Positions 1-64,000 of a DNA stretch of 64,000 bases are shown here, piece by piece. The position numbers and the translations under genes are program-made. The notes under the pieces were generated by a model. The model was given only the letters and a program-made list of their open reading frames with translations, searched no databases and was not told the origin of the DNA. The DNA is from Chondrosia reniformis (taxonomy: Eukaryota; Porifera; Demospongiae; Chondrillida; Chondrillidae). The stretch spans positions 2,668,501 through 2,732,500 of the forward strand of contig OX359196.1 of assembly GCA_947172415.1 (NCBI GenBank). The letters run 5' to 3'. Position 1 is the stretch's first letter. Every line of letters starts with the position of its first letter.

Positions 1-3000
1 TGATGGGAGGAGAGAGTGCTAAGGAGCAGATAAAACAGTTGCAAAAAGGGGTAAGAGATGTGACAAATACATGTGATGTTAGACTGATAATACAACCACA
101 ACTGTTAGCCTTTACAGTTACATTGAAACTCTTTTATATTTTTGAGTATGTAGGTACTATATATACATTTGAAATAACCTCTTGCCATCCTAATACTGCA
201 CCTACAGTATATACCAAATGTGATTTTGTATTGCGAGTACATAGGTAGGTGAGGAAATGTCACCTCAATAAAAGACATATTGCCTCATTACATTATTATT
301 AGTGGTTTGATTATTGTAGTGTGTTTTATTAGTTAGAGTCCAATATACTGTAAATATATACATACTATTAACATGTATGCACGTACAGGTAGATATTGTG
401 ACAGGTACTCCTGGAAGGTTGGAGGATCTCATCAATACAAACAGTCTAAACCTTTCCAATGTACGTAAATATACACATATATAATCTACTAGGTGTAACC
501 TTACCATTAACCGTTTGTTTTTTTTTCTTTTTTCCTTTTCCATAGATAATGTTTTTCATATTAGATGAAGCAGTAAGTATTTACATTGAAAATATCCCTT
601 ATCTGGTTTTGTATACATATACATCAGCTCTCTCCTATCAATGATGTATTCCTTTGAATACTTTAATAAGAGTATCACCAGATATACGTATTCTAAACTG
701 AGTTCTAAAAGAGATACAATTAACAGCTGCTATATACTTGATTGCACAATAGATGTGCCAATACATATACCTGACTAATCAATTGCAAGTGACCAAAGTT
801 TTATCTCGGCTGGCTGGGAGACCTGAGGTCCCATTAATATGGCAAACAGTGATTGACTCCCAATCATCCAAGAGGGGAAAAGAAAACAAAAATTTTGCCC
901 TCTTTAGAGCTCATCAGTGTGGTATACTTTGTTTAGATTTGTAATTTTTTCATTGATTGCCACTCAACCAAGATAAGACTTCCCGTGTCTGGTTTGGTGT
1001 CATATCAATGATCAGCCATATGACAGCACTATACACATGTACATACCTTTATAGGATGGTCTCCTCTCTGGTGGATACGGAGACCTGATCCAGCGGATAT
1101 ATGGCAAGGTACCAAAGGTATCGCCGGAAGAAAGGAGACTTCAGGTACCCTCTCTGACTTCCAAACCACGTACAACATGCACACTCTCTGACCTCCAAAT
1201 ATAGAACATGCACACTCTCTGACCTCCAAATATAGAACATGCACACTCTCTGACCTCCAAATATAGAACATGCACACTCTCTGACCTCCAAATATAGAAC
1301 ATGTACACTCTCTGACCTCCAAATATAGAACATGCACACTCTCTAATCTCCAAATATAGAACATGTACACTCTCTGACCTCCAAATATAGAACATGCACA
1401 CTCTCTAATCTCCAAATATAGAACATGCACACTCTCTGACCTCCAAATATAGAACATGCACACTCTCTGACCTCCAAATATAGAACATGCACACTCTCTG
1501 ACCTCCAAATATAGAACATGCACACTCTCTGACCTCCAAATATAGAACATGTACACTCTCTGACCTCCAAATATAGAACATGTACACTCTCTGACCTCCA
1601 AATATAGAACATACACACTCTCTGACCTCCAAATATAGAACATGCACACTCTCTAATCTCCAAATATAGAACATGCACACTCTCTGACCTCCAAACTACA
1701 ACATTATATAGTGTTTGACTATTTACTTAATTTGAATGAAGTACTAAGTAAATGGTATTTGGCTAGTCAGGTACAATTGTGAAATTGTCTATTAACCTTT
1801 TCTAGTAAACTTTATGTTTCATCTCCTGTACTAGTTGGTTGTCTGTTCAGCAACTCTCCATTCTCATGAGGTGAAGAAGCTTGCAGTACGTTATCTCTTC
1901 AACGAATAGCTTACATTCTTAATACTAAAACATGACTCACAGGAGGTGTTACACCATACCTGCAGTAGTAGTAGTCTTACATGTTACTCCTCATGCACGA
2001 CTCCCATATGTACGTACATGTACTTGTGCTTGTAGGATAGGATAATGCACTTTCCAATCTGGATTGATCTGAAGGGACAAGACAGTGTACCAGACACGGT
2101 TCATCATGTGGTGAGTTGTTTAACATTGACAGTACCATCATGACATCCACTCCATGTACATATGTATACAGTTACTACATTAACTGTAATATAGTGAGAT
2201 GTTGGTAATTATAATTTATCACATAAAAACGTGTCTCACCATCATGGCCCAGTGGGGAAGAAGATGAAAGAGAGGAAAAGAAGAAAGAAAAGACTCCTGT
2301 ATCTTCATCCAAAGCTCTCTCCAGGTTTAGTTCCCCTATAGGCTTTTTACAGAATAGGCATAGCATGTAGGAAAATGGTGTATTAGATTTTCATACGAAA
2401 GCTTGAGATATTTGGACCCTTCTAGACGATACCCAATTCAACTGATAACGAGCGGTATTCTCTGAATAGCCTTCTAGCACATTTGTATCTTAATTGTGAG
2501 TATTTGAGCGTTTTATTGCCCTCAAGTTCCACTTTGTGTGATTGTGAATAATCATTGGGAATTATCATGCCAAACCATTCCAATGTAATGTTTCATATCC
2601 TTTGCAAAGGTTTTGTGACATTAACTTTATTTTCACTATTAAAGTGTACATATATGTTAATTAAGTATAGCATTGTAGCACATAATAATCTGTTTTTCCA
2701 TGGCTCCTTATTTCTTAGGTGTGTATGGTTGATCCAGTCGGAGACACCTTGTGGCACAACTTGAGACAACATGTGCAAACTGATGGAATGCAAAGAAAGG
2801 ATCACTTTAAACCCGGCAACAGGTCTAGGGGTACGTTCATCTGATGTACGTTTAGAGTACAACAGGTCTAGAGGTACGTTCATCTGATGTACGTTTAGTA
2901 CAATAGGTCTAGAGGTCTATTGCAACACTGCATATCACATTTTCCCCCTGCATAACACAGTGAAGTGTTCTGATAGTTAGTGTTTATAAGAGTATTCTAA

Positions 3001-5715
3001 ACCACTATCTCCGTGTGCATATTCCAGAGTGCTTATCAGAGGCAGTCAAGACACTCAAAGGGGAATATCTGGTTCGTGCTATTGATGAGCATAAGATGGA
3101 TCAGGTTTGTTTGACTTGAATGTTTATACTGCACTTTGTAACTATAGCAACAGTAACAGTGAAAGTCTTTGCAGTCACAAATGTGGACATTTCTACTTTG
3201 CTTGTTCTTCACAGGCAATCATATTTTGTCGCACCAAACTAGACTGTGATAATGTAGAGCAATACCTTTTGAAGCTTGGTGGAGGTGAGATTAGCCACCT
3301 GTACATTAGGACAAGCAGCTCTACCTGTAGGGGTAGTCAGTTTCCAGAGGTCTTCCTGTTTTGTATTAGGAAAGGGGATGGTCAATAAATACTCTTTTGT
3401 GTGTCTCCATGGCGACAGGAGGCCTCAGGAGAGGAAGGCCAATCTGCAGGCATTCAAAGATGGAGACGTCAGATTTCTCATCTGTACTGATGTGGCTGCC
3501 AGAGGTATAGACATACAAGGAATACCATTTGGTAAGCCGTGAACAAATACATATTATACAAAATGTGACAGATTAGAAAATGCACTTACAGAGGAAGTGC
3601 AAAGCAATTTCAGAGCATTTCAGTCTGTAGTTCTTCCTTTGCTGAAATAGTCTCTCTCTCATGTATACCGTATAGCCAGAAAATTTGAGGAGGATTTTAA
3701 TTTGACAGTTTGGCAGTCTCGTGGATAACAGCCAAATTTAAATCGGTCAATATTTACATTCTCATAAAACAAAATTACCACTGGCTACTATGATAACCAG
3801 ACCAAGCAGCAGCGTACACGGCCATTGTTGACTGGATGATGTCACAAACTAGAGCTGCAACACTGTCAAATTTATATCCACCAATATTCACAAGTTTGTA
3901 TATACTACCCTATAGCTGGAAAATTTGAACACAATGGTTAGCCTTTAAACTGGATTTATTTGATGATATTATGTTCACTCTCATAACTGTCTATTTTACT
4001 ATAGTCATCAATGTCACCTTACCAGATGATAAACAGAATTACGTCCACAGAATTGGCAGAGTGGGGAGGGCTGACAGGTATGAAAGTGCACACGTGTAGT
4101 GTGCACTTGTGCTACCCATCTGTGTATGTGTGTACATAGTCTGTACAGGTGTAATGATCATCTCTCAATGTATTTAGATCCATGCAAATTGTTTAACTTC
4201 TTAGTATCATAATCACTAGTTTATCACCATTCTATGTCCTTGGGAGCACTTTTAAAGGATTGCCTCTTGGGCAACCCTGGCCATGTCTATATGGACAAAT
4301 AGATTCTATTCAATTTGCTGCAATTCCAAGTAGACATACACAGAGAAGAGAGTGTTTTTAGTCTCCATCCTGTATACCACTCATCTAATCTACAAGTATT
4401 CCTCTTACTTGAAAGCCTGTAGAAGTGTATTTGTAGCCGCAGAACCCTTCCTATACAGTGGTTTCACTATACCTTACAATTACATTCACTTTCCTCTCAT
4501 ACGCAGGTTGTTAGTTTTACTTTTATTTCCATATACATTGTACAATGTTTTTGTACTAATTAGTCTTTGCAGTTAGCAGAAGAAGGAAAACATGAAGGGA
4601 ACATTGTTGTGGCAATTGTAGCTCAGTAACAGAGCACTGGTGGTCATAACCAGTTGCCCTGATTCTTACATGTTTTTCCCTCTTCATGATATTTGAGAAT
4701 GATTATAACTACTTGTGGTTTGATTATCATTTCACTTATATTCATGTATGCCTTTAGAATGGGATTGGCCATCTCTTTGGTGTCTGAGGTGCCAGAGAAG
4801 GTTTGGTATCATGGCAACTGTCCCAACAGAGGAAAAGGTTGCTACAACACAACACTGCTGGAGCAGGGTGGATGTGCCATTTGGTACAATGAAAACAGGT
4901 AATCCAGTTCTTCCGCCGCATACCTTTAGTAGAATATGGAGCATTTGGAGGGTACTCCCTTACAATAGGTGTCTGGAGGGTATTCCCCTATCATTAGTGC
5001 TCACTCCTCAGCTCCTCTCCACCTCCTCTGTAGTACTTGGCCGACATTGAGGAGCACTTGGGGGAGACAATCACTCAGACTGGAAGGGATATAAAGGTAC
5101 CAGTTAATGAATTTGATGGGAATGTGATCTATGGACAAAAGAGGAGTGCCAAAGGTATATAAATCAGTTTTGTATTGATAATTTGTTCGATTAAAACCGA
5201 ATAATTTACAATTCACCATTAAATCATTACTAAATCATTACTGACATTTCGACCACATGCTGTGGCTTTCGTCAGTTTTGTGTGAAGGGCAATGAAATAG
5301 CTGGCAACTTGGTTTCAATTCAAACCAATGAAAATGTTTGTTCAAGCACCACTCCTTATTTGTCATGTGCACATACCTTTTAAGGAATTGCATACAATAC
5401 ATAAGAAGCCGATCTGGTCCAAACTCGTTGACACAATTTATGCTATGTCAATAATAGTTCCATAAAGTACTTGTATGTAGAAAGACACTTTTCTACATAT
5501 ATTTTGGTTAAACAGTAACAGTAACAAGTGCTTTCAAGTGTTTGGTTAAGTTTTAGGTTTGTTATTGTGTTCATTTCCAGATTTGTTAATCCGCAGGTGT
5601 TAACTACAAGAGTCATGTGGAGCAACTGGCACCAGCAGTTAAAGAGCTGGCGGAAATGGAAAAGTTGGCGCAGGTTACTTTCCAGAGGATGCAAACTGGA
5701 CAGTGGTTTAACTGA
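1..5715 (+). CDS. DDX1: DDX1 ATP-dependent RNA helicase, copy 1, 3' half (5' end outside window)
   Basis: DEAD-box RNA helicase. The DDX1 family has a SPRY domain inserted in the first RecA lobe and acts in RNA metabolism, tRNA splicing and RNA sensing. Exons seen: 1-50, 389-460, 546-572, 1055-1144, 1835-1885, 2036-2110, 2719-2830, 3028-3104, 3215-3284, 3370-3531, 4005-4077, 4758-4898, 5034-5154, 5597-5715, all with GT-AG borders. Visible motifs in order: GTPGRLEDL, the DEA of the DEAD box split at an exon border, CSATLHS (motif III SAT), AIIFCRTK (IV), [11 protein letters not shown] (V), HRIGRVGRA (VI), and a C-terminus ending QWFN. The SPRY part lies left of the window. The 4758-4898 exon ends one base short of the phase needed by the next exon: an A run reads four where copy B has five. 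This is either a real frameshift or a sequence error. Otherwise the frame is clean. Confidence 0.93.
1147..1702. repeat. 31-bp minisatellite in DDX1 copy 1 intron
   Basis: About 17 to 18 tandem units of 31 bp, core ctctctgacctccaaatata followed by gaacatgcaca, with rare variants (gacctcc/aatctcc, catgcac/catgtac). It starts two bases after the 5' splice site of the 1055-1144 exon. The unit has no stop in any minus-strand frame, so three overlapping spurious reading frames appear. The same array, longer, sits at the homologous place in copy B. Confidence 0.95.
2236..2366 (-). repeat. Dispersed repeat family R1, copy in DDX1 copy 1 intron
   Basis: Short interspersed element seen at least nine times in the window. 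In plus orientation it reads cctataggggaactaaacct, a GATGAGGATACA-type stretch, a pyrimidine run, then cactgggccagacagctgtt and a tail near ttcatcagtgaccctggg. Here it is on the minus strand and its tail diverges. No coding potential and no clear terminal inverted repeat were seen. It could be a SINE or a short non-autonomous DNA element. Confidence 0.7.
2819..2925 (+). repeat. Exon end plus 5' splice site tandemly repeated (2 extra units)
   Basis: The end of the 2719-2830 exon and its donor (caggtctagg|ggtacgttc) are followed by two imperfect extra units of about 40 bp that repeat the exon end, the donor-like gtacgt and the next about 20 bp. The array is longer in copies B and C. Confidence 0.8.
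3675..3925. repeat. Possible MITE in DDX1 intron
   Basis: Stretch with an inverted pair (ttttaatttgacagt near 3695 against actgtcaaattta near 3865) and the motif tatagc..gaaaattt at both flanks. The same element is present in copies B and C at the matching intron, so it predates their duplication. Ends and target duplication are not clear. Confidence 0.35.
4612..4663 (+). repeat. tRNA-like 5' half (SINE or pseudo-tRNA fragment)
   Basis: Reads gcaattgtagctcagtaaca followed by a 5-bp anticodon-type stem CTGGT/ACCAG. It has an A-box-like D arm but no T arm. It is related to the fuller tRNA-like sequence at 53846-53913 and conserved at 43970 in copy B. Probably a tRNA-derived repeat, not a working tRNA gene. 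Confidence 0.45.
5241..5276 (-). other. Hammerhead-ribozyme-like motif
   Basis: On the minus strand: CTGACGA, then a short hairpin (CCACA/TGTGG), then GAAA. That is the order and spacing of a hammerhead core. The third stem and cleavage triplet were not convincingly identified, and the outer bases also simply form a hairpin. Such motifs are known from terminal repeats of Penelope-like elements. The matching copy B position (44592-44627) keeps the core and changes the loop. Confidence 0.35.
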
Positions 5716-5803
5716 ACACTGCCACAATAACACATTATACTGATTGTTTGCATAAGTAATGACTGTTATGCAATTGATTACTACACTGTAGTGTGTTAAT
5801 TTT

Positions 5804-5809
5804 AATAAA
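5804..5809 (+). terminator. Polyadenylation signal AATAAA of DDX1 copy 1
   Basis: AATAAA 89 bases after the stop codon of copy 1, followed by a T-rich stretch. The corresponding copy B sequence (near 45160) has lost the canonical hexamer. Confidence 0.7.
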
Positions 5810-5831
5810 GAATAAGGTTTTCTTCTAATTG

Positions 5832-6325
5832 ATGTGTTGTGTCAGTCTTGAGATCACAAGTTGTGGCACAGCTGTAAATTCACTCTCGGTGTCACCAGAG
5901 GACAGTACTACTACGAGGCGGAGGTGACTGACGAGGGACTATGTAGAGTTGGGTGGGCCACGCCTGCTGCCACTCTAGAACTAGGTCAGCTCGGTGGGAA
6001 TGGACACTAAACTAATTTTGGGCGTGTCTGTTGTCTGTTAAAGACTTGTCTTGTGCATCTCTTCTCAGGTAAGGACAGGTTTGGATTTGGCTTTCGAGGT
6101 ACTGGAAAGAAGTCAAACCTCAGCCAGTTTGATGATTATGGAGAGTTGAGTTGGAAGCTGTTCTGAGGTCCATCTCTTTGTTATTGTACATGGAACAACT
6201 GTAAGTTCATTTTCATCATGAGTAACCTAGAACATCATTTTCTCCATTCATTCTGCAGTAAAAGGCAAGGAAACTAAACCTATAGTGAGAGCTTTGGATG
6301 AGGATACAATTAAGAGTCTGGTCAG
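5832..6325 (+). pseudogene. DDX1: DDX1 SPRY-exon fragment
   Basis: Matches the 3' part of SPRY exon 7 and all of exon 8 of copy B, with their intron and some following intron, placed directly after the copy 1 poly(A) site. The residues [17 protein letters not shown] and the exon 8 GKDRFGFGF are readable. It is broken: CGA became TGA in the CQSR motif, and the donor after exon 8 reads TT instead of GT. The truncated copy A ends inside the same exon 7, so the two fragments may be products of one rearrangement. Confidence 0.85.
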
Positions 6326-6716
6326 TTAGCTGTTTCTGAGATAAACACTTCAGTTGATGAAGAATACCTAGTGACTTACTATTCTTGTACATAAACATAT
6401 AAAAAGGTGAATAATAAATCAATACGCATTGGTTGATCCATACAAACTATAATATTATTAAACACTTCAAAATGAATGAATTGATTAAGCATTAAATGAT
6501 TAATGTTTACTGATACAAAAGCCAAAAAGTATTAAAAATAATTAAGTCTTAAAGAACAGATTTCTGAGACTTATTGTGACATATATATAAACATGATAGT
6601 CCTACAGATGGAGAATATTGTAAGCAAGGACACATATATATGTATACCTATGTACATTTTGCACCATTTCACATTTATTTACATTATTGTAGTATTTTTA
6701 ATTTGTGTATGTCTTA

Positions 6717-7462
6717 CTAGTTGTAGTTTTGACCAGATAGAAATTTGTTGATTTTGTCTGCCAGCTTTCGGTTGTTGTCGTGGTATGTACACTGTTTCAG
6801 GGCTTCGCTGTAGCCTTTAGTTTCCTCTCACTTGGATCCTGAGGGATAGAAGCTTTCCATGTCTTATACGAAAATGTAATTATGTTATCTTTTCTGAGTT
6901 CGTTAGAAATCTCTCTAACATCACAGTAATTGAGCATGGTTTCTCTGTTATCTAAAAAGGCCTGGATTTCTTTAGGTTTCTTCTTCTCTTTGGTAACTAA
7001 CAGAATAAATACATTTATCAGGTTTTATTAAGGTTTAAAGTTTAAAAGTACTTGCAATGAAATTCTATTAATATGTATCTGGGATAATACGTACATACAC
7101 ATGCTTATAGCATACACATTCATATTATACTGAGTCTCGTTTATTAAGTATTCTCCCTTACTATATACATAATAGAATATAAAGATTTCTTCTAACTTGG
7201 TCCAGCATACGTATATATCTTTTACATGCAAGATTCATCTTTAAAACGTTTTGAGTGGGAACCAATGTCTATAAAAAGAGAACACCTACAAAGCAACTTC
7301 AGTCACTGATCGAAGAAGACCCTCGGGGTCGAAACGTCTGATGGTTATGGAATTCAACCACCTGCAGTTGCCCCGGCAAAGGAGTATATAAGCTACATAT
7401 AATACCTTGCTGAACTTTAATTGGATTTGCTTTAGCTCCTTGACCATCCTAGAAGGTTGAAC
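6717..7462 (-). pseudogene. Broken 3' end of a third ZU5/CARD gene (exon 7-like plus CARD-like exon)
   Basis: Downstream of gene 1b lies a second, decayed copy of its last two exons. 7406-7462 has the exact 57-bp length, phase and flanks of exon 7 of genes 1b and 2b but carries an in-frame TAG. 6717-6996 begins after a ttag acceptor in the compatible phase. It encodes a stretch alignable with the CARD-like last exon of 1b (EI..FLD, then CD, then L.....II). Its frame breaks at about 6800, after which the alignment resumes in another frame (LADKINKFLSG). Both lesions point to a dead duplicate. Confidence 0.65.
7304..7341 (+). other. Hammerhead-like hairpin motif
   Basis: Reads CTGATCGAAGAA, a GACCC/GGGTC stem, then GAAACGTC. 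It resembles the conserved core in terminal repeats of Penelope-like elements but departs from the strict CUGANGA consensus. It lies between the two exons of the broken gene copy at 6717-7462. No protein-coding PLE sequence was seen here. Confidence 0.3.
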
Positions 7463-7724
7463 CTACATTCAACAAGTGTACATTCTAAGAGGAACTAATT
7501 ATACAGTTTAGAAAAACTTATATACCTTTTAAATTTGTATATAGTAATTTCATCATCTTTTACAGTATATAGAACATATACGTACCTAACGTATACTGTA
7601 TACCTATTTATATAGTAAATATTTATGATATAAATATAAAAAATACTGTGAAAAAGCAAGGGAAATGTAGTTTTTAGATATAAAACAATATTTGCAAATG
7701 AGTTAAAAAAAAAATGACAAAACA

Positions 7725-10700
7725 TTAACAACTTTGCAAGAATGTCTCAATTAATGTTGCAAATGTTTTGTTCATGTTAGTAGTTCCTGAGGCATTCTTA
7801 AGAACCTTAGCAAGTCCTTTAAGGGTCTCTGGAGCAGGGTCGTTGCGTAGAAACTGATAAAAGAGACGATTGGACTCAGCTACACTTTGGGAAGACTCCA
7901 GTTGTTGTCTTTGTCCTGTACTTATAACATGTTCACGTTCCAGATCAGTGCACACAGCTTTGGCATCACAGAACTTTATGCATCCATCATTGTGTTGGTC
8001 CAAGAAGTTGATAATTTCTTGTGGGCTTTTTTCAATTACTGTGTAAACACAAGTCATATCTAAACAGTTTTTCGTTTACTGTGTAAACATAAATTCTCGT
8101 CTAAATAATATCTTCTTGATATAGAAGTTTCATGTTTTATACAAAAGTCACTAGCCCAAGAATAGATAACTATATAAGTCTCAATCTGTAAGAGGATGAT
8201 TCCGAAAAGTTATCATATTTCTTAGTCTTTTTAGTGTACCAGTTGAATAAGGTTAAATATTCTAAACACTAAACAGAGTATGAACTAGAATAAATTGCGT
8301 GTTCATATTTGAGAGGATTAGAGGTATCAGCAGAGGGTAAGTAATTTAAAGCAACCTTATTGCTAAACGGTGAAGAATGCATGACCAAGGTAAAGTTCAA
8401 GAAAAAGACAAAGATTCCCAGGACCACTGATGAAGGGTGGAATTCCCAGAAGCAGCTGTCTGGCCCAGTGAAGCAGAAGAAGAAAGAGAAGACTCTTCTA
8501 TCTTCATCCATAGCATGTAGGAAAATGGTGTATTAAACTTTTCATATATAAGTAGAATCAAAGTATATACGTATATAGAATACCTTGCTGATGTCTTGTT
8601 AGAGTTGCTTTAGCTCCTGAATCATCCTTGAAGGTTGAACCTACATGCAACAGCTGTAGCTTTTAAGAGGAACTAATTTACAGATCAAACAAATTAAAAA
8701 CTTACCTTTTGTAGAAAGATTACAATGAAAACTGAAACCGTCCTTAGATGTAACTCCTTGTAGAGACACATTTTCATAAGGTGGATCTTTAGAAGTGGAC
8801 CCACAATTTGGTACAAGTGTGAGAAATGGAGGATACATCTCTACTTTAAAGTCATCTTTTAATTTCTTTTTATTTCCAATTTGATACACAATATCTTCCT
8901 TCTCAATCTGTATACAAGGCCAATCCATCATAAATAAGTGTCACTGAACGGAAACACATGCATCTTGCTAGTTATATCACTTTAATTAACATTCCAAAGG
9001 AAGACATATAAAAAGTATAAGTCTTGCATTCCTAATGTGAATTTGGTATATCTCAGTTGGTAACCACTTTAACTACATATGTATAATAGAGGGCTATACA
9101 CACAATTCACCTTAAGGACAGACTAAATTAGAAGCAAAATTATTTAAGTATATAGATTACTCCTTTAAGTTTGAAAACCTCAAAGTAAATGACCAGCTTT
9201 CAAGGTGTCCTTCAAATGGAGACTTCAGTGTATATTAATTTTAAGGCATGTAAACTCAAATACTGGTAGCAAAAATAAAGAAAAGCATCTTTAGACGTTC
9301 TACAAGTTGAAAGATGCTTCAACTAAAAGATAAGTTTGACGCAGTTAGAAGAAATCCATATTCTATAAATATTAGTTAAATTTGGATAATACATTAATTT
9401 ACCCCTTTAAGTTATAAACACTATACAGCAATAGTCATTGAAATTCCTCAAAACACATCCATTTTAAACTATTACATGTAGTTGTATATGGAATCCTGTG
9501 TACTACCAACCTGTAAAGGTCCAGTAATTACACCATGGCAGCCAGGCTCCAGCTTATACTTCAATATTTCTCCCCCTTCCAAAAATTTGAAGTGACAAGA
9601 CTGTCCAACTCTGCTAAAAACTTTCCAATACTTTTCTAATATCTAGAGGGATGCACATAAGTTAAGTAAAACCAGAAAACATTTCTAGAAAAAGAAAACA
9701 CGAACCTGGATCCAAACATTATGTTTGTAAGTAGCAGCTATTCGTGTCATTATACTAGTATCCTTTGACTCCCACTTCCAAGCAGAAGCAATATACTCAA
9801 AAGGATCATTTAAACGTGAAGCTTTAGTAAAGAGGGTGCAGTGTCCTGTAATGAGGAAATCCCTGCCATTACCTGCCCTTCCATAGTCCTCAAATGCAAA
9901 CTCGTCATTCACAGGAGAGTGAGGTGCCATCATCATCTTCACTCTGTCAGCGTCTGCACTCCAGTGAGGAAGGTGGAGGGTGATGGGACTCTTGATGTCT
10001 TTACTGTTGTAGTGGATGTACACCACAGGGCTGGCCAGTTTATAACCAGCTGGTGCCACCAGAGGTCCATCCATTATAATACCATATCTTATCTGCACCT
10101 TCCTCTTCTCAGCAACAGCTCCCTCTGGTACCTCCAGATGAGTGACATCACTCTCCACCGGTCTGTCCCCTTCCGGTTCCAAACTGAACCTTCCTCCAGT
10201 TTGGTCTACTTGAAGAGACTGTATCCCGAATGAGATCCAACACAGCTGGTCTAATTGCTCTTCATGTTCTGTGCGTTAGAGAATGTAACAGAAGCAGTAT
10301 TCATACATATAAGGATGCTTGGGTCCTCCATATGTACGTACGTATATACATAGAGATACGTAAAAAATTAATGTACGTATTGCACACATACATACAACAT
10401 ACACACCTAATTCATGAGGGGAGGGGTCATCAGGTTCTTTTGGATCCAGTGACTCAAAAACAGAGGCTAGAGAACTCTAACAAAGCAATTGATACATAAT
10501 ATTTTGTAACTACTAAATGACAATGTAGTTTTAATTGACACTTTCTTACATACCTTCTGAAGTATCTTTTGTTTCTCAGAGAAAGTTGTTACAGAGTCCA
10601 TAAACTTTGATTTCATTGACTCAATCGATTTGGGAGACTTCAATTGTTCGGTACCAAAAATGGCTACAATCATTAAAATTAATTACTCTTAATTATTTAA

Positions 10701-10798
10701 TAATGAACTTTCACAATTATGTAGTTAAACTTACTGTCATCATATTCTTCTGATGACAATATACTTTCAGACTGTATAAGTGTAGGAGGATGAGACAT
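7725..10798 (-). CDS. Gene 1b: ZU5-domain protein with C-terminal CARD-like domain, 503 aa
   Basis: Eight exons, low to high coordinate: 7725-8038, 8584-8640, 8706-8907, 9511-9642, 9706-10268, 10407-10476, 10554-10663, 10735-10798. They total 1512 nt in one open frame. The start ATG is chosen because the first exon has no acceptor before it and gene 1a ends just upstream. Residues about 104-200 look like a ZU5 domain (GGRFSLEPEG, EVPEGAVAEKRKVQIRYG), the fold shared by ankyrins, UNC5 and PIDD. The middle (270-399) is not recognised and sits where UPA occurs in those families. Residues about 400-503 form a helical death-fold domain, most CARD-like (EIINFLDQH, LEREHVIST, LLY-type hydrophobic spacing). 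No signal peptide or membrane segment was seen, so it is probably a cytosolic adaptor. It is a paralogue of gene 2b, which ends in a different death-fold exon. Confidence 0.78.
8405..8522 (-). repeat. R1 dispersed repeat in gene 1b intron
   Basis: Minus-strand R1 copy between exon 7 and the last exon of gene 1b. It ends at the same gcatagcatgtaggaaaatg junction as the copies near 2345 and 41415. Confidence 0.65.
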
Positions 10799-11109
10799 TA
10801 TATAACTTATATATAGTTAATAAAGGCATGTATTCTAGCACACAAAGTAATGGCAGAAACTGCTGCTTGATTATATTATTAGTTTTATTACTAGAGCATA
10901 ATATTAGCAATTTTATTAAACCAGCTATTTAATGACCTTAAAATTCAGCATTATTAAACTTTCCAAACTGAGTTTTACAAATTAAATTATCACTATGTAC
11001 ATACATTATAAATAGTCAACTGAAATATGGGAATGTATGCTGTTTAGTGGATTAATGTTCAAATTTATGACAATTGTCTGTGTGAACTGTAAAGACTGTA
11101 AAGACTAAC

Positions 11110-14100
11110 CTAGCTACAAACTGTTTGATAGTATTGTAGCAAAATAAAATCTGCCAAGTCAGGGCAGTAAGTATCATTGACAAACTCCTGAATGGAAACA
11201 CTTGTAACAGTAGTATGTATATTCACCTTTGTCTGAAGGTGTGGAGTTGAAAGGGAGGTCGTATAGCCATGTGTCCTGAAGGTAGTTGCAGGTGGAGGTT
11301 GATATACTCTACTTCTTGCAGCTTGCTTAGCATGTTGAATTGCTGAAAAATCTTTATCCTTCAATATTCTCTTAAATTCCTCTTCTTTCAACTGATCTTC
11401 CCAAAACATTTCTATGATTTCTAGAGAGAAAATATAATACTAGAAGGTACACAAGTAAACAGTATAAAATTAAAAGCACACTCCTGCAGTGTAACCACTT
11501 TGACTGTAGAAGTCTTTTGCTAACATACCTATACCTACCTACATATAGCCACTCAAAATGACTAGTGCAACCTTATAAAGCTATAGATGTTGCTTTTGTA
11601 GAGTGTTTGTAGATCAAAGGGATTCCACTAAATGTAATTTAAAACCATTCTAATCTTTCTATATCTACATATAATGTAAACAAATTAAATGTAACTGCTC
11701 TTGAGATATTAATGACATCACAACAACATAAGGGGATTGAGAAATAGTCACTAGCTTAAATTAATACTTCAGTTGAGTTGAGAAAATGAATACTACATCA
11801 TATACACTTTTAAACTGATTAACCATCTAATACAGTAACCTAGATCCTAATGGTGACTTGGTATATATAGCAGGATCCAGAGTTCAGAAATTATACCTAA
11901 TCTATATTATAACTTAACTATAATGCTTGCTCATCATATGTGACTGACCATGCTAAAAGGTACATATTTTTGCAACTTTACTGAAATTTTACTTACTGGA
12001 AGAATGCCATTTTAATTGTATAAACAAAACAATGGGATATAAATAACCAAAATTAATGTATTACATCTTTATTATACATATAGAGTTGTACGAGAAAACT
12101 AAACTAAACTTTCTCGTCTTTATGCAATAATAAATAGTTCAAACCATAATAACTTAAAATTTGTAACAAATATGACACTTCAATTATGGTATTCATTAAC
12201 ACTACAGAATTCTATTAAATGATACAAAAACCAAGAGTGGATACTTATTCACATGGACGGTCACATTGTCTATAAGAAAATGCACACACTGAAATATACT
12301 TAACAGAATATTTATTCATTCTTTGTGGATACTCTCTTGTACTAACCTCCTAACCTCTTCCCTAACTCATAGGATCCATCAAGTATATCTTGGTATGCTA
12401 TGGCTACAGAGTCTGAAATAGATCCAAAAAATATCCATAGTGGAAATCTTCAAGTCTGTCAGTAATGTGTCCTCTTGCTGTAGTATTTTCTGTATATTTC
12501 TCAACTTCTCCAATTACAACTAATGGAATGACCATGCAGGAATAGGATGTAAAGATTGCTTCAACATTAGAGGTTCAGTGGATAACACCTTTCCTAACCT
12601 TTCAATTTCTGCAACAGTACACCTTCTTCATGGATATCATGGTACTGTTTAAATTTGATATTATTAAAGCAAACAATCTCTGCAACCACCAAAGAGACTG
12701 TATGAAGATATGAAACCATTACCTTCACACATCCAGTAATCATACATCACTTGTATACTTACAATATAGGTGTGATGGTAGCTTCTGTAGAATTTGTAAT
12801 TTGTTCAGGTATCCTTTACTAGTCAGATCAACTAGAGCTACAGACAGCTGTAATTCTTTACTTTGAAGCAACACTTTGGACAGAACTGTATCAATGTTGT
12901 ACATGTAACAGAGATGTGATATTAATTGAGCATCAAATGATAATCAATTGGAAATTAAGCGATTGTAAACACATTCATAATAATGAACTACTTTAATTTT
13001 GATATATTGGAGGTTTTATAAATTGGCTTATCAATAGTTGAATGCTCAAGTATATTCTCAATTTGACATTACAAAAGGGTATGAATAGACACAGGTAAAG
13101 TATACAATTTAGCTCAAGTGTGGCAGCTTAACTGAACATGTAAGGTTGAGAGTGTTACACACAGGTTACTCCAGCTAACAGACTGACTCACCTTGTAATG
13201 CTTGAAAGGCCTTCCTGTCAAAGTGCTCCTTTTCAAGATACTGAATCACTTTTTTGATATCCTCAAATGGCTTAACCCACAGACAAAAGACTAGCCTCAG
13301 TTCCCATTTCCATATCCAAATATCTGAGACTACATATTTGCACTCATCCTCATCCAAGACCTTTGCTTTGTGTTGACAATACAGCAGCACTGATAAAGAG
13401 AACAGTTGTAGTTAGTACATTATAAATTTGAACTTTTCTGAACTTTGCATGTACTCTGTGTTAAATCAATATACTGAGAGATTTAGCATTTTACATCACA
13501 CATATATATACGTATATACTTTTGAGATTCTTTTATTTCTATATGCAACAAATTAGTATGAACTATAGATTATATCTAAAATAAATATGACCGTCCATGC
13601 GATAAGGGGCATTTTCGCGTATGCAATGCTATCATTTGAAAGGGTTTCTGAAGTACTAGTGAATGGTGCAATCGGAAGTGTCATAGCTGTTACGGATCCG
13701 AAGTTACGACACTTTGAAATAGAACCGTTGCCAAACTCAATATGTAAAACAGCTTTACTTCCGTTTAGTTAATAAAATGATGACATCATTGATTGCGCAA
13801 TCTCAAGCAAATCAAATCAAAACAATCGAACGATAATGATATTCACCGTTCCGTATATAGAACAAAATGGTGTATTTCTGGTAGCTTCTATTTAATAAGA
13901 TCGGATTTACCACACAAAGAAGACCGAAATAACGACGGCGACATTGGGAAAGGTTAGAGTAAGGAATATTTAATGATATTATAAGAAAATCGCAGTTTTA
14001 ACCATTTTGCCACGACGTTTTTAAAACGCCCGTATTGAACATATTGCTACAGCGCGAATATGCCCCTTTTCGCATGGACGGTCACAAATGTATATATATC

Positions 14101-17100
14101 TGAAATGTATGGCTATTCCCAATTTCAGTTGTGTCAATACGTACATGCTTTTGGCCGTAGAACAATTTTGAATATTACAGTAGTGACTACTACGGTATTA
14201 TCAATATATACTTATACTGACTGACCATAGCTACTATTTACTATGTATCTGAAACACATGAAGCCTAGTTTAACCCTTTATGCGCGAGTGACGCATATTT
14301 GCGTCTAATAATTAGGTATGGTCAATAGCGAGTGACGCATATTTGCGTTCAAGGTAACAGCGGCTTATTTGTAGCGCACTCTACAGAGGTACGCGCAAGT
14401 ACTGCAGCCGAAACGTTGGCGATACCAAGACTAAAGACGGAGGTTTATTTGTGCGCCTTATTCTGCTTACCACGCTTCACTTGACGGTTTGGTAAACAAT
14501 TTGTTTGAGGCTACGACGCTTCTCCAATGTTCTAGGGCTTTGAAAAGACTACATAAAGATATACCGTTACAAAAGGATGACCAGGGCTCTTCCTGACCGA
14601 ATTTGCTTCCGTAGATAGTCAGAGAAAGCTTCTTATCCGAAGGAACTTAGAAAACATAGCCGTGCTTACTTTCTTCACTAAAAGAGGTAATATCTCGAAA
14701 ATTAGAGCATCTTAGAAGCCAATAGAGCAACAAAATATGGCTAAAAATCGGCATCAAAGTTTTACCGTCATAAAGAGTTGCCACATTCCTATGGAGGTGA
14801 CGAATTTTAATTCCTGCCTCATGGTGTCCTCGTGACAATTAAATATCGCTTCTGGTGATTATTACGCCCACGTAATTATCTCGCGCATAAAGGGTTAAAA
14901 TCCTTTCTATAATGGTACACACTTTGTATTGTTTCCAGAATATCATTTAATTAAAAACAATGTACTCAGTGGGAAAAGCTTACGTACCGTATATCTTTTA
15001 AAGCTTGAGAAGTGTATTTGATCAGTTGATACTTTATGTAGAAACAACAACACAGTGTTGTTCGTGAATGTTAAACCTTACCTTTTAGCTTTGATACCTC
15101 TCCACTATTCTTTTCGTGCCTCCTTAATAACTCTTCAATCCTCTCCATATCTGAGACTGATTTGTTGGAGGCATTTATAAAACTGTAATATCCGTACTTT
15201 CTTACTTCATCTTCTGTGAGCAATCTCTCTTCATATAGTGATTTGAATGCTATATACAGTATATACAGGGAGAAACAAGACAGAATATAGTTCAAATACA
15301 ATACATACATTGGCAAGCTGAACAGCTTATTAATGGTTGTACGTAAATATGTAAATATGAAGAACCTTATAATATACGTAGAAGTCGATATTAAGACGGT
15401 TTAATGGGTGAAAGTTTATCCAAACAATTAGATTATAATTTAGTTGGAAATTGAAACAAACTGTAAGAATATTTTAACATTTAATCGATTAGAAATGTTC
15501 AATCTCTATGATATTAAAACAAGTTCTACACAAACCAGCAAATAATCCATGTAAAATGGCTATTAAATTGAACTTTTTATTTTGCTATTGAAATAATATC
15601 ATGTTAATTGTCAAATACTAAAACTTGGAACTGTTTCACAACAGTAAGATCACAATAACATAAGAATATGTTTAATATTATGCAAGTCTTTGAAGCATGC
15701 ACCTTGTATTCTATTATCGACACTATCTAGAAGATAATAAGCTTGCTATACCATTCTGCCGCCTCATAGCTAGATTTGTCCATAATTGGGTGCTTTCTCA
15801 ATACATGTATAAAAGAATTTGATGTTTCACTACATTCTTAAATCCTTACATTAGAAACATTTAATCTTCTACAAGAGCTTGCACATTTGGGATCCCATGC
15901 CATATTCAATAAATCAAATTAATGCAATATGCAAAATCCATAACATTCTACAAACATTTAAACTTGGAACTGTTTCACAACAGTAAGATCACAATTACAT
16001 AAGAATCTGTATACTCAGAGTAACTTACTCTTCAAACGCTGCAAGTAATCACTGTCAAACCTCTCCTTCTCAAGGAACTGGACTGTTTCTTGCATATTTT
16101 CAATTGGTTTGACAGACAAATGAGATACAAGCTTCCTTTTCCAATCTAGAATTCCAGCGAAAGCTATATCTTTACACTCCTCCCCACTCAGGACTTTGTT
16201 TTCATGACGAAACTGATGCAAAACTGTTGAAAGAGCAAACATTTTACTGACACAGATGAAAAGAAGACAGAGTCAATGTAACCTTGAATAAATCATTAAC
16301 AGGTGCACATACCTTTATACTCAAACTGAAGTGACTTTACAAAATAACATGAAACACACTGATACATACATTAGTGGAGAGATATTATTTTAACTATAGT
16401 GTTATCACATTTCATTAGAAAACATCATTCAATATTATGCAAGTCTGTGAGGCATGCACCTTGTATTCTACTATCGACACTATCTAGATTAGCTGAAGAT
16501 AATATATAAGCTTGCTATACCATTCTGCCACCTCATAGCTAGATTTGTCCATAATTGGGTGCTTTCTCAATACATGCATAAAACAATTTGATGTTTCACT
16601 ACATTCTTAAATTCTTACATTAGAAACGTTTAATCTTCTACAAGAGCTTGCACATTTGGGGTCCCATGCCATATTCAACAAATCACATTAATGTAATATG
16701 CAAATTCCATAACATTCTACACACATTTAAACCTGGAACTGTTAATTCACAACAGTAAGATCACAATTACATAAGAATATGTATACTCAGAGTAACTTAC
16801 TCTTCAAACGCTGCAAGTAATCACTGTCAAACCTCTCCTTCTCAAGGAACTGGACTGTTTCTTGCATATTTTCAATTGGTTTGACAGACAAATGAGATAC
16901 AAGCTTCCTTTCCCAATCTAGAATTCCAGCTAAAGCTATATCTTTACACTCCTCTTCACTTAGGACTTTGTCTTCTTGATGAAAATGATGCAAAACTGTT
17001 GAAAGAGCAAACATTTTACTGACACAGATGAAAAGAAGCCAGAATCAATGTAATCTTGAATAAATCATTAACAGGTGCACATACCTTTATACTCAAACTG

Positions 17101-17902
17101 AAGTGACAATACGAAACACACTGACATGCATGCAAATGCATTAGTGGAGAAGACATTATTTTAACTACGTATGTTTACTTATAGCGTTATTTATTTCATA
17201 GAAAACATCTTAAAATACAATACAAAAACAATGAATCAAACGTATAGAGATGAGACACATAATTCTGAACAAACACACAGTTGATTTTAGATAATGTAAC
17301 AATGAAAGTTACATGTAAGAAACTAACATGTAAGTACAAAAGAGCTATTTACTGTTTTTCTTCCTCTTATGTACCACAAATTGTTACATTTCCTAGCACT
17401 TCAGCAGTTGGCTTGTAATGCAGATAATATTGTTATTGCATTAAGAGCCACTTATTTCTATTAAAGACATGGATTCTCTCAACTTTACACTATTTCTCAT
17501 GTCAGATGAAACAGATGAAATATACTATAAGTGTTTCAGTTTAGTGAATGATGATGATGTTTCAACGGCTTGCATAGTGATTATCCCAAAGGGCAACAAA
17601 CACAGATTATTGGGAAAAGTGGTATCATGCTTTATTTTGTAGGCATGCATTACACATGATGATTTCAATCCAAGTAAAATAGCATAAAATATCTCAGATT
17701 ACTTTGACCTAACCAGTAATAACAGCATACACTACAGCTAGCATTCTTAATGACTGATGGATTGAAGGTTTGGAGACCAAGATGTTCCTCAACAAACTGA
17801 AATGTACTGAAAACATATTCACTTACTGTGTTTGCACTGAGGACTACACCTCCAGTCCTCTGCCAAACAAGGACAACGAGTGTCAAGTTTTTCTGATGCC
17901 AT
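11110..17902 (-). CDS. Gene 1a: CARD-like exon-array protein, 443 aa
   Basis: Exons: 17827-17902, 16801-16995, 16029-16223, 15082-15249, 13192-13389, 12763-12885, 12347-12412, 11110-11420. They total 1332 nt in one frame. It starts MASEKLDTRCPC. All internal exons are phase 1 at both ends, so copies can be added or lost without a frameshift. Two near-identical 65-residue exons (KVLSEEECKDIALAG, ERKLVSHLSVKPIEN, FLEKERFDSDYLQRLKS) are followed by more diverged relatives (ERLLTEDEVRK; KVLDEDECKYVVSD; KELQLSVALVDL). The pattern of short amphipathic helices and the L(S/T)-E-(E/D)-E motif resembles CARD helices 3 to 6, but the family call is by eye. The last exon (EMFWEDQLKEEEFKRIL) runs to a stop. 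An AATAAA on the minus strand lies about 200 bp downstream. Head-to-head with DDX1 copy A. Confidence 0.72.
13587..14084. mobile_element. MITE with GACCGTCCATGCG terminal inverted repeats
   Basis: About 498 bp in a gene 1a intron. Left end (a)tgaccgtccatgcgataag, right end its inverted complement (cttttcgcatggacggtca). The ends extend as about 40 bp imperfect TIRs. Gene 2a at 27312 shows the empty site: its aaataaatg reads as aaataaat[element]aaatg here, giving an aaat target duplication. No transposase. Insertion postdates the gene duplication, or it was lost from the other copy. Confidence 0.85.
14270..14898. mobile_element. piggyBac-type MITE with TTAA target duplication
   Basis: Starts TTAA-CCCTTTATGCGCGAG and ends CTCGCGCATAAAGGG-TTAA. 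The CCC start and TTAA duplication are the signature of the piggyBac superfamily. Interior about 620 bp, non-coding apart from a chance short frame, with a tandem gagtgacgcatatttgcgt motif near the left end. It is inserted in a gene 1a intron. Gene 2a lacks it at the matching place (near 27490). Confidence 0.9.
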
Positions 17903-18311
17903 TGCAATGTTCTACAATACACACCTATACGTGGAGGTCAAGGAGATTATCATTGTGTAAATATAGATACAACTACAGGATTTCTATTTAAATCCTCTTA
18001 AAGTGCTAAAGTGTCACAAGCTAGAGTACTTATTTCCTATCGCCTATAGATGTGCAGTGGATATAGTACAGTATGACAGTTATATGATCCATGATCAGCT
18101 GTAGGAAAGAGTGCGCAGATCATCAGACCGGTAACTAGATTATGTCACTCATGATGAACCTCGCGATGAACTGAAAGGCGATCCAAAATTAAAGCGAGTA
18201 CGTATAAGTAGGGTGTGTCTAAGAGGCGTGACCCTCAAATAGTATGTTCTAGAGTAGGGTGTTACTCGCTATCTAAAATTATCGTTAATCGCGATCTGTG
18301 TAGTGCGCGAA
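17903..18311. promoter_or_regulatory. Divergent promoter between gene 1a and DDX1 copy A
   Basis: 409 bp between the start codon of gene 1a (-) and that of DDX1 copy A (+). It is locally richer in CG dinucleotides than the surrounding introns. About 200 bp next to DDX1 (gtagggtgtgtct, aggcgtgaccctc, ttatcgttaatcgcgatctg) is conserved in the copy B interval, suggesting shared control elements. No TATA box was evident. Transcription start sites cannot be placed from sequence alone. Confidence 0.6.
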
Positions 18312-19644
18312 ATGACTGCATTTTCAAGTTAGTCAAGAAACGAGTGTTAGCTAGCTTATAAATAGTCACAATTTGTTCCATTTTGTGTACAAGAGCTTGG
18401 AGTGTTACCTGAAATAGTTCAGGCTATTGAAGAAATTGATTGGCTGTACGTTCTGTAGATTGTGTGACAGCAGTTGAACCTATTTCATTCGTCTGTCCCT
18501 TTCCTGTACAGTCTCCCCACTGACGTACAAGCGGAGGCTGTCCCCTTAATACTTGGAGAAGGTGACGTGTTAATGGTAATTCGATCTATACTTTCAAACA
18601 GAATTTATTAGCTAAACCTGTCTCCTTCTCCTTAAATCCTTATAGGCTGCAGAGACGGGAAGTGGCAAGACTGGAGTGAGTTGTGTGTACTTGTGTGTAT
18701 ATCAACCATTGGCTAATATCAATGAATAATCTAACACATCATTTCTCAAACATGCTACATCTACTTTACAATATATGGCATATAGGGAAGTAAACCTAGT
18801 GATAGTTTTGGACGAGGATACAAGAGTTTTCTCCTTCTTCTCTTCTTCACTGGGCCAGACAACTGTTTCTGGGAATCCCACCATTCATCAGTGACCCTGG
18901 GAATATGTAATGTGACTTATAAAACGTGTATCTCTGCTGTGGCTTTATTGTCTACAAGTAACTGAATAATTTGCTGACAGTTGCTATGCAGCAGACATGT
19001 GTACATGCTATTCTTATTCATGTAGTCTATATGTGTGTGGTACTGCTGTTAGTTGCATCTGATGTCTGTGTTGTGTGATATAGGCCTTTAGTCTTCCAGT
19101 GATACAAGTGGTGTACGAAACTATAAGAGACAGAAAAGAAGGGAAAATGGGAAAAAGAAGTTGAAAATCAGGTCAGTCGACTCACATGATATATAAACTG
19201 GTACTACATGATCTACACTAACTAAAACTGTCATTTGTAGATGAACCTGAAAAGCTTGTAATGAATGTGTACGACAGGAATGATGCTTTAGGTAAGTGTG
19301 TATTTATCATGTAACCACTTGACTCACATGTTTCTGAGCTGTACAAGAAATGAACTAAAGAATGTGTAACAATGTAAAGGAGTTAATTGCACCCTCTGAC
19401 CGTATACGTAGACTCTCCATTGTAAATAGACCCATTTATCCAAAGATTTAAGCCAGGTGCAAAGGGTATGATGTGATAGGAATAATTAATCACTTGGAGA
19501 TATTATACCTGACCAACCAAGTGACCAATGTCTGATCTTGATTGTATAATATGACCTGTAAAGTGTGTATCTCTCCTGTAGCTATAAGTCCTGATGGTGT
19601 GCTGTGTCAGTCTCGAGAGCACAAGTCGTGGCACGGCTGTAGAT
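18312..19644 (+). pseudogene. DDX1: DDX1 copy A, truncated 5' end (exons 1-6 and part of 7)
   Basis: Same exon structure as copy B: 18312-18327 (MTAFS), 18394-18445, 18512-18575, 18646-18675 (Walker [10 protein letters not shown]), 19086-19161, 19243-19292, then SPRY exon 7 from about 19582. Exon 7 breaks off at about 19644 after the residues CRST and joins unrelated sequence resembling the preceding intron. It keeps the promoter and an intact P-loop, so it could be transcribed, but it cannot make a helicase. One family residue differs: LGEGD where copy B has LGGGD. Confidence 0.85.
18784..18908 (+). repeat. R1 dispersed repeat in DDX1 copy A intron
   Basis: Plus-strand R1 copy, matched by the copy at 35289-35414 in the same intron of copy B. 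It was present before that duplication. Confidence 0.7.
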
Positions 19645-19867
19645 CCACTGCAGCCAGCTGCAAAGGGGCATGATGTGATAGTTAATAAAAGGAAGAATGG
19701 AGGAACTACAAACATTTTCTTTTGATGAGAGCACTATTACAAAACATAACTTGCAAAACATTTAACCCCCTATGTGTCTGCATGCTTTAAGTTTATACTT
19801 CAAACAAGTTTTAAAGATAATACTCATAAGTACTTAGCTTCAGCAGACATTTTCATATTCTAATCCA
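19645..19867. other. Junction sequence after truncated DDX1
   Basis: About 220 bp following the break in exon 7. The first 40 bp (cagccagctgcaaaggggca) resemble DDX1 intron 6 near 19450. The rest shows no gene or recognisable repeat. Confidence 0.5.
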
Positions 19868-20410
19868 CTAACTTATAATTGTGATTGTAAAGAACATGTA
19901 CAGCCACTTGAGATACAGCGGCACAACATAATTATTTCCCATAAGTTTGAAGCAGTTAGAAGAAATCCTTAGCAGCAGCCATTTGGTCTTACTTTTATCC
20001 TTAGGGGCATCATTTAACACACGTTTAACTATATTTGATTCTGTTAACTTCATTAGCCTATGCCAGTACATGAGAGCCTTCAATTTTACCCTCCATCTGA
20101 CTGGCATCCATCCACCTTCAATTTCTAGTGCTGTAATATGATGGTGAATGCCTACCCCCTTAAAACTTCCTAATGCCCTATTCTGTGCACTACTTAGTGC
20201 TCTACATTCAGTCAATACACCCCATACCTCTGCTCCATAGTCCATAACAGTTGTTATGATGGTGTTATACAACCTGGTAAAGAGCAGATATGTATTGGGG
20301 ATCTATAGATCTCTAAAACTACATGCAGTGCACTAAAGGCTCTGTTACTCTTGGACAGGTGGTCCTGCATCATTCCATTATAATCTAAAAACTCTGAGGT
20401 AGGTATGCCT
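19868..20410 (-). mobile_element. Non-LTR retrotransposon relic (C-terminal reverse transcriptase region)
   Basis: A 134-residue open frame contains TTVMDYGAEVWG followed by QNRALGSFKGVG and LEIEGGWMPVRWRVKLK, then MYWHRLMKL. This is the spacing of the region after the catalytic reverse-transcriptase core in LINE elements (YG.E.WG ... QN.ALR). The upstream part continues in pieces to about 20410 (SEFLDYNGMMQDHLSKS). No RT catalytic box or complete ends are present. Decayed fragment downstream of gene 2b. Confidence 0.75.
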
Positions 20411-20591
20411 ACGTACAGATGTAGCTGTCAATAATGTCTATCTCTGTTAAATATAATAATATAGATAATTTAAAGAATACAAGAATATTACTATGTATTA
20501 CTGAATTTAACTAGTGGAGGTACTATGTACAGTATGTATATACATATACGTAGTGCTAATATATACTATATAAAGGGAAAACACTCCAATT

Positions 20592-23500
20592 TTATGGACA
20601 TTGGTCTTTAGCAATTTCTTTAGCTAGTTGAGTCATATCTAGTCCTGGTTGCTTTAGCTTGTTACAGAACTCTGTCCATGTTGGATTCTTAGTGATCTCT
20701 AACCATTTGTTGAGAATCAATATGCACTTGTCCTGAGGTGTTAATTCACCAGAATGTATGGAGAGGACATAGTCCTTAACACCAAGGACTATTCCTAATG
20801 GCAGCAATTTGCTTGATAGCTTGCCAACATAAGGTAATAACGTTTCTATTGTAAGTGGACCCCTCACAGCCAGCTCTGTGTCTATACCATACGTACATAG
20901 GAAAGTAATAAACATATTTGTATAATATAACTTAAGGTACATACATTCGTATACTGTATATAACTTTTTGCCTTCTTAAATAGCACACATTATTTCAATT
21001 AAGGTTCTTATTAACTGTTAAGACTAACACATACGGTAGGCACGGAAATTATCTTTACATTCCGTAAGGTACTACCTTAGGAACTACCTGGTAGGAACCA
21101 GGTAGTACCCTGTAGGACTCGGGTACTTCGCGAGGGTAATTGTAAAGTACCCGTACTAAAATAAAAGTACCTTTTCAACCGATAAGTACCTCGAAAGTAC
21201 CTCGATCGTACGATCGTAAAAAGTACCCGTATTTTTGATCGGTATTCACCGAGCGCAATGTGTAAATAGCTAGTTGCCTTAGGTGGCTCAATGACACACG
21301 AGCTGTTAATAGTTTGGTATTTAATAGCCTTCCGAGGCTGTCTAAAACTACCCAGTTCCTACCATAAAAGTAATACTATTTTACCCCGATAGTATATTAA
21401 TCGTTGCTACAACGCAAACACTAGTACTGGTAGCTTTTTAAAACTACCAGTACTTATTTTCAAATACCGGTACTTCATTTTCAAATACCGGTACTCTGAA
21501 TCAATGTTCGGGTAGTTACAACTACCCACGTAAAGATAATTTCCGTGCCTACCGTAGTGACGCTTTTCAGCTCAGCAATAAACATGAAGCAGAGCATAAA
21601 CTAGAGTAAGCTGGCTAGATCTGAGATTTTTAAAAGTACATTTTTGGCAAACAGTGAAGAATGTACATAATTAGAATAATTAGTATATAAGCTGTGTATA
21701 CCTTGCTGATCTTTTGTTGGATTTGCTTTAGCTCCCGAACCATCCTTGAAGGTTGAAGCTACATTCAACAAGAGTACATTTTAAGAGGAACTAATTGACA
21801 GATCAAACAAATTAAAAACTTACCTTTTGTGGAAAGATTACAATGAAAACTGAAACCGTCAATAGATTTAACTCCTTGTAGAGACACATTTTCATAAGGT
21901 GGATTTTTAGAAGTGGACCCACAATTTGGTACAAGAGTGAGAAATGGAGGATACATCTCTACTTTAAAGTCATCTTTTAATTTCTTTTTATTTCCAATTT
22001 GATACACAATTTTATTCTTCTCAATCTGTATACACAATACAAGGCCAATCCATGACATGATCCAAAGAGTTTATTACTCCATATTAACAGCCAAAAATAG
22101 CACCGAAATACACTATACACCAATATTAGTAATTACTCAGCCACAAAACCACCTTACAGGTCACTTTATATAATCTCCAATCAATACATGTAGTTCAGAA
22201 TCTATACAAAGTCCTAACTTGATGCTGTGTACTACAAACCTGTTGGGCTCCAGAAAATACACCATGGCAACCGGGTTCTAGCTCACACTTCAGTGTTTCT
22301 CCGCCTTCCAAAAATATGAATTCACAAGACTGTCCAACTCTGCGAAAAACTTTCCAATACTTTTCTAATATCTAGAGGATGTACATAAGTTATGTAAAAC
22401 CAGAAAACATTTCTAGAAAGAGAAAACACAAACCTTGATCCAAACATTATGTTTGTAAGTAGCAGCTATTCGTGTGGTTATACTAGTATCCTTTGACTCC
22501 CACTTCCAAGCAGAAGCAAGATACTCAAAAGGATCATTTAAACGTGACGCTTTAGTAAAGAGGGTGCAATGTCCTGTGATGAGGAAATCCCTGCCATTAC
22601 CTGCCCCTTCATAGTCCTCAAATGTGAACTTGTTATTCACAGGAGAGTGAGGTGCCATCATCATCTTAATTTTGTCACCATCTGCACTCCAGTGAGGAAG
22701 GTGGAGGGTGATGGGACTCTTGATGTCTTTACTGTTGTAGTGGATATACACCACAGGGCTGGCCAGTTTATAACCAGCTGGTACCACCAGAGGACCATCC
22801 ATTATAATACCATATCTGATCTGCACCTTCCTCTTAGCAACAGCTCCCTCTGGTACCTCCAGATAAGGGACGTCACTATCCACTGGTCTGCCCCCTTCCG
22901 GTTCCAAACTGAACCTTCCTCCAGTTTGGTCTACTTGAAGAGACTGTATCCCAAATGGGATCCAACACAGCTGGTCTAGTTGCTCTTCATGCTCTGTCAA
23001 TTAGAGAGTGTAACAGAAGCAGTATTCATGCATATGAGGATGCTTGGGTCCTCCATATACATAGAGATACGTAAAAAATTAATGTACGTATTGCACACAT
23101 ACATACAACACTATACACACCTATTTCATGAGGGGAGGGGTCACCAGGTTCTTTGAATTTAACTAGTGGAGGTACTATGTACAGTATGTATATACATATA
23201 CGTAGTGCTAATATATACTATATAAAGGGAAAACACTCCAATTTTATGGACATTGGTCTTTAGCAATTTCTTTAGCTAGTTGAGTCATATCTAGTCCTGG
23301 TTGCTTTAGCTTGTTACAGAACTCTGTCCATGTTGGATTCTTAGTGATCTCTAACCATTTGTTGAGAATCAATATGCACTTGTCCTGAGGTGTTAATTCA
23401 CCAGAATGTATGGAGAGGACATAGTCCTTAACACCAAGGACTATTCCTAATGGCAGCAATTTGCTTGATAGCTTGCCAACATAAGGTAATAACGTTTCTA

Positions 23501-24242
23501 TTGTAAGTGGATCCCTCACAGCCAGCTCTGTGTCTATACCATACGTGCATACATAAGAAAGTAAGAAACATATTTGTATATTTATATATTGATTGATTTA
23601 ACTTAAGGTACATACATACATATACTGTATATAACTGTTAAGACTAATGTATTGTATGTATGTGATGTTTTTCAGCTGAGCAATAAACATGAAACAGAGC
23701 ATGAACTAGAGTAAGCTGGCTAGATTTGATATGTCTAGTTGCTCTTCATGGTCTGTTAATTAGACGATGTAACAGAAGCAGTATTCATACATATGAGGAT
23801 GCTTGGGTCCTAATTAATGTACGTATTGTACACATACATACAACACTATACACACCTAATTCATGAGGGGAGGGGTCACCAGGTTCTTTTGGATCCAGTG
23901 ACTCAGAACCAGACACTAGAGAACTCTAACAAAGCAATTGATACACAATATTTAGTAATTACTAAATGATAACGTAGTTTAACACTTTCTTACTTACCTT
24001 CTGAAGTATCTTTTGTTTCTCAGAGAGAGTTGCTACAGGGTCCATAAACTTTGATTTCATTGACTCAATTGATTTGGGAGACTTCAATTGTTTGGTACCA
24101 GAAATGGCTACAATCATTAAAATTAATTACTCTTAATTATTTAATAATGAACTTTCACAATTGTGTAGTTAAACTTACTGTCTTCATATTCTTCTGATGA
24201 CAATATACTTTCAGACTGTATATTTGTGGGAAGATGAGACAT
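20592..24242 (-). CDS. Gene 2b: ZU5-domain protein with C-terminal death domain, 494 aa
   Basis: Exons: 24179-24242, 23998-24107, 23856-23925, 22434-22993, 22240-22371, 21824-22025, 21702-21758, 20592-20881. They total 1485 nt, open throughout. The first seven exons are paralogous to gene 1b with the same phases. Residues about 104-200 are ZU5-like (GGRFSLEPEG, RKVQIRYGIIMDGPLV). The last exon instead encodes a death domain of about 90 residues (IETLLPYVGKLSSKLLPLG, ILNKWLEITKNPTWTEFCNKL), with the typical tryptophans of helix 5. ZU5 plus death domain is the UNC5/PIDD/ankyrin order. The middle region would be where UPA lies, but I cannot confirm it. Intron insertions: a MITE at 21034 and a duplicated death-domain exon at 23244. 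No membrane segment, so probably an intracellular adaptor. Confidence 0.8.
21034..21554. mobile_element. 521-bp MITE with 25-bp perfect TIRs and TA duplication
   Basis: Begins cggtaggcacggaaattatc and ends with its exact inverted complement, flanked by TA on both sides. The interior is full of short ggtac/gtacc palindromes. It is inserted between the last two exons of gene 2b. The duplicated segment at 23155-23725 carries the same surrounding sequence without the element, so the empty site is visible in the window. Confidence 0.9.
23155..23730. repeat. Duplicated 3'-end segment of gene 2b inserted in its own intron
   Basis: Near copy of 20515-21033 joined to 21555-21630, that is, the death-domain exon with flanks but without the MITE. 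It lies in the intron between exons 3 and 4 of gene 2b. The neighbouring stretch at 22980-23155 is repeated at 23735-23885, including a partial exon 3 end (ccaggttcttt). Confidence 0.85.
23244..23533 (-). CDS. Extra death-domain exon, possible alternative last exon of gene 2b
   Basis: 290 bp, the same length as the gene 2b last exon, with the same acceptor (tatag|ACACAG) and the same stop. The encoded death domain differs by about one residue (VRD for VRG). Exon 3 of gene 2b ends in phase 1 and this exon starts in phase 1. Splicing 3 to this exon would therefore give an in-frame short product: about 81 N-terminal residues plus the death domain, without ZU5. Whether it is used is unknown. Confidence 0.6.
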
Positions 24243-24715
24243 TAAATAACTTATATAGTTAATAAGTATATAAAATAAACACAAAAGTAATGGTAGAAAC
24301 TGTTGCTTGATTATATTATTAGTCTTATTACTGAAGCATAATATTAGTAATTTTATAAAACCAGCTATTCAGTGATCTTAAAATTCAGCTTTGTTAAACT
24401 TTTAAAACTGCATTTTACTAATTAAATTATCACTATATACATACATGGTAAATAGTCAACTGAAATATTGTTCAGTGGAATGTTCAAATTTATGATTTGG
24501 CAGATTTTATTTTGCATGGTTCTCCAATCATACATACAATGATTAAGCTTAATATCAAACAGTTTGTAGCAGGAGGTTAGTCTTAACAGTCAGTTCACAC
24601 AGAGCAGTAAGCATCATTAACAAAATCCTGAATGGACATTTAACACAGGAAACACTTCTAACAGTAGTGTATGTATATTTACCTTTGTCTTAAAATGTGG
24701 AGTTGAAAGGGAGGT

Positions 24716-27700
24716 CTAACTATAGCCATGTGTCCTGAAGGTTGCAGTTGCAGGTCGTTTCTCCTTCAGTATTCTCTTAAATTCCTCTTCTTTCATCTGA
24801 TCTTCCCAAAACGTTTTTATGATTTCTAGAGAGAAAAAATTATACTAGAATGTATGTACACAAGTAAATAGTACACCTTAAGGAAACTCCTTCAGTGTAA
24901 CCACTTTGACTGTAGAAGTATCTTGTTAAAATTTCCACTACCTATGCCTACCTATATATAGCCTTGATTAGTGCAACCCTATTATGCTAGATGCTCTTAA
25001 TTTTGTAGAGTGTTTGTAGAACAAAGGGATTACACTAAATATAAATGTAATTTTGATCCCATTCTAATCTTCCTATATCCACATATAATGTAAATAAATT
25101 AAATGTAACAGCTCTTGATTAATCATATGAAATCATAACAACATAGAGTGTTATTAGAGAATGTAACTATGACAGATAATCCTATGTTCAGTGGCAATTG
25201 CAACAACCATATCACCTCTCTAGTATGGTCACTAGCTTAAACTAATACTTCAATTGAGTTGTAAAAATATATACTCCATCATATACACTTAAACACCATT
25301 CATCATATACACTTAACTTAAACTCCAATAAGATGATCAACCATCTAATACAGTCAGATCCTAATGGTGACCTGGTATATACAGGATCCAATGTATTCAG
25401 ATATTATAACTTATCTACGTATAATGCTTGCTCATAATATGTACCGACCATGCTAAAAGGTAGTAACATATTCTTGCAATTTTATTAATTTTACTTAACA
25501 GATTAACACCATTTTTTATCGTATAGGAAACAATAGATATAACCAAATGTATACCATTTTAAGCTGCATGAGAAAATGGAACAAATTCAAAACTTTAATG
25601 CCCGATTTCTTGTTTAACAGCAACAGTTCATTAATGAATATGATACTTTGGATTGTTGTATTCACGGAAATTCTATTGAATGATACCAAGAGCACATTTT
25701 CTGTTGGAAACCAAAAGTGTATACCTTTTCGCATGGCTAAGAACAATGGGATATATGTACGTATGTATATAACCAAATGAATGTATTACAGCATAAAAAC
25801 GAGAAATTGAGCTTAAACTTAGTCTGGTTTTCTCGTACAACAACAGCTTAGTCATGCAACTCTGTATAATTGAATAGTTCAAACCACAAAAACTTACAAA
25901 TATGACACTTTTGATTATGGTATTCATTAACACTACGGAAATTTATTAAATGATACCAAAAACGGTCACATATGACTATAAGAAAATGCACACACTGATA
26001 TATACTTAACAGAATACTGACTTATTCTTTGTGGATACTCTCTTGTACTAACCTCCTAACTTCTCCCCTAACTCAGAGGGTTCATCAAATATATGACAGT
26101 GTGCCCATTCGACAGAATCTGAAATAGATCCATGAAAATGTCTGGAGAAGTCATCTCTCAGTCTGTCAGTAAAGTGTCCTCTTGCTATAGTATTTACTGT
26201 ATATTTCTCAACTTCTCCAATTATAACTAATGGAAGGACCATGCAGAAATAGGATGTAAAGATTACTTCAACATTATAGACGTTCAGTGGATAACACTTT
26301 CCCTAACCTTTCAATTTCTGCAACAGTACACCTTCTTCATGGATAACATGGTACTGTTTAAATTCGAATTTATTAAAGCAAACAATCTCTGCAACCACCA
26401 AAGAGACTGTATGAAGATATGAAACCATTACCTTCACACATTCAGTACTTATGTATATATCATTTGTATACTTACAACATAGGTGTGATGGTAACTTCTG
26501 TAGAATTTGTAATCTGTTCAGGTATCCTTTACTAGTCAGATCAACTAGAGCTCCAGACAGCTGTAAATCTTTACTTTGAAGCAACACTTTGGACAGAACT
26601 GTATCAATGTTGTACATGTAATAGAGATGTGATATTAATTGAGCATCAAATGATAATCAATTGGAATCTACGTAAGTGATTGTAAACACATTCATATTAA
26701 CAAACTACTTTGCTGAATTAATTTTGATATATTGGAGGTTTTATAAATTGGCTTATCAATAGTTGAATGCTTAGTACATTCTCATTTTTCCATTACAAAA
26801 GGTTATGAATAGAAACAGGTAAAGTAAACAATTTAGCTCAAGTGTGGCAGCTGAACTGAACATGTAAGGTTGACAGTGTTACACACACAGGTTAATCCAG
26901 CTAACAGAATGACTCACTTTGTAATGCTTGAAAGGCCTTCCTGTCAAAGTGCTCCTTTTCAAGATATTGAATCACTTCTTTGATATTTTCAAATGGCTTA
27001 ACCCACAGACATGAGACTAGCCTCAGTTCCCATTTCCAAATATCTGAGACTACATATTTGCACTCATCCTCATCCAAGACCTTTGCTTTGTGTTGACAAT
27101 ACAGCAGCACTGATAAAGAGAACAGTTGTGGTTAGTACTAGTGATACATTTTAAAATTGAACTTTGCTGAACTCCGTTCAAGTTGCATTGTACTCGGTGT
27201 TAAATCAATATACTGAGAGATTTAGCATCACATAATATATATATATACTTTTGAGATTCTTTTATTTCTATATGCAACAAATTAGTATGAACTACAGATT
27301 ATATCTGAAATAAATGTATATATATCTGAAATGTATGGCTATTCCCAATTTCAGTTGTGTCAATACGTACATGCTTTTGGCCCGTAGAACAATTTTGAAT
27401 ATTACAGTAGTCACTAGTACAGTATTATCAATATATACTTATACTGACTGACCTTATCTGCTATTTATTATGCATCTGAAACACAAAAATATTATCCTTT
27501 CTATAATGGTACACACTTTGTAATGTTTCCAGAGTAAACAAAATATCACTTAATTGAAACAATGTACTCAGTGGGAAAAGCTTACGTACGTATATCTTTT
27601 AAAGCTTATCTTTTATATCTATATACACCGTTGCTGGGGCAACCGCTTGTGTTTATTTTTCGTAACCGGGATATAACAGAATTTACGAAACGATATACTG

Positions 27701-30700
27701 CCATCGTGTATATGGATTTTATACACCGCCGGGGTATAACTAATACATATATCTTTTAAAGCTTGAGAAGTGCATTTGATCAGTTGATACTTTATGTAGA
27801 AACAACAACACAGTATTGTTGTATATGAATGTTAAACCTTTTAGCCTTGATACTTCTATACTATTCTTTTCGTTTCTCCTTAACAACTCTTCTATCCTCT
27901 CCATATCTGAGACTGACTTGTTGGAAGCATTTATAAAACTGTAATCTCCGTCCTTTCTTACTTCCTCTTCTGTGAGCAATCTCTCTTCATATAATGATTT
28001 GAATGCTATATACAGTATATACAGGAAGAAACAAGACAGAATATAGTTCAAATACAATACATACAATATAATTACAATACATACATACATTGGCAAGCTG
28101 AACAGCTTATTAATGGTAGTACGTAAATATGTAAATATGAAGAAACCCTATAATATAGATGTCGATATTAAGACGGTTTAATGGGTGAAAGTTTATCCAC
28201 ACAATTAGATTATAATTTAGTTGGAAATTGAAACAAGCTGTATGAATATTTTAACATTTAATCAATTAGAAATGCTTAATCTCTGTGATATCAAAACACG
28301 TTCTACACAAATCAGCAAATAATCTATACAAAATGGCTATTTACTTGGACTTTTTATTTTGCTATTAAAATAACATCATGTCAATTGTCAAACATCTAAA
28401 ATTTGAACTGTTTCACAACAGTAAGATTACAATTACATAAGAATATGTATACTCAGAGTAACTTACTCTTCAAACACTGCAAGTGATCACTGCCAAACCT
28501 CTCCTTCTCAAGGAACTGAACTACTTCTTGGATATTTTCAATTGGTTTGAGAGACAAATGAGATACAAGCTTCCTTTTCCAATCTCTTCTTGCTAATGCT
28601 ATATCTTTACACTCCTCTTCACTTAGGACTTTGTCTTTATGACGAAAATGATGCAAAACTGTTGAAAGACAAAACATTTTACTGACACAGATGAAAAGAA
28701 GACAGAGTCAATGTAACCTTGAATAAATCATTAACGGGTGCACATACCTTTATACTCAAACTGAAGTGACTTTACAAAATAACATGAAACACACTGATAC
28801 ATACATTAGTGGAGAGATATTATTTTAACTATACTGTTATCTCATTTCATTAGAAAACATCCTTAAAATATTATGCAAGTCGTTGAGGCATGCACCTTGT
28901 ATCCCACTTTCGACACTCTCTAGATTAACTGAAGATAATATGCTTGCTATACCATTCTGCCACCTCATAGCTAGATTTGGCCATAATTGGGTGCTTTCTC
29001 AATACATGCATAAAAGAATTTGATGTTTCACTACATTCTTAAATTCTTACATTAGAAACGTTTAATCTTCTACAAGAGCTTGCACATTTGGGGTCCCATG
29101 CCATATTCAACAAATCACATTAATGTAATATGTAAATTCCATAACATTCTACACACATTTAAACTTGGAACTGTTTCATAACAGTAAGATCACAATTACA
29201 TAAGAATATGTATACTCAGAGTAACTTACTCTTCAAACACAGCAAGTAATCACTGCCAAACCTCTCCTTCTCAAGGAACTGGACCATTTCATGGATATTT
29301 TCAATTGGTTTGAGAGACAAATGAGATACAAGCTTCCATTCCCAATCTCTTTTTGCTAATGCTATATCTTTACATTCCTCTTCACTTAGGACTTTGTCTT
29401 CATGATGAAAATGATGCAAAACTATTGAAAGAGCAAACATTTTACTGACACAGATGAAAAGAAAACAGAGCCAATGCAACCTTGAATAACTCATTAACAG
29501 GTGCACATACCTTTATACTCAAACTGAAGTGACTTTACAAAATAACATGAAACACACTGACACATACATTAGTGGAGACACATTAGTTTAACTATAGTGT
29601 TAACTAAGTTTACTTATATGTATAGTGTTATCTCATTTCATAGAAAACATCCTTAAAATATTATGCAAAACAATTGATCAAACATAGTGCTTCATAGAGA
29701 CGATACACGTAATCCTGGACAAGTAAAGAGTAGATAGCGTTGATTTTAGATGATGTAACAATGAAAGATTTCATGTAAGAAAATGTTGATGTTAAGTACA
29801 AAAGGGCTATCTACTATTATTCTTCCTCTTATGCAATAGCCTTAATTTGATATACATAATACAGTAATGATGAACATCCAATGATGCCTAATGACATTAT
29901 GTACATCCGTTTACAGAATAGAGAGGACTATTATTAATTTTTGCAGACTTTCACTTTTTTAATGATTCATTTTACAAAATATACACTTGACTTGACACTA
30001 AAAATAAGTTGCTAAAAGAACAACATTTAGAGAAATTTTAATAAGCAGTGTAATATTTATACACAGTAGGAAGTCACTTATCCGAACACATCGGGACTGA
30101 AGGGTGTTCAGATAATCGATTGTTTGGATAATTGAAGTTTTGACTCTAACAGCATTGAAAATACATGTTTGCAAACATAAATTATAAAATTGAACACAAT
30201 ATAACTTTAAGCATTTGTCATTTATTCTATCGTTTGTCATATATTCTATCGTTATTTGTTCTTCTAATGAACCAATCTTCGTAGTTATCGGTTAGCTTTG
30301 TCGTTTTCCCTTACGTTGTTTGGGTTGACGTTTGACGCTTATCGTTTACAGATAAATTCCTGAAGTTTCCAATTTTCGTTTCCCGATTAAACCTATATAC
30401 TCGTGTCGGTTAACCTTTTTCGTTTCACCGTTACCTTTTTTTGACGCGTACTGTAAGTGGGCGTGGAGTCTAGGAGTGGCATTCGGTTAATCGACGTATT
30501 CGGTTAAGTGACATTTGGATAATCAACGTTCTACTGCATAGTAAAATGTATAGAAAGTACAAAGTGTCAAGTGTGTTTAGCTTTTATAGTTTGCCTCCAC
30601 AATTACAATCTATAGTATATACGTACATTAATTACACAATTCACACCTCTTTTAAGCTTAAAAGAGTATTTATTGTGACAGTCATATATTTGTATATAAA

Positions 30701-33183
30701 GTCAATGTAGAGTACAATTATCTACTACTCAAACTAAACAGGCCACTTCTGCTTCTATAAAATTAAACTGGACATTACAGACCCCTATATTGACTGATTA
30801 GTGGAATACTCAGATACGTACTAAGATACTTTAGATATGTTCATACATATATACGTATCTACACGGATTATCAGAATGGCTTGCATAGTGACTATCCTAT
30901 GCAAAACGGCAACAAACACGTATGGGAAAAGTGATATAATACTTTTTGTATAATGTATATATGTATGCAAAGTGGTATTATGCTCTATTTTGTATATGCG
31001 TGCATTACACATGATGATTTCAATCCAAGTCAAATAGCATAAAATATCTCAGGTTTTACTCATTAAACCAATAGATATAAAGCCAATTACATTTAGTATA
31101 ACTACAAATACACATGTACACTTGCAGGAACCTTGTATCCTACTATCTGACACTATCTAGATTAGCTTACTCTTCAATGGCCGCAAGTAGTAACTTCCTA
31201 AGTTTGCTTCCTCAAGGAATTTGACCACTTCTTGGGTGTATCCAAGTGACTTGACAGATAGATGGGACACAAGTTTCCATTCCCAATCCAAACCAGCTGA
31301 CCCTATATCTTTACACTCATCTTCACTTAGAATCTTTTCTTTATGATGACAGTGCTGCAAAACTGTAAAACAATGGAAAATCCATATAGACTGTAGATTA
31401 TACATACATTGACATTTAACTGTAAATTGGCAGAATATTATCTCATCTTCAGAGTGTGGAATGGTTTCCTGCTTTCTAGTTTAGATTCTGGTTCCATAGT
31501 CAGTAGGTTCAATCTAAGTACCACAATGTTACATTTCCTAGCACTTCAGCAGTTGCCTTGTAATGCAGATAATAATATTATTGCATTAAGAGTTACTTAT
31601 TTCGATTAAAGACATGGATTCTCTCAACTGTACACTAGTTCTCATTTCAGATGAAACAGATTAAGAAGTGTTTCAGTTAAGTGAATGATGATGCATGTTT
31701 TAAGAGCTTGCATAGTGATTATCCCAAAAGGGCAACAAACACAGAATATTGGGAAAAGTGGTATCATGCTTTATTTTGTAGGTGTGCATAATACATGATG
31801 ATTTCAATCCAAGTAAAATAGCATAAAATATCTCAGGTTTTATACTCATTAAAGCAAGATATAGAGCCAATCACATTTAGTACAACTACAAAACCACATG
31901 TACACTTGCTGGAACCTTGTATCCGACTATCTGACACTATCTAGATTAGCTTACTCTTCAACCGTTCCAAGTGATAACTGTCAAAGTTTGCTTCCTCAAG
32001 GAATTTGGCCACTTCTTGGGTGTATTCAAGTGACTTGGCAGATAGATGGGACACAAGTTTCCATCTCCAATCATCACCAGCTGATCCTATATCTTTACAC
32101 TCATCTTCACTGAGAATCTTTTCTTTATGATGACAGTGCTGCAAAACTGTAAATCAATGGAAAATCCATATAGACTGTAGATTATACAACATTGACATTT
32201 AACTGTAAATTGGCAGAATATTATCTCATCTTCAGAGTGTGGAATGGTTTCCTGTTTTCTAGCTTAGATTCTGGTTCCATAGTTAGTATAGGTTCAATCT
32301 AAGTACCACAATGTTACATTTCCTAGCACCTCAGCAGTTGGCTTGTAATGCAGATAATAATGTTATTGCATTAAGAAGCACTTATTTCTATTAAAGACAT
32401 GGATTCTCTCAACTGTACACTAGTTCTTATTTCAGATGTAACAGATTAAGAAGTGTTTCAGTTAAGTGAATGATGATGCATGTTTCAAGAGCTTGCATAG
32501 TGATTATCCCAAAAGGGCAACAAACACAGATTATTGGGAAAAGTGGTATAATGCTTTATTTTGTAGGCATGCATTACACTTGATGATTTCAATCCAAGTA
32601 AAATAGCATAAAATATCTCAGGTTTTACTCATTAAATCAAGATATAAAGCCAATTACATTTAGTATAACTACAAATAAACGTGTACACTTGCTGGAATAT
32701 TGTATCTTACTATCTGACACTATCTAGATTAGCTTACTCTTCAATGGTTCCAAGTAATAACTGTAAAAGTTTGCTTCCTCAAGGAATTTGACCACTTCTT
32801 GGGTGTATCCAAGTGACTTGGCAGATAGATGGGACACAAGTTTCCATCTCCAATCCTGGCCAACTAATCCTATATCTTTACACTCATCTTCACTGAGAAT
32901 CTTTTCTTTGATATGAAAGTGCTGCAAAACTGTAAAACAATACAGAGTATCTCCACTCCTTTTTTAACTTACACTTGACCTAACAACAGCATACACTAAT
33001 ATTAGTGTTTTTGTTGGGTAATGACTGATGGATTGAAGGTTTGGAATTTCAAACCAAAAATGTTCTTTAACAAACTGAAATCTACTGAGACCATTTTCAC
33101 TTACTGTGTTTGCACTGAGGACTACACCTCCAGTCCTTCTCTGCCACACAAGGACAACGAGTGTCAAGTTTTTCTGATGCCAT
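24716..33183 (-). CDS. Gene 2a: expanded CARD-like exon-array protein, 565 aa
   Basis: Exons: 33105-33183, 32738-32929, 31955-32146, 31171-31362, 29230-29421, 28467-28658, 27838-28005, 26918-27109, 26476-26598, 26053-26118, 24716-24825. They total 1698 nt in one frame; all internal exons are phase 1-1. It starts MASEKLDTRCPC like gene 1a. Five 64-residue CARD-like exons are present against two in gene 1a: three of one subtype (KILSEDECKDIG, KLVSHLSAKSLEYTQEV) and two of the gene 1a subtype (KVLSEEECKDIAL, HLSLKPIENI). The 27838-28005 exon lost the gtaag donor of its paralogue and now has only gtttaa. The last exon is shortened by an internal deletion and stops early (THGYS). A working protein is plausible but these two changes leave doubt. 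Head-to-head with DDX1 copy B. Confidence 0.7.
27606..27762. mobile_element. About 157-bp insertion with repeated flank
   Basis: Relative to gene 1a (near 14990), gene 2a has extra sequence between two copies of tatatcttttaaagctt. Inside are facing motifs tatacaccgttgctgggg and tttatacaccgccggggt. Probably a small mobile element with a 17-bp target duplication, or an unequal-exchange product. Confidence 0.45.
30064..30536. mobile_element. pogo/Tigger-like MITE
   Basis: Ends cagtaggaagtcacttatcc at the left and ggataatcaacgttctactg at the right, inverted relatives of each other with the CAGT...ACTG and TTATCCGAA signature of pogo-type elements. Internal repeats of the ttcggttaa type are present. 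473 bp, no coding sequence. It lies in the gene 2a intron between the two CARD-like exon subtypes and is absent from gene 1a. Confidence 0.75.
31141..33020 (-). repeat. Tandem 783-bp genomic unit carrying CARD-like exons
   Basis: Exons at 31171, 31955 and 32738 are spaced 784 and 783 bp apart, and their introns are also repeated (tttcctagcacttcagcagt, caaacacag, gatgatttcaatccaagtaa). Gene 1a keeps one copy of this intron sequence (17380-17700) next to its first exon but no exon of this subtype, so the array has expanded here or contracted there. Confidence 0.85.
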
Positions 33184-33417
33184 TGCAATGTTTTATAATA
33201 CACACCTGTACGTGGAGGTCAAGGAGATTATCATAATTATATAAATATAGATACAACTATAGGATTTCTATTTAAATAAAGGTCTTATATCGATATACTT
33301 ACATATACTATGTAGTATTGAAACTTTAAGAGGAATATGACACAATTGAGTGGCTAGTAGCTACAGTACCTATACTAGGGCACCTACATATTTATATTCA
33401 ACTGCTCTATGTAACAC

Positions 33418-33810
33418 AGGCCTGCCAACTCTCCCGGATTTTCCGTGAATCTCACGGTTTCAGTCGAAATCTCACTCTCTCACGGTGTAGGTACTCAAAC
33501 TCACGGATTTTGGGTACTCAAGCAGCCACAGATTTTTTCTGCATGTTAAAAAGTGTAGTCTATCCCCATTCCGTGGATTAGCTGCGACTGTAAGTATGAT
33601 GCAATCTCTAGATGACGTCAACCTTGCATATTGCACAATATATGCAGGTTAAGTACAGGCACTTAGCCATATAAACATATACAAAATAATGTATATTGCT
33701 GGCTGGAAATGCAAATGTATGGCTGACGAGGCAAATTTAATTATCTTATTATTGGCTTCCTATGGCCTACTGGGTCTCAAGGTTTTTGGAAAATTCGGGT
33801 TGGCAGGCCT
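33418..33810. mobile_element. MITE with CAGGCCTGCCAAC terminal inverted repeats
   Basis: Left end acaggcctgccaactctccc, right end gggttggcaggcctgt. About 390 bp, non-coding, with internal ctcacgg repeats. Flanking tatgta occurs on both sides and may be the target duplication. Superfamily not certain (hAT-like ends). Absent from the gene 1a/DDX1 copy A interval. Confidence 0.75.
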
Positions 33811-34531
33811 GTATGTAGGTAGCTAAGGGTAAAACAGACTCTTATGGGATCATCATGTAGTGACAGACCGTATGTTGTAAAAACCTGCGCAGATAATTAT
33901 ACGGGCAAGTAGATTCACTCACGACGAACTCGAAGACGATCCAAAAGCGAAGTAGGGTGTGTCTAGGAGGCGTGACCCTCGAATAAAATGTTCTAGAGTA
34001 GGGTATTACTCGCTATCAGGGAGTACGGTAGTACTCCCTATGTAGGGATGACACGGTTTTTTTTTGTTTTCCCCATACATTGGTATAGGAGCGAAATCCC
34101 GAAATAGGCCGAAAATCGACAAAACAAGGCTATGTATAGCTAAATATACAATATACATACTCTACATAGACCTTAAAAGCAAGCGAATATGTCCCGCTGG
34201 CGAAATAATAAACTTTAAAAATTCCCATTTTCGTCTTCTTCATATTCTTCTTCTTCTTCTTCTTATTCTTCGTCAGCCATAACTAAAAAACTATATAAGC
34301 TTTTGGACTAATTGTTACACGAAACTACTGCAAATTTTCCGAGCTGTATTCTTTTGTAGAAGCGAGAGCGATAACGCTATTATTGAGCATGGCGGTTTTC
34401 ATGACCCTAGAGTCAAGGCCTCAATAAAGTCGCCATTTTAATGACGTCATAATCAGTCGAAGATTGCGAAACCAAAATGATTTTAATTATACGAATCTAA
34501 TTCCTAGCCCATGCTCCATAAAAGTACAGAA

Positions 34532-34776
34532 ACTAGAAATATTAAAAATTTTCTACAAAAATAGTGAAGATGTAGGGATGGCATAAAAAGTAGAGAAACA
34601 AGAAAGGGATGTTACACAGTGAAGCATTAGCTATACATGAATCCTAAAAGCAAGGGTGTTGTATGATTCATGCACAGCTAATGCTTCACTGTGTAACATC
34701 CCTTTCTTGTTTCTCTACTTTTTATGCCATCCCTACATCTTCACTATTTTTGTAGAAAATTTTTAATATTTCTAGT
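34532..34776. mobile_element. Fold-back element: perfect 101-bp inverted repeat in DDX1 copy B promoter
   Basis: Arms 34532-34632 and 34676-34776 are exact reverse complements as read, around a 43-base loop that itself contains further pairing (tgaatc/gattca). The right arm ends directly at the restored promoter sequence (cgaattatcgtt). A shorter related piece (tgtagggatgacac) lies at 34041. Recent fold-back MITE, or an assembly artefact. Confidence 0.85.
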
Positions 34777-34813
34777 CGAATTATCGTTAATCGCGATCTG
34801 TGTAGTGCGCGAA

Positions 34814-37800
34814 ATGACTGCATTTTCACGTTAGTCAAGAAACGAGTGTTAGCTAACTTATAAATAGTCACAATTTGTTCCATTTTGTATATTAGAGCTT
34901 GGAGTGTTACCTGAAATAGTTCAGGCTATTGAAGAAATTGATTGGCTGTAAGTTCTGTAGCTTGTGTGACAACAGTTGAACCCATTTCATTCGTCTGTCC
35001 CTTTCCTTTACAGTCTCCCCACTGACGTACAAGCGGAGGCTGTCCCCTTAATACTTGGAGGAGGGGATGTGTTAATGGTAATTCGATCTATAGGTCTCTC
35101 TACTTCAAACAGCAGTTAATCAAAGTGGTATTAGCTAAACCTGTCTCCTTCTCCTTAAATCCTTATAGGCTGCAGAGACGGGAAGTGGCAAGACTGGAGT
35201 GAGTTGTGTGTACTTGTGTGCATATCAACCGTTGGCTAATATCAATGAATATTCTAACACACCATTTTTCAACATGCTACATCTACTTTAGAATATATGG
35301 CATATAGGGAAGTAAACCTAGTGAGAGCTTTGGATGAGGATACAAGAGTTTTCTCCTTCTTCTCTAGTCCACTGGGCCAGACAGCTGTTTCTGGGAATCC
35401 CACCATTCATCATTGACCCTGGGAATATGTAATGTGACTTATAAAACGTGTATCTCTGCTGTGGCTTTATTGTCTACAAGTAACTGAGTAATTTGCTGAC
35501 AGTTGCTATGCAGCAGACATGTGTACATGCTATTCTTATTCATGTAGTCTATATGTGTGTGGTACTGCTGTTAGTTGCATCTGATGTCTGTGTTGTGTGA
35601 TATAGGCCTTTAGTCTTCCAGTGATACAAGTGGTGTACGAAACTATAAGAGACAGAAAAGAAGGGAAAATGGGAAAAAGAAGTTGAAAATCAGGTCAGTC
35701 GACTCACATGACATATAAACTGGTACTACATGATCTACACTAACTAAAACTGTCATTTGTAGATGAACCTGAAAAGCTTGTAATGAATGTGTACGACAGG
35801 AATGATGCTTTAGGTAAGTGTGTATTTATCATGTAACCACTTGACTCACATGTTTCTGAGCTGTACAAGAAATGAACTAAAGAATGTGTAACAATGTATG
35901 GATTGAAAAAGGAGTTAATTACACCCTCTGACCTGTATACGTAGACTCTCCATTGTAAATAGGCCCATTTATCCAAAGATTTAAGCCAGCTGCAGAGGCT
36001 ATGATGTTATAGGAATAATTAATCATTGAGAGATATTATACCTGACCAACCAAGTGACCATGTCTGATATTGTATAATGTGACCTGTAAAGTGTGTATCT
36101 CTCCTGTAGCTATAAGTCCCGATGGTGTGCTGTGTCAGTCTCGAAATCATAAGTCGTGGCACGGCTGTAGATCCACTCTCGGTGTCACCAGAGGACAGTA
36201 CTACTACGAGGCGGAGGTGACTGACGAGGGACTATGTAGAGTTGGGTGGGCCACGCCTGCTGCCACTCTAGAACTAGGTTAGCTCGCTGGGAATGAACAC
36301 TAAACTAATTTTGGGCGTGTCTGTTGTCTGTTAAAGACTTGTCTTGTGCATCTCTTCTCAGGTAAGGACAGGTTTGGATTTGGCTTTGGAGGTACTGGAA
36401 AGAAGTCAAACCAGAACCAGTTTGATGACTATGGAGAGGTGAGTTGGAAGCTGTTCTAAGGTCCATCTTCTTGTCATGGAACAACTGTAAGGTTGCGAGT
36501 AATGTAAAACACCTTTTTTTGCATACTACATTCATTCCACAGTAAAAGGCCTATAGGAAACTAAACCCACAGTATAAGCTATATATGAGGATACAAGAGT
36601 CTTCTCTTTATTCTTCTGCTCCACTGGGCTAGGTAGCTGTTTCTGGGAATACCACCCTTCATCAGTGACCCTGGTTGGTGTATGGAATATTCCCTTATAG
36701 GCATTTGGCAAGAATGATGTCATCGGATGCCTTATTGATTTGAATGAGAATGTCATATCTTTTACCAAGAATGGTGAGTTTATGATTCAAACATAATGCA
36801 AATCGTCCATGCGTTGTATATAGTATCTTGTATACTCTGTTATTTATTGTAGGTATCTTTCTTGGAGATGCCTTTTATATTTCAGACGATTTGGCAGGTG
36901 AACCATTCTTTGCAGCTGTTACTCTTAAGGTCAGTACATTGGGCTCAACCTGATGTGATAAGGGATTTCTTCTACTTAACTTTCAAAGGCTTTTTTCCTG
37001 CATTTTTTCCTCATGTACCATTTGCTAAGGAAATTAGCTAATTATTGTTTTAGCCATTTTGTTTTATTTTCTTAACACATGTAATATTGTTAAGTTTTCC
37101 TTTTTCTAATTTAATTAATTAGAATGCTGAAATGAAGTTTAATTTTGGAAATAAACCTTTTAAATGTAAAGTTCCGGTAAGTTCAAGTGACCCAAGAGAT
37201 ACTCCCTCCCATTACCCAGTTTATAGTGACTCCATCTTGATTATATTACAATACTCTCTATACTGTATGTGTCTCAATTTTAAGTCATACGTAATTCAGG
37301 AAATTTTAAAATATTTTTTCGTGGTTGGCGTAAACCACAAAAATTTCTTGCACAAACTTTTTGCTTGTTTATTTGTTTGTGGGAATCAAGAAATGCAGGT
37401 TTAGGCCAAGAAATATTTCAACACGATAATTTCCCAAATTACGGTACGTACGTGTACTGGTACCCTCTTTTATACTATTTGCAACTCCCATTATATACCT
37501 CCTACAGTGTCACTGCACCAGTTGAATAATGCATACTGTATAAGTGTATTTATTCACACATGTACTGTTTAGGCTGGTTATACTGCATTTTGCAAAGCCA
37601 AGAACTTAGTACAACCCACGAGAAAAGTAGCATATAGTAAGTTTGCACGAAGTAAATGTGCATAAGTTTAATCACAATATTCCCATTGCTAATATACGTA
37701 CCTGTACAGGGTACGGCTCTTAAGTAATAAACATACGTATGTACATGGCAGTAGCTATCTGGTATACAAGCTTATTGTAGTCTGTCATTGTGGTTGTATC

Positions 37801-40800
37801 TTTGACAAGTTCTTCATGTTTTTATATTTATGTAGCACCAAGAGGAGGAACTAGGCTCCCGTCAGCTCTGATAATTGAGGTTAGCAGCTATGTACATACG
37901 TACGTAATGCAGCTTAGAGCATGATTTGCAATTTTAACAATCATGAAGAGGTTTAGAGAAGACATACTTTTACCCAATAATGAGTACTCATTTAGCTAAT
38001 TCCCTAGTTAACAAGGCTTGATCATTGGTTATATATTGTTGTCCTTTCAAACGTCCTTCATTTAAGACCCCTTGCAATTACAACAAGAAAATGATGTCAT
38101 AAAACAATTTATACACAATGCATGCACTATTTTTACACAAATGTATACCTGTAACCATAGTAATGATTCCAATCCCAGCTACATAGGTTTTTATAGTCTA
38201 TGGCTTTGACTGTGGTTTGGTGGTACATACAGTAGCTACAATAAATAAAATGGCTGCCATCGGTATATGTACTCTAAGAAGATGTACTCTGCCTTTAGGC
38301 ATTCAGTACACAACGTGCTAAAGTATCCACCTTTCTAATAGTGTGTTTGATAACACTATATAAGCTAACATTAGCATGGTTTCACTGCTTTTTGAAGAAA
38401 GCTTTACTGTTTAATTCTTCTCTCTACTGCAGCCCTCAAGAGAGCTAGCTCAGCAGGTGTGTGGATTCACATGCATCACAAGTGCTGTACATATACGTAT
38501 GTATGATTATCACTGAAATGAACAGTCCATTTATGTCATGTAATTGTTTTGTATTTTGCAGGAATATGCTTTCTTTTTCATTTTTTCCTTTAATCAATTA
38601 GACACATGATAATATTGTCAAATTTAAGGCTCATTTACCTGATCCAAAAGTGAAGTAAGTATGTACACACCACATTCAATATTCACTGATCTGATAGCAA
38701 TCCACACTGTATTGAATGTAACAATTATAAGACATTTTTTATTAAGTACATTGAAGCTTAGTATATAATTATACCAACATTCATCCCATATCTCAACATC
38801 TCTCTCAAAATGTAATCCTCTACTGTATGTCTGTCTAGAGTGATACTTCATAACTGACATGTCCTTCCTGCGTGCATTCTTCCCTTTTAAACTGTTGTGC
38901 AGCGCTTGTCTGATGATGGGAGGAGAGAGCGCTAAGGAGCAGATAAAACAGTTGCAAAAAGGGGTAAGAGATGTGACAAATACATGTGATGTGAGACTGA
39001 TAATACAACCACAACTGTTAGCCTTTACAGTTAAATTGAAACTCTATTATATTTTTGAGTATGTAGGTATATATACATATAAAAAACTAGTTTGAAATAA
39101 CCTCTTGCCATCCTAATACTGCACCTACAGTATATACCAAATGTAATTTTGTATTGCGAGTACATAGGAAGGTGAAGAAATGTTACCTCAATTAAAGACA
39201 TATTGCCTCATTACATTATTATTAGTGGTTTGATTATTGTAGTGTGTTTTAATAGTTAGAGTCCAATATACTGTAGTATATACATCCTATTAACATGTAC
39301 GTACATACAGGTAGATATTGTGACAGGTACTCCTGGAAGGTTGGAGGATCTCATCAATACAAACAGTCTAAACCTTTCTAATGTACGTAAATATATATGT
39401 ATAGTGTATATAGTCTACTAGGTATCACCTTACCATTAATATTTCTGGTTTCTTCTTTTTTTTTCTTTTCCATAGATAATGTTTTTCATATTAGATGAAG
39501 CAGTAAGTATTTACATTGAAAATATCCCTTATCTGGTTTTGTATACATATACATCAGCTCTCTCCTATCAATGATGTATTCCTTTGAATACTTTAATAAG
39601 AGTATCACCAGATATAGTCTAAACTGAGTTCTAAAAGAGATACAATTAACAGCTGCTATATACTTGATTGCACAATAGAAGTGCCAATACATATACCTGA
39701 CTAATCAATTGCAAGTGACCAAAGTTTTATCTCGGCTGGCTGGGAGACCTGAGGTCCTATTAATATGGCAAACAGTGATCAACTCCCAATCATCCAAGAG
39801 GGGAAAAGAAAACACAAATTTTGCCCATTTTAGAGCTCATCAGTGTGGTACAGTTTGTTTAGATTTGTAATTTTTTCATTGATTGCCACTCAACCAAGAT
39901 ACGTGTCTGGTTTGGTGTCATATCAATGATCAGCCATATGACAGCACTATACACATGTACATACCTTTATAGGATGGTCCCCTCTCTGGTGGATACGGAG
40001 ACCTGATCCAGCGGATATACGGCAAAGTACCAAAGGTATCGCCGGAAGGAAGGAGACTTCAGGTACCCTCTCTGACCTCCAAACTACAACATGCACACTC
40101 TCTGACCTCCAAACTACAACATGCACACTCTCTGATCTCCAAATATAGAACATGCACACTCTCTGACCTCCAAATATAGAACATGCACACTCTCTGACCT
40201 CCAAACTACAACATGCACACTCTCTGACCTCCAAATATAGAACATGCACACTCTCTGACCTCCAGATATAGAACATGCACACTCTCTGACCTCCAGATAT
40301 AGAACATGCACACTCTCTGACCTCCAGATATAGAACATGCACACTCTCTGACCTCCAGATATAGAACATGCACACTCTCTGACCTCCAGATATAGAACAT
40401 GCACACTCTCTGACCTCCAGATATAGAACATGCACACTCTCTGACCTCCAAATATAGAACATGTACAGTCTCTGACCTCCAAATATAGAACATGCACACT
40501 CCCTGACCTCCAAATATAGAACATGCACACTCTCTGACCTCCAAATATAGAACATGCACACTCTCTGACCTCCAAATATAGAACATACACACTCTCTGAC
40601 CTCCAAATATAGAACATGCACACTCTCTGACCTCCAAATATAGAACATGCACACTCTCTGACCTCCAAATATAGAACATGCACACTCTCTGACCTCCAAA
40701 TATAGAACATACACACTCTCTGACCTCCAAATATAGAACATGCACACTCTCTGACCTCCAAATATAGAACATTACATAGTGTTTGACTATTTACTTAATT

Positions 40801-43800
40801 TGAATGAAGTACTAAGTAAATGGTATTTGGCTAGTCAGGTACAATTGTGAAATTGTCTATTAACCTTTTCTAGTAAACTTTATCTTTCATCTCCTATACT
40901 AGTTGGTTGTCTGTTCAGCAACTCTCCATTCTCATGAGGTGAAGAAGCTTGCAGTACGTTATCTCTTCAACCAATAGCTTACATTCTTAATACTAAAACA
41001 TGACTCACAGGAGGTGTTACACTATATCTGCAGTAGTAGTAGTCTTACATGTTACTCCTCATGCACGACTCCCATATGTACATACATGTACATACTTGTA
41101 CTTGTAGGATAGGATAATGCACTTTCCAATCTGGATTGATCTGAAGGGACAAGACAGTGTACCAGACACAGTTCATCATGTGGTGAGTTGTTTAACATTG
41201 ACAGTACCATCATGACATCCACTCCATGTACATATGTATACAGTTACTACATTAACTGTAATATAGTGAGATGTTGGTAATTATAATTTATCACATAAAA
41301 ACGTGTCTCACCATCATGGCCCAGTGGGGAAGAAGATGAAAGAGAGGAAAAGAAGAAAGAAAAGACTCCTGTATCTTCATCCAAAGCTCTCTCCAGGTTT
41401 AGTTCCCCTATAGGCTTTTTACAGAATAGGCATAGCATGTAGGAAAATGGTGTATTAGATTTTCATACGAAAGCTTGAGATATTTGGACCCTTCTAGACG
41501 ATACCCAATTCAACTGATAACGAGCGGTATTCTCTGAATAGCCTTCTAGCACATTTGTATCTTAATTGGGAGTATTTGAGTGTTTTATTGTCCTTAAGTT
41601 CCACTTTGTGTGATTGTGAACAATCATTGGGAATTATCATGCCAAACCATTCCAATGTAATGTTTCATATCCTTTGCAAAGGTTTTGTGACATTAACTTT
41701 ATTTTCACTATTAAAGTGTACATATATGTTAATTAAGTATAGCATTGTAGCACATGGTAATCTGTTTTCCATGGCTCCTTATTTCTTAGGTGTGTATGGT
41801 TGATCCAGTCGGAGACACCTTGTGGCACAACTTGAGACAACATGTGCAAACTGATGGAATGCACAGAAAGGATCACTTTAAACCCGGCAACAGGTCTAGG
41901 GGTACGTTCATCTGATGTACGTTTAGTGTACAACAGGCCTAGAGGTACATTCATCTGATGTACGCTTAGTACAAGAGGTCTAGAGGTACGTTCATCTGAT
42001 GTACGCTTAGTACAAGAGGTCTAGAGGTACGTTCATCTGATGTACACTTAGTTCAACAGGCCTAGAGGTACATTCATCTGATGTACGCTTAGTACAAGAG
42101 GTCTAGAGGTACGTTCATCTGATGTACGTTTAGTACAACAGGCCTAGAGGTACATTCATCTGATGTACGTTTAGTGTACAAGAGGTCTAGAGGTACATTC
42201 ATCTGATGTACGTTTAGTGTACAAGAGGTCTAGAGGTACGTTCATCTGATGTACACTTAGTACAGCAGTTCTAGAGGTCCATTACAACACTGCATATCTC
42301 ATTTCCCACCGCATAACACAGTAAAGTGTTCTGATAGTTAGTGTTTATAAGAGTGTTTGAAACCACTATCTCCGTGTGCATATTCCAGAGTGCTTATCAG
42401 AGGCAGTCAAGACACTCAAAGGGGAATATCTGGTTCGTGCTATTGATGAGCATAAGATGGATCAGGTTTGTTTGACTTGAATGTTTATACTGCATTTTGT
42501 AACTATAGCAACAGTAACAGTGAAAGTCTTTGCAGTCACAAATGTTGACATCTCTACTTTGCTTGTTCTTCACAGGCAATCATATTTTGTCGCACCAAAC
42601 TAGACTGTGATAACGTAGAGCAATACCTTTTGAAGCTTGGAGGAGGTGAGATTAGCCACCTGTACATTAGGACAAGCAGCTCTACCTGTAGGGGTAGTCA
42701 GTTTCCAGAAGTCTTCCTGTTTTGTATTAGGAAAGGGGATGGTCAATGAATACTCTTGTGTGTGTCTCCATGGCGACAGGAGGCCTCAGGAGAGGAAGGC
42801 CAATCTGCAGGCATTCAAAGATGGAGAGGTCAGATTTCTCATCTGTACTGATGTGGCTGCCAGAGGTATAGACGTACAAGGAATACCATTTGGTAAGCCA
42901 TGAACAAGTACATATTATACAAAATGTGACAAATTAGAAAATGCACTTACAGAGGAAGTGCAAAGCAATTTCAGAGCATTTCAGTCTGTAAATCTTCCCT
43001 TGCTGAAATAGTCTCTCTCTCATGTATACCATATAGCCAGAAAATTTGGGGAGGATTTTAATTTGACAGTTTGGCGGTATTGTGGATAACAGCCAAATTT
43101 AAATTGGTCAATATTTACATTCTCATAAATCAAACTTACCACTGGCTACTATGATAACCAGACCAAGCAGCAGCGTACACGGCCATTGTTGACTGTATGA
43201 TGTTACAGCCTTGAGTTGCAACACTGTCAAATTTAAATTCCACCAATATTAAATAAATCCAGTTTGAAGGCTAACTATCATGTTTAAATGCCATCAAATT
43301 TCCCAGCTATTGTAACTTGTAAATGTTGTTGATATTCTGTTGACCCTCAAAACTGTCTATTTTACTATAGTCATCAACATTACCTTACCAGATGATAAAC
43401 AGAATTACGTCCACAGAATTGGCAGAGTGGGGAGGGCTGACAGGTATGAAAGTGCACACGTGTAGTGCACACTTGTGCTGCTCATATGTATATGTGTGTA
43501 CGTAGTCTGTATAGGTGTAATGATCATTTAGATCCATGCAAATTGTTTAATTTCTAAGTATCATAATCACTAGTTTATCACCATTCTATGTCCCTGGGAG
43601 CACTTTTAAAGGATTCCCTCTTGCGCAACCCCGGCCATGTCTATATGGACAAATAGATTCAATTCAATTTGCTTCAATTCCAAGTAGACATATGTACACA
43701 GAATAGAAAGTGTTTTTAGTCTCCATCCTGTATACCACTCATCTAATCTACAAGTAATCCTCTTACTTGAAAGCCTGTAAAAGTGTATTTGTAGCCGCAG

Positions 43801-45066
43801 AACCCTTCCTATACAGTGGTTTCACTATACCTTACAATTACATTCACTTTCCTCTCATACGCAGGTTGTTAGTTTTACTTTTATTTCCATATACATTGTA
43901 CAATGTTTTTGTACTAATTAGTCTTTGCAGTTAGCAGAAGAAGGAAAACATGAAGAGAACATTGTTGTGGCAATTGTAGTTCAGTAACAGAGCACTGGTG
44001 GTCATAACCAGTTGCCCTGATTCTTACATGTTTTTCCCTCTTCATGATGTTTGAGAATGATTATAACTACTTGTGGTTTGATTATCATTTCACTTATATT
44101 CATGTATGCCTTTAGAATGGGATTGGCAATCTCTTTGGTGTCTGAGGTGCCAGAGAAGGTTTGGTATCATAGCAACTGTCCCAACAGAGGAAAAGGTTGC
44201 TACAACACAACACTGCTGGAGCAGGGTGGATGTGCCATTTGAAAAACAGGTAATCCAGTTCTTCTGCTGCATACCTTTAGTAGAGTATGGAGCATTTGGA
44301 GGGTACTCCCTTACAATAGGTGTCTGGAGGGTATTCCCCTATCATTAGTGCTCACTCCTCAGCTCCTCTCCACCTCCTCTGTAGTACTTGGCCGACATTG
44401 AGGAGCACTTGGGGGAGACAATCACTCAGACTGGAAGGGATATAAAGGTACCAGTTAATGAATTTGATGGGAATGTGATCTATGGACAAAAGAGGAGCGC
44501 CAAAGGTATATAAATCAGTTTTGTATTGATAATTTGTTCGATTACAACCGAATGATTTACAATTCACCATTAAATCATTATTAAATCATTACTGACATTT
44601 CGACCACATTCTGTGGCTTTCGTCAGTTTTGTGTGAAGGGCAATGAAATAGCTGGCAACTTGATCTCAATTCAAACCAATGCTTATGTTTGTTCAAGCAC
44701 CACTCCTTATTTGTCATGTGCACATACCTTTTAAGGAATAGCATACAATACACAACAAGCCGATCCGGTCCAAACTCGTTGACACAATTTATGCTATGTC
44801 AATAATAGTTCCATAAAGTACTTGTATGTAGAAAGACACTTCTCTACATATATTTTGGTTAAACAGTAACAGTAACAAGTGCTTTCAAGTGTTTGGTTAA
44901 GTTTTAGGTTTGTTATTGTGTTCATTTCCAGATTTGTTAATCCGCAGGTGGTAACTACAGGAGTCATGTGGAGCAACTGGCACCTGCAGTTAAAGAGCTG
45001 GCGGAAATGGAAAAGTTGGCGCAGGTTACTTTCCTGAGGATGCAAACTGGACAGTGGTTTAACTGA
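34814..45066 (+). CDS. DDX1: DDX1 ATP-dependent RNA helicase, copy B, complete 29-exon gene with one frameshift
   Basis: Exons: 34814-34829, 34896-34947, 35014-35077, 35169-35198, 35606-35681, 35763-35813, 36110-36277, 36362-36438, 36701-36773, 36853-36929, 37123-37176, 37573-37636, 37836-37879, 38433-38456, 38603-38655, 38903-38963, 39311-39382, 39476-39502, 39973-40062, 40903-40953, 41108-41182, 41790-41901, 42389-42465, 42576-42645, 42731-42892, 43371-43443, 44116-44249, 44385-44505, 44948-45066. Order: N-terminus MTAFSQLGVLPEI, Walker [14 protein letters not shown] insert ([29 protein letters not shown]), motif Ia [35 protein letters not shown]. Length would be 724 codons, close to the roughly 740 usual for DDX1. 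Exon 44116-44249 lacks 8 bp relative to copy 1, putting TGA after GGCAI. Exon 5 needs a weak gttgaa donor; the stronger gtcagt downstream follows a stop. The canonical AATAAA after the stop is lost. Possibly a recent pseudogene. Confidence 0.92.
35289..35414 (+). repeat. R1 dispersed repeat
   Basis: R1 copy in DDX1 copy B intron 4, orthologous to the copy A element at 18784-18908. Confidence 0.7.
36537..36674 (+). repeat. R1 dispersed repeat
   Basis: Second R1 copy in DDX1 copy B, in the intron before exon 36701-36773. The fragment at 6254-6325 after the SPRY relic is the matching piece. Confidence 0.7.
37287..37445. mobile_element. Small MITE-like inverted repeat
   Basis: Ends cgtaattcaggaaattt and aatttcccaaattacg are near-inverted complements (about 14 of 16 bases). 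The roughly 160-bp interior has facing aatttcttg-type motifs. Lies in a DDX1 copy B intron. Confidence 0.5.
40067..40771. repeat. 31-bp minisatellite in DDX1 copy B intron
   Basis: About 22 to 23 units of the same 31-bp repeat as at 1147-1702. It includes a block of consecutive cagatata variants (40262-40425) not seen in copy 1, which marks local amplification after the gene copies separated. The minus-strand open frames across it are artefacts. Confidence 0.95.
41304..41436 (-). repeat. R1 dispersed repeat at the breakpoint homologous to copy C
   Basis: Minus-strand R1 copy, the counterpart of 2236-2366. Homology of copy C with copy B begins at its edge (gaataggcatagcatgtagg). Confidence 0.7.
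41891..42285 (+). repeat. Expanded 41-bp repeat of exon end plus 5' splice site (about 9 extra units)
   Basis: Begins with the true end of exon 41790-41901 and its donor, then about nine further units of about 41 bp of the form ggtctagag|gtac(g/a)ttc, atctgatgtacg, ttagtaca. Each unit carries a donor-like GTACGT or GTACAT. Use of a downstream copy would add sequence containing an in-frame TGA (ttcatctga). Confidence 0.88.
43970..44021 (+). repeat. tRNA-like fragment, copy B counterpart
   Basis: Same intronic tRNA-like 5' half as at 4612-4663, with gttcag for gctcag in the D arm. Confidence 0.4.
44592..44627 (-). other. Hammerhead-like motif, copy B counterpart
   Basis: Minus strand CTGACGA, stem CCACA/TGTGG with a changed loop, GAAA. 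Core bases match 5241-5276 and the difference is in the loop. That fits either structural constraint or chance in a young duplicate. Confidence 0.3.
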
Positions 45067-45767
45067 ACACTGCCACAATAACACATTACACTGATTGTTT
45101 GTCTAAGTAATAACTGTTTTGCAATTGATTACTACACTGTAGTGTGTGAAATTTAATAGTAGAATAAGGATTCCTTCTAACTGCGTCAAGGTTATCTTAG
45201 GGGTGGTACATCCTTTGACTTTTGAGTGTTTCGATCCTGGGGATCAGTCACTGAAAAAAATCCCCTGGGTCAAAACGTTTCACCAAGAAACGAAATCAAA
45301 CTGCGTTTTTAAACGCTCAAAAGTCGAAGGATGTACCATCCCAAAGATGTGTGAATTTTGTTGACAGAATTTGTTTTGGGGTTATAGTACAGTAGCGCTG
45401 ATAACTGCCCAGGACAACCCAACCAGCTATTTAATTGTAGCTGCCTATATGATGACTGATGCACTATAATTTTTGCAGCTTACTCAGCCATTTTACTTGA
45501 TGTTCCAGTTCATGCATTTTTTAGCTAAATGTCTGAAATAAGATATCCCTCAGTAGATTGTGTGGCGCTGGTCATCCCTGGTCATATGTAAAACATTGTA
45601 TATTCTTCTGGACCATTGCCCATAAAAGCTGATGCAACTGGGCCTTCTATAGCTATTCAAATGAATTGTAAACTGTAAATTGAAAATGGCGCCAAATACT
45701 TTGTTGCCATGGAAACGGAAAATGACGGCAATTTGTGTTGGAGGGGCTGTCTGCTCGCTATAGTAAT
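45067..45767. other. Interval between DDX1 copy B and the coiled-coil gene
   Basis: About 700 bp. It holds the DDX1 3' flank without AATAAA, the fold-back at 45201-45342, and the 5' flank of the next gene (about 45670-45760), which has CG dinucleotides and aaaatggcgcc. No other gene was seen. Confidence 0.6.
45201..45342. mobile_element. Fold-back MITE, 142 bp
   Basis: Arms gggtggtacatcctttgact and its inverted counterpart agtcgaaggatgtaccatccc at about 31 bp each, nearly perfect, around an 80-base interior. No copy at the matching place after DDX1 copy 1, so it is a recent insertion. Confidence 0.8.
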
Positions 45768-48700
45768 ATGGAGCTTTGGTCCGATTCCAGCTTTTCTCCA
45801 GTTTCTCCAGGTCCCATGACCGGACACAGGACATCTAACGGCGTCAGGTTGGTTAGACTTAGTGCAGCTGCTGTATAAATGCCTCTAGCTAAGCGAGGGG
45901 CAGTGAGAATGGGTTTCTGCATATGTCTGCTAACTGGATAATCGGAATACAATCGCTATATATGCAGATTAACAATATTGCCATGACTTTCTTGTTATTT
46001 TGTAAATATAATAATTGTTCAGTCATCGCATTTACGTATGTTTATGCATAACTTAGTTTTTGGTTGTAATCTATGGTTGTACCAATGTTACTAGTCTTGT
46101 GCTTTTCTGGTAAAAACCTGTTCTTTCGTGAGGATGATTTTCATGATTAAGTTTGTTTCGGATTTGCCATTATTCATTGGTATATAGCCATCAACTTGGT
46201 TCCTTACTGTAGTAGAGGATCCATTTCTCGAAAGCTTGATGCATTAACAGACAACCTCCAGGAGACCAATAGGTCGTTGCTAAGCAATGAACGTCTGATG
46301 GATGACTACAGATACCAAACCCGACAGCAGCAGGGTGAGGTTGCCATGGTAAGGACATTACAATGAATATACATTTAAATCACTAGACTTTGAAGAAAGT
46401 TTCATACTTTGACTATTCAATGTCTTTAATCATATTTTGAATTATTTCTTAATGTCCATTGCAGGACCCCAGGTAGACCAGCCTATAATGAGCTGTTGGG
46501 GCTTTCTTGCATGGTTAAAATTATGATGATGTTGATGATGAATGTCTTGAATTTAATAAATTTTTACACCTAAATATTAATCGAATCAATGCTTATATCT
46601 ATGTGCATAGTTGAGAAAGGATCTAGAACGGGCAAAGCGAAGAATTAGAGATGAAAGAAGGTTTGAATCTTTTCCCCTTATTAAAATATGCTTTAAATAC
46701 ATGATATTTTATTATAAGGATTACTCATCCTGTTTGCATTTAAGTAGCTTGGAAAAACTGGGGATTTTAAAATCTGTTGTCAACCTTAAAAATGATTAAC
46801 ATCTTTGTTTGACTCATACGTTTATCCTACCTCATGTCTCCTGAGGAGTACAATGAGCTACTGGGTGGAACTGAACTTCACTTAATGAGAAGCAGAGTCT
46901 ACCCTTAGCCTCTCAGAATATTGTAGTGCATATCTTCTATGAATATACACATTCAATCCAGACCTAAGGTTCAATTAACAGCTAACCAAAACTAAGGTGA
47001 TACCCATGGTAATATGGTTCATAATAATTATGTCTCTGTGTACGTAGGTCCGTCCATTTTGCAAGTAGTCGTGGGATTAACGATGGACATGACACTTTAG
47101 AAGTGAAATTTCAACAGGAAATGGAAAATAGGGCCAGGTATGTACATATGTATATATGTTTACCTACGTATACGTACGTATGTGTATACTTGAATATGTA
47201 ATTTATATGTAGTGTTTTTGTTATATCTACGTATATGTTCATATGTACGTATATACATGACACTGGATACAAATCTATGTATTCACACACATATACATAC
47301 TTGTATACACATGGTGTATCTAATGTAGAGCTGAGAATGAGAGGCAACAAGCTTTGGATATGTTGAGTGCATCTTTAAAATTGGCCTCCAACAGTGGCCT
47401 TAATCCAGAGATCTCTTCCGGTGAACTTTTGAATGAGATGAAGACTTTAAAACAAGAGGTATACATATGTTCGTTTACATGCATACTCTACATATCGTTA
47501 GGCCAGCAATTTGGTAAGGAATTAATTGTGGTGGGTTGGCAGTTTTGAGATGAATCCACCAATATTTCAACCACCAAGGAGAATAATGAGATGTGGTGTG
47601 TATTAGATTTACCCACATACCTACAAATGTATTAGGTCTGTTCACTGAGAGAGAAGCACCCGGATCCAGAAGTCCCAAATATTACATCAAGGAGAAGATC
47701 ATTAGAGAAAGAAAGTGTAAGTTTAGTCTTACGTATGTAACTTGTAACATTTTATATGTGTTGCGGAATAACTGGAATAATTATGTAAGTTGTGCGTAAA
47801 CTCCTTAATTTGCTTTATTATATATGTAGAAGTAGTGTTCTCAGATGTGTATTTGTAGAGCAATAGCAAAAAGGAAGTAATTAGCAGCTACTGGATCCCA
47901 TTCAGTTCCTATAAGAGCTCCCTTAATTTGGTTAAAAAATTGTTTCCAGTTTCATTATTTACTTCATCTACACAAACACACAAATGCCTAGTTAATTAGG
48001 TTATTGAATTAGGTATACAGTCATCTGTGACTACATTTTAGAGCTTCAAGAATCATTAATCCAGAATGCCCTAGTAATTAAGACCTTCCTTTAAGAGTGA
48101 CTTTTGAAATTTACATAACCTAAATAGGGACATCTTCTATCTTACAAATCTGATAAAGTGTATGATCCAAAAAGTACGTACATACGTGCTACACATAGGG
48201 ACCTCTGGTATTTTATATACAAAAGATTGGATCACATATCCAGCACTAATACGTACGCAGTGAGAGACTGGTTTCCTCAACTCTGTTGTGGTGATTTGGG
48301 TACACAGTTTTTGGTTTGTATGTACAGGCACAAATGTAGAATCATGTATTCTGTGTACTTACAAATCATGTATACTTATCGAGGTTGATCACATTATGGT
48401 GCGTGAAGTTGAATTTTCATAATAGAGTTACTTATACATGCTATATAGCACATGGTTTTGAACTTCTGTTTGGTTTATATGTGCAGGTGCATTTGAAATG
48501 TAATAATTCCATACGTATGTAGGTTCCTTACTGCCTCTGTGTGATTTCTGCAGGTTGATCTCCTGAGGGAAAAGTTACTTACAAGTGAACAGGAGAAGTT
48601 GAAGTTAGAACGTGAACTAAGTTTTTTTACAGATAATTCAGGGAGGCAGACTGTATGTGGAAACTGTCATTTCGACGGAAAGATGCAGGGAGGCCCCATT

Positions 48701-51700
48701 CAAAGATTGGAAGCAGATTTGAGAAGATTTCAAAATGAATGTTCTACTTTAAAAGACAGTTTATCCGAATCTGAAAGAAGACGAGTAGATTTGGTATCTC
48801 AAAACAAGACAGAGTGTTCTTAAAACTGACTTGGATGAAATGCAATCCAAAAGTATTGCTCTAAGTAAATGTATTACTGAATGTAACATGCAAAAGAAAA
48901 AGGTCATTTCTGAAAATAAAGTTAGTTTTTAATTAATATACGTACGTATGAAATATATGAAGATAAGATATGACGATATGAAGGTATGAATTATTTTGGT
49001 TACAGGTTCTTTCAAAAGATCTATCAGAGAGTCAGTCAGAGTGTCTCCTTCTTATTGATAAACTAGATGTAGCCCTCAAAAGGGGACAACAGCGTGAGGA
49101 AGAATTGAAAAACTGTCAGACTAAAATTGATAATCTAACTAAGGAAGCATCACTTTCAGCCGTACAATTGAAAGAAACAAGGGAGGCAAATGGTCTTGCC
49201 ATTACCAAGCAAGTTTTTGGACACTTTACATACACACTTCAATGAAGTACATATGTATAAATGTACCCACTACATTGGTTACTGTACGTATATACACTGG
49301 ATATGGGATATATAATACGTACTACAGTCAGTTTTCTATCTACTAATTCATATAGGATAGTTTATCTATATACGTATGTATATACGTACGTAGGTACGAA
49401 GCTGAAGGAAATATGTAGTTGTTATACCACACTCAAGTGTGATGCATAAGTGATATCCGCCCAAGACTGAAAGTCGAGGGCAGATATCACTTAACTTCAC
49501 ACTTGAGTGTGGTATAATTAATATATATCACATATGACTTGAATCAATTGTAAAAGTGATGATAAATAAACATGAATAGGCCTACTGGTGATATAACATT
49601 TATCATTACGTAGTTCAAGTGTGAAATATAAGGTTTGTAACACCCCAGATATCACCCGGTTGCCCTGGTAACGTGATATATATGTACATGATACATCCGT
49701 ACGTATGCTAAAGTACATGTAGGGCAAGTAGGTATGTGTTGATGCAAGTATACTGTATGTGTTGATGTAAGTATACTGTCTAAATGTATGTGTTGATGTA
49801 AGTATAATGTATAAATGTATGTGTTAAAAATTGGGTTAGTTGAGCATGACACAAATTATTGAATGTTTCGGACCAGAGGTCTTCTTCAGCAATTAATGAG
49901 GAAAAAGGGGGATTACGTCCAACTTTAATATATCAAAGGCTTAAGTGAAACCTTAATAGGACCCTCAGTGTGAAAGTTATAAGCAAGACAACCAACACAT
50001 TCTACTGACCAAGGTCAAAACACCTGTTTAAAGTCATTGGTATCATCTACAAGATACCTTGCCAATGTGGACAGATATACATTGGTGAGACAAGTAAGAA
50101 TGTTATTGAGAGGATAAAGGAACATAAGAGAGCTGGCGGAAGAATGGATATGAACAATTCCTTAGCTGTACACATCCAAGCCACTCTCCATGACACGGGA
50201 TGAAGCAACTGTACACAGATTGTTGAGGAAGATAAAAATCGGTATGTTGGTACAGAACACTCCTTGTTTGAACATGGACTCGGGAGTACACCTTGACCCA
50301 ATTTGGAATGATATTCCTCATCATCTACGTATTTAAGTTGGACGTAATACCCCTTTTCCTCATTTAATATGTTATAGGACAAGTACCTAAGTACGTATAA
50401 TGAATAATGAACAATGTAATGGTAGTCTTAGTATGAAATGTGCTTGTCTGTGTAGATTGAGAAATCAGTGTTTTCGTCTTAAAGACCGTGCAAAAGATGT
50501 TACTCACGAAAATGAACATCTGCAGGTTTGTGAATTCCTCATGAGACATCTGCTCATCCTCTTGTGCAAACACACTTGGTAACATCTTACTACATCCAGG
50601 CACTATTAGATACGTATTTAAGTGTATTACTGAGCCAGTCCTGTCTTGTTACACTTAATTGTATTTACAAGCAACCTCTGTTGGACATTTAAAAGTATAT
50701 TATCATGCTATTATGGGATGGGAGTGTGTTCAAATGTACATATACACATTATTATGTACATTTACATATGTTAACAAATTAGGGGCTCTTGACAGAATTG
50801 CAATCTGGTATCGACCAACTCAGTCTTGAGGTATGTGCATACGTATGTTAGCTCTAGTTTTATCTGTGTGTACATACGTACGTATATTTAATTCATTGGG
50901 GATAGGTTTACATATGTACAGTACATACTTGTGGTGGGGCTGTTTGTACGTGCATACGTATGTAAGCGTGCAATACTGCATGAGTACGTATATACAGCAC
51001 TGTATTTGGAATATTCCTCAGGAGAGGAAAAACTAAAGTTTCAAATAACATGGGGGAAGTGTGGAATAGCTGTTTAAAACTACAACTTTGTACGTACATA
51101 TGTACCTACTACTACTAGCTACCTATTATCATAACTTGGAGTATTCCTATATTGACATCATTCTTATTAAAATCCCAAGAATAGGGCTCTAAATTATTTA
51201 TTGTATAGATAAAGATAAATGTATAGATAATAGATAAATTCTGACATGCTCTTACATATTTATGTACATACTTCACCTACTTTTTGAACATGTACACGTG
51301 TACGTACGTACATACAAAGATAGGCTTATTTAGTTCTTAGTGTTCTTAACAATATCACCACTATCTTTGAAATGATTCATATTAAAGTCTAATTACCAGG
51401 ACTGAAACCTCCAATTCTCAGAAATTAACTGTATCACTAAGCATTCGAAAGATATTTAAGATAAACCATCGTATAGATACGTTTGGCACCGTTAAAAGAA
51501 ATTCCTATCATCCAATATCAACACACTATATAAATTTTTATATACGTACATACGTACTATAACTTCATGTTGTTTCTATGATCCATAGATCGACCACATT
51601 ACTGAAACTACAAATACTAAAATACAAATAAACTAGCAAATAAAGTACTAACTACATACGTATATACGTACGTATATATTAATCAAAACTAATGCTATAG

Positions 51701-54700
51701 TGAATGTAGTCACCTGTGAAGTAACTAATGACTATATATCGTGTTGTTACTCATATTGGGTACTAATTAAACTGTATTTATAATAAATACATATTCATTT
51801 TCACTTGTTGTTATTCGTTTGTCAAATGGTGGCAAAGACAATAGCCTTACCCAATTCCTGTAGATTAAACTTTTCAAAACTAATTAAACCAGTCATTTAC
51901 TACTAGACTACTAGAATACAGATGCCATTACTTCCTTCTTAATATATGTACTTTAAATAAGCCTCAACAGTTTTACCTTTCATTTATTCCCAATGTATAC
52001 CAGTCCAGGCCACAATTTGTGTAGTATGTTATGGTTTGTGTGTATGTATATACGTACATGTGGAATGTTTCAATCTATCTTGGTGAAAACAACAGCACTG
52101 CCCAATTCATGTTTTCAATCTCATGTGCACCATTAATTAATTAGAAATCTCAGCTTGAAAGTGATTATCAGGCAGCGAAAGTCTCCCTGAAGTCACAGAG
52201 AAGATGCATAACTAAAGTAAGATATTTCTCAACATATTATCTGTCTTAAGCCTTGTTTGAATCCCTTTTGCTTATTCTAATACTTTATAATCTCTTTTGC
52301 AATTTGCAGTTTCATTCTCTATTAAGTCGTAAATTTATTGATTCTCATATACGTAGTTAGCTATTGGAGTTATGTACGTAGATACATTACAAATATGAGG
52401 GTTAAAAATTAGCACATACTACATCCTCATTTTCTTAGCTAAGGGAAAACTTACTTTTGGAAGGGAAAAGATGCAAGGAATTATTGGAAGAAAACCAGCA
52501 GCTAAGTGAGAGGCTACAGATGACTGATGAGACTAATCACCAAACTATAGAAACTTGCAAAAGGGAGATTACGCATTTGAAAGAAGCTAAACAAAAAGCT
52601 ACTCATCAACTTAAGGTGATTTTAACCTTACTGAATTTTTTATATACGTACTTTAATGTAGCCAGAATTTAATTAATCAGAAGATTATTTTTGTTCAACA
52701 AGGATGAAAATGGCACGTTAAGATTTGAAATTTCGCAGCTTAAGAAGACAATCTTAAAGTTAAATCAAAACTTACAGGTTCAGTTTATTTTTTATACATA
52801 CGTAGTTAGATCATTTTAAGCTACGTACGTAAATACTTTATTTATTTACTTTCCTTTTAAAGTGTTTTTTGATGAATACTTTTTGTTTCACAGTCTGTCA
52901 AGTCCCAACTCTCATCATCAGCCATAACCTCTGAGAGGGCAAATCAAGAGATAATAGAGAAAAGTGATGAAATGAAGCAAGCAAGTTCTAAAATATATGA
53001 TTTTGTTCTTTATGTTTAGTAACACAGAAATGTATTATTGTTGTAGCATCTGTTTGTTATTATGTAAGCAATGTAATATACATATGTATGTATTGCCTTG
53101 GAAGTCAGTAGTAAATATGTACGTACCTATGCCATTAGCTACGTATATATACATACTTCTGACTGTTAATGAGTATTTACAGGTACGTATGTATACGTAT
53201 GCTTCAGCTAATATTCACTTCAGGAGTAATATATTTGTAGTCATATAATACAGTGGATCCCACTCAATCTAATGTAACACTTAAATATTCTGAAAAGTAA
53301 TAATCATCTGCAAGCTTACATTATACGTATATAAAACATAATTTGTATAACTACGTATATTTGAATGGATAACGCTTAAATATATATAGCACATACGTAT
53401 GCACAACGAATACAATATACGTAGGTGGAGATATGTACATTATGTATGTACGTATGTACGTACGTATGTATGTAAAAATATACATTTGGTTTGTATTTAC
53501 AATAATCAGATATCATTGAAATCCAGAAAGCGGTTTGAAGAATATGAGGCAGAAATAGTTAAAATGAAGGTACTCAGTTGGTCTTTTTGTTTTTTGTTAC
53601 AAGAGGTCAAATATAGAGAGAAGTCTTACTTTTATTTCCAGTCGCATATCGAAGACTGTTCTCAAGTATTACAAGATCGATCACAAAGAATAGAAAAGTT
53701 GCAGAAAGAGGTAGCAGAATTACAGGTAATTCAGTACACAAATACGTACGTATAAATATGTGTATACTGATATATATACATACGTACGTATATTTGTTTT
53801 TTCACCTGTAGTATCACATTCTTTGCATGTACAAATATAGGCGTGGCAATTGTAGCTCAGTGGCAGAGCACTTATCCTAACCAGCTGTCATGGGTTCAAT
53901 TCCCGGCAATTGCTTCTTTATGTTTTTTAATACTTCTGGTTGTTTGCAAGTTAATACTTGTAGTGTGGTTATCACATTGATTATACGTATATGTATGTGT
54001 TATAAGAAGTGTGAAGGTAAACAGGTGTATATGTATGTGTTGCCAAAACTATTTTTTTAATCTACACTGCAATTCTTCTAGGTTAAATTGGAGGATGAAC
54101 AATCAATGGTGAGAGCCTTGAGAAGGCAGCAGTTCAAAACATTAGGAGACCAACATAAGATTGGGGACCATTTGACTAAATCTTTAGAAGACTCAGAAAA
54201 ACTTCGTAGAAAATACATTGCAGCCAAAAGACATTACGAAGATAAGGTAAAGTTGCAACAAGTGCATATATGTACGTATGTACGTAGATGTACGTAGGTA
54301 TATTTGATGAACTGAATATCACTGGAAGATATAACTGACCATTTTCACTATCTATAAAATAAATAAAGTAGTTACTGCTTTTGAAATTTGAGGAGTTGGC
54401 TAACATGTACTGCATGAAGAATACACGTACATAGATACATGCATATATATACGTACGTACATATACGTACTAGTATGATAGAAATGTGCAATGATTTTTT
54501 CTCCAGTTTTGTCACTTGTTAGATTGCTGATTTGGATGCTGATATCCCAGAGCCTTCAGGTTGTAGCGGTCTTAGAAAGGAATTGGATGAAACAAGAGAA
54601 CAGTTACTTCAGCAATCACGTGATTATGAAGTACGTATGAAGTGAATATATACGTTGGACTACGCAAGAGGGAATACATGTTTCTATATAGATAACTTAC

Positions 54701-55531
54701 TTCCCTAGTTGTAAATATTTGTTATACTGATGCACATCTTAACCTGATATAGGGAGGGATAACCTGGAATGAGATGCTGATTCCCGCCAAGCATATTACA
54801 CATACCATTTAATATTATAAATGAAATACGTTATAGGATAATAATTTATTTAATACGTACCTAACAGGATGAAATATATCTATTTTTAGAAGAAATCTAA
54901 ATCGTCTAATACACATTATCTACGTGTTATTAGAAATAATAGGTATGTACATACGTATATATAGGCATCAATTTTAGAAAGGTATCCTTTATTCTATATT
55001 ATATGTACGTATTTCAGTTTGTATTGAAGGCAATTGAGGAAGAGTTGGGTGTTTTAGTTCAAAAGATGGGATTGCATGTAGGAATTCCTGTAAGTTATTG
55101 ATATATTTCTACGTAATTATGTACGTATGCTTACTGACCACATCAGAGTCCTGTAACCATTTACATATACAGATGTGGTGCATGGCCCAATTTAGTAAAC
55201 AAACTCACAATAGAGCACCTACAGTACATTGTAACTGACTCTTGACCATAAACCAGAAGATCAAAAATTTGTAGCCTAAATTTTAATTCAAAATGTTTGT
55301 AGTCTTTTCCAGATGTTTTGGCTGGTGAAAAGAAAGATTTAAGGCAATGGAGTGCCAATTTAATGGTTAGTTTAACATCTCGTTGTTGATCTGATGTACA
55401 TTTTTGGCTTGTCCTTGAGGCTAATGTCCTATGATTAAGCTACACACATATCCATTACGATATTATTGTAGGGAAAGGTGAGGTGGCTTCAGGTTGAGAT
55501 GGAGACAGTTTTGAAGGCAACTTCCAACTAA
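45768..55531 (+). CDS. Coiled-coil protein, about 758 aa, 21 exons (possible centrosomal CEP128-like)
   Basis: Exons: 45768-45847, 46213-46348, 46611-46660, 47048-47137, 47329-47458, 47636-47716, 48554-48920, 49006-49208, 50456-50525, 50783-50830, 52145-52216, 52439-52615, 52703-52777, 52894-52980, 53510-53569, 53642-53725, 54082-54246, 54523-54630, 55018-55089, 55303-55365, 55472-55531. Starts MELWSDSSFSPVSPGP, ends LKATSN. Nearly the whole length is charged heptad-type helix (DNLQETNRSLLSNERLMDDY, RLEADLRRFQNE, KELLEENQQLSERLQ). The early part recalls CEP128-type centrosomal proteins, but I am not sure. Two introns use GC donors (AA|gcaagt at 49209 and 52981). An extra T at about 48815 breaks exon 48554-48920; either an indel or a 40-nt intron (gtgttc...aaaag) is needed to keep frame. 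Long introns contain a hairpin, a Penelope relic and a tRNA-like repeat. More small exons may be missed. Confidence 0.78.
49422..49517. mobile_element. Hairpin MITE, 96 bp
   Basis: Arms of about 40 bp (ttataccacactcaagtgtg ... gatatccgccc and its near-perfect inverted complement) around a 15-base loop, inside an intron of the coiled-coil gene. Confidence 0.8.
49858..50370 (+). mobile_element. Penelope-like retroelement relic with GIY-YIG endonuclease fragment
   Basis: From 50039 the plus strand reads GIIYKIPCQCGQIYIGET and then ERIKEHKRAG: the GIY-YIG nuclease signature (G-I-Y, then Y-I-G with downstream R and E/H) joined to the CxC motif seen in Penelope-like elements. Stops at 50201 and later show decay. 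The fragment lies between inverted repeats of about 36 bp (49889-49925 and 50333-50367). Just outside the left one, the minus strand 49862-49890 carries a hammerhead-like CTGAAGA, GACC/GGTC, GAAAC. No reverse transcriptase remains. Intronic in the coiled-coil gene. Confidence 0.8.
53846..53913 (+). repeat. tRNA-like sequence (pseudo-tRNA or tRNA-derived SINE)
   Basis: 7-bp acceptor pairing GCAATTG/CAATTGC, D arm GCTC-agtggca-GAGC, T arm GGG-TTCAATT-CCC with a good B box. The anticodon arm (cttatcctaaccag) does not pair properly, so a working tRNA is doubtful. Related halves lie at 4612 and 43970. Confidence 0.5.
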
Positions 55532-56390
55532 AGGAAATATGATCATAACATACGTATTTGAAATGTCATGACTCCTGACTCCTAACTTGAAGCTTAATAT
55601 TTTTTTAATGTTTTTCTTATTCACATGTATCATAATATTATAAACATTATAGTGTGGTTTGTTGTATGATGTATATAAGAATATTAATATAATATATAAT
55701 ATAATTTTTTTTCTATATACGTATATAGACATGGTTGATCTTAATATGAGGCTAGGAAAAGTATATTATACAAAAGGAGTATATAGACCGTTTTTCCTAT
55801 ATAGGCTTTTTAAATAATACTTACACGTATAATAAAAAATTTATATCATGCAGAGATATAGCTATATAGAGCTTTGAATGAGGATACATATATATACCAA
55901 TGTTTCTTCATTTTTCACTGCATGTATGGGTATATAAGACATGCAGCTGTTTAATGGAGATTCCACCATTCATCAGTGATTGTCAACCTGTATATATATA
56001 GCTGGGACTGTCTTTTCTTCTCTCCTCTAGTATAAGTTCAACTTTAATATTATACAGACAGAAAAATCTACATTCTCTAAACATAGGGAGTCTCAATGGA
56101 GCTATTACCTTGAACTAAACAGAAACTGTATAATAATTATAGACATACGTATATACAGTGCAAGTAACAATATACTAAGGTAATCTACGTATAATATATA
56201 TATATCATTGCTGCTGCATGAATTGTAAAATTTTATATACACATATATACACACCCTGGCAAATTAAAAGTATAATACAAACAAAATTTATTAAATGCCT
56301 AATCACAGTACTTGCATGCTCCACTAGATTTGTACTAGCACATGACTGTGTACTATATTTCCGGGCAATTATGTACATTGGCAGATACTA
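55532..56390. other. Interval between coiled-coil gene and cystine-knot gene
   Basis: AT-rich. Contains a decayed R1-like repeat at about 55858-55985 (agctttgaatgaggataca ... attcatcagtgat) and no open frame of note. Poly(A)-type AT-rich sequence follows the coiled-coil stop. Confidence 0.5.
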
Positions 56391-56397
56391 TATAAAA
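56391..56397 (+). promoter_or_regulatory. TATA box of the cystine-knot gene
   Basis: TATAAAA 78 bp before the start codon, with a purine-rich stretch after it. Spacing fits a short 5' UTR. Other genes in the window lack such a box. Confidence 0.6.
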
Positions 56398-56475
56398 GGA
56401 CTGTGAAACAAAACGTAATCAGCAAATTAGCGAAATTATCTCATCTCAGAATAGTTTGAAAGAGCTAAACTTGCA

Positions 56476-56925
56476 ATGTCAGCCAGTATCCATTTCAGCA
56501 AAGACCATACCACCTCGGCTGCCTTGTTGGTGATCATATGCATTCTCTCTCTGTCTGCACCTGTTTGGGCAAACTGTGGAACTGCACACTTTATCCCAAA
56601 GATAAGACTTTTTGATGGAGAGGAGTGTGTATCTGACAGCAAAATTGTCGCTGAATGTGCAGGAAATTGTAGAAGTAGTGTTGATGTTATTGTAGTAAAT
56701 GATATAGTGAAATACAGAGTTAATTGTGAATGCTGCCGTCCAGTGTCACTTGGTTGGAAAGTCTTTTCATCCATAAATATCACCTATACTTGTCCAAGTG
56801 GTAGAAAGGAATGGGCCTCAGAGAATATCCCAATACCTCCCTCCAGGTTGCATTTCTTATCAGGGACACCAAACCTTAAACCACCTCCACCTACAATTGA
56901 TTGCATATGTCAACATTGCCAATAG
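56476..56925 (+). CDS. Small secreted cysteine-rich protein, CTCK-like cystine knot, 149 aa
   Basis: Single intronless frame. Residues about 14-33 form a hydrophobic signal peptide (ALLVIICILSLSAPVWA) with a likely cleavage before NCG. The mature part has ten cysteines, including ECAGNCRSS and the paired NCECCRP, and a final CICQHC. C-x-G-x-C, then C-x-C-C, then C-x-C is the pattern of C-terminal cystine-knot (CTCK) domains in mucins, von Willebrand factor and Norrin-type ligands. One N-glycosylation site (NIT) is visible. At under 150 aa it would be a stand-alone knot, as in small secreted ligands or bursicon-like proteins. Absence of introns, unlike its neighbours, is odd. The family call is by motif only. 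Confidence 0.75.
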   Translation: MSASIHFSKDHTTSAALLVIICILSLSAPVWANCGTAHFIPKIRLFDGEECVSDSKIVAECAGNCRSSVDVIVVNDIVKYRVNCECCRPVSLGWKVFSSINITYTCPSGRKEWASENIPIPPSRLHFLSGTPNLKPPPPTIDCICQHCQ

Positions 56926-57290
56926 AGAAAGCAATGGGAACTGTACAGTATGTAACTATATATAAACATTACTTTCCAGGGAAACATTAATATTTTATGT
57001 ACCCTTTTTAATTCTAATTTGTTTTGTACAAGTTTTATACACTGTTGCTTAGGCAACACTAAGGTGTTGAATTCCATAACCAGTAAATGACTAGAGGACA
57101 TGTCAAATGCATAAAGTTTGACAGCGGATATAACACATACGTATAATACACCTTGGTATATCTATTACATACGTATATAGTCAATTGTAATTTATTTTGG
57201 TTACAATTATTTCTACTTTACTTTCAATGAGCTAATCCTATTAATATTGTAGGCATTTTATTCATGTTTATATAAGCACTAAATTTTCTT
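56926..57290. other. Intergenic, no gene seen
   Basis: AT-rich. Near 57036-57056 a short palindrome tgttgcttaggcaacac resembles the insertion in gene 2a at 27640. Nothing else supported. Confidence 0.5.
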
Positions 57291-57295
57291 GTAGA

Positions 57296-58023
57296 ACTTG
57301 AGGGTGACTTTGGATGCTATTTACAATGCTCGTGTTCCTCCCTCTTGGGGTAAGGTGTCCTGGGACTCTACAACTATCAGTACACAAAACTTCTGAAAAG
57401 AGATACTCAATTCAGAATCTGGGTATTCCAAGGAAGACCCAAAGTCTTTTGGACGACAGGGTTCTTCAATCCACAAGGCTTCCTTACAGCTATTAGACAG
57501 AGTAAGAAATTTTAAACCTTTGGCTCCTGAGATTTGAAGTGTTTAGTTCATGAAAGAGATGGCTTCACATGAGGAAATTAAGGTTTATTTCTGAAGGATT
57601 TTACTCTTTTGTGATTTAATCTTACAGCCATTTTTCATTTCCCATTTTCTTGTGTTTCAGGAAGTGACAAGAGCCCACAAGGGCTTGGATGTCTGTGGTC
57701 CTCAACCAAGATGACAAAAAAGGAAGTCAAAGAACCACCCAAAGAAGGTGTCTATGTTCATGATCTCTTCCTTGAAGGGGCTGGCTGGGACAGAAGAACG
57801 GACGACTGACAGAATCAACAAATAAGATCTTGTTTGCCAATCTTCCAGTTTCCCACACCTACGCTGTCAACAGTACTGTTCCCAAGGACCCCAATCTGTA
57901 CCAGTGTCCTGTGTACAAGAAGCCATGACACACAGATCTGACCTTCATCACAACTCTTCTTCTGCACACAACAGACCACTGGATCATGAGAGGAGTAGCT
58001 CTGTTGCATGTGATACTAAGTGA
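57296..58023 (+). pseudogene. Axonemal dynein heavy chain, C-terminal fragment
   Basis: Two exon-like blocks. 57300-57500 reads LRVTLDAIYNARVPPSW and then, in another frame, [14 protein letters not shown] and [15 protein letters not shown]. 57661-58023 reads EVTRAHKG, KMTKKEVKEPPKEGVYVHD, FLEGAGWDRR, DLTFITTLLL and HWIMRGVALL across several frames. These are hallmarks of the C-terminal domain of dynein heavy chains. At least three frameshifts and stops, and no motor core nearby: a dead fragment. Confidence 0.85.
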
Positions 58024-59396
58024 ACTAACAAACAAAATCATATAGAATATTGAAATGAGAGACTGTAATTAATGTATTATTTGATGACATAATATTTTCA
58101 GCAATTCCAAGTGTTTACAACATACAAGAAGATTATATACTTGATGGACATATAGAAAGTGGCCATGAAAAATCAAATATACCATTTTCCTTCATACTAT
58201 GCCTATTCTGTAAAAAGCCTATAGGGGAACTAAACCTGAAGAGAGTTTTGAATGAAGATACAGGAGTCTTTTCTTTCTTTTTTCCTTTCTTTCATCTTCT
58301 TTCATCTTCTTCTCCACTGGGTCAGACAGCTGTTTCTGGGAATTCCACCCTTCATCAGTGATCCTGGGAGTCTTTGTCTTATATTATTCTTTATCTTGAT
58401 CTTCTATGAATCCTCCTCCATGTAAGATTTATAGGGGATAAATGCTTTGGGTATGTGTTGCATGAAGCACTGGGGCCCCTGGGTTAAATTTGACTTTGAC
58501 TACACTGGTTGAGGTTTGAAATTCGGTCGTACCATATTATAATGTTTCCATCTATATATACTGCATAAACGTTCACAGAAGGCAGTTAATTTACACCGAT
58601 TTTGTAAGACTACCTATGTATAATAATGCAAAAGCCTTCTAAATTATATAAGTACATATATACGTAGATATAAGCCTGTATTATTAAATGGGTAATCTGA
58701 CAAGTCATATGCAGATATAGCAATGGTGTGAAAGCAATCACGACAGAGAATGAAAAACTGAGTCTAGCAGGCTAACTACATAAGTACATATACGTACGTA
58801 CATCTATGCTGTTACAATCCACCACTTATACATTACAAACATGCATGTACATTCAGAGAATTTCCAAACCTCGCTGGACATGCTTTATATAGAGTTATGT
58901 CTGTAAATGCGGAAACCAAGTATTATAGCCTCATATCTATCCATTTGACAGAGTTACAGCTCTAAATGTACATTAAATTCTGGTATTTTTATTTCTTTTA
59001 TTTTTTTACGTAGATACAGACCAGTTCATGTGGGATGATGCTACAAGGATGGGTGAGATATGATAGACAAGTTAGCTCTAGGTACGTATATTAATATACA
59101 GGAATACCAAATTAATGTATAGTGAGAGATAGAGCATATGTAAAGATTTATGAAAATTTCAAATTCTCATTGGAAATGTTTCATACATGTCTGTGAATGC
59201 TGACAGCAAGTTTGAGCTTCAAATCTTTCCATTTGACAGAGTTAGAGCACCAAATGTACATTCATGTACTGGAATACCAAATTAATGTATAGTGAGAGAT
59301 AGGGCAAATGTAAAGATTTATAAAAATTTCAAAAACTCTTTGGAAATGATTCAATCATGTTTCTGAATGCTGACACCAAGGTTTAGCTTATTAACT
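58024..59396. other. Intergenic repeats
   Basis: R1 copy at 58200-58372 (+) with a long ttctttcttt run. From about 58850 to 59390 an imperfect repeat of about 190 bp recurs (atttgacagagttacagc; aatgtatagtgagagatag; tgaatgctgacaccaag). No gene seen. Confidence 0.55.
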
Positions 59397-59769
59397 TCGA
59401 AGATCGTTTCTTGGATAAAAATGGCCGCCGGACTCGATTAAAGGGTCCCCGAAACTCCACGACCTATCGCCGAGTTAAAAATGGCCGCCGATTTCGAAAA
59501 TATGAGCTGGGAAGCCGTACCGAAGACCGTTTCTTGGATAAAAATGGCCGCCGGACTCGATTAAAGGGTCCCCGATGCTCTACGACCTATCGCCGAGTTA
59601 AAAATGGCCGCCGATTTCGAAAATAGGGGCTTTGAAGCCGTACAGAAGACTGTTTCGTGGATAAAAATGGGTGCCTGACTCGATTAAAGGGTCCCCAAAG
59701 CTCTACGACCTATCGCCGAGTTAAAAATGGCCGCCTATTTCGAAAATATGGGCTATAAAGCCGAATCGA
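59397..59769 (+). repeat. Three tandem copies of a 122-bp GC-richer repeat
   Basis: Units start near 59397, 59519 and 59641. Each contains aaaatggccgccg twice, gattaaagggtccccga and cgacctatcgccgag. The third unit is diverged. Base composition is much higher in G+C than surroundings. It ends exactly where DDX1 copy C begins. Confidence 0.9.
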
Positions 59770-59770
59770 A

Positions 59771-62102
59771 GAATAGGCATAGCATGTAGGAAAATGGTGT
59801 ATTATATTTTCATACGAAAGCTTGAGATATTTGGACCCTTCTAGACGATACCCAATTCAACTGATAACGAGCGGTATTCTCTGAATAGCCTTCTAGCACA
59901 TTTGTATCTTAATTGGGAGTATTTGAGTGTTTTATTGTCCTTAAGTTCCACTTTGTGTGATTGTGAATAATCATTGGGAATTATCATGTCAAACCATTCC
60001 AATGTAATGTTTCATATCCTTTGCAAAGGTTTTGTGACATTAACTTTATTTTCACTATTAAAGTGTACATATATGTTAATTAAGTATAGCATTGTAGCAC
60101 ATGGTAATCTGTTTTCCATGGCTCCTTATTTCTTAGGTGTGTATGGTTGATCCAGTCGGAGACACCTTGTGGCACAACTTGAGACAACATGTGCAAACTG
60201 ATGGAATGCACAGAAAGGATCACTTTAAACCCGGCAACAGGTCTAGGGGTACGTTCATCTGATGTACGTTTAGTGTACAACAGGCCTAGAGGTACATTCA
60301 TCTGATGTACGCTTAGTACAAGAGGTCTAGAGGTACGTTCATCTGATGTACGCTTAGTACAAGAGGTCTAGAGGTACGTTCATCTGATGTACGTTTAGTA
60401 CAACAGGCCTAGAGGTACATTCATCTGATGTACGTTTAGTGTACAAGAGGTCTAGAGGTACATTCATCTGATGTACGTTTAGTGTACAAGAGGTCTAGAG
60501 GTACGTTCATCTGATGTACACTTAGTACAGCAGGTCTAGAGGTCCATTACAACACTGCATATCTCATTTCCCCCCGCATAACACAGTAAAGTGTTCTGAT
60601 AGTTAGTGTTTATAAGAGTGTTTGAAACCACTATCCCCGTGTGCATATTCCAGAGTGCTTATCAGAGGCAGTCAAGACACTCAAAGGGGAATATCTGGTT
60701 CGTGCTATTGATGAGCATAAGATGGATCAGGTTTGTTTGACTTGAATGTTTATACTGCACTTTGTAACTATAGCAACAGTAACAGTGAAAGTCTTTGCAG
60801 TCACAAATGTGGACATCTCTACTTTGCTTGTTCTTCACAGGCAATCATATTTTGTCGCACCAAACTAGACTGTGATAATGTAGAGCAATACCTTTTGAAG
60901 CTTGGAGGAGGTGAGATTAGCCACCTGTACATTAGGACAAGCAGCTCTACCTGTAGGGGTAGTCAGTTTCCAGAAGTCTTCCTGTTTTGTATTAGGAAAG
61001 GGGATGGTCAATGAATACTCTTGTGTGTCTCCATGGCGACAGGAGGCCTCAGGAGAGGAAGGCCAATCTGCAGGCATTCAAAGATGGAGAGGTCAGATTT
61101 CTCATCTGTACTGATGTGGCTGCCAGAGGTATAGACGTACAAGGAATACCATTTGGTAAGCCATGAACAAGTACATATTATACAAAATGTGACAAATTAG
61201 AAAATGCACTTACAGAGGAAGTGCAAAGCAATTTCAGAGTATTTCAGTCTGTAAATCTTTCCTTGCTGAAATAGTCTCTCTCTCATGTATACCATATAGC
61301 CAGAAAATTTGGGGAGGACTTTAATTTGACAGTTTGGCGGTATTGTGGATAACAGCCAAATTTAAATTGGTCAATATTTACATTCTCATAAATCAAACTT
61401 ACCACTGGCTACTATGATAACCAGACCAAGCAGCAGCGTACACGGCCATTGTTGACTGTATGATGTTACAGCCTTGAGTTGCAACACTGTCAAATTTAAA
61501 TTCCACCAATATTAAATAAATCCAGTTTGAAGGCTAACTATCATGTTTAAATGCCATTAAATTTCCCAGCTATTGTAACTTGTAAATGTTGTTGATATTC
61601 TGTTGACCCTCAAAACTGTCTATTTTACGATAGTCATCAACATAACCTTACCAGATGATAAACAGAATTACGTCCACAGAATTGGCAGAGTGGGGAGGGC
61701 TGACAGGTATGAAAGTGCACACGTGTAGTGCACACTTGTGCTGCTCATATGTATATGTGTGTACGTAGTCTGTATAGGTGTAATGATCATTTAGATCCAT
61801 GCAAATTGTTTAATTTCTAAGTATCATAATCACTAGTTTATCACCATTCTATGTCCCTGGGAGCACTTTTAAAGGATTCCCTCTTGCGCAACCCCGGCCA
61901 TGTCTATATGGACAAATAGATTCAATTCAATTTGCTTCAATTCCAAGTAGACATATGTACACAGAATAGAAAGTGTTTTTAGTCTCCATCCTGTATACCA
62001 CTCATCTAATCTACAAGTAATCCTCTTACTTGAAAGCCTGTAAAAGTGTATTTGTAGCCGCAGAACCCTTCCTATACAGTGGTTTCACTATACCTTACAA
62101 TT
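59771..62102 (+). pseudogene. DDX1: DDX1 copy C, internal segment (copy B exons 22-26)
   Basis: Nearly identical to copy B 41424-43860. Exons 60137-60248, 60654-60730, 60841-60910, 60996-61155, 61634-61706. It begins abruptly at the R1 edge and ends abruptly at the transposon. Exon 60996-61155 has lost one GT from the gtgtgtgt run (160 versus 162 bp), a frameshift ahead of the HGDRRP motif. Closer to copy B than to copy 1 (for example ttaattgggagtatttgagt), so it was duplicated from B or its recent ancestor. Confidence 0.92.
60238..60545 (+). repeat. 41-bp splice-site repeat in copy C (about 7 extra units)
   Basis: Same array as 41891-42285 with about two units fewer and the same order of tct/cct variants, showing unit loss or gain after the B-C duplication. 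Confidence 0.88.
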
Positions 62103-64000
62103 ATAGTGCAAATCATCATAAAGTTCCCAAATATTTCGATAAAAAAACTCACGCAATGTTGCCGTAACGCTGGCTTTGTTATATACCAAAATATAGAGAA
62201 TTTCGAATTTTTAATATTGAATTCAGAAACTGAGATACGATCAAATAGACGGACAAAATATTTTTGACCAATCAAATTAGTTCATTTGGTCACATTTGCA
62301 TACTTAATGAGACCACAAGCTAGGTAACACGCACATTCATCGCGAGTTTCTATGGTCACTAACATGGACGCCTCCTATAAAAATCGATTACACCCACAAA
62401 CATTGGCTTTTTCTTTATACGCAAGCCTGCAAAGCACACCATGCTTTGTTTGAGAGTATAACGATATTTTTAAAGTTTTTTAAAGCTATTTTAAAGCTTA
62501 AAGAATGTCTAATACCCCCGAGGAACAAAGAAATGTCGGCGATCGTCAGATCGAAGCTTCGATCTCGACGAATTCACCCGATATTCTTTCAAATCAAGGA
62601 GGCAAAGAGTCTAATTCTTCGCCAGATGTTTTAGTTGGTCTTTCATCTCAAAAACCCTGGCGTGGAAAACGATTTCGTTCAGATAGAGCCTTTAAAATGT
62701 CTTCAAAACGTTGGCAGTCACAATTGGGAACTAGTACGTCTCAATCAAGGGCAAGCGGAAATAGTGAAGAAAATACTTCTAGATCTGCACAGGAGAATAG
62801 CACAGTGACAACTACTTCAGAGGGAGTTGAAGATAGCTTACTGCTACCACATGATCCATTAACTACTTCAGATTTGGAATCAGAGTTTGACGTTAGTACA
62901 AATATTTAAAATAATTAATTTCACCAATAAATAAATTATACACATACATGCATGAATGCATAGAAATGATCCATATAAGCATTTGGCATTCTTGTTCTTG
63001 TTCTTCTTGACTTCTTGTTCATTCTTGTTCGTGGATCTGCCTCTATGAATAGCTTTATTATACTTTAAATGTATACAAGCACAATCCTCTAAAGGACTTT
63101 AATGCCATGCATACAATTTAAAACATAGCTAAACACATAAAGACTGCTTTAGAAAGATTATATTTAGCATATATAAACATGATTATGATACATATGCTAT
63201 AATTTATAGGACAGTGACGAAGAACAAGGAACTGACAGTACTACTGAAGACAATGCTACTGAAGATAATTTCTCTGTGGATGATTGGACAGTTTCTATTG
63301 AGGACTGGATCAAAAAGATGCCTACTTTGGAACGAAAGATGCTTGGAATTTTCTTGTATCGTCATGAACATCAAACACACCAGACAGACCGGACCACAGC
63401 AGCAGAAACAACAGGTCAAGCCCTAGGATACTCCAGGAAAACAATTTCTAAATGGGTTGGTGATTTCAGCAAAAACAAAGGTGAATTTTCAAGGAGTACA
63501 CGAGGGAAGTATAGACGTAACACACTACTTGATCAGGAGGATATTACAAGAAAGTCAGTCAAATGGCTCAGGGAAAAGGTGCACGACAGGAAATTCAATC
63601 TTACAGCAAAAAAATTCCAAATCTGGTTTAATGATTATTTAACGACACTACAGCTACCCAGTTCTTTTCAAAATACAATTTCAGAAATGACGGCATTAAG
63701 ATACATGAAGAGGTTAGGATTCACACATAGGCAATACAAGCAGGGCTACGCTGATGGGCATGACCGTGATGATGTATTACAATATAGGATGCTATATTTA
63801 AATAAAATTAGGGTTTTGGAAGCTTCCCACTTGCCTCCGCCCACATATCAAGATGCTATACCTTCCTGGAATAATGGCGATACTTCCAAGTCCAAGCATG
63901 TAGTCTTCATATATCACGACGAGTCCACATTTAATGCAAATGATGCCCATTCCAGAGTATGGGTGGATCCCAGTGGCAGTGGAGCAGTTCGTCCTAAAGG
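62103..64000 (+). mobile_element. DDE DNA transposon, 5' part, running off the right edge
   Basis: Replaces DDX1 copy C from the point ttacaatta|tagtgcaaatc. Non-coding leader of about 400 bp includes tataaaa at 62377-62383, then a transposase gene. A TA at the junction may be the target duplication. The right end and its inverted repeat are outside the window. Confidence 0.75.
62505..64000 (+). CDS. Transposase, DDE superfamily, two exons seen, incomplete
   Basis: Exon 1 62505-62891 (129 codons: serine-rich, acidic, with the basic stretch KPWRGKRFRSDRAFKMSSKR), donor gttagt. Exon 2 from 63210 is open to the window end. Exon 2 encodes an acidic start, a helix-turn-helix-like part (GQALGYSRKTISKWVGDF), then LGFTHRQYKQGYADGHDRDD and VVFIYHDESTFNAND, the first catalytic aspartate context of the IS630/Tc1-related DDE families with the HDES.F motif, and VWVDPSGSGAVRPKG. 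No stop in about 790 bp of exon 2, so the element looks young. The remaining catalytic residues lie beyond the edge. Confidence 0.82.

Follow-up and report, generated by a model that had tools for sequence, protein, structure and literature searches.

Results

The stretch of Chondrosia reniformis DNA analyzed here (the window; 64,000 nucleotides) carries a death-fold-like gene on the minus strand, with CARD-like array exons and probably a ZU5 exon, lying head to head with copies of the helicase gene DDX1 on the plus strand. A block at 7.4–19.65 kb recurs at 21.7–36.2 kb, with 70–95% identity per piece (mostly at least 77%). The original prediction of a divergent pair in two copies was right about the second copy of the block, but the real count is five units on chromosome C8, of which units 4 and 5 fall in the window, and two more clusters sit on C11, giving three clusters of the amplified unit. 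Across these two chromosomes the head-to-head pair is present in about 17 copies and strands are uniform inside each cluster; of the 18 DDX1 5′ ends found, 17 read away from an array gene, so the pairing belongs to the amplified unit itself. The predicted co-duplication of the two genes is thus borne out well outside the window; one DDX1 exon stands 10 kb away from its partner, and a single 5′ end has no partner of its own. All 124 array exons found fall in the three clusters, and 3 of them carry stops; all 26 near-full ZU5 exons are open. Copies of the ZU5 family also occur on C2, C7, and C10 (placing ZU5 on five chromosomes in all), three chromosomes on which neither an array exon nor a close DDX1 exon turned up.

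In unit 4, the start exon of the array gene (17827–17902, MASEKLDTRCPC..., with a phase 1 donor) is followed on the minus strand by two CARD-like array exons of type A (16801–16995 and 16029–16223) and by the array-related exons c15 (15082–15249) and c13 (13192–13389). Unit 5, likewise on the minus strand, has a start exon at 33105–33183, its end placed by analogy with unit 4, then three CARD-like exons of type B (31171–31362, 31955–32146, and 32738–32929; span 31171–32929), two of type A (28467–28658 and 29230–29421; span 28467–29421), c15 (27838–28005), and c13 (26918–27109). The number of these phase-1 exons varies among the C8 copies, from 2 to 9 for type A and from 0 to 4 for type B.

Describing the array as CARD-like finds modest support in structure prediction and none in sequence profiles. 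Whether searched singly or joined, array exons gave no match to Pfam CARD (PF00619), no profile recognized them as CARD or Death, and the 25 CARD matches listed for the whole genome all fall outside the clusters. The AlphaFold prediction for the array exon, made on the middle type B exon of unit 5, had a mean pLDDT of 54–63 in three of its five models; the best Foldseek hit for this exon (E 3.4) was to a target that is not a CARD, and in a structure comparison of a predicted array exon, CARD entries were the best four of 40 aligned PDB chains. This lead among structural matches is what the array shares with CARD scaffolds such as MDA5/MAVS, ASC, caspase-1, and CED-3/CED-4, whereas it differs from them in its predicted 65-residue, five-helix domain, from which the first CARD helix is apparently absent, and in being a tandem array of variable copy number without a Pfam CARD match.

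A ZU5 region does follow the array in both units, as predicted. The unit 4 exon (9706–10268, minus strand, splice sites read) matches Pfam ZU5 (PF00791) at E 6.6e-5, with 23.6 bits at 9685–10275 against a curated cut-off of 21 bits, while the unit 5 exon (22434–22993, minus strand), assigned by homology, scores 17.1 bits, below that cut-off. The array and ZU5 had been taken for two separate genes; their order holds, but splice phases read by eye suggest that both probably belong to a single gene. A phase gap is left at exons c11.4 and c10.6, where dN/dS is near 0.9, so this single-gene model is incomplete. In unit 4 the ZU5 exon is followed on the minus strand by an exon in the position of a UPA domain (9511–9642), which Pfam does not recognize as UPA, ZU5 being the sole domain reported for the spliced piece, and by a further exon (8706–8907, splice phases read) between the ZU5 region and the terminal exon. 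HFS, the cleavage motif of PIDD, is present in further ZU5 proteins that this genome encodes. At the end of the ZU5 region here, the F-S motif (SFS or HFS) is absent and HCT, placed by eye, is seen instead in the four C8 copies, in L013–L016, and in a 13-copy consensus; SF/S has been reported as the FIIND cleavage motif of NLRP1/CARD8. The sponge gene resembles PIDD1, UNC5, ankyrins, and the FIIND-CARD proteins NLRP1/CARD8 in having ZU5 followed by a small terminal domain, maybe a death fold, but differs from them in its N-terminal run of CARD-like exons, in having HCT for HFS/SFS, and in giving no FIIND match over the cut-off and no UPA match.

Three alternative types of terminal exon occur, and 16 of the 19 cluster ZU5 exons have one within 9 kb downstream. 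Unit 4 ends in type “CARDc” (7725–8038, minus strand, splice phase and stop read), which has no Pfam family and belongs to a large family genome-wide; beside it lies a remnant of a second type, “CARDc2” (6800–7024, minus strand), with a fuller copy in unit 3, upstream of the window. The unit 5 terminal exon is of type “DD” (20592–20897, minus strand), death-domain-like by eye only, and a second “DD” copy lies 5′ of the unit 5 ZU5 exon (23247–23552, minus strand). Terminal exons had no match to Pfam Death or CARD, and the AlphaFold model of “DD” (pLDDT 42) is unusable for fold. Like the sponge NLR and RLR repertoires (for example, the NLRs of Dysidea avara), this is a sponge expansion with presumed death-fold domains; in a RIG-I-like cluster on C9, an exon that sits 2.4 kb upstream of a helicase exon shares 60% identity with the “DD” exon. 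Unlike those repertoires, the exons scanned include no recognized NACHT or LRR, and the helicase neighbor here is DDX1 rather than an RLR.

To our knowledge, DDX1 has been known solely as a single-copy housekeeping gene; it encodes a DEAD-box helicase with a SPRY domain and belongs to the tRNA ligase complex, in which RTCB is its partner. The sponge copies, aligned with human DDX1 and with a composite sponge query, are colinear with DDX1, with SPRY inserted in the DEAD core, and the whole gene is recognizable from residue 1 to the C-terminus; they differ from the known gene in their 18 5′ ends, their breakage, and their head-to-head placement with a death-fold-like gene. All window copies lie on the plus strand. 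DDX1-A (3′ part at 1–5692, spliced alignment and sequence; gene start at −4147, upstream of the window) is full-size and carries a 1-nt deletion near 4895, which lies in an A run and could be a read error, and a SPRY-exon scrap with stops follows at 5840–6145. DDX1-B (18312–19667) is a 5′ fragment of residues 1 to ~131 whose exon 5 has an in-frame TGA at its end and which is cut at ~19650. DDX1-C (34814–45042) is full-size, with a TGA at 35684 (provided that exon 5 continues there) and an 8-nt deletion at ~44240, and DDX1-D (60137–61707) is a satellite-split scrap that goes on past the window at 66411–66818. None of DDX1-A, DDX1-B, and DDX1-C has a full-length open frame. Among seven full-size copies modeled (about four others, on C11, lie outside this set), five are broken, including all three on C8, and 5 of the 18 DDX1 5′ ends lose their match at one identical SPRY-exon residue. 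RTCB matches occur at one locus only.

The proposed head-to-head arrangement is seen in both window units, in that the array gene ATG (17902 and 33183, minus strand) faces a DDX1 ATG (18312 and 34814, plus strand), but the DDX1 at 18.3 kb is the 5′ fragment and that at 34.8 kb is lesioned. These positions give intergenic intervals of 409 bp in unit 4 (17903–18311) and 1630 bp in unit 5 (33184–34813). With start codons substituting for transcription starts, four of five intervals measured (ATG-to-ATG distances of 410, 415, 457, and 465 bp) are under the 1 kb between starts that marks a bidirectional pair, and the fifth is 1631 bp. A conserved shared promoter was also proposed, and conservation in the window pair is partial: three matching stretches do link the two intervals, at 17717–17993 and 32981–33277 (85.5%, including the array start exon), at a 114-bp core (18160–18273 and 33918–34017, 79%), and over the final ~35 bp ahead of the DDX1 ATG, but additional sequence, with a 118-nt palindrome in it (34532–34776), interrupts the second interval.

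Discussion

We consider it probable, if only moderately so, that a divergent pair has recently been amplified in three clusters, this locus being one of them, with the death-fold gene kept and diversified and DDX1 mainly a passenger. From its start exon, the death-fold gene of each unit would run through CARD-like phase-1 exons in variable number and a ZU5 exon to a terminal domain of one of three kinds. The death-fold gene may encode a multivalent innate-immune or cell-death scaffold, in which the array would oligomerize, the ZU5 region would restrain the terminal domain, a gating likewise proposed for PIDD1, UNC5, ankyrins, and NLRP1/CARD8, and the terminal domain would recruit partners through like-with-like contact. 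DDX1 would ride along in the duplicated segments, mostly decaying, although a few copies would remain functional and serve the sponge as its ordinary DDX1.

If the gain lay instead in the pair itself, a bidirectional promoter would co-express DDX1, for RNA sensing or processing, with the array gene as platform, and selection on both would have driven amplification. The layout held in 17 of 18 pairs fits this idea, as does the sequence bordering the DDX1 start and surrounding the array start exon, which copies on both chromosomes have in common. Vertebrate DDX1 has been reported to belong, together with DDX21 and DHX36, to a complex that senses dsRNA. On C11, two DDX1 copies have open frames and show a mutual dN/dS of 0.08 (21 synonymous and 6 nonsynonymous differences), a strong constraint suggesting that more than one DDX1 may matter. 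We nevertheless regard selection on the pair as rather unlikely, given the broken full-size models, the truncated 5′ ends, the displaced and partnerless DDX1 exceptions, and the ZU5 copies that occur without DDX1. A joint immune function for DDX1 and the death-fold gene, as the original prediction envisaged, is not supported, because most modeled DDX1s are broken, ZU5 copies occur on C2, C7, and C10, where the search found neither array exons nor a close DDX1 exon, and RTCB matches at a single locus. It is doubtful that the divergent pair is a working sponge RNA-surveillance unit, in which DDX1 copies and a death-fold scaffold of variable CARD-like exon number and exchangeable terminal domains would be co-regulated, co-amplified, and diversified, and “DD” would couple to RIG-I-like receptors with a domain of the same family.

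Duplication without selection would make both genes bystanders in unstable, repeat-rich regions of C8 and C11, their open frames reflecting youth. Satellites and minisatellites that lie within the C8 array and next to it, a star-like ZU5 tree, and amino-acid changes in type A array exons at the neutral level (162 against 163 expected), where constraint thus rests on stop depletion, are consistent with this. It seems improbable, however, in view of that depletion in three exon sets (2 of 21 exons with stops against 7.9 expected under neutrality, 0 of 9 against 3.6, and 0 of 13 against 5.7), pooled dN/dS of 0.28–0.52 in 9 of 11 exon sets, the alternative terminal exons, and the ZU5 copies on three further chromosomes. 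That alternative haplotypes or collapsed repeats were set in tandem by the assembly is very improbable: the data did include separate haplotypes (primary k-mer completeness of 69%), but units differ by ~5–23% across most pieces and also structurally, copies lie on two chromosomes and ZU5 on five, and the assembly is HiFi with a BUSCO duplication of 0.6%.

With DDX1 mainly a passenger beside a retained death-fold gene as the preferred reading, the pair forms an unusual locus, a candidate for immune function rather than an established case. The attachment of DDX1 to a death-fold-like gene that is expanding in an early-branching animal means either that an immune-type expansion has swept a housekeeping gene along or that RNA handling and death-fold signaling are linked in a new way. 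As the array exons would give a presumed scaffold whose valency differs from copy to copy, how valency tunes signaling becomes testable in this family.

Amplification of the divergent DDX1/array pair

In a self-comparison of the window, 21.7-36.2 kb repeats 7.4-19.65 kb, and at both places the start codons face each other, those of the array gene, which carries CARD-like exons of types A and B, at 17902 and 33183 on the minus strand and those of DDX1 at 18312 and 34814 on the plus strand. This confirms the duplicated head-to-head pair of the original prediction, whose span ran from one of these start codons to the other. The number given there was too low, however, as contig C8 carries five units, spread between about -76 kb and +45 kb on the scale of the window (110 kb of upstream and 40 kb of downstream flank being included), with DDX1 scraps farther out and additional clusters on contig C11. 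DDX1 does start at both places in the window, but the copy at 18.3 kb is just a 5' fragment; another fragment on C8, at -61 kb, has the same kind of end. In the leftmost C8 unit the array exons are accompanied by a DDX1 fragment, and no ZU5 exon was found there.

The genome searched comprises 117.38 Mb in 15 contigs, one of which (C15, 17451 bases) encodes mitochondrial proteins; the Chondrosia reniformis genome note gives 14 chromosomes and a 17.45-kb mitochondrion (PMC12181767). High-identity DDX1 exons lie on C8 and C11, and 18 DDX1 5' ends were found genome-wide, 17 counted via one exon and 1 via the next exon only. For 17 of the 18, the nearest upstream array exon is divergent and at most 15 kb away with no DDX1 between (one pair is 10 kb apart), the lone exception being an end where a truncated DDX1 intervenes. 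All 124 array exons found, 3 of them with an internal stop, fall within C8 2.59-2.70 Mb, C11 1.36-1.58 Mb and C11 2.15-2.27 Mb, and in each cluster all array and ZU5 exons occupy one strand and all counted DDX1 5' ends the other.

Matches to the ZU5 exon number 46. Of these, 26 are near-full copies (82-100% identity, no stops; 15 on C11, four each on C8 and C2, two on C7 and one on C10), 5 are pieces of close copies, 3 of them with stops, and 15 are distant relatives that share 32-45% identity. Genome-wide exon searches found neither array exons nor close DDX1 exons on C2, C7 or C10; two loci on C2 and one on C7, each of 3.6 kb, resemble the unit in the ZU5 exon and its neighbors.

Several repeats occur in and around the C8 cluster. 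One DDX1 intron holds a 31-bp minisatellite (window 1150-1695, 17.5 copies; 40068-40772, 22.8 copies) and another a 41-bp minisatellite (41888-42283, 9.5 copies; 60235-60548, 7.5 copies). A 123-bp satellite lies at 59398-59772 and, in the opposite orientation, at about 66.9-78 kb downstream; another satellite occupies about 84-94 kb. In the upstream copy DDX1-0, a tandem duplication lies within the 7.7-kb first intron, at -42617 to -40996 (917-bp overlapping match, 99.8%).

Structure of the gene opposite DDX1

By our own reading of splice sites, the short first exon of the array gene (MASEKLDTRCPC...) has a phase-1 end. Both boundaries are in phase 1 for each array exon, for the exons c15 and c13 and for the two that follow, and the third after c13 starts in phase 1. 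Phases are again consistent from c10.6, two exons before ZU5, through the terminal exon, which ends in a stop. The junction from c11.4 to c10.6 is out of phase and dN/dS of both exons is near 0.9, which implies either an exon absent from the model or two separate genes; a single gene joining the array and ZU5 stretches is the favored prediction from sequence. C8 units have two to nine type A and none to four type B exons.

Terminal exons are of three kinds; among scored matches, 16 of 19 cluster ZU5 exons are followed by one or more of them at a distance of up to 9 kb. The CARDc kind belongs to a large family that is spread over the genome, with C7 0.36-2.76 Mb and C2 0.59-0.66 Mb among its places and 150 of 342 candidate exons scored, and its window copy had no Pfam match. 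In the unit whose array start codon is at 33183, the 'DD' exon, death-domain-like by eye, occurs twice, at 23154-23639, upstream of the ZU5 exon, and at 20502-20968; splicing to the former would yield a short array-DD protein. A different ZU5 protein, with two ZU5 matches and HFS motifs and PIDD-like by eye, lies at C4:8465610-8466236.

A relative of the 'DD' exon at C9:4762055 (60% identity over 86 residues, 55% over a longer alignment) is followed 2.4 kb downstream, on the same strand, by a helicase match at C9:4764694. In the surrounding C9:4754460-4795594, five helicase exons whose open frames span 305-742 aa stand in tandem, and among them lie one 'DD' exon and one terminal-domain exon. 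Both cluster members scanned have the RIG-I C-terminal domain (RIG-I_C-RD), and neither adjoins the 'DD'-like exon. Since this relative lies beside a RIG-I-like cluster and an N-terminal death domain is reported for Amphimedon RLRs (PMC8998645), RLRs and the array gene product could conceivably make like-with-like contact.

Selection on the two partners

Pooled over paralogues, dN/dS is 0.28-0.52 in 9 of 11 exon sets; the pairs behind these values are non-independent, the sets for types A and B share members, and the simple method is inclined to depress the ratio when transitions prevail. Neutral simulation covered C8 copies for types A and B (21 of 27 and 9 of 14 entries in the pooled set, those dropped being partial or cross-hits of the other type) and 13 of the 26 near-full ZU5 copies. 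A tree of 13 ZU5 copies is a star with one supported pair. Copies with stops are depleted: 2 of 21 for type A (7.9 expected), 0 of 9 for type B (3.6) and 0 of 13 for ZU5 (5.7). Amino-acid changes numbered 162 observed versus 163 simulated, 50 versus 64 and 116 versus 143, respectively.

Exon matches indicate about 11 full-size DDX1 copies, three on C8 and eight on C11, of which 7 were modelled by spliced alignment and 5 of these also inspected at one exon. DDX1-0 is interrupted by a TGA at residue 370, and DDX1-A lacks 1 nt in an A run near residue 645. DDX1-C, at 34.8 kb, has lost 8 nt near residue 640 and also carries a TGA near residue 80, provided that exon 5 continues there as it does in human DDX1. 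The frame of L045 shifts near residue 202, and at least three exons of L048 were recovered only in part. The C11 copies L046 and L047 keep an open frame as far as the sequence used extends (about residues 728 and 718), with a dN/dS of 0.08 between them. Codons in badly aligned stretches were masked for these ratios, keeping 644 of 716 for L045 and 637 of 716 for L048; a pooled 'intact' value of 0.16, which includes DDX1-A, is superseded. Private changes are mostly nonsynonymous in DDX1-0 (9 to 2 synonymous) and DDX1-C (9 to 1). RTCB, reported to be DDX1's catalytic partner within the tRNA ligase complex, gave five exon matches, all at one locus.

Promoter sequence and the likely meaning of the pair

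The predicted sharing of promoter sequence holds in part. In an alignment of eight pieces, a block like GTAGGGTGTGTCTAGGAGGCGTGACCCTC is present in six, and all pieces reaching the DDX1 start have the stretch before the ATG, whole or in part, but the middle is of at least two types and the second window interval is enlarged, with a 118-nt inverted repeat (34532-34776; 97% complementarity around a 9-nt loop) that closely precedes the DDX1-C start. Recent descent suffices to account for the shared sequence.

The amplification of the divergent pair is real, large, recent and orderly, and it exceeds what the original prediction could see. Of the two genes, the death-fold-like one appears to be under selection and DDX1 appears, mostly, to be a passenger; a putative immune function is plausible.
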